A stretch of DNA of 64,000 bases, taken from Eunapius fragilis (Eukaryota; Porifera; Demospongiae; Spongillida; Spongillidae). The stretch lies in assembly GCA_963681505.1 (NCBI GenBank), contig OY811972.1, positions 15,420,610-15,484,609 of the forward strand, read 5' to 3'. Below the pieces are notes generated by a model that was not told where the DNA came from, made no database searches, and saw only the letters and a program-made list of their open reading frames with translations. A program made the position numbers and the translations under genes. Shown piece by piece: positions 1 to 64,000 of the stretch. Within the stretch, counting starts at the first letter, position 1; every line of letters begins with the position of its first letter.

Positions 1-631
1 TCACCGGTCTTGCCTGTTGATGTCATGTTGGGTCGTTTTGATAGAGAAAGAAATGATGGCAGTATTCCTCAGTACATCAAGTAGGTGAGGAAAACGCTGA
101 AGAATGCCTATGATGTGATCCGTGTTAATTTGGATGCGGCCCAGAAAAAAAAGGAAGGATGTGAAGGATAAGCACTGTTCAGAAATGAACTTTAGGATTG
201 GTGATAGGGTGTGGCTTTTTAATCCAGCAGTGAGGGTTGGTCAGGCAAAGAAGTTCTCTTCAATGTGGAGAGGGCCTTATACTGTTATTGACAGGGTAAG
301 TCCAGTAAATTACAGGATTCAGCTGATTGGAACTACGAGCACCCAAATAGTTCACCACAATCGGTTGAAGCTTTGTCATGGTGATCCAGAGAAGTCAAGG
401 GGGTCGGAACAAACGAATCAGCTGGAGAGGGATGAAGTACTTTTATCAGCCAAAGATCCATCACCTGATATGGTGTTAGGATATGAATGTCCAGGTGGAT
501 ATGTATGTACTGATGCTGATGATGAGACAATGACACAAGAGCAGCCTGTGCACCACAGACCGCAAAGAGATCGCCATCCTCCACTGATATGGACATTATT
601 ATACACATTGAATATACATCCTGGAATTTAA
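1..631 (+). mobile_element. Fossil 3' end of a Ty3/mdg4-type retroelement pol region
   Basis: The reading frame at 122-631 has the typical end of a Ty3-type integrase: a GDRVWLF motif, then a 'KFSSMWRGPYTVIDRV' stretch and a 'YRIQL' beta strand, the small barrel that follows the integrase core in this family. The sequence upstream (1-121) belongs to the same polyprotein but is not open in one frame with it. A purine-rich stretch at about 630-642 precedes a TGT-starting sequence, as expected just before a 3' LTR. Only the last part of the element lies in the window. It is incomplete here and looks inactive. Family call is from the motif order; the exact lineage is not known. Confidence 0.72.
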
Positions 632-642
632 AGAGGGAGTAA

Positions 643-1087
643 TGTGGCAAGTATAGAACTTACACGATTGGTCATATTCTATGTGTGTTATGATTGGCTA
701 TGTTATGCGTGTATATATATGGTTGGTTGCCAGGCAACCGGTTGGTTGTATTTCAGTATTATAGTTTCGATACTTGGAAAAGTATACGTACGTTACAGTA
801 GGATTTCGACCTGGTTAACGTACCCAAATTATTCATAGCGTGGTCTGCGGGTATACTTTTTAAAACCCTTGGATCAGACAGGAGTGCTAGGTGGAGAACA
901 TGTGGGGGGGTATTAGCAGTACCGACTGCAGAGAGCGGCCGCATAGGTTGTACAAGATAAAATGGCCAACGAAATCCAGATCATTTGTAATTGTAATTGC
1001 ACGGCAAATTGGAGCTCATGCTGTTTGCATCTTCTCGTCGCACCGGTCGTTTAAAAACACTTCACATATACAGGTCGTGGTTGCATA
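643..1087 (+). repeat. Candidate 3' LTR of the Ty3-type fossil
   Basis: The sequence after the purine tract starts with TGTGGCAAG, as LTRs usually start with TG, and holds no supported gene. The 3' limit is not clear because a MITE is inserted at 1088, close to or inside the presumed LTR end. No second LTR copy is in the window, so this is inferred from position only. Confidence 0.35.
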
Positions 1088-1338
1088 GTGCATAGAGAAA
1101 GGTTCCCTGCTCATGTTAAAGTTAATGGGCACTCACCGCGCTCGGCCAATATTAGAGGGAGGGGCCGTGTGTTATTGATAGGCGGGCGGTAAATGAAGAT
1201 GGTTAGCTGTTGCTGTATGTATTGCATAACAATCCTTTAAGGCGGCGCACACGGGTAATATATAAGCCATCAATTATCATAGAGTCTAACTTAATTGACT
1301 TTAACATTAAGCAGGGAACCTTTCTTTTCTCTATGCAC
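1088..1338. mobile_element. 251 bp TA-flanked MITE
   Basis: Terminal inverted repeats of about 45 bp (GTGCATAGAGAAA followed by a GGTTCCCTGCT block and an ATGTTAAAGT block) face each other, with a TA dinucleotide on each outer side (1086-1087 and 1339-1340). TA target duplication points to a Tc1/mariner-like non-autonomous element. No coding sequence is seen. The following 170 bp up to the FAAH-like gene hold nothing I can name. Confidence 0.6.
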
Positions 1339-1510
1339 TATACAACCCTACCTAAGTATATATGCATTTAATTAAAGACTTTCAGTAAAATTATCTCACT
1401 CACAAACAAAATAAGCTTTATATACGGCGGTAACAGTATTATCAATTTTATTCAGTTCACAAAATACATTTTATATACGGAGGTAACCTATTCAAGCCAG
1501 TGCTAATTAA

Positions 1511-3385
1511 CTACACAGTAGACAAAAGGTCATAAAAGGTAGATGGCTTCTTGAGCGGAAATGCCCCACTACTTTCAAGTGCCCACCCAGTTTGCAGCAA
1601 CACGTGTTCCTCATGCCAACGCCCCAGCAGCTGCATACCAATTGGTAAGCCAGATGTCGTGTATCCCACCGGTAACACAAGACCTGGAACCCCTGTGAAG
1701 TTGGCTAAACCGGTAAAGTTTATCAGCTGACCAGTAGCTGTGAAGTCGAATACCCCCTTGGATACGGCTTGCGGAGCAATCGCAGGAGCTGTTATACCCG
1801 TGGCAGGGCTCACAATGACGTCAACTTCTCCAAATATGTGTTCCATGATTGCAATTGCTCGCGTGCGCTGCCTCTGGCTGTTGATGTACTCTGTAGCGCT
1901 GACATTGTAGCCCAGTGCTACAAACATCAGCGACTCGATGTTCATCTCGTAGAAGTGGCGGTCGACGTCGGCCAGCAGGGGATTTCCCATCTCCGTAGTA
2001 CAAAGTATGAGGTGGGCCACCTTGCTGTCGTCCAGTTCGGGTATCACGATGTCTTTCACTTCGGCCCCTAGGGTCTTCATGAGATCTACAGCGGCCTTGC
2101 ATGACTTCACCACTTCCTTGCTTGCATCTTCGAAGTGATCCCAATAAACGCCCACCCTTAATCCTGACAACTTGGTTTCTCCCAGGCTTTTTAGAGGCAC
2201 CATTTTTCGGTCAGAGATAATGTCGAGAGCGATGGCACAGTCCAGAACGGAGGCGCCCAGAGGGCCGTGTGCATACAGGGAGAAAGATCCAGGTAAAATT
2301 CCTCCGTCGTCTAGAGCCTTGTGGGTGGGCTTAAGTCCGACCACACCACACAGCGAAGCAGGCATTCTGATGGAGCCACCAGTGTCGGATCCCAGAGCAA
2401 TGGGGCACAGGCCTGCAGCTATGCTCACAGCAGAACCTGACGAGCTTCCGCCGGCAAAGTGGTTAGTGTTGTAAGGATTGCGAGCGTGAAGGTTGTACTT
2501 GTTCGGGTTGGATCCTAGAGCACCTGTGCCGTACTCCTGCATGTTGGCCATGCCTATCACTACGGCTCCGGCTTCCTTCAGACGCTTCACCGAGCTTCCC
2601 TCCTCGATGCCGTTAGACAGGTGTGGCGTGAACGCGGAACCTCCTCTGAGAACGTAGGGCTCGACTTTAAACTCTCCCTTCACTGCGACGGGGATGCCGT
2701 CTAAAAGGGAGAGGGGCTTTTTCTGCCTCCACCTCTCGGTCGAGGCTGCGGCCATGGCCAACACGGCGTCGCGATTGGAGTCCACAATCGCCCTGAGAGG
2801 AGGCGAGGCGGAATTTGACTGGCTGACGTAGTCTAGTGCTTTCAAGGCTACGTCACTTGGAGTACATTTGCCGGAGCGAAAGGCTTGGACGTAGTCTGCG
2901 ACGCTGTTGAAAGCGGAGTGCTGGTGTGCATCAACAAGCTTCTCCAACTTTTGCTGGTTGGACCTGGCGTAGTCACGGTTGGGAGGCCGTGATGGCGAAG
3001 GAATAGCGAAAGCGGGGGGCTCCGGTATCTGCACATAGCTCATTGCGTCCAGGTGTTTGTACTGTGCGTATTTTGGAAGCAGGAACAATTTACCGAACCG
3101 CGAGTAGAGTAGCCTCCTGCACACTCGGAGGCCGAAACCGGAATATCGCATATCCCGGCCATCTTTTGTTTTGCCGAGGGTGACGACAGCTTTGTTTTCG
3201 GTTAGCACCGTGCTTATGGGGAGCTTTGTAACAACGGGCCTGGTCGTTAAAAAGCTGCGGCCTCCACGCGGACGAGGTATCTGAAGCAAGTAGACGACGA
3301 TGCTACTAATGAGTACTGCCAGTGCAGTACCCACTATGATCGACACACTGCACTCCATATTTGAGTCGGGACGAGCTGAACGCAT
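1511..3385 (-). CDS. FAAH-like amidase (amidase signature family), intronless
   Basis: A single uninterrupted frame of 624 residues. Family members hydrolyse amide bonds, and FAAH cleaves N-acylethanolamines at membranes. The amidase signature is complete: Lys236 in 'GIPVAVKGEF', the 'AGGSSSGSA' loop with the cis-serine at about Ser314, and the nucleophile Ser338 in 'GSDTGGSIR'. The two serines are 24 residues apart, as in mammalian FAAH. A hydrophobic segment at residues about 12-35 looks like an N-terminal membrane anchor. The C-terminal end 'KKPSTFYDLLSTV' and the total length resemble the plant-type FAAH group (about 600 residues) more than the vertebrate FAAH1 form; this placement is from memory of the family. 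Two start codons exist (residues 1 and 10). Both neighbours are transposon remains. The substrate cannot be read from sequence. Confidence 0.86.
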   Translation of the reverse strand: MRSARPDSNMECSVSIIVGTALAVLISSIVVYLLQIPRPRGGRSFLTTRPVVTKLPISTVLTENKAVVTLGKTKDGRDMRYSGFGLRVCRRLLYSRFGKLFLLPKYAQYKHLDAMSYVQIPEPPAFAIPSPSRPPNRDYARSNQQKLEKLVDAHQHSAFNSVADYVQAFRSGKCTPSDVALKALDYVSQSNSASPPLRAIVDSNRDAVLAMAAASTERWRQKKPLSLLDGIPVAVKGEFKVEPYVLRGGSAFTPHLSNGIEEGSSVKRLKEAGAVVIGMANMQEYGTGALGSNPNKYNLHARNPYNTNHFAGGSSSGSAVSIAAGLCPIALGSDTGGSIRMPASLCGVVGLKPTHKALDDGGILPGSFSLYAHGPLGASVLDCAIALDIISDRKMVPLKSLGETKLSGLRVGVYWDHFEDASKEVVKSCKAAVDLMKTLGAEVKDIVIPELDDSKVAHLILCTTEMGNPLLADVDRHFYEMNIESLMFVALGYNVSATEYINSQRQRTRAIAIMEHIFGEVDVIVSPATGITAPAIAPQAVSKGVFDFTATGQLINFTGLANFTGVPGLVLPVGYTTSGLPIGMQLLGRWHEEHVLLQTGWALESSGAFPLKKPSTFYDLLSTV

Positions 3386-3514
3386 GCGCGCGATCTTTTA
3401 ACTTACAGGAAACCCCTACACAAAATACGCCCTACGCACGTGCGTAAACATTACTGATCTGTTGATAGATAGAAAGTAACCACAGAGTACACGCAGTTGA
3501 CAGATACATCATTA

Positions 3515-3726
3515 CAGTCCACACCTCGCACTAAGGGAAAATTAACACCTCGCACTAAGAGAAAATAAGGGTAATTCATAGGGAGTTAAGCTAACTGTCA
3601 GTGTTCATAGCGGTATCTAATTTAATTAGTTACCGCTATGAACACTGACAGTTAGCTTAATTCCCTATGAATTGCCCTTATTTTCCCTTAGTGCGAGGTG
3701 TTAATTTTCCCTTGAGGTATGGACTG
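3515..3726. mobile_element. Hairpin MITE, copy 1 (TA-flanked, 212 bp)
   Basis: Almost the whole element is one long inverted repeat around a TAATTTAATTAG-type centre near 3620. The ends read CAGTCCAYACCTCGC and its complement, with TA on both sides. A second copy of the same family lies at 5238-5454. It sits about 130 bp upstream of the FAAH-like start codon, so it is close to that gene's promoter. Terminal structure suggests a Tc1/mariner-type non-autonomous element. Confidence 0.78.
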
Positions 3727-4276
3727 TACGTGTACTGTACTGTACAAATAAAATCATATTGGCGGGTATATGATTATCAGTTACACACATCGCATACAGT
3801 AGCGGTTCACTCATATATAGAAAAGTCACAACTCAGTCATTGAGAAAATAAGGCATTTCATCCACTGATCCACCAATTAGAGGGCAGCTGGTGGGTAAAC
3901 TTTTGGCACAGGGCCATTGCCTCCGCATGATCTTCAGTTATTCTTTGTATGCATTGGTTTAGACTGTCTTACCATAAATTACCAAATAAGGGAACAACAT
4001 TCTGTCCTTGTTAAGCCAGCAAGCTGAACCTGTAGGTATGGCACAGTGACAGTTGGAAACTAACAGCTTTAAAAAAACTGCCATAGTCCTGCTGATTGTT
4101 GAAAATGGAGTGGATCTGTGTATGAGATTTGATGCATGCACAGGTAAATTAACAAATGCCACTAAAATTAACCTATTTGTCCGAAGTATTAGACTGTCAC
4201 AACCTTTCAACGGTAAACAGGATATTATCGGATATTTGTACGTAAAACAACAATTTACGTTGATAATATCCTGTTT
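3727..4276. other. Stretch without recognisable gene
   Basis: AT-rich sequence between the first hairpin MITE and the next inverted-repeat element. Short frames on both strands show no family motif. A small imperfect hairpin is present at about 4213-4275 (GATATTATC and GATAATATC arms). I see nothing else. Confidence 0.5.
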
Positions 4277-5185
4277 AATAATTATTTCACCTGGTACAGA
4301 AGAAACTGTTGGTGTACTTAGCAAACCCGCCTGTGGTTGACTATGTTCCTCTCTAGATGGAATTCACTGTTCATGCGCGGCTTTGCTGTGTACATACCGC
4401 TTAGAAATCCGCCCCTTTTTTAATAGCTATGAGAGAAGGGGCGGACCAACCCTACAACCAGTTACTAGGGAAACCTTCAAACTTGCCTCTGCCATCACTG
4501 ACATTGGAGCAAGATCAGGCATTGCTGCTGATGGTTTCTGGGGAGGCCACTTTGAAAAAACGTTTTTTGACGTCAGAGTCCTTTACCCACTTGCTCCATC
4601 TAACACCACACCCACACCCAGTGCTTGCTACCGCAGACATGAAAAAGAAAAACAAAGGGCATATGAGCAACGCATCAGGGAAATAGAGCATGCCTCTTTC
4701 ACCCCCATTGTACTCTCACTACTGGTGGAATGGTTCCAATTGCAACCACTTTCTATAAACACCTGGCAGACTGGCTAGCTTCCAAATGGAACTCATCCTA
4801 CAGCCAAACCATTGGATGGTTGCGATGCCGTCTGTCCTTTTCTCTCCTCTGCTCATCCATCCTATGCATCAGAGGAGCTCGTTCATCAAAGGGGCGTGTA
4901 CCCTGCAGTGTCCCTCTGCCTGTAGACCTAGTGCACAGTGATTCACTGAATCTAGGTTCACTCTGGACTAGAAAGCAACTAGTTGATCTATATCATTTAA
5001 CTTCATTATTTAACTCGTATCTAACATAGTTATTTGAATGTATAATTACATTCCAAAAAAGATTAAGAAGCGCTTATAAACACAGCAAAGCCGCGTGAAT
5101 TCCATTTAGAGAGGAACATAGTCAACCACAGGCGGGTTTGCTAAGTACACCAGCAGTTTCTTCTGTACCAGGTGAAATAATTATT
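4277..5185. mobile_element. Non-autonomous element with ~105 bp terminal inverted repeats
   Basis: Positions 4277-4391 and 5081-5185 are inverted copies of each other with a few changes (shared blocks CACCTGGTACAGAAG, GTTGACTATGTTCC and GCAAAGCCGCG). They enclose a piece of a retroelement coding region at about 4420-5010. No clear target duplication could be defined, so the outer limits are approximate and the superfamily is not assigned. Either a DNA element captured the fragment, or the inverted arms formed around it. Confidence 0.55.
4420..5010 (+). mobile_element. Fossil C-terminal fragment of a reverse-transcriptase element
   Basis: Translated pieces carry 'ADGFWGGHFEKTFFDVRV', 'CYRRHEKEKQRAYEQRIREIEH' and 'IGWLRCRLSFSLL', a series I associate with the C-terminal part of reverse-transcriptase elements common in sponge and cnidarian genomes. 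The D...FFDVRV spacing resembles a PD-(D/E)XK nuclease. The same family occurs at 29410-30420. It is a broken fragment with no RT domain in the window. Whether the parent is a LINE-like or another retroelement class is unsure. Confidence 0.6.
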
Positions 5186-5237
5186 TTTCCGCCTGGAGCG
5201 AATGTGATAATTACCGCTGGAGCGAGCCGCTACTGTA

Positions 5238-5454
5238 CAGTCCATACCTCGCACTAAGGGAAAATTAACACCCCGCACTAAGAGAAAATAAGGGTAATTC
5301 ATAGGGAGTTAAGCTAACTGTCAGTGTTCATAGCGGTATCTAATTTAATTAGTTACCGCTATGAACACTGACAGTTAGCTTAACTCCCTATGAATTGCCC
5401 TTATTTTTCCTTAGTGCGGGGTGTTAATTTTCCCTTAGTGCGAGGTATGGACTG
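5238..5454. mobile_element. Hairpin MITE, copy 2 (TA-flanked, 217 bp)
   Basis: Same family as the element at 3515-3726: near-identical arms, same centre, ends CAGTCCATACCTCGC, TA on both sides (5236-5237, 5455-5456). The two copies differ by only a few bases, which suggests recent spread. Confidence 0.78.
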
Positions 5455-5620
5455 TACCCATCTCGAGTGTAATATAAACGCACTTTATAACTTTAAAATC
5501 CAATTACGTGTCCCTTTTAATAACCGGAGATCATATATAGATGACCGCCGAAACTTTCTGGTTATTAACTTTCTGGTTATTAAAAAAGTTTTACAAGTAT
5601 GCACAACCCCCACCCCACCG

Positions 5621-8600
5621 CTACCCCGTGACGTCCTTCTTGAGGTAGTAAGAGCAGGTCAGCTTGTGTGTCTTCCAGTGCCCCTTCTGGCAGTCGTTGT
5701 TGCAGTAGGCTACCCTCTTGCACGCCGAGCACACCCTGATCCTGTCCAGTATCTCCAGCCGACAGTTCTCACACACCTTGAACTTGTCCCTGGCCGTCCT
5801 ACGCGAGGGCAAACTGTTCGGTAAGGTTGCGGGAGGAGGAGGAGGAGGAGGGGGGACGTCTGCCGACAGCGATGGTGGAGGTTTGGTCACCTCGGTTCCC
5901 CGTGCCTCCGCCACGACCGTCGATCCATTCTCAGGCTCCGCTGGCCCAGCGGGGATACCCCCTACCCTCATCAGTGTCCCTTTCACTTCTTGTGGGGCCA
6001 CGCCCTCACTTGCAAGGCCCACCGCAACAGTGATGTCAGCTTTGACTGGTGGGTGTGGTGACTCCTCCCCCTTGGTAGCTGGACGGCCATCGGGTTTGAG
6101 GTCATTTTGTTTGGCTTCAAGCCCTCCGACCTCAGTCACGTGCTCTCCAGGATTAGTCACATGATCTCCAGTATCAGTCACATGATCTCCAGTTTGAGTT
6201 CCAACCAATAGATCACGGGCTTCTGAGTTAAACACATTGGAATATGGCAGAGTTGAGGGTTAAAGTACAAATAAAAAGAAGAGACATCACAAAAGAGTGT
6301 ATGGCCTCTCTAGGGCCTAGGACCAGTCTCTAGGGCCTAGGACCAGTCTCTAGGGCCTAGGACCAGTCTCTAGGGCTTAGGACCAGTCTCTAGGGCCTAG
6401 GACCAGTCCCTATGGCCTAGGACCAGTCTCTAGGGTCTAGGACCAGTCCCTAGGGCCTAAGACCAGTCTCTATGGCCTAGGACCAGTCCCTATGGCCTAG
6501 GACCAGTCTCTAGGGCCTAGGACCAGTCTCTAGGGCCTAAGACCAGTCTCTAGGGCTTAGGACCAGTCTCCAGGTCAATGCAAACTAACAGATGTTGCTA
6601 AAAAGGGCTCAGAGGAAATAGGATAGCAATCATGGTGGAGAGAAAGTAAAGGGTGGGGGGGTAGGAGGGGAGGAGTGGGTGGTGGGGGGGGGGGGGGCAT
6701 CAGATTAAAAAGATATTACAGCAATAGCACATTTACTGGAGCTAAATTTGTAAAAAGGGAGGGGGCGGGGCAGTTTTTACGGTATAGCAACACAATACCT
6801 GCACTGATGTTCTTCTGTTTCTTCCCTTTTGTGCTACTGCTCCTAGCTTCTCCCCCTCCTCCAACGACGACATCATCCTTTACACCTTCCCCCAGGTGAG
6901 GTACAGGCCCCGGGGCCCCCGGGGCGCACTGCCGTGGTGGTACAGGCCCCGGGGGGCCCTGCCGAGGTGATACAGGCCCCGGGGGGCACTGCCATGGTGG
7001 CACAGGTCCCGGGGGGCACTGCCGTGGTGGCACAGGTTCTGGGGGGCACTGCCGTGGTGGCACGGGTTCTGGGGGGCACTGCCGTGGTGGCACAGGTTCT
7101 GGGGGGCACTGCCGTGGTGGCAGGGGTTCTGGGGGGCACTGTTGTGGTGGTACAGGTCCCGGAGGGCACTGCCATGGTGGCACAGGTCCCAGGGGGGACT
7201 GCCGTGGTGGTACAAGTCCCGGGGGGCACTGCCATGGTGGTAAAGGCCCCGGGGGGCACTGCTGTATGTCACACATCATGGTGGGAGGTTTCCCAGCGAC
7301 CACTCCCTCCCCTGATACATTGTTCACTTTGAATACACCCTCAGTGACCTGGGGTACAGAGAGTGGCCTGACTTTCTCCTTAGGGTAGAGTGGTGAATCA
7401 CTGGATGGCTTCACCACAACGTCATTGTCCACTATGGTGGATGATGGCTCCGCCTCTTCCTCCTCCTCCCCCTCCTCATCCACAGGAACGTCTCCACCAG
7501 CTGGGGGAGTGGGAGGAGAACAATTTTGGGAGTGAAGGGGTTAAAGCGTTGAATGATGACAGAAGTACACTCAATTTGCCATCACTTCACATCACTACAC
7601 ACACATACCTTGGGTCTCAAAGCTGCTAACACCTTACCTTTCGCTGTTTCAACAGTTTTCTTCTTTTTGTTTTTCTTCTTTTTCTTCTTTGATACCTTTC
7701 CACCACCCCCACCACCACCTCCTCCACCTTCTGCACCAGCAGCTCCCCCACCACCGCCACCTCCACCCCCATAGTCTTTTCTCCCCTTCACTTCTTCCTC
7801 AATTGGCATCATTAACCCCTTCTCTCCTAGGACATTCATCAGGTTCAGGTCTTTGCCGAGGACGTAGGCCTTCACCCCAGTGTGGTCCACCGTGGTGAAA
7901 GGACTGGCCTGGGGCGGGAATGACCCGCCAGGAGGGTGGGGAGGAGGGCAGTCGGCGTCCTTACCCCTCCTCTTGTTCTTCTTCTGCTGCTTCGTCTGTT
8001 CCCTCAGCTGGTCCAAGGCACCCATCACGTGGGCATCCAGAGGTCCATCCACACCGTGTGTGAAGGGGATGGCCAGGTAACCCGCAGACGTGCTGTCCAG
8101 CCCCGTGTAGGAGAGGAGGGTCTGAGTGATGGAGGGCTTGGTCCCAGACCTCAACGCCTTCTTCTTCTCCTTCAGCTTCTTCCGCAGCTCCTCGGTGGTC
8201 TGTGCCCTAGGGGGCAGGAGGGCCGAGGTGGGCGGAGTTTTCCGCGGGTGGTTAAGGTGGGGGAACTTGCGCCTGTCAATGTTTCGGTGCTCCGCCAGAT
8301 ACTCCTCCAGCTTCTCCTGGGCGGTGAGGTGTCGTTCCGTGAACTCCTTGGCCGACACCAGTCGGGTTGGTCCCTTCTCCGACTCGGGTTGAAACGTCAG
8401 GTACCCGGTCCCTTCCTGGTGCGCAAAGACGTCGTAGTCCTTGGAGACGCACGCCTGTATCTCTTCCACGGAGGCCTCCCCCTCCAAGATGGTGGTCCCG
8501 TCCTCGGAGCTGATGATGGTGGCCTTGTCGTAGCTGCCGTCCACCTTGTAACCTTGCTTCCTGAGGGTCTCCGTGTCCACCTGGGCCACTATGATGGTCC

Positions 8601-9981
8601 TCTTCTCTCTGGGCCTGCCCCGGGAGTCCAGGAGGTTAGGGGTAGGGATGGCCTGCCTCACCACCGTCGTCTGGGGGTCCAGCTGTATCGTCGGGATTAA
8701 GTTGACGGGCGGGGCGGGGAACAGGCCCTTCTTGAAGTGAGGTTCCCAGGGCTTGGGCTTGAAGAATATACCCGGGGGGTTGCCTTTGCCGTCTTTGGCG
8801 ATGGCAGGCTTTACCCGGGAATCGTCCCTACCCCGTCGTCCTCTACCCCCCTCCTCCTCTTCGTCCTGGTCGGTGCTGCATCGCTCGTAGAACCTCCTCT
8901 GTTCCTCCTCGCTCCTCCTGTTCAGGTTATCCAGGTGGTCCTGCGGCCACACCAGAGTACCCTGCCTCTTTACCCGCTCGTGCCCGGAGGGCATCTCCGC
9001 GCCCCCGTCGATGGACCGGTACGCGGCTCTCTCGCTCTTATTAAGGTACACCTTGGGAACCCCGGAGGGTCCGAACATATCCGTGAGGAGCTTGACGTAG
9101 TGGTAGAAGCGCGGGAGCTCGAAGAGGACGAACACCACGGGGATCTTCTTCACCCCCATGGGCATCTCCAGCGACAGGTACCGCTTAAGCACACCCTCGT
9201 ACTCACCCGCGTCGAATTGCAGGACCCCGTCCCGACGGTACCGCTCCTTGAACGCCGTGTACTTCTCCACGTGCATCATCACTATGGTGACCCACATCAT
9301 GAACGAGTGCAAAGTCGGGTTGTTGAAGAGCGTGTCCCTCATGAGGTCCAGCAGGACGACAATCTTGTCCCTGTTGCAGGCGAACGTGCGCCCCATCATC
9401 TCGTACATCTCCACGTACTCGGGGGATATGCTGGTGGGCACCTGGGGGCTCGTGAGAAGCGTCTCCGTCCTCAGGCGGAGGTACTTCAGCTGCCTCAGCT
9501 CCGCGTACTCGGCCCGACACCACTCTTCGCACACGCGGCGGGCGTTCTCGAACATGAACGAGGCCACCCCCGTGTGCTGCTCCCTCCGGAGTTCTCCGTT
9601 CTCCGTCGCCGCCACCAGCATCAGCTCCAGGAGGTCGTGAAGGACCTCGTGGTGCTGTATGCAGGCGTGGTTGGCGGCCATGACAGACATCGAGGGCTGA
9701 ACCTTCACTTCGCTGGGGAGGTCGTCGCAGAGGCTACCGTTGGACGAGGCCGCGTTTTCCACCCGGCCGCAGCGCCGGCACTGGACGCTGGCCAGGCCGA
9801 CTACCCCCACGTCCAGCATGTAGACCTCCAACTTGTCTGACAGGAGGGACGACTTGTCTCGCTTGTGGCCGCACGAGCGACAGGACCTCGCTAGGATCTG
9901 GTCGGTCACGGCGTTGTGCAGACGTTTTCGGAAGTCTTCGTCGCTCTGGTCTGACTTGGCGTCCACCCGCGGACTGGCCAT
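5621..9981 (-). CDS. MYND zinc-finger protein, gene A (three exons, ~1215 aa)
   Basis: Exons that join in phase: 9981-7638, 7500-6799, 6222-5621. The start is the ATG of 'MASPRVDAKSD'. The N-terminus has two CxxC pairs (SCRSC and QCRRC, about 45 residues apart), then a helical block with 'HHEVLHDLLELM', 'RRVCEEWCRAEYAELRQ' and 'YEMMGRTFACNRDKI' that is shared with gene C. The middle is charged and has an EEEEGG run; exon 1 ends in glycine runs and a lysine-rich KKKKKKNKKKK run (possible nuclear signal). Exon 2 encodes a 'QCPPGPVPPR'-type decapeptide repeat. Exon 3 ends in a complete MYND finger (CENC...CSAC...YCNNDCQKGHW..H...C), a protein-interaction zinc module. I do not recognise the N-terminal domain, so the function is unknown; a nuclear scaffold or regulator is a guess. 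Coding GC is clearly higher than in the neighbouring elements. Confidence 0.82.
6300..6573. repeat. 20 bp minisatellite in intron 2 of gene A
   Basis: About 13-14 tandem units of CTAGGGCCTAGGACCAGTCT with a few substitutions. It lies between exon 3 and exon 2 of gene A. Gene B does not carry it in the matching interval, where homology to A has ended. Confidence 0.85.
6905..7268. repeat. 30 bp coding minisatellite in exon 2 of gene A
   Basis: About 12 tandem units of 30 bp that encode a Gln-Cys-Pro-Pro-(Gly/Glu)-Pro-(Val/Leu)-Pro-Pro-(Arg/Trp) decapeptide on the minus strand. The unit length keeps the frame. Gene B has only one such unit at the same place (about 32830-32860), so this array expanded or contracted after the duplication. 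Confidence 0.85.
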
Positions 9982-10140
9982 GTTGTTTTGAAGTGGAAAA
10001 TCGTAATATTGAAGGAATGCCGCATAAATATTCCATTGCATATAGATAAACATAACGCATACCGTATTACACACAATGATTAATTTTGCGCATAAATATT
10101 TTGCAATCATTACATAACGCATACCGTATATGCACATAAC
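9982..10140 (-). promoter_or_regulatory. Presumed promoter of gene A with a repeated 17-mer
   Basis: AT-rich sequence upstream of the gene A start codon. The 17-mer CATAACGCATACCGTAT occurs at 10051-10067 and 10113-10129. A related arrangement precedes gene B (35700-35860). No TATA box can be named with confidence. The role as a binding site is inferred from repetition and conservation only. Confidence 0.35.
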
Positions 10141-10979
10141 GATTAATTAATTTTATGCATTGCGTCCCGGCCACGCCCCCCCCCCCCCTTCCATTACACT
10201 ACCCAGTGACGTCCTTCTTGAGGTAGTAAGCAGGGCTCCACCAGCTAAGATTAGCCAGCCAGTAGCCACCCCTTATTGGTTTTAGCCAGGGATCAATTGT
10301 AGCCGATAACAAATAGCCACTTAGCCAATAATAAACGTGAATACGTTTACAGTTCATGCAGTATTACCACGCGGACTTGCGGTTCAACATGGCTGAGTCG
10401 AGTTGCCCTTCCGAAGAACAAGGTACTAGCACTAATACAAAACGGATCCGATTTTCGTCCCTTAATGAATGGTCTCTGGGTTACTTTCAAAAAAACCTTG
10501 CATCTAACAAAGCATACTATATCTGCAATCTTAAGCGCAAGCTTCCATGTGGTGAGAGTAGAGATTGTGGAACTACATACTGTAAGACCACTGGACCTGC
10601 AAACCTTCGTTACCATCTTAAAAATGCACATGGTTTAGAAGCCCCTTCGTACCTGAAAGAGCTGGTAGTTCTAGCGAATGATAACAAAGGCTTAAAAAAA
10701 CAGATGGCCTTGACAAGAATGTTTGCTCCAAGTACAGACAGCGCAAAGACTCAGGTTGAAAAACTTGCTCTAGCATGGTGTATGAACCTGCGTATGTCGT
10801 TCAAACTCCTGCGGGATCCGTATTTCATTAGTGCTTTTTCAGCTAGCATTCCTCCGGGATTTAAAGAATCTGATCTCACTACTGCAATAATCGAGTGTGA
10901 TAACAAGCTGTGTGAATGTGTAAACACTATTGTTCCGAGTGGGTCAAAAAGGGTAACAATGCTAAACATACCGGAATAA

Positions 10980-11638
10980 TGGCGTCATTAAACCGGAATA
11001 ATGGCGTCATTCAACTCATTATCTTAGTGCATTGTTTGGAGCCACTTTTTGCACAACCAGAATGAAACGCAGCAACATAGATAGTCTAGGCATGTAGAAA
11101 GGACCTTTCTGTACATATACGTACCTAATTCAGATGCAGAAAGTTTTTTATACTCAGCGGGGAGGTGTTTCTATTGTACGCATGTGCAATTGGTGCGGGA
11201 GACTACTATTAGTCTGATTCAAAGTGTTCCCGTCTGGAAGTTTTTCGAGACATGCCACACCATCCGACATTACGTGCTGACATTGTTCTATATATCAAGA
11301 TACATTTCAAAGTGGCTCTGTTATAATCTTGCTAGTTTTTCGAGCACAAAAAGTACGAATATTTGACTTTTTTGCATGGTAGACTGGAATACGACACAAC
11401 GCTGTCTTGAGAGAAATGCTTTCCTTAATAGTGTGGATGCACTTTATTGCATTCAAAGTACTATGCGATTGTTCAAAGCTCACAGTTGTCTGTACTTTAT
11501 ACCCTCCGGGCCGCTTCGACCTGACTTAGTGACACGCCCCCCCCCCCCCCCCCCCCCTACACATGCAACATGAATGCATGTTAATACAATGGCATATCCA
11601 TTAAGTAAAAATACATACGTTTGTCCATGAATTCCTTA

Positions 11639-11687
<49 letters not shown>

Positions 11688-13183
11688 CACACACACATGC
11701 ACACACACATACACACAGATCACAGCTATATGCATGCACAGGAATACAGAAAGAAAAACACAATTATTTATAATCTTTTTAATATAAATCAGTCATCCTT
11801 AAGAAGTTTTTTAAGAGCCACTGAGAGCTAGTTGTGCATGCAGCTAGCTGCATGGTTGTGTGCATCTGGTTGAGGAGCCAGAGCTAGTTGTGGGCCAGTG
11901 CTACCAGAGCTGGTTGTGGGGCCAGAGCTAGTTGTGGTGCCAGAGCTGGTTGTGGGGCCAGAGCTGGTTGAGGTCTAGGGTATGGAGCCAGAGCTGGTTG
12001 TGGGGCTAGGGCTGGTTGTGGAGCCAGGACTGACTGTGGGGCCAGGGCTGGTTGTGGAGCCAGAGCTGGTTGTGGAGCCAGAGCTGGTTGTGGAGCCAGA
12101 GCTGGTTGTGGAGCCAGGGCTGGTTGTGAAGCCAGGGCTGGTTGTGAAGCCAAAGCTGGTTGTGGGGCCAGAGATGGTTATGGGTCCGGCATGGAGCTAG
12201 AGCTGGTTGTGGAGCCAGGGCTGGTTGTGGGGCCAGGGCTGGTTGTGGAGCCAGAGCTGATTGTGGAGCCAGGGCTGGTTGTGGAGCAAGAGCTGGTTGT
12301 GGTGCCAGAGCTGGTTGTGCAGCCAGAGCTGGTTGTGGGGTTGTGCATTCACGAGGCCAGGGTAGCACAGTTGTACATGAGCCCAGGGTTGGTGTGGGAC
12401 CAGAGCTGGTTGTGAGGCATGGTTGTGGGCCAGAGCTGGTTGTGGGGTCGTGCGTGCATGGGGTCAGGGCTGCATGGTTGTGCATAGGCCCAGGATTGGT
12501 TCTGAGGGTAGGGCTTATTGTGGATGGGGACAGGTCTGGTTGTGCATGGTGTAAGGGCTGGTTGTGCATGGGGTCAGGGTTGGGTTGTGGGGGTAGGGCT
12601 GGTTGTACATGGGGTCAAGGCCAGTATGTGAGACCATGCAAGCATGCATGGACATTAGAACCTTTCATTTTCTAAAATGCCAGTGTCTGTTGTATAAAAC
12701 AGTCCGTGCACAACTATAACGTAGTACTATACTGGTTAACCGTTTTGACCTAGTTGCTAGGTCTCGTGCACGAACTGTTAACTTCAAAACATATAACAGA
12801 GCCACTTCGAAAACAAAAAAATTATCAAGTTCATTCCATGTACAATACAACGCTATGCGCTGTTGGAGCCAGAAAACTTCCTCAGTTTGTACACAAGCCA
12901 ATGAGTAATGACGTACCGCTAAAAGTGTATATGTTTTAAGTCGCACAGTGTTCGATTGGCTTAAGCTACGATCATGGTACTTGTTTTGTCGGATAGAGTA
13001 CAAGTTTTATAACCATAAAACAGCGTCAAATATGCTACCAAGTGTTGTGTTAAAAAAGAGTAGCGCACATTCCAACGTTAATCGATTGCAATATTTCGTT
13101 GCTAAGCACACGCATGCAACCATTTCAATATTTCTGGGCGTAGGTCTTTTTGACCCACGTTTCAATGTATTGAAACAGTAGTG
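10980..13183. other. Noncoding insert or intron inside the hAT gene, with satellites
   Basis: Separates the BED part from the core of the transposase. It begins with a doubled CCGGAATAATGGCGTCATT motif (10972-11010), holds a poly-C run (about 11537-11558), a (CA)n tract (11641-11683) and an 18 bp minisatellite. Short inverted similarity exists between about 11310-11330 and 12790-12810 (AAGTGGCTCTGTTATA). It may be a further inserted element, but I found no clear ends. Confidence 0.45.
11883..12620. repeat. 18 bp minisatellite (GGTTGTGGAGCCAGAGCT)
   Basis: About 40 degenerate tandem units of an 18-mer, with longer variants towards 12350-12620. The unit length is a multiple of three, so it produces long but meaningless open frames on both strands. 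Confidence 0.85.
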
Positions 13184-14643
13184 TAAAGGAACTTCTTAGC
13201 AATTCTGTAGCATCACTGGAGCTGGATGGTGGAAAGGATGTTAATTCCCGAAAGCTAATAGGTTTGGGTGTTTTGAAGGATGGGAGATGCCTTTGTTGGG
13301 ATCTCTTAGATACTGATGGTGACACGTTAGATACAGGTTATTATAACACAGTCATTACAGATGCAGTACTTAAGATGGAGAAAGATGGCTTATTCATTGC
13401 TTCTATTACAGTGGACAATGAAGCTTCTCCAAATGCTGGTATCAGTCAAGCTATTACTGAAGGGTACCTAAAATGGCTTCTTCATTTTCGATGTGGTTGT
13501 CACACCCTGGAATTGCTAATGGAGGATCTGGCAAAAGCAATTCCCTCAGTTGCTTTAGCTATAAAGGTAGCCAAAGATACAGCAATCAATATAAAAAACC
13601 ACACACGTCTTCTTAAAGCATTGAAAACTGCCCAACTGGAGACTCCAGGTCATAATGTTTTGAAAGTAATATTGCCATGCAATACTCGCAAATGGTCAAG
13701 TGGCTTCCTTTGTATAGCTCGTATACTGCAATTACAACATTATTTGATAGCAATGGCTGCTTGAGATGACTTGTAAAGTGAAAATTTTATTTTGCCAGAC
13801 TTTCAGTTGCTTGAGTATGCCAGAAGTGCATTGTTTGAGTTCTATTTAGTTGAGCAACTATTGCAACGTGATTCAGCCAACGTAATCCATCTCTCATTCT
13901 TTTGGTACTCTATCAGTACTAAGGTGAAACAAACTGTGATCAACCTGCGTCAAAAAGGTTTTCACCCTGAAGCAAATGCACTTGAAGAAAAAATGAAACA
14001 ACGACAGCTGCTTATGGAAGAGTCAGGAGTGTTCCATTTGTGTCTTATCTTGTGGCCAGAGACAGTAAACCTTCCAAATCTGCAAAGATATGCTAACAGA
14101 GAAATAGAATTTCTTGTTATGCGTCAGTGGAAGAAGTGGCAGAAGTTTGCAGATATTGTTGGTTTTCCACAGGAATATCGCACCTCTGATTCTCAAACAG
14201 ATGACGAAAAGCAAACTAATTTGATCCTCAGCTGTCGTTCAGATTTGATGAAGCATGTTACCACTGGGGATACAGCCATCCGTACTGCTAGAGCCCATTT
14301 TCCGAGGGAAAGCAAAATAGCTGAAGAAAAGTTAAAGCATTGTGATAAATTGCCTAAGCCATCGAAGGATTCAAAGGCACATGCATTTAACCTTAATGTC
14401 TATTCTACCTTCGTCCTATATAAAGGACAATTGTCCTATATAAAGGACGTTTTTCAAGAGGATATTGTATGTAAATCTTGCATGATTAATTTCTGTTGAA
14501 TGTTGGAATAATTTTACCACAGGTTGAGCTATTTGTAAATGTAATATTAATAGCACGTGACGATAATGGAATATAGTATAGATTGATAAGATACAACAGC
14601 ATTTCCAATCTGCGGTTAAACATGGTCAAGCCCTTTAACAACG

Positions 14644-14804
14644 CACAGGAAAAAAAATCGTGTTCCGGACCTTGGGTTTTAACCAATCGACCTTGGGATC
14701 TGTTCCATCAAACGTATTCAAAGTCTTTGAATACGTTTGATGGAACAGATCCCAAGGTCGATTGGTTAAAACCCAAGGTCCGGAACACGATTTTTTCCCC
14801 TGTG
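14644..14804. mobile_element. 161 bp near-perfect foldback inside the piggyBac-like element
   Basis: Two ~78 bp arms are near-perfect inverted copies, with ends CACAGG...CCTGTG and a 3 bp direct repeat ACG on both sides (14641-14643, 14805-14807). A 3 bp target duplication with CACA-type ends suggests an EnSpm/CACTA- or Harbinger-like MITE. It is the innermost layer of the insertion stack. Confidence 0.75.
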
Positions 14805-14809
14805 ACGGT

Positions 14810-17167
14810 GACAGAGTATCTGGAAGGTCCAAGGCACTCCAAGGGAAGACAGGAGTTGTCATTGGGGCAGAAGGAAGTGGGCATAAGCGAAAAATAGCTG
14901 TGAAATGGGATGATGGGTCCCAATGAGCTTACTCTTTGAAGGCTATTGACCGCGATGGGTGTGTCAGCAACAAACGGATGAGGCTGCGCTATGATGATTG
15001 TGAAATGGAAGGTAGAACGCACTATGCGGAGAGCAGTGAGAGTGATGACGACGAAGCTATGTCCAGTGATGCTGATCCGACTGAAACAGAGGTTGCAGAG
15101 ACCCTTGACCACGAACGGTACGCAAAAGGGAACGAGTATTATATATTTTGTGATACGCAGAAGGGAACGAGTATTATGATACGCAAAGGGAACGAGTATT
15201 ATCTATTTTGTGAGAATGAGATTATATATGTACGTGCATATGCTACATACATATGTATGGATGTTCATTCACATGTAACTGTATTATTGCTTACTGCAAT
15301 AGAGTTGAGACTGAAGATCCATTGCTATGTCCCCATGGACAAACTTGGAAAGTGGTGGAACGTGTTGAAATCGATCAAGCTGAAAGCACCAAAGATTACT
15401 GTACCCTATTCAAATGGAGTAATATCCAAGATGAAAAGTGTGAACTGGATTACTTCCTTCTGATGTATCCAAGACAACATTTGAGCAGTTTGCTAAAATA
15501 CACAAGTGAGAGGTTGCAGGCTAACAGTGAATTACCTTTATTTGAGGGTGAATACTTCAGATGGATAGGGATTCGTCTAGCAATGGTACTCGAAAGTAAA
15601 AGAGGGCCTTTGAACATCTACTGGAGCGATATACAGGATCCTAACTCTGTATATACCCCAGGGTGCTATGGAAAACGTTTTGGAATGACTCGTAAAAGGT
15701 TTCAAGCTATCTCAGCGAATCTTTCTTTGTCATCAGAACTTTGTTCATCAAAAGCCGTTGATATAGTAAGTGTTCTAAAAATATGAATGGATAATGCTTT
15801 ATACATCTGATTTTGTTTAGGACCCATGGCATCCAATTTGAGAATTCATTGAAGCTTTTGTTCAGCGAAGATTGGCAGTGGTCACACCTGGCAAATATTT
15901 AGTAGTTGATGAGTGTATGAGTTCATGGTAGGGCTTTGATGGTGAGTACACTGCAACTGGTTTGCCACATGTAACAAAGATACCACGCAAGCCTGAGGGT
16001 GTAGGGGCCGAACTAAAGTCCTGTGCTGATGGCATGTGAGGAATAATTTTGAGCCTTGACATAATGGAAGGTAAAGAATGCCAATCTAAGAAGGATTATG
16101 AAGAATTAGGTGCAGAACCAGCTGTGACACTAAGGCTTACGCAAAGCTAATTTGGTTCTGGTAGGATTGTCATTGCAGACAGTGCATTTGCTTCTGTGAA
16201 GACATTGGAAGCACTAAGATCTAGAGGGCTATATTTTATGGGGATAGTTAAAACTGCCTCAAAGCGTTATCCTAAAGAGTTTTTGAGCAGTTGGTCATCG
16301 GGAGACAGGAGAAATCCCCCTGAGTGTGGTAGCCATATAGTTTTGGAATCAATATGCAGTTACAACAATAAGATGTTTGCATTGGCATGGGCAGACAAGA
16401 AACCAAAGCACATTATTTTCAATGCTGAAACAACTTTGGCAGGGAAGGACAGCATTCGCAAGCGACACAGAAAAGAAATTGAGAAGGGATGCTTTGTCAC
16501 AATTGCTTATGAGAAGCATGTAAAACGACCAAAAGTCATACAAAAGATGTATGAATATTTTTCCACTATAGACATCCATGATCATTTCAGGCAGGGATCA
16601 CTACAATTTGAAAGAAAATGGCATACACATTGCTGGTGGCATAGAGTATTTAGCTCAGTATTGGGGATGGTGATCCCAGATGCCTTTCTAGCATACAGGC
16701 ATGAACTGAGGCAGAAGGATATAATTGAAGACCAAATTGATGATTTTTCTACATTTCTTGGTCATCTTGCCCATCAGCTCATTTTCAATGCATTTACTCA
16801 GGAGGCTGTACGACGGCGATCTCAAGGGAAACCCAAAGATGATGTTCCTGTCGTTGAGGTAATATGCATGTGTATGTCCAAATGATAACTCAGTGGAGTT
16901 TTTAATCATCTCTTTATCCTGTACTATCATCAGGTTGTTCGTACTCATTGTGCAAAGAAGCTTAGCACATTGCCAAGCTACAAGCCTGGAGATCAACTAA
17001 GATGTCGCTCATGCCACCAGAAGTGTTCATATTTCTGTGATCTCTGTAGCATCTTATCATCAGATGCTAGCTCAAAAAACATCATCAGTGCTTTTTGTAA
17101 CCCAATTACTAAGCCATGCTTCAAAGAACACATTGAATCAATGTCCATTGGAGCAGATGGTGACTAG
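14810..17167 (+). pseudogene. piggyBac-like transposase, broken
   Basis: Pieces in order: acidic N-terminus (about 14936-15120, 'SESDDDEAMSSDAD'), DDE_Tnp_1_7 core start (15320-15786, 'DYFLLMYPRQHLSSLLKYT'), first catalytic Asp region near 15900 ('YLVVDECMSSW'), second at 16170 ('IVIADSAFAS'), third in 'STIDIHDHFRQGS' (about 16560), and a C-terminal Cys-rich ribbon at 16995-17060 ('CRSCHQKCSYFCDLC'). The frame is broken by several stops (for example after SSW) and probably held introns (15787-15820, 16862-16933). The remaining 17168-17809 is noncoding 3' sequence. Confidence 0.82.
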
Positions 17168-18304
17168 ATTTTGTTATTGACGGTTCTTATGTAGACTTCA
17201 TACCTATGTACATGTAACTAGGTTCATTCTACAATGTTCAAAGCTGATATCAGGAATGCAATTTCATGTGTTTCATATACACTACATTAAGCTCAACAAC
17301 GTATAACCTGCAATTATTAAATTTTGCTACTAGATTTGCTTTGTTTATATACAGTAGGTAAGTGTTGTACATACACGTAATTCCAATGACTTGCGCGGTA
17401 TTTGCATTTTTACGGTGTTGCTAAAAATAAACACACCAAAGTAACTACATGTAAATATTTATATTTTCCAGGTTGTGTAATGATTGTATATTACCTAGAA
17501 AGTGTTCAAATTCAGAAGAAATTATTGCTGACCTCTGTGAACTGATCCAAGTGCAGTACTTCAAAAACGATATGATATTATGACGATGACATCAACATCA
17601 TTTCATCTTTTCAATCTTCACGGCATCAAGTGCTTATAGTAATCTATATGAAACTCCTATTTTATGAATCTACATGCTATTTGGGGTCAAAATTCAAAAT
17701 TACGTGCATAAGTCATTGAAATATTCAACAAATCATCACTTATTATTGCGTCCTATTTATAGGACAACGCCTGTCCTATATCTAGGACAACAGGCGGGTA
17801 GATTAGACATTAAAGCACACTGGGAAAGTATTGGAGCAGATATACCTGCATTATTTGTATTGTACTACGTTTTAAGCTGTTGTGCTGCCTCTGAAGCTGG
17901 AGTTGAGCGGTTCTTTTCTACTGAGGGCCTTTTTCATGATGATGTGCGTTCATCAATATCTCCAGTCATAACTAAAGCAGTCATCCGCACCCGCTGGAAC
18001 CACGATTTGGTGAAAAGGCAGTATGTCAGAGAGTTCCCAATGGACGTACAAGATGTTGAGTTTGATGAATAGAGTGTGTTTATTGTACTTTTGTCCTCAC
18101 ATGCTGAATGTAATTTATAGAAGCAATATTATATATTAGCCAGTTAGCCAATAAAATTGTAAATAGCCAGAGATTAGCCAGCCTGCCTCATTAGCTACTT
18201 AGCTGGTGGAGCCCTGGTAGTAAGAGCAGGTCAGCTTGTTGTCTTCCATTGCACCTTCTGGCAGTCGTTGCAGGAGTTTGAAAGGCTGTGTGGCCCTTGT
18301 TAAC

Positions 18305-18480
18305 TAATAGTCAGGACATCAAAAAAACTGGCAGCCAATGTGTGAACCTTCCCGGGATGACACTGCAACCGATGTTGTATTGAGCAGTACATAACATAGC
18401 TAAACACTGCTGTGCTGCTGTCTTCCTCATCAATGCCTTCAACAGGATTGTGTACAGTACGAGATGGCTGAAAGAAAACC
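18305..18480 (-). pseudogene. Decayed copy of the Death-domain exon tail
   Basis: On the minus strand the stretch with 'QPSRTVHNPVEGIDEEDSS' and its DNA align with the end of the Death-domain exon ('QPSWRML...VQKPVGGNNPALARKIA') at 18605-18720. Similarity is partial and the frame is not kept. It looks like a degraded tandem duplicate. Confidence 0.4.
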
Positions 18481-18604
18481 CGACCACAAACCGATCCATC
18501 ACCATGGTGATGCAGATCAGACCATGAAACACACGATGTATAGTTCGAAGCCAGCACTTCTCAGTATCAAAATATATATTTAACATACTGATAGTTAAGG
18601 CTAG

Positions 18605-21600
18605 CTAGCTATGCTTTATTGCTATCTTCCTCGCCAATGCTGGGTTATTGCCTCCAACAGGTTTCTGTACAGCTTGGCACAACATCCTCCAAGATGGCTG
18701 ACCAAACCTTTTGGTATCATAGCGTTGTTGCAACCAAGCAAAAAGGACATCTCGGAGACATTTTTTTGGGTCTGAATGGTTCTTTGAGGATATGGTATAC
18801 AACTCTGCAGGTGTAATCCTCAGCACTATTCCCAGGGACTCCCATTCTGCTGCTATATCCAGCACTGCCTCCATTACATCTACAAGGTCATCCTCACCTG
18901 GGTCAAGGGGATGTGGTTTGTAAGACACAACACTACATGACATGCTCAACATACCAAGAGGGTCACCAGACACACCTGAGAAATCATCCCCCCTTGCGTA
19001 TGCCACACCTTCACCCCCATCTGCAAGGAAATTAAAATGTATGAGTACAATTTCTATTGATCAATCCCACATTAAAGCAGTTGGGGAAAGCTTGTTGTAT
19101 TTGATCTTGGACTTCAACAGTCATGTAATTTTATTACATAATGCTCATTATTCATGGCTTCCTCCATTCCAGAGAAAGTTGCCACTTTTTCTTTTTTGTA
19201 CCTTATTTTAATTGAATGTGCCAACACACACAATAGTCACTTGACACAAGGAAAATTACTTGACGTACCATTGATCACTGCTTTCTGTTGTACCTGAATT
19301 GGAATAGACAGCATGATTACTTTTACTTTTAGTTTGAGGGCTTGACGTGTGCTATTTAAATTGTTCCTCCATCAGTTCAGTTAATTCATAGATATATTAA
19401 CATTCCCCCCACCTTTCACATGAATTATAATAAATTGGAGTTCTTTATCCTAGAAACAACTTTTACTTTTATCATAATGTCTTGCAGTCCAGGTCCATAA
19501 GAGAAAATTAGTGGTTAACCCTGTAGTTTTTAAATGTCAGATTTCATGGATCATTTTTGCATTATGAACAAAAAAACTACCAATTGTTTACTATTATGAA
19601 TGGAAATTTTTATGCTAACCAGAGTTAATATACACACGTGCAGTATTTCTCAAAATAGGAAGGTTCATTAGTACTGATATAACTTTGCACTATAAAAAAT
19701 ATTAGTGTTATATTTCCCTTAGGCAAAGCTGGATGACTGAATAAACATTCCACTGATGGTTTATTTGCAAGTAATTAACTATTCAAGGTTAACCCTAATT
19801 GTAGTGGTAAACCCCGGACCACAGGACAATTAATATAATGCTACAAAATCCAGTGTCACAGGAAAGTTGATGTGTTGTTAAATAACTTAATTAATGAAAA
19901 CGCTAACCAGGCTGATTCTACAGCACAGTTAATATACATGGTAAATAAAATTACCTGTCTAAACCATGACTTGTGCTCTTCTGTCAGTGTAGTCGGTGCA
20001 TCAGTATAGTAACATTTCATCTCCTGTGCCTTATCATCAAATGTACACTTGGCAGGATGCTGGTACTGTTGATAAGTGACATCATTATATGTACACTCCA
20101 TGGGACAGTAGAATCCATATGATGGAGGTGGATAGTGCATATCTGTGCTGACTTTTGTAAACACTTCTTTAATTGCCTTGAAGATTGCTTCCCGGATACT
20201 TGATTCGGCTATATCTTTTACTAGATGTACTTCATAGTGAGTACAAAATGATGAAAATATTACTTGATACGATAATCCAGCAACTTGAGAATAGATGATA
20301 ATTTTATTCCTAAATTGTTTATCACTCTTTATTACATTCCACTTGTGTTCAACAATAAGTCTAGTTGTTGCTGCACAGAACAGACCAATAGGGCAATAGC
20401 CATCTTCAAAAATCACTAAAAAGGAGCGTAATTTGTTACATGATGGGCGTTCTAAAGGTAGAACAGAAGGCATAAAGAACACATTTGCATCTATTTTAGA
20501 TATAATATGACGATGTTGCAATAGACTAAGTAGTTCATCCTTGCTCAGACATCCTTCAACGTCTTTCAGCACAGAAACCTCTAACTGTCCCTTTGACTTT
20601 AGAGATTCATTGTATTCTAAGTAGTTCACCTCTACAATAATTTTCGATATAGAATCAAATATTAGCTGGAAGTCCGTAATGACATAATCTTTTAGCTGTG
20701 GAATATCGATGTAGTATAGCAATGTGCCTGCATTAACACACAGAAATTCTAGGACCTTCTCAAACTCATCATCTTTTATACCACACAATAAAGCTATTTC
20801 TTTACATTTTAATTTTTCAACCTTGCGCAGATCTTTAGATTTGGCATACGAGTGTAGAACAAAGTCAAATACAAGGAAAGGAGCTGGGATATCTTGAGGA
20901 GCTATATGAGATACTAACTTTTCGATTTCTGCTTTTACTTTTAGTATATCTTGTTTTTGAAAGTTGTGGATACCAATGATGAAATCTTCAATACTTTTTA
21001 TTTTCATGGATTTATATAGTTTTGATTCTCATAGCCAGCCACGCAATGATGTGGCAATGGTTCTAATTGTGGCCATCTTTTGGTCTTCAGAACCCTCCAG
21101 TTCATCCTTGTGAGTACCAACTAACAATATCTTAGAATCATATGGAGTACAATCATTTATATATGAACAAACACTGGAGAGAGCATGGAAAACAAACTTC
21201 TTGACCACATAACTGTCTTGCCATGTGTGCTCCATTGCATCCTTTGGCTGGTAACGAACTTTGTAGTGTTCTGTTAGATCATCTGTTAGCTTGAAGATTA
21301 TAAGAGCTACAGAAGGACCGCTGACTAGAAGGGGAAATATTTCTTGAAAGGCGGACTGCCCACCTCCATCAATCACTTGTAGAAGCATTGAATTGTTGAT
21401 GGAATGAAGAGCATTTAGTACCTCTGACCAGTGCCCTGTTTCAAATGCATCTAAAAAGAGTTGTTTAATGTCTATCTTTAAACTGCTTTGATCATTTTGC
21501 ACTTCAGCTAAATCAGATGAATCGCTAGTTACCTGAATGGTTTCCTTTAACATGGTTTGCAATAATGTTCTTTCTGCTTCAGATATGCTGGTAGCACTGG

Positions 21601-22035
21601 TTGTAGCAGCACTTTGTTCTATATGTGGCTTTTCGAAATCTCGATTCCCAGTAATAGTACTTGAAGTAGATGCTAATAACACATCTCTTGAATTAACTTC
21701 TTTCTTAGATAATTCAATGTGCAAACAATGCAATAGAATTTTAGCAATGTCCTCTAATTTTTTGACAGCCCATCTCCATTCATTATGTTCTTCACTCTTC
21801 TGAGCTAAAATGCGCTCAATCAAAATCGGACCACACATCTCTGCAATGGGCGTACTTGATTCAGGAGTGTTGCATGTTTCAACTATATTCTCTGTATTTC
21901 GAAGAAGTTGCTTACGAAGTGTGGTTTTTCCAGCTCGTGGGGTTCCATAGAAAATTATTTTTCCAATTATCAACCCACGAAATGAAATATCTTTGTAATC
22001 AGCCAAGATGCTTGACAACTTCTGAGTTAAAATTT
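18605..22035 (-). CDS. Roc/COR-type GTPase with Death domain (two visible exons; 5' end not in this segment)
   Basis: Large exon 22035-19955: P-loop 'GTPRAGKT' about 25 residues in, switch-like 'DGGGQ' near residue 215, and 'GTHKDE' (G4-type) near residue 300, followed by a COR-like region ('FVLHSYAKSKDLRKVEKL', 'PQLKDYVITDFQLIFDSISK'). Last exon 19020-18605: a clear Death domain with 'AAEWESLGIVL', 'CLRDVLFAWLQQRY' and 'PSWRMLCQAV'. Roc/COR proteins are signalling GTPases; Death domains mediate assembly in apoptosis and immune pathways. An in-frame TGA at about 21029 splits the large exon. The exon ends in phase 0 while the Death exon starts in phase 1, so a short exon is probably missing in the 19021-19954 intron. 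The exon starts with phase 1 after TGTGCAG, so more 5' exons must exist; the FN3 exon at 31674-31961 fits in phase. Confidence 0.72.
19021..19954 (-). other. Intron between Roc/COR exon and Death-domain exon
   Basis: AT-rich, with donor CAG|GTAATT at 19955 and acceptor CTTGCAG at 19021. No further coding exon could be identified, although the phases of the flanking exons ask for one. Confidence 0.5.
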
Positions 22036-23609
22036 CTGCACAAAAGAGCAGGAGCAGGTAACATTATGCACATTGATGATGATGATATCATATGGGGTTG
22101 AGGCAGCAAAAAGGGACCTAGCGCATATTATAAAATTTTGTTATAAAAATGCATCACGTTTTAAATCGCTATAACCTCCCAACGATTAGCGCTATACACT
22201 CCCTATTTTCAACGCTTCATTCTACACCATTTCTCTATGGTAAAATAGATTTTGGGGTCTTGCGTTAGCTTCGTGCCAGTGTTACAACGTCCGATACCCC
22301 TTGGGGTTCAAACCCGCAATATCTTCCTGCAGGAAAATTCAATTCACTTCAAATTTGGTTTATACGTATTACGATTGTACCTTTCAAACTCGTATGCGCA
22401 GAACCAAGCAAGCCGAGCTCGTCTTCATGTCACTATATTGCTTTATCTACAGAATAACAGTACACTACAACACGACAAATTGAACTAGTTGGCATACATA
22501 AGTTGTTGTAGAATGGCTAGCCAGTGTTGCAACGTCCGATACCCCTTGGGGTTCAAACCCGCAATATCTTCCTACAGGAAAATTCAATTCACTCCTAATT
22601 TGGTTTGTACATAGAGGGATCCTGTACCTACTGATTTGTTCTGTTTGTTAATTTTTTCTTTATCCGTTAATGGGATACAACTGTGCAAAGTAATTGCATA
22701 TTTCGCGCCATTTACCTATTACAACTGGCATCGAGGACATGAATATGCAATTACTTCGCCCATCTATACACTACACAACAAGTACGGCATGTTCGCTTCT
22801 TGCAAACGCGTCTGGTTCTGTTCCCCTTCTTGGTTTCTTCAACATAGAGAACAGAAGCTAAAGAGTGCCATCAGCCTGCACAACACGGTACGTAGGCCTA
22901 CAAATACGCACCCCTTTGTAGCTACATGTATTTACCAACATGCAGTACTCTCATTGGCCTACTATAACCCCTTTCTTGTTTAATGTATCTTCATTTGTGA
23001 ACCAATTATATCCATGCAAAATAAAATCCATAAGTCACATGGACACACAACCACACATACACACACACATGCACACACTCACATTCATCCACAACCTCAG
23101 ATCAGAGCAATTGGTGTCATTTAATTCTGTCAGAATGCTCCCACATGCTTAGCTTGCAATTGGTATGCATGTGCTTGATTGTTTGCCCAAAAGGGGTCAG
23201 GCAACAGTGGGTGTGCTGTCCCCCTACCCCGAGTGTGACTGGAACCAAGGTTACCATTTGGTTAACACACACCTTGACGCTAATCAAGGTAAGGTGGTTA
23301 GGTCAGGGTAAACTCCCAAAGGACTGCTTGCCATTGATGTATAAACAACCTGTAGCAACACATGTATATGGTAAGCAATGCAGCTGGCATTTAGCTGTAA
23401 ACTGAGTGATTGCAGCCCACCCTTTATATATACATGTGTGACCTGGAACCATACCAGGTATCAATATTTTGGGGACAGTGGGTATGACTGAAAGTGAGGG
23501 AATTAGTTAAATGGAGGCGAGGTTTTCCCAGACTTTTAGGTTCAGGGTTGAAAGGAAGTGAGGTTTTACCAGGGAATACTCCAGGCTAGAATTAAGGGGA
23601 ATTTAGTGT

Positions 23610-24620
23610 TGCCATGTGCACTTGTACACACACACACACACATACACACACACACACACACACACCATGGGCAGTCAGCCATTCACACATCAATATCAAT
23701 TGCAATTTATTTTATTTCCTAATTGTTGACACACATACTGCCTTTAGCTGTCATCCTATTCATCACATGCTTCTCTTTGTATCTAAATTTGTATTTCTAT
23801 TGGAGCCTTTGCTTTTTCTAAATTGTCTTGTGTATCAATGTGCATGTTTATGCATGCACACATATACACACCACACACAAGCACTATCATACACTTGCAA
23901 CTGCAGTCACATGTTTATAATTTGTGTAAATTTGTGTTTCTTTGCTCTCGCAATTTTATTACCAATTACCAACAGGTCTCTTGTTGTCTTCAGACATATG
24001 CATGCACATGCACACACCCACACACACACACACATCCACACATGCACACACATGCACATGCACACACACATTCCTGTACACACACAGGAGTCATGCTTTA
24101 ATCACAAATATGTGCATATGCACACATAAAAATGGCTTTGGCAGTCATCCATCAAACACACACACACACACATGTACACATGCACACACCCACACATGCA
24201 CATGCACACACATTCATGTACACACACAGGAGTCATGCTTTAATCACAAACATATGCATATGCACACATAAAAATGGCTTTGGCAGTCATCCATCAAACA
24301 CACACAAAATGTACACATGCACACACCCACACATGCACATGCACACACATTCATGTACACACACAGGAGTTCATGCTTCAATCACAAACATGTGCATATG
24401 GACACATAAAAATGGCTTTGACAGCCATCCATCAAACACACACACACACATGTAAACATGCACACACCCACACATGCACATGCACATACATTCATGTACA
24501 CACAGGAGTCATGCTTCAATCACAAACATGTGCATATGCACACATAAAAATGGCTATGGCAGTCATCCATGAAACACACACACACACATGTACATATGCA
24601 CACACATACACACAACTGGC
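23610..24620. repeat. CA-rich ~142 bp tandem repeats
   Basis: From about 24000 a unit of roughly 142 bp (with CATAAAAATGGCTTTGGCAG, TCATCCATCAAACACAC and CAGGAGTCATGCTT blocks) repeats about four times, each with its own (CA)n and ATGCACA-rich stretch. Before it lies simple CA repeat at 23628-23665. The frames it opens are artefacts of the repeat. Confidence 0.8.
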
Positions 24621-25779
24621 CTCTGCTTTGTAAATTCATGTTTGAATTATTATCTAATTTCCTGTTGTCTCTTGCTATGTGCACATTTAGGTGTTAGCCT
24701 GCACTACAAGAATGCACACTTATGCACACAGGCAAGCATGCACAAACACACACACACTCAACACAAACAAACAAATGCACACATTCACATTAAATTTTAC
24801 AACGTAAAGCACACCAACAAAATCAAAGTCACAGCAGCAACCACCCCACACCCACACACCTCAACCCCCCTACTCCGAATGCCGAGACCTTGCACGGGAG
24901 AGCAAGGCTCTAGCATTGGCTCTCACGAGCGAAAGGCTTAGCCTCTGGTACAAGATGGTGGTAGCCTGTGATCTGTTACATCCCATTTGGATGGCTAGAC
25001 GAGCCGCGAGACGCAAGAAGGATTGTTGTGCTTCCGTGCCCCAGCATCCATATGACTCACAGCCAGGGGAACACACACCCATCCAAGCTCAGCACACTTA
25101 GCATCATTGGCATTGTGCTTTCTCTCTCGCCTCAGCAACCAGAGCAGAAGACCCACACTTCACCCCCGCTTCAGTCAAAGTGGTTGGGTTAAGTGGTGAA
25201 GTGATAGTGAGGTCAAAAGCAGCAGGTTTGTCAAGGTGCCAATTGTTAACAAGTATGTATCAAGACCACAACTTCGACCTGACCTCCTAAGCAAGCCCTA
25301 TGACAGGACTCCACAAAAACATCACGAAGGCTGTTGCGACGCAAGACCACATCACCTCTGTGTTTGCACGTCAATGCATGGTGACCAAGTGGGTCCAGCC
25401 TGTGGTTAGGTCAATAGGGATAGCATGAGCCAAAGGAAACATCCATACCCAGCCACCACCACTTTGTCTCCTCTCTGGCCCATAGAGCTCGCTTATTATC
25501 AGTCTCATCACGTCATGCTGCTTCTTAACTTACTGTTATCCCCTCTCCAGGCCTGGCACAGGTGAGAGGTGGCTAATATCTCTTCAGTGATGGAATCAGC
25601 TGCTGGCACTAATTCATTAAAAAGCACGATTGATTCCGACAAATGCAAGTTCACACAAACAAACAAACACACACACATACACAAGTGCAAACCACCCACT
25701 CTTGTTGACACCATTCTACCTGGTACTCCACTTGCACTCACACTTGTAAGGGGAACAGCACACCCACTGTCGCCTGACC
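24621..25779. other. Unique centre of the long-IR element, no gene recognised
   Basis: Mixed sequence after the CA repeats. Short frames on both strands show no transposase or other motif. A region near 24880-25080 is open on the minus strand but has no recognisable family signature. Confidence 0.4.
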
Positions 25780-25900
25780 CCTTTTGGACAAACAATTAAC
25801 TATGCCAAGACACCCCAATTGCAAGCTAAGCATGTGGGAGCATTCTGACAGAATTAAATTACACCAATTGCTCTGATCTGAGGTTGTGTATGAATGTGAG

Positions 25901-25945
<45 letters not shown>

Positions 25946-26430
25946 GTGTGACTTATGGATTTTATTTTGTATGGATATTATTTTGTAGAACCAAATATAA
26001 TTGGTTCACCAATGAAGATAAATTAAATAAGAAAGAGGTTTTAGTAGGCCAATGAGAGTACTACATGTTGGTAAATACATGTAGCTACAAGGGGTGCATG
26101 TTTGATATATATCTGAGATCAGCGTTTCCCGCAGCATACCAAAAACAGGGCGCTCAATTTCCCAGAAAATGTATACTTAATCTCCCGCTCGCATACTGTT
26201 AATAAGTCAAGTGTGTGTGTGTGTGCGCGTGTGCGTGTGTATGTGTGTATGTGTGTGTTCAATTAGTGTATCTACAGTGTAATTAGCAAGCATCGGGAGA
26301 AAGTTGCAACAACCAATTTTAACAACTCGCATGCCACTCGCGTGCAAGTACCACATATATCGTAGAGTACGTGTACAAAGCCCCCTCCGCCCCCACCATT
26401 AAAAATGGCCTGTGTTTGAACAGAGATAAT

Positions 26431-26454
26431 ATAGTAATACTATATTATCTCTGG
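26431..26454. repeat. Short palindromic insert AGAGATAATATA...
   Basis: A perfect palindrome AGAGATAATATAGTA / TACTATATTATCTCT (about 26425-26453) flanked by GTTTGAA on both sides. A shorter version is at 56932-56951. See the finding. Confidence 0.55.
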
Positions 26455-26567
26455 TTTGAATGAGCGTATCGTCGTAATTTCGAGCGCTGCTGCGCGCCGT
26501 TCTTCGAAATCTTGTTAGAGCACAATTCCTTTCCAGAAATGTTGAAACAGGTACACGCTAGCGTTAA

Positions 26568-29118
26568 TCATAGATTGACGGTGGTATTGTGACTGAAGTC
26601 AACTGACTTAAGTCACAAATCTTAGTTACTAGAAATTATATTCAAGTGGTCTGTCAAAACTTAGTTACCATTCATGTGGCTGATTATGTACACTGATAGG
26701 ATGGCTACAAAATCTATGAATGTCATAAGGAAGCATACACAAGCAAAATGCAGAACACTAGTTGGGGTATAACATGGATACAATTTCACTGTACAATGTG
26801 CTTCACTAAACATGTGCTGCCTTGTCTTGATTTTAGTCCACACAAAGAAACAATCTGGTTCTTTGCTGTATCTGAGCAAACTTTGCAATAATTCTTGCAA
26901 GGATTCCTGCATATACTGCATAGCCTGCTAGCATAAGTACCAGTGCACTGTTCCGAATTCTTGTTGTACATCGGAAGAGAACTGAGTGGTAGAATATTGT
27001 GAGGTAAAGCTGCATTTTCAGTTTCAACTCTTGCATGAGTAGCCTGGATGCCAACACTATTTTGCAGTAGCAAGCCTTTGGCAACAGCTTCTGTGAAATC
27101 AGAGTGACTGAGCGTTGTACCTCCTGGGTGGAACTTCTTATACAAAAGGTAAGCATCAGTTTCAACAATGCCAAGAACTGTTGCCACAACACGACTTGCC
27201 CAAGACTGGGTTCGCCAGGCTGTTTCCAATGCTAAGCCTCCTTGACGCATATGATTATTAATGTCTATGATGGATGCTGCATCAAAATAACTTTCTACAA
27301 CTTTCTTCCGTTTGACTGTTTTGTTGTATACTTCTATCTGCCCAACTTCATCCCCATCTTCATCTAGCATCTCTCTCCATCTCCGCTTATTGGAAGGTTT
27401 TCCAGGAAGTGTTGTGGAATGCGTTGATACAAAACACTTTCTCACTTTGTCCCCCCATGCATGTGCCATGATGTTATGGCCTTCCACATTGGATGTAAGT
27501 GTGATGTCATCACCAATCTCTTGGAATTCTACTTCATCAATGTACTGTTTCGGACACATCCGAGTAGCAGTCTTTACCAAGCCTGTAAAATGAAGTCCAT
27601 TTTTCCGACAAGCAACAGCAGTGGCAACACTAGCAAATGCTGAATCTGCACTTACAGCCCTTCCTGACCCATGCCATGGTTTGGTCAGCCTAAGAAGCTG
27701 AGCTGTTCCAACAAGCTTATATTCTGCCATATACTCCATATCTGCCATTACGTCTGCACCTTCTTGTATTTCGAGTTGTAGTATAACCTTCGTGTCAGCA
27801 TCTGCACAATCCTTAAGTTCACAACCTACTCCTTTAGGCTTCCTCTCAATCCGTGTCACATGGGGCATTCCATCTGAGCAGAAGTCTCCATCTTTGCCCC
27901 TCCATGATGACACAGACTCATCTACACACAGCTGCCATCCAGGATACAGCTTTTGTACTCTACGCTGATTGAAACCTTCAATCAGGCGGTAAACAGGTGC
28001 CTACTTGTCATCAACAACCTCATGCACTGGGCAAAATGATAGGTATCGTAGTAGAATTTCAAAACGATCACGCGTCAGACCGTATCGCTCCCCAAAACGA
28101 GGGGCAGGGAAAAGACCATCTTCAGTGGACCACAAATCTCGCCTACCTTCCGAGGTCCTAGTCAGAGAATATAGGGCACCAAATACTGCCAATACTTCTT
28201 CTTCTTTGGCATTTACATCCTTGAGGCAAGTGGTCTGAAGTCCAGATGCTGATGTCTGGTAACATTTGGGACGGAAACGACATCATCCAATAGTCCAATG
28301 GTGTCCTCTGTCTCTCATTCACGTCATTGTTCCACATAATGTGTCCTCCGAATTTAGGCATACACCTCCAGTCTTCAAGGATACCTTCAACGACCTTCCA
28401 TTCAATTCCATGGCAATGCAAGACGTTAGCACTGAGAGTGGTGTCAACCTCTAGATCTGGTTCATGCTGTTGTGCTATACGTGTTAATGCAGGGGAAGCT
28501 GGCTCAACCGCTGAAATGGAAGGCGGAACGTGTGCATCACTGTTACTGTTTGCTTCATTGGTGGCCGTGGCCTGACGTTTCAGGCTGCGCAACGAAAAGG
28601 CTTTCGTCACCTCGACCTCACTAAAATAGACTACGTATTTCACACTTCTTCCATGTCCTTCAGGTTTCTGGACTATCCCATACAGTTCTTTAGTTGTAGA
28701 CAGCCTGCCAAACCTCTGTTTTGCTGGCTTTTTACCCAGGACCTTGCTTGCGCTACACGATACGCGATTTCCAACCGACAATGGCATCTCCGAAACAGAC
28801 GCGGAACACACGATTTAGTTTTTGTGCCTTATTTATATTAATTCTATTGGAAACAGAAACTGTCTTGTGCTGTTGAAAGCACAGTGCAATGCTTTGCATG
28901 CGTCATGAAAGGAAAAAATTGTATATAAATTGCAGAAAGTCCCGCCTGCGTGGTGTGTAATAAGATTCATAGATTTTGTAGCCATCCTATCAGTGTACAT
29001 AATCAGTCACATGAAAGGTAACTAAGTTTTGACAGACCACGTGAATATAATTTCTAGTAACTAAGATTTGTGACTTAAGTCAGTCGACTTAAGTCACAAT
29101 ACCACCGTCAATCTATGA
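26568..29118 (-). mobile_element. Second piggyBac-like transposon (2.55 kb)
   Basis: TTAA on both sides (26564-26567, 29119-29122). Ends start TCATAGATTGACGGTGG and the inverted repeats run for about 165 bp with a few changes, including GACTTAAGTC palindromes. It encodes a transposase on the minus strand. Unrelated in ends to the copy at 14397-17809. Confidence 0.9.
26786..28811 (-). pseudogene. piggyBac-like transposase, few breaks
   Basis: DDE_Tnp_1_7 protein in pieces 28811-28158, 28192-28001 and 27945-26786. N-terminus is followed by 'GIEWKVVEGILEDWRC'; the catalytic aspartates are in 'WQLCVDESVSSWRGKDGDF' (27930-27890), 'RAVSADSAFAS' (27650) and 'IIDINNHMRQGG' (27260). The C-terminus has a Cys-rich ribbon 'CSICRNPCKNYCKVCSD'. 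The frame changes near 28190 and a stop follows the 28001 piece, so about two or three interruptions separate it from an intact gene. It is better preserved than the copy in the hAT. Confidence 0.85.
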
Positions 29119-29409
29119 TTAATGATTACGACGATACGTACATGGTGTACGAGCCTTTTTTTTTTTTGGTGGGGGCGGAGAGGGTGGGGGGGCTTAGTAC
29201 GCGTATTCTACTGTATATTTACAGCAATCCTATAATGATCCACGATCGCGAGTTAAGTTAATTCGTGATCTCCATAACTTTTTTTTGTTACATGTATGCC
29301 ACATTGACACAATTATACGTCAGTGCATTTATATCGTTATCTCAGTAAGTATTCATGAGCGCCCTGTTTGAAAAGCATTCTGCGGGAAACACTGTATCTG
29401 TGCGAGTGC

Positions 29410-30420
29410 GGAGATAGAGCTTCTAGCTCTTCCTGCTCACTTAGGAGACTTGGGCCTACTAAACCCTTCTCATCTCTGCACCACTGAGTATTCTGCTTCC
29501 ATGAAGGTCACACAGCCTCTAGTAGACCATATCATAAAGCAGGATGAAAAATATGGATATGAGATCCTTCAAGATCAACTTCCTGCCAAAGCCGAAGTCC
29601 ACAAATCCGAACGAGAACAGCATTCAAATGCAGCTTCGACCTTAAAGGATATTCTTCCACCTTCTCTTACACATGCCATGGACCTCTCCCAAGAAAAAGG
29701 TGCCTCCACCTGGCTTTCAGTTGTAGCTACCACTTGAAGAATATGGCTTTGTGCTCCATAAGGGAGACTTTCGTGATGCTTTGGCTTTACGTTATGGCTG
29801 GAGTCCTGCAAATGCTCCACTAAATTGTGCTTGTGGCACCCACTTTTTTGAACATGTGCTGTCATGCCCTGAGGGCGGGTATCCATCAATCAGACAATGA
29901 AATCAGAGATTTAACAGCTGCTCTCTTGTCAGAAGTGTGCCACAATGTGCTGACAGAGCCTCATCTACAACCCATGACAGGTGAGGTCATGAGTGGACTC
30001 TCACCGAATATCCAGGATGGTGCACAATTGGATATTGCAGCAGATAGATTTTGGGGGAGTCGGTTCGAACGAGCATTTTTTGATGTAAAGGTTTTTAATC
30101 CTTACGCCCCCTTGAACCAAAAGACTCCTTTATCTGCATGCTACTGTAGCCATGAAAACGAGACCAACGCATCTGTGAAGTTGAAAATGCCTCTTTCACT
30201 CCACTTATTGTCTCTTGCACTGGTGGCCTTGGGCCTCAAGCCACAACAAGCTATAAGCGTCTGGCCTATCTGCTCTCTGCTAAATGGAACCAGGCCTATA
30301 GCCTAACCATCATGTGGTTGAGATGCCGCCTTGCCTATTCATTGCTGCGAAGTTCAGTTATGTGTATTCGAGGGGCACGCTCTCACCTTGGCCGTTATAT
30401 GTCTGCTACATAACCTCCTC
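29410..30420 (+). mobile_element. Fossil C-terminal fragment of a reverse-transcriptase element (same family as 4420-5010)
   Basis: Carries 'LLNPSHLCTTEYSASMKVTQPL', here split as LLNPSHLCTTEYS and ASMKVTQPL, then 'GDFRDALALRYGWSP', 'CACGTHF', 'LDIAADRFWGSRFERAFF' and 'DVKVFNPYAP'. These match the end of the retroelement family also seen at 4420-5010: a Cys-rich finger and a PD-(D/E)XK-like nuclease region. The fragment lacks the polymerase and is broken. Class (LINE-like or other) is unsure. Confidence 0.65.
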
Positions 30421-30605
30421 TTGACCTGGTGTCAAGGGAAGCCCTTCTACATGCACAATAGATTCTCAAATTTTGTTTCCTTTCATTTTAATTTATCTAT
30501 GTGAATTGTTTGTTTAAGAATATGATGTTTCACATTTGCAAAAAAAAAAAAAGAAGCCAAAAAGGAAGGGCCACATTTCAGATTAACACCATGCACTTTA
30601 GCATT
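30421..30605. other. Spacer with poly-A tract
   Basis: Follows the retroelement fragment and includes an A13 run at 30540-30552. The poly-A could mark the 3' end of the retroelement copy or be chance. Nothing else is seen. Confidence 0.3.
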
Positions 30606-30719
30606 AGTCTCATACCCAGACCACAATCGCAGCTGCGGATGGATTACATCACCGCTACACTTCCCATGTAGCGGTGATGTAATCCATCCGCAGCTGCGAT
30701 TGTGGTCTGGGTACGAGAC
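30606..30719. mobile_element. 114 bp perfect hairpin element
   Basis: Arms AGTCTC.TACCCAGACCACAAT ... and their complement, each about 52 bp, around a 7 bp loop TTCCCAT near 30660. Only one base differs between the arms. No target duplication is clear. Probably a foldback MITE. Confidence 0.65.
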
Positions 30720-31370
30720 TACTGTAGCGTTGTGCACGCATAAACGAATTGAAACACAAGCATACGAGCCATAGATGTAGACCTCTCGGGTATAAGTAGG
30801 CCTACGTACCGTGTTGCGCAAGCTGATGGCAGCTGAATCCACGTATTACGAATCTTTAGCTTCTGTTCGCAATGTTGAAGAAGCCAAGAAGGGGAACTGA
30901 ACCAGATGTTTGCAAGAAGCGAAAACGCCGTACTTGTTGTATAGTGTATGGATGGGCGGAGACATAGTTATTTAACAGGAAGTAATTGTATCTCCCGCCA
31001 CATGCCTTACATGGTATCCCCCACAGTCACACAATTGGTGAAGCGCACACCAACTTATAAGACACAGATAGGAAAAAATAAACAAATGGAACAAATCAAT
31101 AGGTACAGGACCCCTCTAAGTATAAACCTAATTAGGAGTGAATTGAATTTTCCTATCGAAAGATATGGCGGGTTTGAACCCTAAGGGGTATCGGACCTTG
31201 CAACATTGGCACGAAGCTAATAAAAGAGCCCAAAATCGATTTTACCCGAGAGAAATGATGTAGTATGAAGTGTTGAAAATAGGAAGTCAGTAGCGCTTAC
31301 AATTTGGGAGATGTAGCGATTTCAAAGTGAATTATTTTTATATGCCATTTTCGCATCACCTGTCCCATAT

Positions 31371-31673
31371 ATCCTAGCTTAGGCTATTGCGCAAGCTGCA
31401 TGGCAATGTGGGGGACTGAGAATTCTTTACAGAGAGCTAATGTATGCTAAAAGCATTGAGGGTGCATTATGATGCATAGTTGCCATGGCAACAAAGTATT
31501 CAAACACTACTCCAATGCTTACATTTTTTTTTTTGCTTGGCAATATACAGATTGGGTGTGAATTTAAGTCTATCAAAACATTAAATTTCCACATCCCATT
31601 CTATCCCTTGATAATAATTTTTGATACTGATTGGCATGACATATCCCTCATTATAAATTTTAATTTAACTCAC
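31371..31673. other. No gene recognised; intron sequence downstream of the FN3 exon
   Basis: AT-rich sequence between the end of the long-IR element and the FN3 exon. It would be intron if the FN3 exon and the Roc/COR exon belong to one gene. Confidence 0.4.
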
Positions 31674-31961
31674 CACCTTCAAGTGTGCTGGCAGTGATTG
31701 GAGTGCTGTACTCCCCATAATCCACTGTCTTGGCCCTCACACGTATAGTGTACTCAGTGTGTGGTCTTAGACCAGTCAGCTCGGTACTGGTAGTATTTCC
31801 AGCAATATCTTGAAGGCATTCACTTTCACCATGTGTAGTGTAGCTGACTTGATAGCCTCTGATGATACCTTTTACATCATACACATCATGTAGTGGCTGC
31901 CAAGACACAGTCATGGATGTAGCTTTGATATTGTCAGCCTTCAGTCCAATTGGAGGAGGAA
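31674..31961 (-). CDS. Fibronectin type III domain exon (288 bp, phase 1-1)
   Basis: Translation starts 'VPPPIGLKADNIKATSMTV', then 'SWQPLHD', 'IIRGYQVSYTT', 'TELTGLRPHTEYTIRVRAKT' and 'YGEYSTP', all the conserved landmarks of an FN3 domain (Trp of strand B, Tyr of strand C, L.P.T.Y.. in strands E-F). Acceptor CACACCAG and donor GGTG|GTGAGT are good. It is a symmetrical phase 1-1 exon, the usual exon type for extracellular FN3 modules. No other FN3 exon is near. It may be an upstream exon of the Roc/COR/Death gene, or a stray exon. Confidence 0.82.
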
Positions 31962-32580
31962 CTGGTGTGGGATAATATGCAAACAAGTACATTTTAAGTA
32001 CTGAATACTAACCCTAACCCTAACCCATTCATGGTTTCATTAACAAAAAAACTCCATAGGGCAAAGATCTTTTGAAACTGTTTAGAGGGGGCAATTAATT
32101 ATGATGCAATAAGGGAACTCTGAGGGCTGTAATTACCAAGGGACAGCAAGTGTAACCCCCCCCCTCCCCCACTACCTGATTGTATCTACTATGAAATTGA
32201 ATAAATGATGTAAACTTTTGATGATATAAACTGTTCCACACTGATATGCCAGAAAACTGGTTTGAGCAGCTGGATACAATTAGAGATAACATATATGGAA
32301 ACAAATCACGTCACCCGTAAATTCCTATACATTCTCCAAGGACAATCCGCAATGTGAGAATCAAGACGCCTCGTGAAAGGAGTTGGGAGGAGGGTTTAAA
32401 TGAAAGTAGCTAACACTTGGTGAGGTTATGAGTATCGCTCGTTTGAACACTTAAACGTCTGCTGTCAGGGGGTTTATACAGTTTGCGCCTGTTTAAAAAA
32501 AAAAACTAGCCATGACGAATTTCACTTCTGTAACTTTTCCTTCTTTAAGATGCACAAATTCACGCACATATGGGAAAGGA
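31962..32580. other. Region between the FN3 exon and gene B, with short telomere-like repeat
   Basis: Contains three CCCTAA units at about 32010-32027 and a poly-C run at 32157-32168. Homology between genes A and B ends at about 32580, so the duplication boundary lies here. No gene is seen; gene B's expected MYND exon is not here. Confidence 0.45.
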
Positions 32581-32737
32581 GGCTCAGGGGAGATAGGGGA
32601 ATAAGCATGGTGAAGAGAAAGCCTTAGAACAGAGTGGAGGGACTGGGAATCAGAAAAAAAAAGCTGGGAATACCACATCTACTGGAGTTTAAAAGGGGGT
32701 AGGGGAGGGGGGGGGGTAGGGTGCAGTATGACATTAC

Positions 32738-35661
32738 CTGCACATGTATTCTCCTGTTTCTTCGACTTTGTACCACTGCTCTTACTTCCCCCTCCTCCTC
32801 CAATGACAACATCATTCTTTGTACCTTCTTCCAGGTGAGGTACAGGTTCTGGGGGGCACTGCAATGGTAGTACTGTGTCAAACATCATGGCGGGAGGATT
32901 CCCAGCGACCACTCCCTCTGATACATTGTTCATTTCGAATACACCCTCAGTGACCTGAGGTACAGAGAGTAGCCTAGCTTTCTCCTTGGGGTAAAGTGAT
33001 AAATCACTGGATGGCTTCACCACAACGTCATCATCCACCATGGTGGATGATGGCTCCGCCTTTTCCTCCACCTCCTCCTCCTCATTCACAGGAACGTCTC
33101 CACCAGCTGGGGGAGTGGGAGGAGAACAATTTGGGAGTGAAGGGGTTAAAGCATTCAATGACAGAAGACAAGCAAACATTTGTAAAACACTCAATTTGCC
33201 ATCACTTTACATCTCTACACACACACACACACATACCTCAAACCTTAGGGCCATCACTTTACAGCACTACAAACACATACATACCTTGGGCCTTAGGGCC
33301 TCTCAAAGCTGCTAACACCTTACCTTTCGCTGTTTCAACAGTTTTCTTCTTTTTGTTTTTCTTCTTTTTCTTCTTTGATACCTTTCCACCATCGCCACCA
33401 CCACCTCCTCCACCATCTGCACCAGCACCTCCCCCACCACCTCCACCCCCATAGTCTTTTCTCCCCTTCACTTCTTCCTCAATTGGCATCATTAACCCCT
33501 TCTCTCCTAGGACATTCATCAGGTTCAGGTCTTTGCCGAGGACGTAAGCTTTCACCCCAGTGTGGTCCACCGTGGTGAAAGGACTGGCCTGGGGCGGGAA
33601 TGACCCGCCAGGAGGATGGGGAGGAGGGCCGTCGGCGTCCTTACCCCTCCTCTTGTTCTTCTTCTGCTGCTTCGTCTGTTCCCTCAGCTGGTCCAAGGCA
33701 CCCATCACGTGGGCATCCAGAGGTCCATCCACACCGTGTGTGAAGGGGATGGCCAGGTACCCCGCAGACGTGCTGTCCAGCCCCGTGTAGGAGAGGAGGG
33801 CCTGAGTGATGGAGGGCTTGGTCAAAGACCTCAATGCCTTCTTCTTCTCCTTCAGCTTCTTCCGCAGCTCCTCGGTGGTCTGTGCCCTAGGGGGCAGGAG
33901 GGCCGAGGTGGGCGGAGTTTTCCGCGGGTGGTTAAGGTGGGGGAACTTGCGCCTGTCAATGTTTCGGTGCTCCGCCAGATACTCCTCCAGCTTCTCCTGG
34001 GCGGTGAGGTGTCGTTCCGTGAACTCCTTGGTCGACACCAGTCGGGTTGGTCCCTTCTCCGACTCGGGTTGAAACGTCAGGTACCCGGTCCCTTCCTGGT
34101 GCGCAAAGACGTCGTAGTCCTTGGAGACGCACGCCTGTATCTCTTCCACGGAGGCCTCCCCCTCCAAGATGGTGGTCCCGTCCTCGGAGCTGATGATGGT
34201 GGCCTTGTCGTAGCTGCCGTCCACCTTGTAACCTTGCTTCCTGAGGGTCTCCGTGTCCACCTGGGCCACTATGATGGTCCTCTTCTCTCTGGGCCTGCCC
34301 CGGGAGTCCAGGAGGTTAGGGGTAGGGATGGCCTGTCTCACCACTGTCGTCTGGGGGTCCAGCTGTATCGTCGGGATTAAGTTGACGGGCGGGGCGGGGA
34401 ACAGGCCCTTCTTGAAGTGAGGTTCCCAGGGCTTGGGCTTGAAGAATATACCCGGGGGGTTGCCTTTGCCGTCTTTGGCGATGGCAGGCTTTACCCGGGA
34501 ATCGTCCCTACCCCGTCGTCCTCTTCCCCCCTCCTCCTCTTCGTCCTGGTCGGTGCTGCACCGCTCGTAGAACTTCCTCTGTTCCTCCTCGCTCCTCCTG
34601 TTCAGGTTATCCAGGTGGTCCTGCGGCCACACCAGAGTACCCTGCCTCTTTACCCGCTCGTGCCCGGAGGGCATCTCCGCGCCCCCGTCGATGGACCGGT
34701 ACGCGGCCCTCTCGCTCTTATTAAGGTACACCTTGGGGACCCCGGAGGGTCCGAACATATCCGTGAGGAGCTTGACGTAGTGGTAGAAGCGCGGGAGCTC
34801 GAAGAGGACGAACACCACGGGGATCTTTTTCACCCCCATGGGCATCTCCAGCGACAGGTACCGCTTAAGCACACCCTCGTACTCACCCGCGTCGAATTGC
34901 AGGACCCCGTCCCGACGGTACCGCTCCTTGAACGCCGTGTACTTCTCCACGTGCATCATCACTATGGTGACCCACATCATGAACGAGTGCACGGTCGGGT
35001 TGTTGAAGAGCGTGTCCCTCATGAGGTCCAGCAGGACGACAATCTTGTCCCTGTTGCAGGCGAACGTGCGCCCCATCATCTCGTACATCTCGACGTACTC
35101 GGGGGATATGCTGGTGGGCACCTGGGGGCTCGTGAGAAGCGTCTCCGTCCTCAGGCGGAGATACTTCAGCTGCCTCAGCTCCGCGTACTCGGCCCGGCAC
35201 CACTCTTCGCACACGCGGCGGGCGTTCTCGAACATGAACGAGGCCACCCCCGTGTGCTGCTCCCTCCGGAGTTCTCCGTTCTCCGTCGCCGCCACCAGCA
35301 TCAGCTCCAGGAGGTCGTGAAGGACCTCGTGGTGCTGTACGCAGGCGTGGTTGGCGGCCATGACAGACATCGAGGGCTGAACCTTCACTTCGCTGGGGAG
35401 GTCGTCGCAGAGGCTACCGTTGGACGAGGCCGCGTTTTCCACCCGGCCGCAGCGCCGGCACTGGACGCTGGCCAGGCCGACCACCCCCACGTCCAGCATG
35501 TAGACCTCCAACTTGTCTGACAGGAGGGACGACTTGTCTCGCTTGTGGCCGCACGAGCGACAGGACCTCGCTAGGATCTGGTCGGTCACGGCGTTGTGCA
35601 GACGTTTTCGGAAGTCTTCGTCGCTCTGGTCTGACTTGGCGTCCACCCGCGGACTGGCCAT
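32738..35661 (-). CDS. MYND-family gene B, partial copy of gene A without its MYND exon
   Basis: Exons 35661-33324 and 33106-32738, same splice sites and phases as gene A. Exon 1 is almost identical to that of A at the protein level, with only scattered changes and shorter glycine runs. Exon 2 has one proline-rich decapeptide instead of about twelve. It ends with a good donor (TGTGCAG|GTAATG, phase 1), but the third exon with the MYND finger is not found downstream. The next downstream exon that fits in phase is the FN3 exon at 31961. The gene is therefore either a truncated copy, a chimera, or one allele of A placed in tandem by the assembly. Confidence 0.72.
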
Positions 35662-35884
35662 GTTGTTTTGAAGTGGAAAATCGTAATATTGAAGGAATGC
35701 CGCATAAATATTTTATTGCATATAGCGTTGAGAGTAACATAACGCATATACCGTATTTACACACAACGAGTGCGCATAAATATTTTGCAATCATTACATA
35801 ATGCATACCGTATATGCACATAGCGATTAATTAATTTTATGCATTGCGTCCCGGCGCCCCCCCCCCCCCCCCCCTTCCATTACA

Positions 35885-38800
35885 CTACCCAGTGACGTCC
35901 TTCTTGAGGTAGTAAGAGCAGGTCAGCTTGTGTGTCTTCCAGTGCCCCTTCTGGCAGTCGTTGTTGCAGTAGGCTACCCTCTTGCACGCCGAGCACACCC
36001 TGATCCTGTCCAGTATCTCCAGCCGACAGTTCTCACACACCTTGAACTTGTCCCTGGCCGTCTTCCTCGCCTTCACGCTGGGCTGCAGCGACACTGTGTC
36101 GTCGGGGAGCCCATCTGTGGGCGTGGTCAAGTCCTCGCCGTTGGTCTTGTTTGTGGGGGTGATGGTGGGGATGTCAGCAGGGGAGGGTGATGGTGTAGTG
36201 AGGGTGGGTTTGGTGACACGAGTCGACTGATCGCTACGCTCCAGCTGTGAGGTGGTGAGGGTGTAAGTGTCCTGCACCACGCCAAGGCTGTCTCTAACGG
36301 CTAGACCACTTGTATCCTGACCACGCCCCCTGGCCTCCTCACCGAGGACAACCATCCCATCCCTTGGGTCCAACACCCGGGCAACAGAGACCTCATCCTT
36401 CAGGATGGGCTTTTCTGTTTTCACTTGAAATTTATCTATTCCTCCTCTTGGTGTCTCCGTCTGGGTCGTATTTTGGCACACTTTTTCATCTGACAATTTC
36501 ACCTTGGAATAGTCTGTAGACTCCAATGTGGGGTTTATGTTGCCAGGGGTGGGGTTTATGTTGCCAGGGATGGGGCTTATGTTTCCAGGGATTGGATTTA
36601 TGTTGCCAGGGGTGGGGTTTATGTCGCCATGGGTGGAGCTTAAGCCTGTCTTGTTGAGGGCCTCAACGCAGCTAGACTCCCCGCCACTTAAGATTACACT
36701 GTCTGCAGCTGCCTCTTTCTTTAACGGCCCAAGATCCTTACCACCATCAGACTTCCCCCCATCCTCATGGAGCTTCCCCACCACCGCTGCCTTGTTCGAC
36801 TTCTTCTTCTTCTTCTTTCCCTTCTGTTCCAGCGCGGACGTTTGAACCTCATGGGACACACCCTCACCTTTCGGCCCTGCACTACCAGGGGGGAGGAGTT
36901 TGTCGTTGGCAGAGCTCGTATCCCCTTGACCCACGCACTTGGTACCAAGGCTCGTGGTCCCCTCACACAGCTTGGAGGAGGAGGAGGAGGAAGTCTTGTG
37001 TTTTGCTTGGAACGGCCGAGAGTTGATGGGTTCCTGGACTGCTGTAACGCTGGCTGTGTCCATGAGCTCACCTGTGTGGTGTTGAGTGTACATGTGTGGT
37101 GCATGTGTGTGGGGTGTTTGATGAGCAAGTGTGAATGTGTGTGTACATGTGTGGTGTTGTGTGTACATGTGTGGGGTGTTTGATGAGCAAGTGTGAGTGT
37201 GTGTGTACATGTGTGGTGTTGTGTACATGTGTGGTGTTATTCGTACATGTGTGGGGTGTTTGATGAGCAAGTGTGAGTGTGTGTGTACATGTGTGGTGTT
37301 GTGTACATGTGTGGTGTTATTCGTACATGTGTGTGGAGTGTTTGATGAGCAAGTGTGAGTGTGTGTGTGTACATGTGTGGTGTTATGCGTACATGTGTGT
37401 GGGGTGTTTGATGAGCAAGTGTGAGTGTGTGTGTACATGTGTGGTGTTGTGTGTACGTGTGTGGGGTGTTTGATGAACAAGTGTGAGTACGAATACATTC
37501 CAAGGTGCACAAGGATCTCGTACAATTATACACGTACATACTAAGTTCACAGACTCACAGCACTGAGATGCATCTTACACACCACACATACATGTAAAAT
37601 ACACATGTGAACGTGAGACTGTGCATGTAGTGTGCATGTGTGCTGTGTGTGATGTGTGCATGTGTGCTGTGTGTGATGTGTGATGTGTGTATATGAAGTG
37701 GTATGTATGCATGTGTGGTGACCACGTACTTTGCTTTCCCCTGCCCCTCCTCTCCTTCTTCCTCATCATCTCCCACCTCATCCTCTCCTCCTCCAGGTCC
37801 CTCTCCAGCTTCTCCTGGTTGTACTTCTGGAACACCTCGTCCGTGTCGGTCCAGAGGGCGTGCCGGTACAGCTCCAGTATGCTGAGCCTAGCCACGGCCA
37901 TGGGGAACCCTATGGAGGTGATGGTCTTCAGGTCACCCTCCAGGTCGTTGTCGTAGTCCTTCCTTGAGGTCCTCTCCCTCGCCAGCTTCACCCCCTTCAT
38001 GATGTACTCCTCCAGGTACTCCAGCATCTTCCCCGTCCAGTTGGTCGTGAAGGGGATACCGGAGAGGTCGTCGGCCCCGTTGGCAAAGGGCACAATGTAC
38101 CCGCCCCCACTCCTGGAGGAAGAGGAGGAAGAGGAGGAGGCCCTCGAAGACACCTGCTGGTACATGGGGGGGACCTGCCTAGCCGACACCATGTTCTTCC
38201 TACTCTCGATGGACGACTTGAGCTTCCTCTTGAGGTCGGCCCTCCGCAAGGGGGGCCTCCCCTTGGCCTCGATGACCTCCCTGTACCTCTTCTCGGCCAC
38301 CTGCTGCGTCATGGCGTCGTTGCTCTTCATGAGCAGTCTCAGCTCCTCCTCACTGCAGTCCTCCATGAACTTCTCGATCCTCTTCTGCTCCTCCATGTGG
38401 TACGAACACTCCTCCCCCTCGGGGGGCACAAATATCTGGTACTTGTGGCACATGTAGTCCCGCACGCGGACGATGTCCTTCGAGTCGACCACGATGTGCT
38501 CCACCATCCCCTTCTCCGAGGCCACGAGCAGGGCGGTCCCCTCCCTCCCCTCGGCACAGGGTTGCCTGTACCTCCTCAGTACCTCCATGTCCACCTCGGC
38601 CACGATGAAGCGCATGTAGTCCACGGGGCCCGTGGGACGGGGGAGGCTGGCCAGGGCCTCGCGGATGTTGTCGGGGAGGTTGATGGGCGGGTTGGTGATC
38701 CAGGTCTCGAAGGGAGGGGTGGGTTTGGCGTCGGGGGGGAAGGTGAGGGAAGTGAATTTGCCAGGGCACGGTAGTATGGAGGAGGAGGAGGAGGAGGAGG

Positions 38801-40265
38801 AGGGGATGATGGAAGAGGAGGTGGAGGAAGAGGTGGAGGTGGAGGCGGAAGGGGTCTTGATAATGATTATGGACTTGGGAGATGGCATGCTGCTACTTCC
38901 ACTAGTACTGGGCTGGTCACCTTTTGAAGACGCAGACCCTGCCACAGCCACTGCTTCAGCAAGTGTGGCCACCGGGGGCGGTAGGCGGAGCTTCCCCGAC
39001 TCGTCCAAATGCTCGTTGCATCTCTTCACCAAGTTCTCCAGCCCTATCTGCTCCACCTTGAGCATCGCCGCCACGGCAACGGAGGGCTCGAGGCGGGCTT
39101 TGATCTGCTCGTAGAGCTCGCATTTGAACTGGTCCCCCGTGAGCATCTTCGTGGGTTGGCTCTCCGACGTCTGGTCTTTGGGTTCGTCCTTCAAGCAGTA
39201 CACGGTGGAGGCTACGGGGGCGAAAGGGAAGCTCTTCCTCAGCTCGACAGCGGCGGACACGTCCCCGTTCGCTGCTGCGAGTGCCGCTCTTTCCGCGGGC
39301 GTGAGAAACGTCGTCGTCGGAAGAGCGCTCCCGGTCCCGCCACTCGCGTCCCGCCCGCGCGAAGACAGGAACTCCACGTAGTGGTAGAACCGGGGCATCT
39401 CGAAAAGGACGAACGCCACGGGTATCTTCCTGATGCCGAGCGGCAGCTCGAGCGAGACGAGGCGCTGGTCCAGCTCCTTGTACGAGGCGCTGCTCGAGCT
39501 CACCCGCCCCGCGTGGTGAGCGACAAACTCTTCGCAGCGGTCGACGTGGGTCATGACCAGGGTCACCCATGTCCACACGCTGTCGTGCGTCGGACGGACG
39601 ATGAGGGTGTCCCTGATGAGCTCCAGCAGGCAAAGGATCTTGTTTCGGTTGCCCTGGAAGCTGTTCCCCATCATCTCGTACATCTCGCGATATTCCAGTG
39701 AATTCTCGCGCGCGAGGCTCGGCTCGTAGGCGGCCACTTGGGACTCCGCGTAGGAGGTGGCCCGGGTCTCCCTGAAGAGGCGGAGGTACTTCTTCTGCCT
39801 CAGCTCCGCGTACTCGTCCCTGCACCACTCCTCACACACGCGCCTGACGTTGTCGAACATGAACTTAGCTATCTCGGCGTGTTGCTCCTTACGCTCCAAC
39901 TTGTCGTCGATGGCGGCCACTTGCAAGAGCTCCATGAGGTCGTGAAGGACTTCGAAGTGGGTCACGAGGAGGAGACAACGGAGGGCCTCGTTCGGTCGGA
40001 TGCGGAACCTCATTTCCGCGGGATCGGAGAACGCCGGGTCAGAAACTACGTGGCTTTCCCGCTGGCACCGAACGCAGCGGACGAGCTGGCTCGCCACCAC
40101 GCCGCTGTCCCAGAGTTGGAAGAAGGGCGTGACTCGCCGCATCACGGCCCTGGACGTCCCCCTCGTGCCGCAATGGTCGCATGGCCGCGACTCGCTGTAG
40201 ATCTTGCTCGCAAATGCTTCGGTGAACGTATCAAGAAAAGATGGACTAGCGTAGTACTTGGACAT
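35885..40265 (-). CDS. MYND zinc-finger protein, gene C (two exons, ~1240 aa)
   Basis: Exons 40265-37730 and 37071-35885; donor GCAAA|GTACGT and acceptor CACACAG join in phase. Start is the ATG of 'MSKYYASPSF'. N-terminal CxxC pairs ('CDHCG', 'VRCVRCQ'), then 'THFEVLHDLMELLQVAA', 'RRVCEEWCRDEYAELRQKK', 'YREMYEMMGNSF' and 'IRDTL' mark the same domain as in A. It continues with a serine-rich linker and a long charged C-terminal half. Exon 2 has a short 'GNINPTPGNINP'-type repeat and ends in the MYND finger. The last 170 bp of coding sequence are the same as in gene A, though the rest is strongly diverged. Function unknown. MRPL45 starts 119 bp away on the other strand. Confidence 0.82.
37075..37490. 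repeat. Minisatellite in the intron of gene C
   Basis: Units of about 55-90 bp made of GTACATGTGTGGTGTT, GGGGTGTTTGATGAGCAAG and (TG)n blocks, repeated about six times right upstream of the exon 2 acceptor (in the direction of transcription). Confidence 0.8.
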
Positions 40266-40384
40266 CACTCGAAGCACCTTTATTTTTTCACCCTCTTTCA
40301 CTTGAAGCTATACGTCCACGTCTTGTTTATTTTCATTCATCGATACCGTATATATCGAATTATCTGTAATTAGGCAACAATATA
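40266..40384. promoter_or_regulatory. Shared divergent promoter of gene C and MRPL45
   Basis: Only 119 bp separate the two start codons. It contains a TCGATACCGTATATATCGA partial palindrome near 40338-40357. Such a short gap leaves no room for two separate promoters, so a bidirectional promoter is inferred. Confidence 0.55.
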
Positions 40385-41970
40385 ATGTCGCGGTTGGTGG
40401 TGCAGGTTTCCAGTGCAGTGCTGTGCGTACAGCTGCACAGCTGCAAATTAATCTCCCGCCACTCAGCCCCCGCAGCAGCGCTCATCCAAATTCGGGGGCA
40501 TGCTCAGAACTACGGGGCCTTCACACGTGATCCGTTCAAGACGTTTCAGCGCAAGCTAGCCAGGAAGCAGGCTAACCGTAACACGAAGGTGCCCCTGGTA
40601 TCGACGGAACGGAGCCAGACCGAGCTCCTGCTACCAATAAATGTTTGGAGCTTGGGTGAGCATGTGCGCTTCATTAAAACTGCCTCGTGCCCTGACCGCT
40701 TTATTCTCGACTTTCGTGCTAGGTCAGACGATTGTTAGTGCGCCATTGGAGAAGTTTGCCAAGCCACCTTTGTTCTCTAAGGAGGTATTTTTAGGCGGCG
40801 GAAGAGGGGTGGAGGAGGGGGGGGGGGGGGGGGCTAGGGGCTGTGTTTGTGATTGCCTGTTTTACATCCTTTCGTTTGGATAGGGGTTAAAACACAAATG
40901 GGGTGCATTGAAAGAAGGTATTGCCACCATCTATTCGTAAGTGCCCAACCTGGTGTTATACGGCATCACGTGATCCCTTTGAACGTCGATGTGTTTGTGG
41001 CCTCATCGCTCATTCAGGGGCGCTGTGATTCGGCGCAGGCTGAAAAAGATCGAACCCTTTCAGCCAATCCCGTTTGCCCGTTGGGCCCAGCAAGCCTTCT
41101 GTGAGGTGAACGAGGCACTGATGAGGTGAGCCGGCTGCTTTCAAATAGAGCACTGAATACAAATACACACCACAGCCAACCTCCAGACGTACTTGGTTCA
41201 CTTTAAGAACCACCAAAGGCACACATACGCACCTGTTACATTTCGATATCCACCTTATTTTTACCCCCCCCCCCCCCCCCCCCCCCCCCTTTCCTAAAAT
41301 CTTGGTATACCTTGTTCCTTCCCACAGAAGGGAGAAAGAGAAACTTGTATTGCTGACAACTGAAGGGGCTGCTAAGGTATCTGGGGGGGGGGGGGGGGGG
41401 GGGGGGGGAGTGGACGGAAGATTAGTTTACAGGAGGAGGGATAGGGAACAGGGGTGCGTTGAAGCAAGAAGGAGGAACAGGGGTGTTTTGGAGAATGAAG
41501 GGGGAACAGGGGTGTGTTGGAGCAAGAAGGAGGAACAGGGGTGTGTCCTTCCTGCTAACTAAGCACATAGTATAAATATGCACCACAGGTCAAAAACAGC
41601 AGTCAACCCAGTGACCTGTCAGGACGAACTTGACTCGCTTAAAGTGCATGAACATAATAACCAACCACAATTTGTATTAAATAAGGATTGGTTATTTGTG
41701 GTCAAATATAAAGACTTCCTATTAAGCTAAGCCAAGCACACACTGATTGACTTGTGAGCTGTAACTGTAACCAACATTTTGCAGAAGTATTATTCTTGAG
41801 TTGTTGCCTGTGTTGTTATGCCTTGCTTAAGCCTTCATCTGTAAATGACATCACACTGAGGAGAGGGGAGGAGGGTTCTAAGAAGCACTGTGAAGGAAAA
41901 AGGGGGGGGGGGGTTTTGTAAGGCCGTATGCACAGTATGTCCTTCATGTATTGATTGTCCGGATGTCTGA

Positions 41971-42010
<40 letters not shown>

Positions 42011-42158
42011 AGTTTAAAGGAGGAGTTTGAAAACAAGAAGTTTGTTTGGAAGATGGTGGCAGACGTGGAGAGGCCTAGGGTAGTGAGTGCCAAGATTGCT
42101 CCCCTCATGGACAAGGATAACCTCTATGCCCAGGTGGTTCTGAGGATGCATACCAAGC

Positions 42159-42237
<79 letters not shown>

Positions 42238-43428
42238 TGTGTGTGTGTGTACCTTTTTGACATTAGGCTCTTACCTCTCTTCTCTCCTATCCTAAGCTTT
42301 CAATATGTCTTTGCTCACTGTTGCATAGTCTTTCTATGGGAGTACACTGCCTACACAGGGTGCAGAGAGAGAGAAAGCTTATAGCCGTAGTCTTGAGACG
42401 ATACAGGTAAGTGGAACTGTATCGTCTCAAAAAAAAAAACTAGCGGTTATAAGTTATCTCCATGATCTGCTGTTAAGCTGCACTCACCCAGTCATGTGGC
42501 CAGTCATATCAGTTCACTCCCATGGCAGCACTTGCTATCAGTGGTACTGAGGTGGACCTACGCATTGATATGACTCAGTAGTTGTAAAACATAAGATTTC
42601 GCTCTGTTCCCATATATATATTTGTCATGTGAAGATGAGCTCGCTTGCATATCATTCAAGTTATTAACGACCTTCTAACTGCTAACTGCACTTGACCAAA
42701 TCTAAAATATTCTTAGAGATGACGTAGAGGATGGTCTTTGTAAGGATTCCTAGTTGCGGCTCGTTTATAATTTATTATTAGAGGATTGGCCTGAAAAAGA
42801 AATAATTACGCACCACATAATTAGTTCGAGCCATGAATACTGCTAAGGTTGGAGGTAATTACCTTGTGGTTACCTCTCATCAATAGTGATAGGTCAGAGA
42901 GTTGTTATTGCATGGTTGTCTGGCCACACCCACCTACTGATGGTGGTGTGGGTGTGTCCCACCAAGCACGTCTTCAACTGATGGCTATCTACAGTGGGTA
43001 TGTCCCAACCAACCAAGCTGCCAACATGAGTTGTTATTGCATGGTTGTCTGGCCACACCCACCTACTGATGGTGGTGTGGGTGTGTCCCACCAAGCACGT
43101 CTTCAACTGATGGCTATCTACAGTGGGTATGTCCCAACCAACCAAGCTGCCAACATGTCCGTACAGAAATGGCAAGCACTTTTGGCTGTGTACCACTTTG
43201 CAGTAACCACGCCCATTCATGTCGTCAGGGACGTTTTTAACTATAGACACACAACACACACTAGGCAATATCGCTCGTGTCGATTTTTGTCCCCTTAGCC
43301 TGTTGAGTGGACAGTCTTGTAGTTTGTAGAGTGGTCGTTGGTACAACAACTTACCAGTATACCTTTGGGCTTACCCATTGTGCATGTGCATGTACATGGT
43401 GTAGAGAACATGCACACACACACACACA

Positions 43429-43477
<49 letters not shown>

Positions 43478-45582
43478 CGCACACACACACACACACACAC
43501 ACATTGCATCCTGTGTTGGTGTGATACGAACCAAGTTAGGAAATGTCCCAAACAGGTTAGAGAAAGACCATTATGGTGCACATCATCTGTAGTAGTACTT
43601 ATCCCTTAGTCATCTGTAGTAGTACTTATCCCTTAGTCATCTGTAGTAGTACTTGTCCCTTAGTCATCTGTAGTAGTACTTGTCCCTTAGTCATCTGTAG
43701 TAGTACTTATCCCTTAGTCATCTGTAGTAGTACTTGTCCCTTAGTCATCTGTAGTGGTACTTGTCCCTTAGTCATCTGTAGTGGTACTTGTCCCTTAGTC
43801 ATCTGTAGTAGTACTTATCCCTTAGTCATCTGTAGTAGTACTTGTCCCTTAGTCATCTGTAGTAGTACTTGTCCCGTAGTCATCTGTAGTAGTACTTGTC
43901 CCTTAGTCATCTGTAGTACTTGTCCCTTAGTCATCTGTAGTAGTACTTATCCCTTAGTCATCTGTAGTAGTACTTGTCCCTTAGTCATCTGTAGTAGTAC
44001 TTGTCCCTTAGTCATCTGTAGTGGTACTTGTCCCTTAGTCATCTGTAGTGGTACTTGTCCCTTAGTCATCTGTAGTAGTACTTATCCCTTAGTCATCTGT
44101 AGTAGTACTTGTCCCGTAGTCATCTGTAGTAGTACTTGTCCCTTAGTCATCTGTAGTACTTGTCCCTTAGTCATCTGTAGTAGTACTTGTCCCTTAGTCA
44201 TCTGTACTAGTACTTGTCCCTTAGTCATCTGTAGTAGTACTTGTCCCTTAGTCATCTGTACTAGTACTTGTCCCTTAGTCATCTGTACTAGTACTTGTCC
44301 CTTAGTCATCTGCAGTAGTACTTGTCCCGTAGTCATCTGTAGTAGTACTTGTCCCTTAGTCATCTGTAGTGGTACTTGTCCCTTAGTCATCTGTAGTAGT
44401 ACTTATCCCTTAGTCATCTGTAGTAGTACTTGTCCCTTAGTCATCTGTAGTAGTACTTGTCCCGTAGTCATCTGTAGTAGTACTTGTCCCTTAGTCATCT
44501 GTAGTACTTGTCCCTTAGTCATCTGTAGTAGTACTTATCCCTTAGTCATCTGTAGTAGTACTTGTCCCTTAGTCATCTGTAGTAGTACTTGTCCCTTAGT
44601 CATCTGTAGTGGTACTTGTCCCTTAGTCATCTGTAGTGGTACTTGTCCCTTAGTCATCTGTAGTAGTACTTGTCCCTTAGTCATCTGTAGTAGTACTTGT
44701 CCCGTAGTCATCTGTAGTAGTACTTGTCCCTTAGTCATCTGTAGTACTTGTCCCTTAGTCATCTGTAGTAGTACTTGTCCCTTAGTCATCTGTACTAGTA
44801 CTTGTCCCTTAGTCATCTGTAGTAGTACTTGTCCCTTAGTCATCTGTACTAGTACTTGTCCCTTAGTCATCTGTACTAGTACTTGTCCCTTAGTCATCTG
44901 CAGTAGTACTTGTCCCGTAGTCATCTGTAGTAGTACTTGTCCCTTAGTCATCTGTAGTACTTGTCCCTTAGTCATCTGTAGTAGTACTTGTCCCTTAGTC
45001 ATCTGTAGTACTTGTCCCTTAGTCATCTGTAGTAGTACTTGTCCCTTAGTCATCTGTACTAGTACTTGTCCCTTAGTCATCTGTAGTAGTACTTGTCCCT
45101 TAGTCATCTGTACTAGTACTTGTCCCTTAGTCATCTGTACTAGTACTTGTCCCGTAGTCATCTGCAGTAGTACTTGTCCCTTAGTCATCTGTAGTAGTAC
45201 TTGTCCCTTAGTCATCTGTAGTAGTACTTGTCCCTTAGTCATCTGTAGTAGTACTTGTCCCTTAGTCATCTGTAGTAGTACTTATCCCTTAGTCATCTGT
45301 AGTAGTACTTGTCCCTTACTCATCTGTACTAGTACCTTAGTCATCTGTAGTAGTACCTTAGTCATCTGTACTAGTACTTGTCCCTTAGTCATCTGTAGTA
45401 GTACTTATCCCTTAGTCATCTGTAGTAGTACTTGCCCCTTAGCCATTGTCTCTTTGGCTTATCTGTGTGTATACAATAAGTCATGTTTCTGGTTGGTGCA
45501 ATTCCAAACTTTTTTTGTACCTTGTTATGTTGGCATAGGACTTCCCAGCATACATGAATAACTCTATGGATAGTTCATCATT

Positions 45583-45648
<66 letters not shown>

Positions 45649-45850
45649 TATGTGTGTGTGTGTCTATGTGTGTGTGTGTGTGTCTATGTGTGTGTGTGTG
45701 CTCAGTTCTCTCTTGTCTCTGCAAAAGTTGGGTTGCACACTAGTTTTGTTGTCTTGTTGTTTGTTTGTTTCTGTTCTCTTTCATTTTGCATTGTACCATA
45801 ATGTGACTCCAGCGGTAGTCCGTGCTTGTAAACGTTGTGTGTATGTGCAG

Positions 45851-45893
<43 letters not shown>

Positions 45894-46113
45894 TGTGGGT
45901 GTTTGTGTGTGGTGGCACACATGCGTGTCAGCTCTCTCTTGCCAACAGATCCTGGCCGTATATGACACAGCTGGGAGGCTGTTACGGGGAGATGAAAAGA
46001 GACCAAAGGACGTTATAGACTATGTGGTGTTCGAAAGGAACCTCTCGAAACCACACCCATCTTGGAGGGTGGCTACCAAGCTTCCGCCACAGCTACCGTG
46101 GAGATCATCATAG
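40385..46113 (+). CDS. MRPL45: Mitochondrial ribosomal protein L45 (seven exons, ~285 aa)
   Basis: Exons 40385-40655, 40723-40784, 40884-40936, 41018-41125, 41328-41376, 42011-42160, 45949-46113; all phases join. The protein is a large-subunit mitoribosome component of the Tim44-like fold that anchors the ribosome near the inner membrane. Recognisable matches to the human protein: '[14 protein letters not shown]' (human SIRRIKDYDANF), '[19 protein letters not shown]' (VYGQITVRMHTRQTLAIYD) and '[17 protein letters not shown]' then 'SWRVATK' (PKDVLEYVVFEKQLTNP, SWRMHTK). The N-terminus is rich in Arg, Ser and Ala, as for a mitochondrial targeting peptide. Length is close to the human 306. Intron 6 (3.8 kb) holds a large minisatellite. 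A polyadenylation signal AATAAA lies at about 46198. Confidence 0.93.
42161..45948 (+). other. Intron 6 of MRPL45 with repeats
   Basis: Begins with (GT)n immediately after the exon (42161-42250). Other contents: a hairpin GAGACGATACAG / CTGTATCGTCTC at about 42395-42431, a tandem duplicated ~126 bp segment (42898-43023 and 43026-43150) with CCACACCCACCTACTGATGG, (CA)n at 43411-43502, the 27 bp minisatellite, and (TG)n at 45583-45700 and 45855-45910. No other exon is needed. Confidence 0.7.
43594..45445. repeat. 27 bp minisatellite, ~68 units, with higher-order structure
   Basis: Unit AGTCATCTGTAGTAGTACTTGTCCCTT with single-base variants (GTGGTAC, ACTAGTAC, CCCGTAG, CTTATCC) and 24 bp units lacking one trinucleotide. 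The order of variants repeats, so larger blocks were copied. Because 27 is a multiple of three, both strands look open over about 2 kb; this is not a gene. Confidence 0.93.
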
Positions 46114-46277
46114 GTGTTTCAGACCTGCCCTTGCTGTTGATTCCGTTGCCGTTTATTTGGATCTGTTGTTTTGTAACGGTTCTGAATAACTGTTAAAAAT
46201 AAAATGCACAACGTAGCTTTTTAGTAATATTAGTTCATCACGTGATAAAGCCGAGACTGTTTACAATTGTTAGTACG

Positions 46278-47087
46278 ATGGCTCTTCCACGGCTTAGGCG
46301 TCGTGATGCAGTGATACTGACTCTTGGGGTGACTGTGGGTGTCTTCTTATCAGTTATCATATCGCCTTCCCCTCAAAACTGTATAGCGCTAACGAAGCGA
46401 ATGCTCTTCTCTTCCGAAACAAACCTCTCCCTGTTGTTACAGCCGTCTGTCCTTCCCGCAGAGGAAAACAACTTCGAGCTCAGAAGGCCACTCTTCTATG
46501 CGGTCGTGGTTTCCAAAGAGCAGTCCGCCGCGGCTACTGCCGTCGGCAAGACGTGGGGGTCGGGCCTCGCCGACACGGAAATGTTCACGGTGCGCCGTTT
46601 GGCGGGCGACTCCGCCAAGTGGCCAGAGATGGCGTGGAACGACGCGAGACTTATATACCGCCTGCTCTCCCTCCTCTACGACAAGTACACGGACCACCGC
46701 TACAACTGGTTCATGATCGTTGGCGAGAACAGCTACGTCAGGCCCACCACGGCCGTCGAGGTCCTTACCAACCTTGATCCCGAAGACCCGCTCTTCCTGC
46801 GTCGCGACGGAATGGCCAAGCTTAAGTTGAACCAGAAGAAACTTGGTCCCTTTGGGACTACCGACCGCGGTTGCGTACCTAGCAGCGGTGTGGTGTTCAG
46901 CCGAGGGTTGCTGAGGCATGTGGCGCCTGTCGTGAACGAGTGTCTGGAGGACGAGGGCGCCGCGTCGTGGTCGTTGGAGAGGGAAGCGGACATGGAGCGG
47001 TGCGTGGCGAGGAAGCTGGGCGCCCGCTGCTTGTGGAACCATGACCTGCAGGTGCGTGCGCGAGTGTGCTAATGTGTGCGTGCGTGT

Positions 47088-47171
<84 letters not shown>

Positions 47172-47244
47172 TGAATGATGTAATGCACTCATAAAACATT
47201 TCTTCATACACTAACTGCTGTAATTCGATGATGTGGTTGTTACG

Positions 47245-47311
<67 letters not shown>

Positions 47312-47526
47312 CTCATCAGATGGAGCAGCTCTTTGTAGACGCCGACACTGCAGGAGGGGGAGGAGGCAATGGATTCCCCACCGGTGCCCTTGCAGTCCTG
47401 GACCTCGCAGGCCCCACCCACATGTACATGGTTCACCACCACTATCTCAAGGTGGCCCTCAATGCCTCAGAAGTGCTGTCACAAAGGTTGAAGAACGAGC
47501 TCTCCAAGGAGAGAGATCCTGAATGA
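46278..47526 (+). CDS. GT31-type (C1GALT1/chondroitin-synthase-like) glycosyltransferase-fold protein, two exons, 326 aa
   Basis: Exons 46278-47051 and 47320-47526, phase 0. Short cytosolic tail 'MALPRLRRRD', a transmembrane segment at about residues 12-33 and a lumenal domain: a Golgi type II membrane protein. 'FYAVVVSKEQSAAATAVGKTW', split here as FYAVVVSKEQ and AAATAVGKTW, begins the Fringe-like fold; 'YDKYTDHRYNWFMIVGENSYV' contains the site where GT31 enzymes have D-D-D/DxD, followed by 'LDPEDPLFLRR' and 'CVPSSGVVFSRGLLRHV'. At the metal site this protein reads G-E-N, so it may have no transferase activity of its own, like the chondroitin polymerising partner proteins. The intron is almost only (TG)n. 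It starts 165 bp after the MRPL45 stop codon. Confidence 0.72.
47052..47319 (+). repeat. (TG)n intron of the GT31-type gene
   Basis: Two long (TG)n tracts (47090-47168 and 47250-47310) make up most of this 268 bp intron, reaching to within 10 bp of the acceptor CCTCATCAG. Confidence 0.85.
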
Positions 47527-47529
47527 ACA

Positions 47530-47760
47530 TGGTCCTCCTCTACCCCCTCCCCAGCCACTCCTCTACCTCCTCCCCAGCCACTCCTCTACCTCCTCCCCAG
47601 CCACTCCTCTGCCTCCTCCCCAGCCACTCCACTGCCTCCTCCCCAGCCACTCCACTGCCTCCTCCCCAGCCACTCCACTGCCTCCTCCCCAGCCACTCCT
47701 CTATCTCCTCCCCAGCCTCATCCCATCCACTCATTGACCTCCTCCCCAGCCACTTCTTCG
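47530..47760. repeat. 23 bp minisatellite in the 3' UTR of the GT31-type gene
   Basis: About nine units of CCTCCTCCCCAGCCACTCCTCTG right after the stop codon. A polyadenylation-like ATTAAA lies near 47867. The rest up to HUS1 (47900-48310) holds a short (TG)n and no gene. Confidence 0.8.
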
Positions 47761-47919
47761 CTTATGTCACGTGATCCAAGCCTTACAGCACCACACACAG
47801 AACAAAGAACAGCTGCAATAGTTTTTGTGCAGGCTTCACTGTATTGTTTGCTTGTGGTGTTCATAATTAAAATACATTCCCATCACACGCAGATCCTTCC
47901 TTGAGTGATCTATCTGTGT

Positions 47920-47952
<33 letters not shown>

Positions 47953-48310
47953 TTCAGTTATCCCTGTTCATACATATACCAATACTAATTCTTGTAAATG
48001 CTCCAATCCCTTACACACAGGGAATGGTATAACCACTATGTGACCAGTAAAGTTTACTTGTGTGGCAACCACGGCCTCATGTGTACACAGCTGTAGGGGA
48101 TGTGTGTCTAGACAGATGCAGAGCACCTCTTTTCTTACACACTGTTAATTTCGAGAGAGCATATGCGATTTACTGTGTCCAAGGGTCCATACAAATACAA
48201 ATGACATCATATGTTGTGCAGTTGGTAATGAGAAGGTGAGTGTGTGTGGGTGGGTGAGCGTCTCTTCTTCCTCTGGTCTTTTGATGACCTGGGTGTGTTA
48301 ATGTAGTTGG

Positions 48311-51044
48311 CTACCTGGCCACTGCTGGTATATAGTACTGCATGGAGACATCTTCATGGAGGAGGAACAGTTGGAGACCCTTACCACCAATGACATCTGT
48401 GGAGGGAGGGAGGGAGGGAGGGAGGGAAAGGGCAGTGGTTATTAATAATGTGAGGGCAACTGCTTGAATCCCATTGGCCAGTTCTTTGCGGTGCAGGCAT
48501 GATGCCACCATCGCCAAGTGCCCAGCCACTGGAAGCAAACATTTAAATAATGTGCCATATTTCCCCCCTCCCCCCCCCCCCCCCCCCCCCCTCCTTATAT
48601 TAGTCCTGTTCAAATGTTCAAATGTTCTAATACCATATTACAATACAGAAAAATGCACACACACACAGGCACATACATGCAGCACACACACAACACGCAA
48701 TCACTCACTGCATATGACTTTGGTAGGATTGAACTGTCCCTGGAAGAACTGACTAAACTTTCTGATGTCCACACAGGCCTCGTGCAGACACGATGCTGAC
48801 GCCTCTGTCCCTGATGCATCTAGCATGTTACATCACACACAAAGGGGCTAACATCGGGAGGAGTGAGGGGAGGGGGGGAGGGAGGGAGGAGAGTGAGGAT
48901 ATAAAGCACCTGAGAAGTGGTGGTTCTGGAGATCTTTGAAGAAGGTGGTAGCTGTAACTGCATCAGTCTCAAGGGTTAACCTAAGCTCCCCATTCATGTT
49001 AGCACTGATGGTCTGAAGAGAGAGAGAGAGAAAAGATAAAGGCCAGCCAACCTAATAATGTACATAAACCTAACCCCAGCTTAACAAGTAAAGGTCACCC
49101 CACATAAGCCTTTATGAAGAAAAGGTCACCCCACATTAGCCTTGGTGAAGGAAAGGTCACCCCACATAAGCTTGGTGAAGAAAAGGTCACCACATTAGCC
49201 TTCACAAAGGAAAGGTCACCCCACATAATGGATTTAAGCCATGATGCCCACTTACAATGTAGTTGCCAAGGGTTTTCATCCTGTCCACAACGGTCTTCAA
49301 AAGTTTAAGTGGAGGGAGGTATATGCTTACCTATGGATGACAACTGTGAGTATGTGAGTGTGTGATGTGAGGGTGTAATGTGTGAGCATGTTGTAATGCG
49401 AGCACGTAGTGTGCAATGTGTGAACATGTGGGTGAGAAAGTGTGATGAGTGTGTATGTGTGTGATGTGTGAACTGTGTAGCTTGATCATATAAGAAGCAT
49501 ACCCAACAGCAATGAGTTACATACACGTACAGTAGGTACATAAATGTTGTGACTGGCCCCTCCTCCTCCTCCTCCCCGTTCCATTTCATTAAGCTTGAAT
49601 GCACGATCAACTCACGTCCACATCCGGCATGTCTGGTTCCTGGTACATGGGCCATAGTCTGTCCGGTACCACAGAGACTGGGATGTCGTGCTGTATGGTC
49701 CTAAGGGTGGTGGCGAGACCAGTGGGCTGGGGAAGAGGAGAGATGGGGATGAGGAGGGATGGGATGATGGGGATGGGGATGAGGAGGGATGGGATGATGG
49801 GGATGGGGATGAGGAGGGATGGGATGATGGGGATGGGGATGAGGAGGGATGGGATGATGGGGATGGGGATGAGGAGGGATGGGATGATGGGGATGGGGAT
49901 GAGGAGGGATGGGAAAGAAGACGGTTGAGAAAGGGCTAAGATGGAATATTAATTGATTGATTGATTGATTGATTGATTATAACGCAAACAACATGCATGC
50001 ACATGTAGGAGGCAAGTAGTGGTATGTGATGACCACCATCAATGTAACCCCATCTACATCTGTTGCCAGGCAACGTTGACCTTACAACAATGGAGGGAGA
50101 GGAGTGTTAAGAGGCCCACCTGTACTATCTCCACGGTGATGAAGGCTCCCTGCTTCTTGGTCAGCTTGATCTTCACCACCTGAGCTCCCAAGGTGGACTT
50201 GAGGGCTCTGGACAGCTGGTCCACATTCAGCTCAAGGTAGATCTGGTTAGTCTCATCTTTCCCCTCTATGCGATACTCATCAAAGAAATTGCTCTGTAAT
50301 CCGCGGAAAAGTGTGCGAGTGGAAGAAGGGGTCATGGTATGTGAGTGGAAGAGGGGTCATGGTGTGTGAGTGGAAGAGGGGGTCATGGTGTGTGAGTGGA
50401 AGAGGGGGTCATGGTGTGTGAGTGGAAGAGGGGGTCATGGTGTGTGAGTGGAAGGGGGGGCCATGGTGTGTGACTGGAAGAGGGGGCCATGGTGTTTGAG
50501 TGGAAGAGGGGGCCATGGTATAGCAACTGAGAGATGTACCAGGCCATTTGACAAAAAAAAATCAAAATATACTGAGGAAAGGTCAATATGCCCTTACTGC
50601 CTCATGTGTGTGTGTAACTACACACATACCTGTTGTAGCTCGCACCATATGTTAGTACCAGTGGAAATAGCTCCCTTCTCTGAGGATATTACGAAGCACA
50701 CCTTATCCGGGGTAAGCCTGAGGACGCAAGTCTTGACGTTCTTAGCCAGAGTGGCCACCACAGCTGTGTCAAAATGAAAGGAATAAGAAAAAAAAAAAAA
50801 ATTAAAAGGGCAACCCTATAAAAATGTATGGATGGTACGGAGAAAATGTCTGCGCGAGACCTTGCTTAGTATGTCTTACCCGTGTATGCGTATTCATATT
50901 TAACAGCCAGCGACATTTGTTAACAATACAGGTAGTTAGTATGTAGCTGGGGGGAGGGGGGAGGGGGATATTGCTGTGCCCTTATTGCTTACACGAGAAG
51001 CCGTTTATGCAAGTGATGTCCAACAGCTTGGCTCGAAATCTCAT
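48311..51044 (-). CDS. HUS1: HUS1 checkpoint clamp subunit (eight exons, 281 aa)
   Basis: Exons 51044-50993, 50763-50630, 50293-50120, 49726-49616, 49330-49256, 49012-48910, 48819-48709, 48396-48311; all phases join to 281 residues (human 280). HUS1 is part of the 9-1-1 (RAD9-HUS1-RAD1) ring that is loaded at damaged DNA and activates ATR signalling. Clear matches along the chain: 'MRFRAKLLDITC', 'LAKNVKTCVLRLTPDK', 'NIWCELQQ', 'NFFDEYRIEGKDE', 'IYLELNVDQLSRALKS', 'KIKLTKKQ', 'HDIPVSVVPDRLW', 'VSIYLPPLKLLKTVVDRMK', 'FFKDLQ', 'VDIRKF', 'NPTKVIC' and 'LLHEDVSMQYYIPAV'. The open stretch at 48440-48540 that precedes the last exon is not needed and breaks the alignment, so it is intron. Introns carry several minisatellites. 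Confidence 0.95.
49085..49225. repeat. ~30 bp tandem repeat in HUS1 intron 5
   Basis: Five units around AAAGGTCACCCCACATAAGC and CTTGGTGAAG, between exons 6 and 5. Confidence 0.75.
49740..49920. repeat. 30 bp minisatellite in HUS1 intron 3
   Basis: Six almost identical units of GATGGGGATGAGGAGGGATG plus GGATGATGGG, close to the exon 4 acceptor. Purine-rich and strand-asymmetric. A second array of about 26 bp units (GTGTGTGAGTGGAAGAGGGG) lies at 50330-50520 in intron 2. Confidence 0.85.
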
Positions 51045-51520
51045 TACTGTTATATTGCTATACGTTAACAATAATACGGATAAGTAATATTGCACGCAAA
51101 AGTAAACAAATTTGAATTTTTATTTTTGAATTCTGCGCACGTGCTTTGCGCGGGAGCGTTTGCTGCTGTTATTTCGAGGCTATCCCCGAGGTGAACAGAT
51201 ACTGCTACGCTGACCAATACCCTTGCAGTTTGGAAAAGCTTGCCCCTAACGGCTCCTGATAGGTACGTACAATTGCGGTTGGCCTTGACATGTATGTATG
51301 TTGTGCTAAAGACAAAGTTGTGTGGGATTTAAAAATTCAAATTCTCACGCATCCAGTATCGGCTCGGAAAAGTACATGTCCTTTGCGTTGTATCGCTATA
51401 TGTTTGGTGAATGCTATGCAGCGTTGCAATGCCCACTGTCGAGTCCTTTTCCCCACATCGCCCAACTATCAAACTCCGTATTCCGTTTTCTCTCCAACCA
51501 GTGTCGGTTTTGGGATAGCA
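51045..51520. promoter_or_regulatory. Shared divergent promoter region of HUS1 and the CDK gene
   Basis: 476 bp separate the start codons of HUS1 (minus) and the CDK (plus). The part near 51125-51190 is GC-richer (GCGCACGTGCTTTGCGCGGG) and has a CACGTG E-box and a TTTGCGCGGG motif that resembles an E2F site. Both motifs are read by eye; that they act is inference. Confidence 0.5.
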
Positions 51521-55390
<3,870 letters not shown>

Positions 55391-55805
55391 AACTATGCTT
55401 CTCCCACAAGGGGAGTGGCCCAAGAACCCGAAGCTAACCTTTAGCTCAGCCATACTTAGTACTTGAGATTGGGTACGGGCAAAACAATAATCATTCTTTT
55501 GTTTTTATACGCGAGCATGTGTATATATGTGTGTTCTGTATGTTGCAACTATAATTGTGCGATCTTATACGTTGCCGTGGTTATTGTGTGGACATTGCAT
55601 TTATGTGTACATGTATTCGTCATAATAAATAATTGTGTCCTTCATTGTTGTGTATTAAGTGCACCCCCACAAACGAATGATTGCATCATGTCTGCCTGTC
55701 CCAATGTATTACAGTTGGCCTAGCGACGAAAACTGCCTGCCGTATGCATTATAATACTGGTGCTGCCGTGGCAATTGGAAGCTGACCAACATAGCCTACA
55801 GACTC
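55391..55805 (+). other. 3' flank of the CDK gene
   Basis: Likely 3' UTR and intergenic sequence. An AATAAA occurs at about 55623. No gene is recognised. Confidence 0.4.
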
Positions 55806-56071
55806 CAGGGGCGGATCCAGGAATTTTGAAAGGGGGGGGCACCAATAATGAAATGTTAGAATTATGTGAGAAATGGGCGCGGTTCACGGAAAGGGGGTGG
55901 TTGCGGATATGCCCCCTCCCGCGCGAAGCGCGGACGCTTTTGGTACATAGCTGTACGTTCAAAATGCAATTTAAAACGCTATATTGCGCGACTATGAATA
56001 TATAATTAGACGAACGATAGGGGGGACGTGCCCCCGATGCCGCCCCCCCCCCCCCCCTGGATCCGCCACTG
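55806..56071. mobile_element. hAT-like MITE (CAGGGGCGGATCCAGG ends)
   Basis: Ends CAGGGGCGGATCCAGG and CTGGATCCGCCACTG form a terminal inverted repeat typical of hAT MITEs. The flanks share GACTC (55801-55805 and 56072-56076); a full 8 bp duplication is not seen. No coding sequence. Confidence 0.65.
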
Positions 56072-56202
56072 GACTCACCTGGCTACTAAACTGGGCACAG
56101 GCCATACAATGGATGAAGCATTTTATTTTATCGAGCCTTCCCCCCCCCCCTCCCCTCCCCCCCCCCTTACAAAATTGGAGCGCACCCAACATTTCACATC
56201 TC

Positions 56203-58558
56203 GGCATTCATGTAGTTTAGCTTCCCCATCATTATTCATAACCGCTGTAAGGATTCTGGTCAGAATCGACTAGGGCATGTGTTATGAATATAATTAAAGC
56301 GAATCCGTTGAATTCTGGTCTAGTATTCTACGGTCGAACCACATAACGTGCAAACCAGCTCGCGGCATACCCAACGTCGACCACAGCCACAGCCCCTTCC
56401 CGCTAGCGGTATTATAGGCAGCCCCGGGATTACACAAAACACGTGTATCCCATCATGGCGACCGTGTACGACACACGCTTCAACAAAGAATTAATACTAT
56501 TTGGGCTCACCTCTAGAACTCGCGTTGGATTTCTTGGACTATCTAGTTATTGATGAAGCTGCCGACAGCCGCACGCAGCCTCAGTATCACACGCGATAGC
56601 ACAATCACGTGACTGCTAACCACGCCTCTTCATTACCCGTAAATTACATTTTTACGAATCTGAGAGCGATCTTCGACCAATCAATTTTAGGGCGCTCTTT
56701 TTATCTACTTAGTACCGATATAGTAATATGTAATTGCATGCTGCGGCTATACCACTTACTGATAGCCATTGATTCCAGCGTATTTTATCCAAAGCATATC
56801 TTTGTTACAACCCGAGCATGTTTGAGATGATGCTAGCAAGCCGTAATGCTTGCACCACACAATGGTAGTTCATGGTCAGAGAGAACTCGCTGCAGCCTCG
56901 TTGGTGACTAAAACTCTGCGGGCAAACCAGAGATAATATATATTATCTCTGGGCAAACCATGAGGACCAAAAAACTGCATTATCAACACGTTTCCAATGC
57001 TTTTTAACACTTAGAACCTTGCGTTTATATTATACATCCAGGGCTGCCGTAGGCCGGCCGACCTGCCAATCCGGCCTGACAGATCGGCTTGGCAGGCCAA
57101 ATTAGTAGAAATTATAGTGTATAAATGTCAATCATTTATTGTATTAATGTCAATCAACGAAGCGTGTCCGTCGGTTTCTGTACCATCTGCTCAGCGGCTC
57201 AAACCTGGTTCAAACCCGGATCTGCGGGAACACAATCCCGAGGAACTCGTGAGATTCACGCCATTGTGAAGGTTTAGTAGTACTGTAGTAGTGCAAACAC
57301 ATCCGCTGTCTGGTCTCATTATATTTCAAGGTTTATACATCAAAGGAGTACGCATGCAGATAAAGCGTGGTGTGATTACTGCCACAGGCCGTTCTCCAGG
57401 GAACACTCCACTTTGTCTAGACACATTGAACGGCATCACAAGGATGAACAACAATGTATGTGTAGCAGTCTTCGCAACACAGTTAAGGAGGAATATGATG
57501 CTTGGCTTCGACTCTCGGAGATCTGATCAGTAGATGTCATGGCCTATTTAGACCCTTTGGTTAATGGTGTAAAATGCATAACACACAATTTACCACTATT
57601 GCAAAGCTCGCTCGAAAGTACCTGGCTATTCCAGCGTCATCCGCTCCATCAGAGGGCGGAATGTTTCAAGAGCCAAGTTGTTGTAATTCCCCAACGGCTG
57701 GAGGCATCAATTATGCTAAAGCAAAATGAATGGATATTCGATGCTTCGAAAGAAAAAAGCCAATGCTATTGCTCAATGCGAAGCTATAAACAATAAACTG
57801 ATCCATATTTATTCGCATCTCAATCTCAGTATGATTTATTATTATTGCACAATCGATGTATCATCTTCATGCACGATTACATTAATATTTGAATTCTGAA
57901 CAAGAAGCAAGCTTGATCTGTACATGTACAAAACATTAAGCACGTATTCGCACGAGGGGCGTGGTCCGGCCTGGCAGGCCGGCTGGCCTTTCGCAGCCCT
58001 GACAACCAATAAACTAGAAGCCCGCCTTTTCAAACACTTAGACACGAACTGATCCGGTACTCGTAAGTACATTTTAAAAAAAAGGGCGCCCTAAAATTGA
58101 TTGGTCGAAGATCGTAATTTACGGGTAATGAAGAGGCGTGGTTAGCAGTCACGTGATTGTGCTATCGCGTGTGATACTGAGGCTGCGTGCGGCTGTCGGC
58201 AGCTTCATCAATAACTAGATAGTCCAAGAAATCCAACGCGAGTTCTAGAGGTGAGCCCAAATAGTATTAATTCTTTGTTGAAGCGTGTGTCGTACACGGT
58301 CGCCATGATGGGATACACGTGTTTTGTGTAATCCCGGGGCTGCCTATAATACCGCTAGCGGGAAGGGGCTGTGGCTGTGGTCGACGTTGGGTATGCCGCG
58401 AGCTGGTTTGCACGTTATGTGGTTCGACCGTAGAATACTAGACCAGAATTCAACGGATTCGCTTTAATTATATTCATAACACATGCCCTAGTCGATTCTG
58501 ACCAGAATCCTTACAGCGGTTATGAATAATGATGGGGAAGCTAAACTACATGAATGCC
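56203..58558. mobile_element. 2.36 kb element with ~490 bp terminal inverted repeats
   Basis: The arms 56203-56695 and 58085-58558 are nearly identical inverted copies, starting GGCATTCATGTAGTTTAGC. An exact 8 bp target duplication CACATCTC flanks the element (56195-56202 and 58559-58566). Long arms recall Mutator-like elements, the 8 bp duplication also fits hAT. The centre holds a further hAT-like element and no complete transposase, so it is non-autonomous. Confidence 0.85.
57039..58001 (+). mobile_element. hAT-like element nested in the long-TIR element
   Basis: Ends CAGGGCTGC...GCAGCCCTG with GGCCGGC blocks next to both ends. A short frame (57385-57460) reads 'CHRPFSREHSTLSRHIERHH', a BED/C2H2-like finger as in hAT transposases. 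No target duplication is seen, so the insertion status is inferred from the ends. Confidence 0.45.
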
Positions 58559-58566
58559 CACATCTC

Positions 58567-59027
58567 TATGTCAGCATGCTTTAGCGACCGACCTAATTTC
58601 AAGGGACGATGTTAAAGCAGGCGCTTATTACAACGTATCTTTCAGCTATGTTGCTACTTTTTTAACCCAAGATTTTTATCTTTACCCAACACAATGCGTC
58701 CGCGCATGCGTGGTAAACCATTTGATCAGAGCGCGTGTGTATGACATGTGGCGAAATGTCTAGCTGTGATACACATTCCTTTACCTCAAGTTGGACTATT
58801 AAAGAGTGAAAAGGAGAGCGAAGAGGACAAGGTGTCAACCGTTATATACACGGGTTGTATTCACAAGGCAAATGGCCCAAGGAATATTCACCACCAAGGC
58901 ACAAGCGCCATGGTAGTTGTCTCAGTGGGCACTATAGTTAATGACTCACATTGAGGCCTAAGCTCGTTTGAAATGGCTGTGATACACGTGGTAAGTTTTG
59001 CTAAAGGTTTTTGTTAATAACGCAATT

Positions 59028-59058
<31 letters not shown>

Positions 59059-59357
59059 ACCCTCGTTCACTCTCTTCCGGTCCTCTCTCTCTTCCTCCTT
59101 CAATTAGGCTACGCTAGCAACCCCCCCCCCCCCCCCCCATCTCTTGAAATCAAGTTTTCAGTGACCGTTTAATCACGTCACGAAGTCGCGGAAGTATCTG
59201 GGGTGAGTTGTGGGTATAAGTATAAGGGGAAGGTTTTGGGTTAGTAACGTGGAGCGCAGCTGTATCTATGTCGCTGGTGTTGATCAGAGGCGCGCGCTGG
59301 CCGTCACAGGTATGTCGGGTTGTATTTCGGGTAATCCTTTACGGGGATAATCGAAAC
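58567..59357. other. Stretch without gene, two long poly-C runs
   Basis: Contains C runs at about 59034-59058 and 59121-59138 and short frames without motif. Nothing else can be supported. Confidence 0.5.
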
Positions 59358-59637
59358 AAGTAAATAAGAATATTCTCTAACGAGAGAGTTTTTGGTATAT
59401 AGGATTGACCACTAGTGGTGTAAAATGCACGGAAACAAGAGTGACAGAAAAATTGAAATAAGCCTATATTTATTTAGCCCATTACTCAGGCATGCACTGT
59501 GAGTGTGCTAAATATAGGCCTATTTCAATTTTCCAGTAAAATTTCTATCACTTGTTTTCGTGCTTTTTACACCACCATTGGTCAATCCTATATACCAACA
59601 ACTCCCTCATTGGAGAATGTTTTTATTTACTTGTTTT
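59358..59637. mobile_element. MITE with ACAAGTAAATAA ends, copy 1
   Basis: Inverted ends with GTTGGTATATAGGATTGACC and TATTCTCTAACGAGAGAG-like blocks, and an inner part with AAATATAGGCCTATTTCAAT. A second copy, inverted in its inner part, is at 59989-60250. Confidence 0.65.
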
Positions 59638-59988
59638 ATAAGTTATTTTCACCCTGTCATATAGTCAATGATCAAATGTTGTTGGAATAGTGTTTTTGGA
59701 CAATCTCCTTTTCTCTTAATGCAACAACAAATAACTTTTATAATAAGAAATTGTAATTGTACGAATTAGTAGTATTTATAACGATTTGTCCTCGCCCACG
59801 CCATCTTCTCCTGCGGGGACGTCCTCCAGTGCGGAGGATAACATTCCAAAATGTCCTGACACAATGTCAGGCCATAGCAATATTATTTGACCTGACATGT
59901 TATGAAAATTATTTTATAGTTGCACTTAAGTGCGATCAGAGTGGAGGAGATAGGTTAACTTACGGACTCGAGTATGCTTTATGTACAA
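59638..59988. other. Spacer between the two MITE copies
   Basis: AT-rich sequence without recognised features, apart from a small repeat CCTGACA/TGTCAGG near 59856-59902. Confidence 0.35.
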
Positions 59989-60250
59989 GTAAATAAAAGC
60001 ATTCTCTATTGAGAGAGTTGTTGGTATATAGGATTGACCAATGGTGGTGTAAAAAGCACGGAAACAAGAGTGACAGAAATTTTACTGGAAAATTGAAATA
60101 GGCCTATATTTAGCACACTCACAATAAAACAGTGCATGCCTGAGTAATGGGCTAAATATAGGCCTATTACAATTTTTCTATCACTCTGCTTTTTTACACC
60201 AACATTGGTCAATCCTATATACCAACAACTCTCGTTAGAGAATGTTTCTA
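59989..60250. mobile_element. MITE with ACAAGTAAATAA ends, copy 2
   Basis: Same family as 59358-59637, with GCATGCCTGAGTAATGGGC in the opposite order. The two copies could form a large hairpin. Confidence 0.65.
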
Positions 60251-60647
60251 CTCCTATATCATGCTCGCTTCACCCAACCCACTTTGACATATAATTGGTG
60301 CCGCATCTGCTGTGCACGTCACTGTCATTACCAACTAGACCACGATACAACACGTCACATGACACGATTCTCATACTGGAACCTACAGAGCAGGGACCAG
60401 CTACCTACAGCTAAATTTGGTTTTGAGCCTACTTTATTTAGAGATAGTGGGTCCACACCACCTCAGGGGAAAAAACCTCACTGTGTGAGGAAAAAAACCA
60501 TGTGTTCACTGCTCTGTTCAACAAAACATAATGACATGGCCTAGCATAAAAATCATGATGCTTCCAGATCTGCCACCCTGTCCTGCTTCTCCTCCAGATC
60601 TCAAGAAGCCTGTGCACAAGATACAACATCGATTGGTTGGGGGGGGG
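60251..60647. repeat. Spacer with an 88 bp block repeated at 60958-61047
   Basis: CTCGCTTCACCCAACCCAC, GGTGCCGCATCTGCTGTGC and neighbouring sequence (60260-60338) recur almost unchanged at 60967-61047. The rest is unique and noncoding as far as I can tell. Confidence 0.6.
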
Positions 60648-62611
60648 GGAAGTCCAGTACAGTGACCGTGCACACGACGCCTAGAATGCTCACATATCCA
60701 CAGAAACCAACTCATATACCATCTGCCCGCATGACCCTATGCGCACGCATACCCAACACTCATCAACAGCCTAGCACGAGGTCATGACATTGCATCCAAC
60801 ATATCAACACCCATCAACAGCCTGCATAAGCATACCTGCATATCGACACCCTTCAACAGTTATACCTTTCCACACAATCTGTTGGCTACACTCAAACTGC
60901 ATTCGTATAGGAGCATATTTTCTGTCTAATTCGTTCCTCAACCGACAGAAAAGTGTATCTCCTATATCCTGCTCGCTTCACCCAACCCACTTTGACATAT
61001 AATTGGTGCCGCATCTGCTGTGCACGTCACTGTCATTACCAACTAGAGTCACAAAGAAAGCAAGTAGACAGGGCCCTTACTGACATGACAACTGCATCAT
61101 ATAATGCCCCACACAACATACATGGCCCCACATATACATAATCCAGGCCGCTGTGGCTCCACACAAATCAGGCCGCTGTGGCCCCACAAAATCCAGGCCG
61201 CTGTGGCCCCGCATAATCCAGGCCGCTGTGGCCCCACATAATCCAGGCCGCTGTGGCCCCACATAGTCCAGGCCACTGTAGCCCGACACAATCCAGGCCG
61301 CTGCGGCCACACGCACCCCATCCAGACTAATATGCATGGCCTATACGCCAACTCCGCAGTACATGAACTGCCAAAAAAAAAATTTTTTTAAAATTATTTT
61401 TGTACTCATAAACAGCATTTCAGTCATACATTATACATCTTATGAACGTTCCACTGCTGCTGGAACTGAGAGCAAACCACTACGCACCTGCCTGGGGCAT
61501 GAGCGCTTTAAATGACCCCACTCACCGCATTTTTATAACACGGGCCAGCTGCAGCCTTCAACGATGCGCTTCTGCCGGCGTCCGAGCTCGAGGCAATGTG
61601 TGGCGCCGCTTCCTTGGGGGGCCCTCGCGTGCCTTCATCAGTCTGTCTCTTCCTTTTCTTCAGCCACTTTCTTTCCGCTTCCTTTTCTGCTCTGCTTATT
61701 TTCTTTTCGTCGTCCGAATCCAGGGCTAACTCATCGGTCTCATACTCAGCAACTACCGCCCAACCATATTCGGAACGATCCGCTCTTCTGATCAGTCTCA
61801 TCCTGCGTACCAGCATTTCGGCGGCCTGCTCCAACGCACAGACGACTGGTGCAGACTCTGCTAGGTCGCCCCTCTTCACTCCCCGTAGCGCCTCCTGCAC
61901 CTGCCCGAGAACAGCATTTGTGAAGTCATACTGCAACTGATTACCCGGTCGGACGAAAGTATGCTGTCGCTCCCGTGTCGCCTTCGCCATCATTTCCAGA
62001 CTCTGCTAGGTCGCCCCTCGTCACTCCCCGTAGCGCCTCCTGCACCTGCCCGAGAACAGCATTTGTGAAGTCATACTGCGACTGATTACCCGGTCGGACG
62101 AAAGTATGCTGTCGCTCCCGTGTCGCCTTCGCCATCATTTCGACAAACTCGTCATCTCGTTTGGCGAGGACTTTCTTAAGGCCCGTGACTTCGTTCAATA
62201 TTAGTGCGATCTGCTCTCCGGTAAGCCCAGTACGAGTAGTATCCCGCCTTTGCGTATCGTCGCCATCACCTGCCGTCTCAGTTGCCATTGATGCTGCCAC
62301 GGAAGTCCAGTACAGTGACCGTGCACACGACGCCTAGAATGCTCACATATCCACAGAAACCAACTCATATACCATCTGCCCGCATGACCCTATGCGCACG
62401 CATACCCAACACTCATCAACAGCCTAGCACGAGGTCATGACATTGCATCCAACATATCAACACCCATCAACAGCCTGCATAAGCATACCTGCATATCGAC
62501 ACCCTTCAACAGTTATACCTTTCCACACAATCTGTTGGCTGCACTCAAACTGCATTCGTATAGGAGCATATTTTCTGTCTAATTTGTTCCTCAACCGACA
62601 GAAAAGTGTAT
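60648..62611 (-). mobile_element. DIRS-like retroelement fossil with 311 bp direct repeats
   Basis: Direct repeats 60648-60958 and 62301-62611 are nearly identical. Between them, on the minus strand (62300-61508), is a gag-like coding region with 'RADRSEYGWAVVAEY', 'ELALDSDDEKKISRAEKEA' and 'RKWLKKRKR', a series I associate with the first protein of DIRS-like elements in sponges and corals. A stretch of about 135 bp is present twice within it. No polymerase or recombinase region is in the element here; it is incomplete and broken. The similar repeats suggest a fairly young age. The family call is from memory and moderately sure. Confidence 0.5.
61135..61318. repeat. ~24 bp minisatellite inside the DIRS-like fossil
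   Basis: About eight units of CAGGCCGCTGTGGCCCCACA plus TAAT or similar. GGCCGCTGTGGCC is partly palindromic. Confidence 0.8.
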
Positions 62612-62850
62612 ATGTCTATAGAAATACGTATCTCCTGCTGGAGTCAATGTCTATAGAAATACTTATCTCCTGATGGAGTCATACATATTCAAGATTGAAA
62701 TCCTTATCTCCTGCTGGAGTCAATGTCTATAGAAATACTTATCTCCTGATGGAGTCATACATATTCAAGATTGAAATCCTTATCTCCTGCTGGAGTCAAT
62801 GTCTATAGAAATACTTATCTCCTGCTGGAGTCATACATATTCAAGATTTA
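62612..62850. repeat. Tandem repeat of TATCTCCTGCTGGAGTC units
   Basis: Three to four units of about 68 bp, each made of two similar halves (ATGTCTATAGAAATACTTATC and ATTCAAGATTGAAATCC). CTCCTGCTGGAG is a small palindrome in each half. The following 62850-63360 shows no gene. Confidence 0.75.
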
Positions 62851-63289
62851 ATGTGTATGCAGGTTGGTGGAACCAGTTATAAACGCAGGGTGATAGTTTC
62901 TTAAACTATGCAACTTATCCTCAAACTTGATACACACCGAGCACTTAAAAGCAGAAACGTGTTCATGATTGGATTTATCGTACACCAACCATGTTGATGT
63001 CGATGTTGCAAAATCGATCAGAAAACTGGTCTCACTGGCCTCCTCGCCATGCTGAGTTGGGCCAAGGTGGCAGTGGCCATGCAGGCCAGGGTGTAAACAC
63101 TGCTGGTGGTCAGGGGGGGGGGGGCAGCACTTGGTGGTGGTATCGGCGGGAGCGCAGGTGAGGGCAGCACTGGTGTACTATTTCGCTACGCTTTATTTCA
63201 TCTCTGTAGATTTCAATGACTGGCGTCCTAATCTTGTACACTCCTAGTTTACTGTCGAATAATACGTCCAACGGGTGTACCAACGATTT

Positions 63290-63680
63290 CGTGCTCTCCT
63301 TGGTGGTGGTGGATCCTGCGCTACTGATGGTGGTAGTGGTGGTGCATCACTGCTGGTGGTGGTGGTGGTACTGGCGGGAAGCAGGTGGGGGCAGCACTGG
63401 TGGTGGTGGTGGGTCCAGCACTGGTGGTGGTGGTGGGTCCAGCACTGCTGCTGATGGTGTTAGGTGCAGAGCTGGTGGTGGTGGGGGCAGCGGGGGCAGC
63501 GCTAATGGTGGTGGGGGCAGCGCTAATGGTGGTGGGGGCAGTGCTAATGGTGGTGGGGGCAGCGCTAATGGTGGTGGGGGCAGTGCTAATGGTGGTAGGG
63601 GCAGCGCTAATGGTGGTGGGGGCAGTGCTAATGGTGGTGGGGGCAGCGGGGCTTCTGGTAGCGGGATGAAGAGGAGGAGG
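63290..63680. repeat. 21 bp minisatellite GGTGGTGGGGGCAGCGCTAAT
   Basis: About nine clear units at 63470-63660, preceded by more degenerate GGTGGTGG-rich sequence. It is probably in an intron of the minus-strand gene at the window edge. Frames through it are repeat artefacts. Confidence 0.8.
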
Positions 63681-63846
63681 ATGAATGTATTCATCTTCCT
63701 CTGACGCCTCGTTAGTGAAAAAAACCCCTTAGGTCTTCTGCTGCCATGTACATGTATACGACAGTGTAATTATAATTTTTACCTTTTTCTTTTTTCAAGC
63801 AATGAAAAAGGTAAAGGTGAAAATGCACAAACAGAACGTGTCTCAC

Positions 63847-64000
63847 CTGGACAGAGCTGTATAGCTGTCCACTCTCATGATTTGGCGTCTCACTGCTGCT
63901 CACGACACGCCACGTGTCCTTGAAGATACTGACACTGTCGGAAGTCATGTCTCCGGGTGGTTTGGGCGGGAATTGTATCACAACTGGTCCCTTGGCCATC
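63847..64000 (-). CDS. Partial exon of an unidentified gene at the right edge
   Basis: Reads 'MAKGPVVIQFPPKPPGDMTS', then 'VSIFKDTWRVVSSSET' and ends 'GQLYSSVQ' at a donor CAG|GTGAGA. The donor and the absence of low complexity support a real exon. The Met may or may not be the start, because the window ends here. I do not recognise the family. Confidence 0.5.

Follow-up and report, generated by a model that had tools for sequence, protein, structure and literature searches.

An identical MYND-coding block at the ends of two diverged sponge genes is probably a recent gene-conversion tract

How can two neighboring genes that have diverged strongly over their N-terminal exons end in a stretch of DNA that is the same in both, base for base? 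This question is raised by three related genes, A, B, and C, of the sponge Eunapius fragilis, which we analyzed in a window of 64,000 nucleotides (contig C2, positions 15420610 to 15484609; the genome comprises 219 Mb in 24 contigs). All three genes are located on the minus strand, with B lying between A and C, and the latter two are tandem paralogues in the same orientation, 30 kb apart. The limits of the exons were deduced from reading frames and similarity, and the coordinates are collected in Table 1.

Table 1. Components of the A, B, and C gene cluster, tail X and the element that interrupts it (positions are those of the window)
Feature	Positions	Strand	Remarks
Gene A N-terminal exon, ungapped part	7771..9981	-	1.1% different from B
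Gene A last exon (linker and MYND tail)	5621..6235	-	By ORF; 5′ limit inferred
Gene B N-terminal exon, ungapped part	33451..35661	-	Close twin of A
ORF with gene C N-terminal exon	37575..40301	-	44% amino-acid identity to A over 281 columns
Gene C last exon (linker and MYND tail)	35885..37075	-	5′ limit chosen in an open frame running to 37525
Gene A MYND tail, exact copy of tail C	5628..5798	-	zf-MYND in its ORF
Gene C MYND tail, partner of the A patch	35892..36062	-	zf-MYND
30-bp minisatellite	6918..7262	.	Site of the drop in A/B identity
Tail X, left piece	10176..10230	-	55/55 to the 3′ end and 3′ flank of tail C
Tail X, right piece	18217..18270	-	53/56 alignment columns identical to tail C
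hAT-like element within tail X	10231..18216	.	CAGGGCTCCACCAGCTAAG ends, GTAGTAAG target duplication

A preliminary description of the locus had placed the identity at 5629–5798 and 35893–36062, and over these coordinates 170 of 170 bases indeed agree. The exact match is one base longer (5628), i.e., 171 bases, and BLAST extends it to 178 bp with a single mismatch (5621–5798 against 35885–36062). Both copies are in frame on the minus strand and, as judged from the frames, form the end of a putative last exon. The limits of the block are as abrupt as had been asserted, on both sides, whether they are read from the exact match, from the codon comparison given below, or from the match counts of the flanks. 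Just beyond the end that lies upstream in the protein, 9 of 18 bases agree (P 0.04); past the opposite, downstream end, the agreement is 7 of 8 bases, up to and including the shared TAG stop codon (P 8e-4), and similarity then ceases. Both P values presuppose a nominal match rate of 0.28 and refer to stretches that were picked after inspection of the sequence. The linkers of A and C just upstream of the block yield a local alignment score of 44, which was reached by 191 of 500 shuffles, and for the last part of the linkers alone, 45 of 500 shuffles reached the score. Thus, the linkers align no better than shuffled sequences, and prior homology of the last exons of A and C is plausible rather than demonstrated. 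A genome-wide DNA search with the 170-base query recovered 2 full copies, those of A and C, together with one 55-base piece at 18216–18270, whereas the linker of A (5799–6300) and the 3′ flank of tail A each retrieved only itself in such a search. Minisatellites and repeats abound in the cluster, and an assembly error, either a collapse or a false copy of sequence, has to be considered as the source of the match. The sequence adjoining the two copies differs, however, and a match of just 171 bp is, in our judgment, short for a false duplication; such an artefact is scarcely credible.

The contrast between the block and the rest of the two genes is most apparent at synonymous sites. The N-terminal exons of A and C are strongly diverged, as originally noted, and when they are aligned by codon, 63 of the 109 comparable fourfold sites, summed over 12 rows, differ. 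By contrast, none of the 18 fourfold sites in the 56 codons of the block differs (0/18 vs 63/109; Fisher P 1.9e-6), and when the two codons beyond the block are included in the tail, 1 of 20 sites does (Fisher P 9.9e-6), the sole exception being a threonine codon with its third base immediately beyond the edge of the exact match. Codon by codon, then, this one pair of neighboring genes passes from nearly saturated synonymous divergence to none at all across sharp boundaries, which supports the proposal of the preliminary description, namely, gene conversion or a recent transfer of the MYND module. Chance or codon bias is rejected as the cause: GC3 is 0.90 in the tail and 0.84 and 0.81 in the N-terminal exons, and under the pooled N-terminal codon usage of A and C, the probability of 56 identical codons is about 1e-15 (log10 P -14.9). 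The fourfold-site contrast likewise rejects conservation alone, in agreement with the earlier contention that shared ancestry by itself is insufficient.

The encoded domain is a MYND finger. The ORF of tail A matches the Pfam profile zf-MYND (PF01753) over its full length with an E value of 6.6e-10 (39.3 bits) and that of tail C with an E value of 2.5e-9 (37.5 bits), the curated cut-off being 22.7, and the nearest relatives in the PDB, as identified with phmmer, are SMYD2 (5.8e-6) and DEAF1 (1.1e-4). The tails of A and C resemble the fingers of SMYD2 and DEAF1 in this full-length profile match but, unlike the zf-MYND reference, are joined to an N-terminal domain for which no Pfam profile exceeded the cut-off (best E value among the N-terminal ORFs, 0.058). 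The C protein found no relative among solved structures at E values up to 1, and the structure predicted for the N-terminal domain of B from a three-row alignment had a mean pLDDT of 47.1, too poor for a fold search.

The search of the genome with the tail protein (E up to 0.001) returned at least 29 matches, headed by A and C with 143 and 135 bits; among the matches listed, the next one scores 35.6 bits, and the other 27 show 35–43% protein identity. The corresponding search for heads, with protein B as the query, yielded, among the matches listed, B, A, and C plus a weak match (25 bits) that contains three stops. The genome tally, among the matches listed, stands at three heads and only two intact close tails. 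The existence of many further family members is rejected because, among the matches listed, only the tails of A and C exceed 36 bits and only the heads of A, B, and C were recovered. Pattern matching in two collections in which an animal gene would be surprising, one of prokaryote genomes and one of viral contigs, produced 216 and 165 stretches, respectively, among which no relative was confirmed. The search with the tail protein also bears on a broader form of the conservation argument, in which plain strong constraint extends to the DNA itself, for instance, through an overlapping element or an antisense reading. In its favor, the MYND finger is a conserved domain, and one frame of the opposite strand runs through the block without a stop. 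Yet the heads of the same genes have diverged at fourfold sites at which the block has not, the limits of the block are abrupt, and the level of identity among the other tail matches listed indicates that the family is not frozen. We therefore regard conservation of either kind as very improbable.

A separate observation concerns the more distant MYND matches themselves. Of the 29 matches listed, 25 are located on two contigs, C12 (18) and C3 (7), where many of these clustered genes fall within open frames of more than 2000 aa. One such frame, at positions 699–8192 of an extract of C12:7215500-7225000, is a single frame of 2497 aa with three MYND stretches and also matches OAS1_C (oligoadenylate synthetase), DUF4470, beta-helix, and, weakly, TPR profiles. 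If the other frames on C12 and C3 are alike, they would represent an expanded family of giant OAS-MYND proteins that would be worth a study of its own.

Comparison of A with B adds a second layer to the history of gene A. The proteins encoded by the N-terminal exons of A and B are 99% identical; of 737 codons, 17 differ synonymously and 7 change the amino acid (dN 0.0047, dS 0.034). Along the two genes, substitutions amount to 15/230 (6.5%) in the upstream region, 25/2211 in the N-terminal exon, 16/260 (6.2%) over the end of exon 1 and intron 1, 21/234 (9.0%) in exon 2, 25/111 (22.5%) in exon 3, and 55/163 (33.7%) in intron 3, such that identity drops from 91% in exon 2 to about 78% in exon 3 at the 30-bp minisatellite of A. 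With a head close to that of B and a tail identical to that of C, gene A is, as judged from these sequence comparisons, a mosaic of two histories: B-like at the head and C-like at the tail. For B itself, the genome search with the tail protein found no MYND tail, and a cysteine-pattern scan of the window for a lost B tail returned A and C only. Downstream of B, on the minus strand at 31690–31980, there is a stretch that, by eye, resembles a fibronectin type III exon.

The two events in gene A need not differ in age. Zero changes in the 33.7 synonymous sites of the block (56 codons) set a 95% upper bound of about 0.085 on dS, and at the dS of the A/B N-terminal exons, zero changes in the tail would be seen with a probability of 0.32. 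Thus, the copying of the tail could date back as far as the event that involved the N-terminal exons of A and B; a separate, later event at the tail is not proved.

The 55-base piece recovered by the DNA search belongs to a third tail, X, which is located upstream of the N-terminal exon of A and is split in two by a hAT-like element. Of the 55 bases of the left piece, 13 form a run of C, and the right piece, counted from 18216, departs from tail C by two substitutions and a one-base deletion. Tail X carries the C-type 3′ flank and is, as far as this flank is concerned, a sister copy of C, and head A and tail X stand in the same arrangement as head B and tail C. The element, about 8 kb in length, displays the same 19-base end on both sides, in inverted orientation, and this copy is flanked by an 8-bp target duplication. 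Target duplications of 8 bp are the rule for the hAT superfamily, and the pattern of the element fits a hAT-type transposon. The 100 bases at its start have matches at 12 genomic loci, its own included, and when all 12 were read in both orientations, 9 showed the 19-base end with at most one mismatch. Four ORFs inside the element (166–235 aa), compared with Pfam, had no match at E values up to 0.01.

Several other features of the window can be mentioned in passing. A DDE_Tnp_1_7 transposase frame, of what we take to be the piggyBac-type family, occupies 26786–27913 on the minus strand and is bracketed by 158-bp inverted copies (26564–26721 and 28965–29122). At 18620–22018, also on the minus strand, there are Roc- and COR-like frames with weak Pfam matches, below the curated cut-offs, next to which subsequent exons appear death-domain-like by eye. 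Finally, a plus-strand frame of 662 aa without a Pfam match (43573–45561) occupies the same place as a long series of similar repeats.

Taken together, these observations suggest that the last exons of A and C have, with good probability, recently undergone interlocus gene conversion over the block of 171–178 bp, or an event indistinguishable from it. Under this scenario, the MYND-coding end of one gene would have been copied over the homologous end of the other, in either direction, in the course of repair. This small cluster appears to have been homogenized piecemeal in other parts as well: gene A is far closer to B in its upstream sequence, N-terminal exon, intron 1, and exon 2 than in exon 3 and intron 3. 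A and C have homologous heads, and the MYND module terminates each gene in frame, at the same stop codon; the bases that match beyond the block and the common stop are as expected if the two ends were homologous beforehand.

Alternatively, gene A could have been tail-less, like B, and become chimeric by gaining the tail of C or X through duplicative insertion or at the junction of a tandem duplication. In the latter variant, duplication of a segment consisting of a B head and a C tail would leave a B-type head followed by a C-type tail, just as in A; indeed, the segment from the N-terminal exon of B to tail C is repeated as that from the N-terminal exon of A to tail X. Given that the linkers show no significant similarity, with the A linker finding only itself at the DNA level, and that our searches revealed no tail in B, the acquisition of a copied tail by A through insertion is a real rival, unlikely but to be taken seriously. 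A simple tandem junction would bring along the flank of C, as in X, whereas tail A has a boundary at either end and a 3′ flank of its own, which makes such a junction unlikely. Furthermore, A and B can be aligned through exon 3 and intron 3 at 22–34% divergence, older than one recent duplication, and the bases flanking the block match slightly beyond it. On balance, we infer conversion rather than insertion.

The preliminary description had gone a step further, concluding from the identity that special pressure keeps the MYND end the same in both proteins, perhaps because both bind one partner. This conclusion does not follow: a recent copy would be identical even if selection played no part, and near-identity of this kind is also seen between the N-terminal exons of A and B and in the noncoding sequence next to them. 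No selection would thus be needed to account for the block, and the functional inference of a common binding partner is unsupported. A more ambitious proposal is that the MYND end is a module repeatedly copied between neighbors (A, C, and the dead copy X), with heads copied separately (A and B), in a cluster that reshuffles heads and tails, and that recurrent copying of the MYND end is kept by selection for a shared partner; we consider this improbable. Regardless, the two ends of gene A have different histories, so that a tree of the cluster built from whole proteins would be misleading, and identity between paralogues should be considered with caution and not be taken as functional constraint.

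The process proposed here, gene conversion, is an ordinary and already known one, of which this locus is an unusually clear case. In Caenorhabditis, surviving conversion tracts are reported to cluster at 50–200 nt (PMC3966223), and a tract of 171–178 bp fits these published lengths. The sponge pair resembles the duplicates described from Caenorhabditis (PMC3966223) and from teleosts and yeast (PMC10503786) in the short tract, the location on the same chromosome, and the abrupt drop in synonymous divergence. Unlike in those duplicates, the remainder of A and C is strongly diverged, at the level of protein identity of the heads given above, so that the tail alone matches, and gene A appears to have been homogenized with different neighbors at its head and at its tail.
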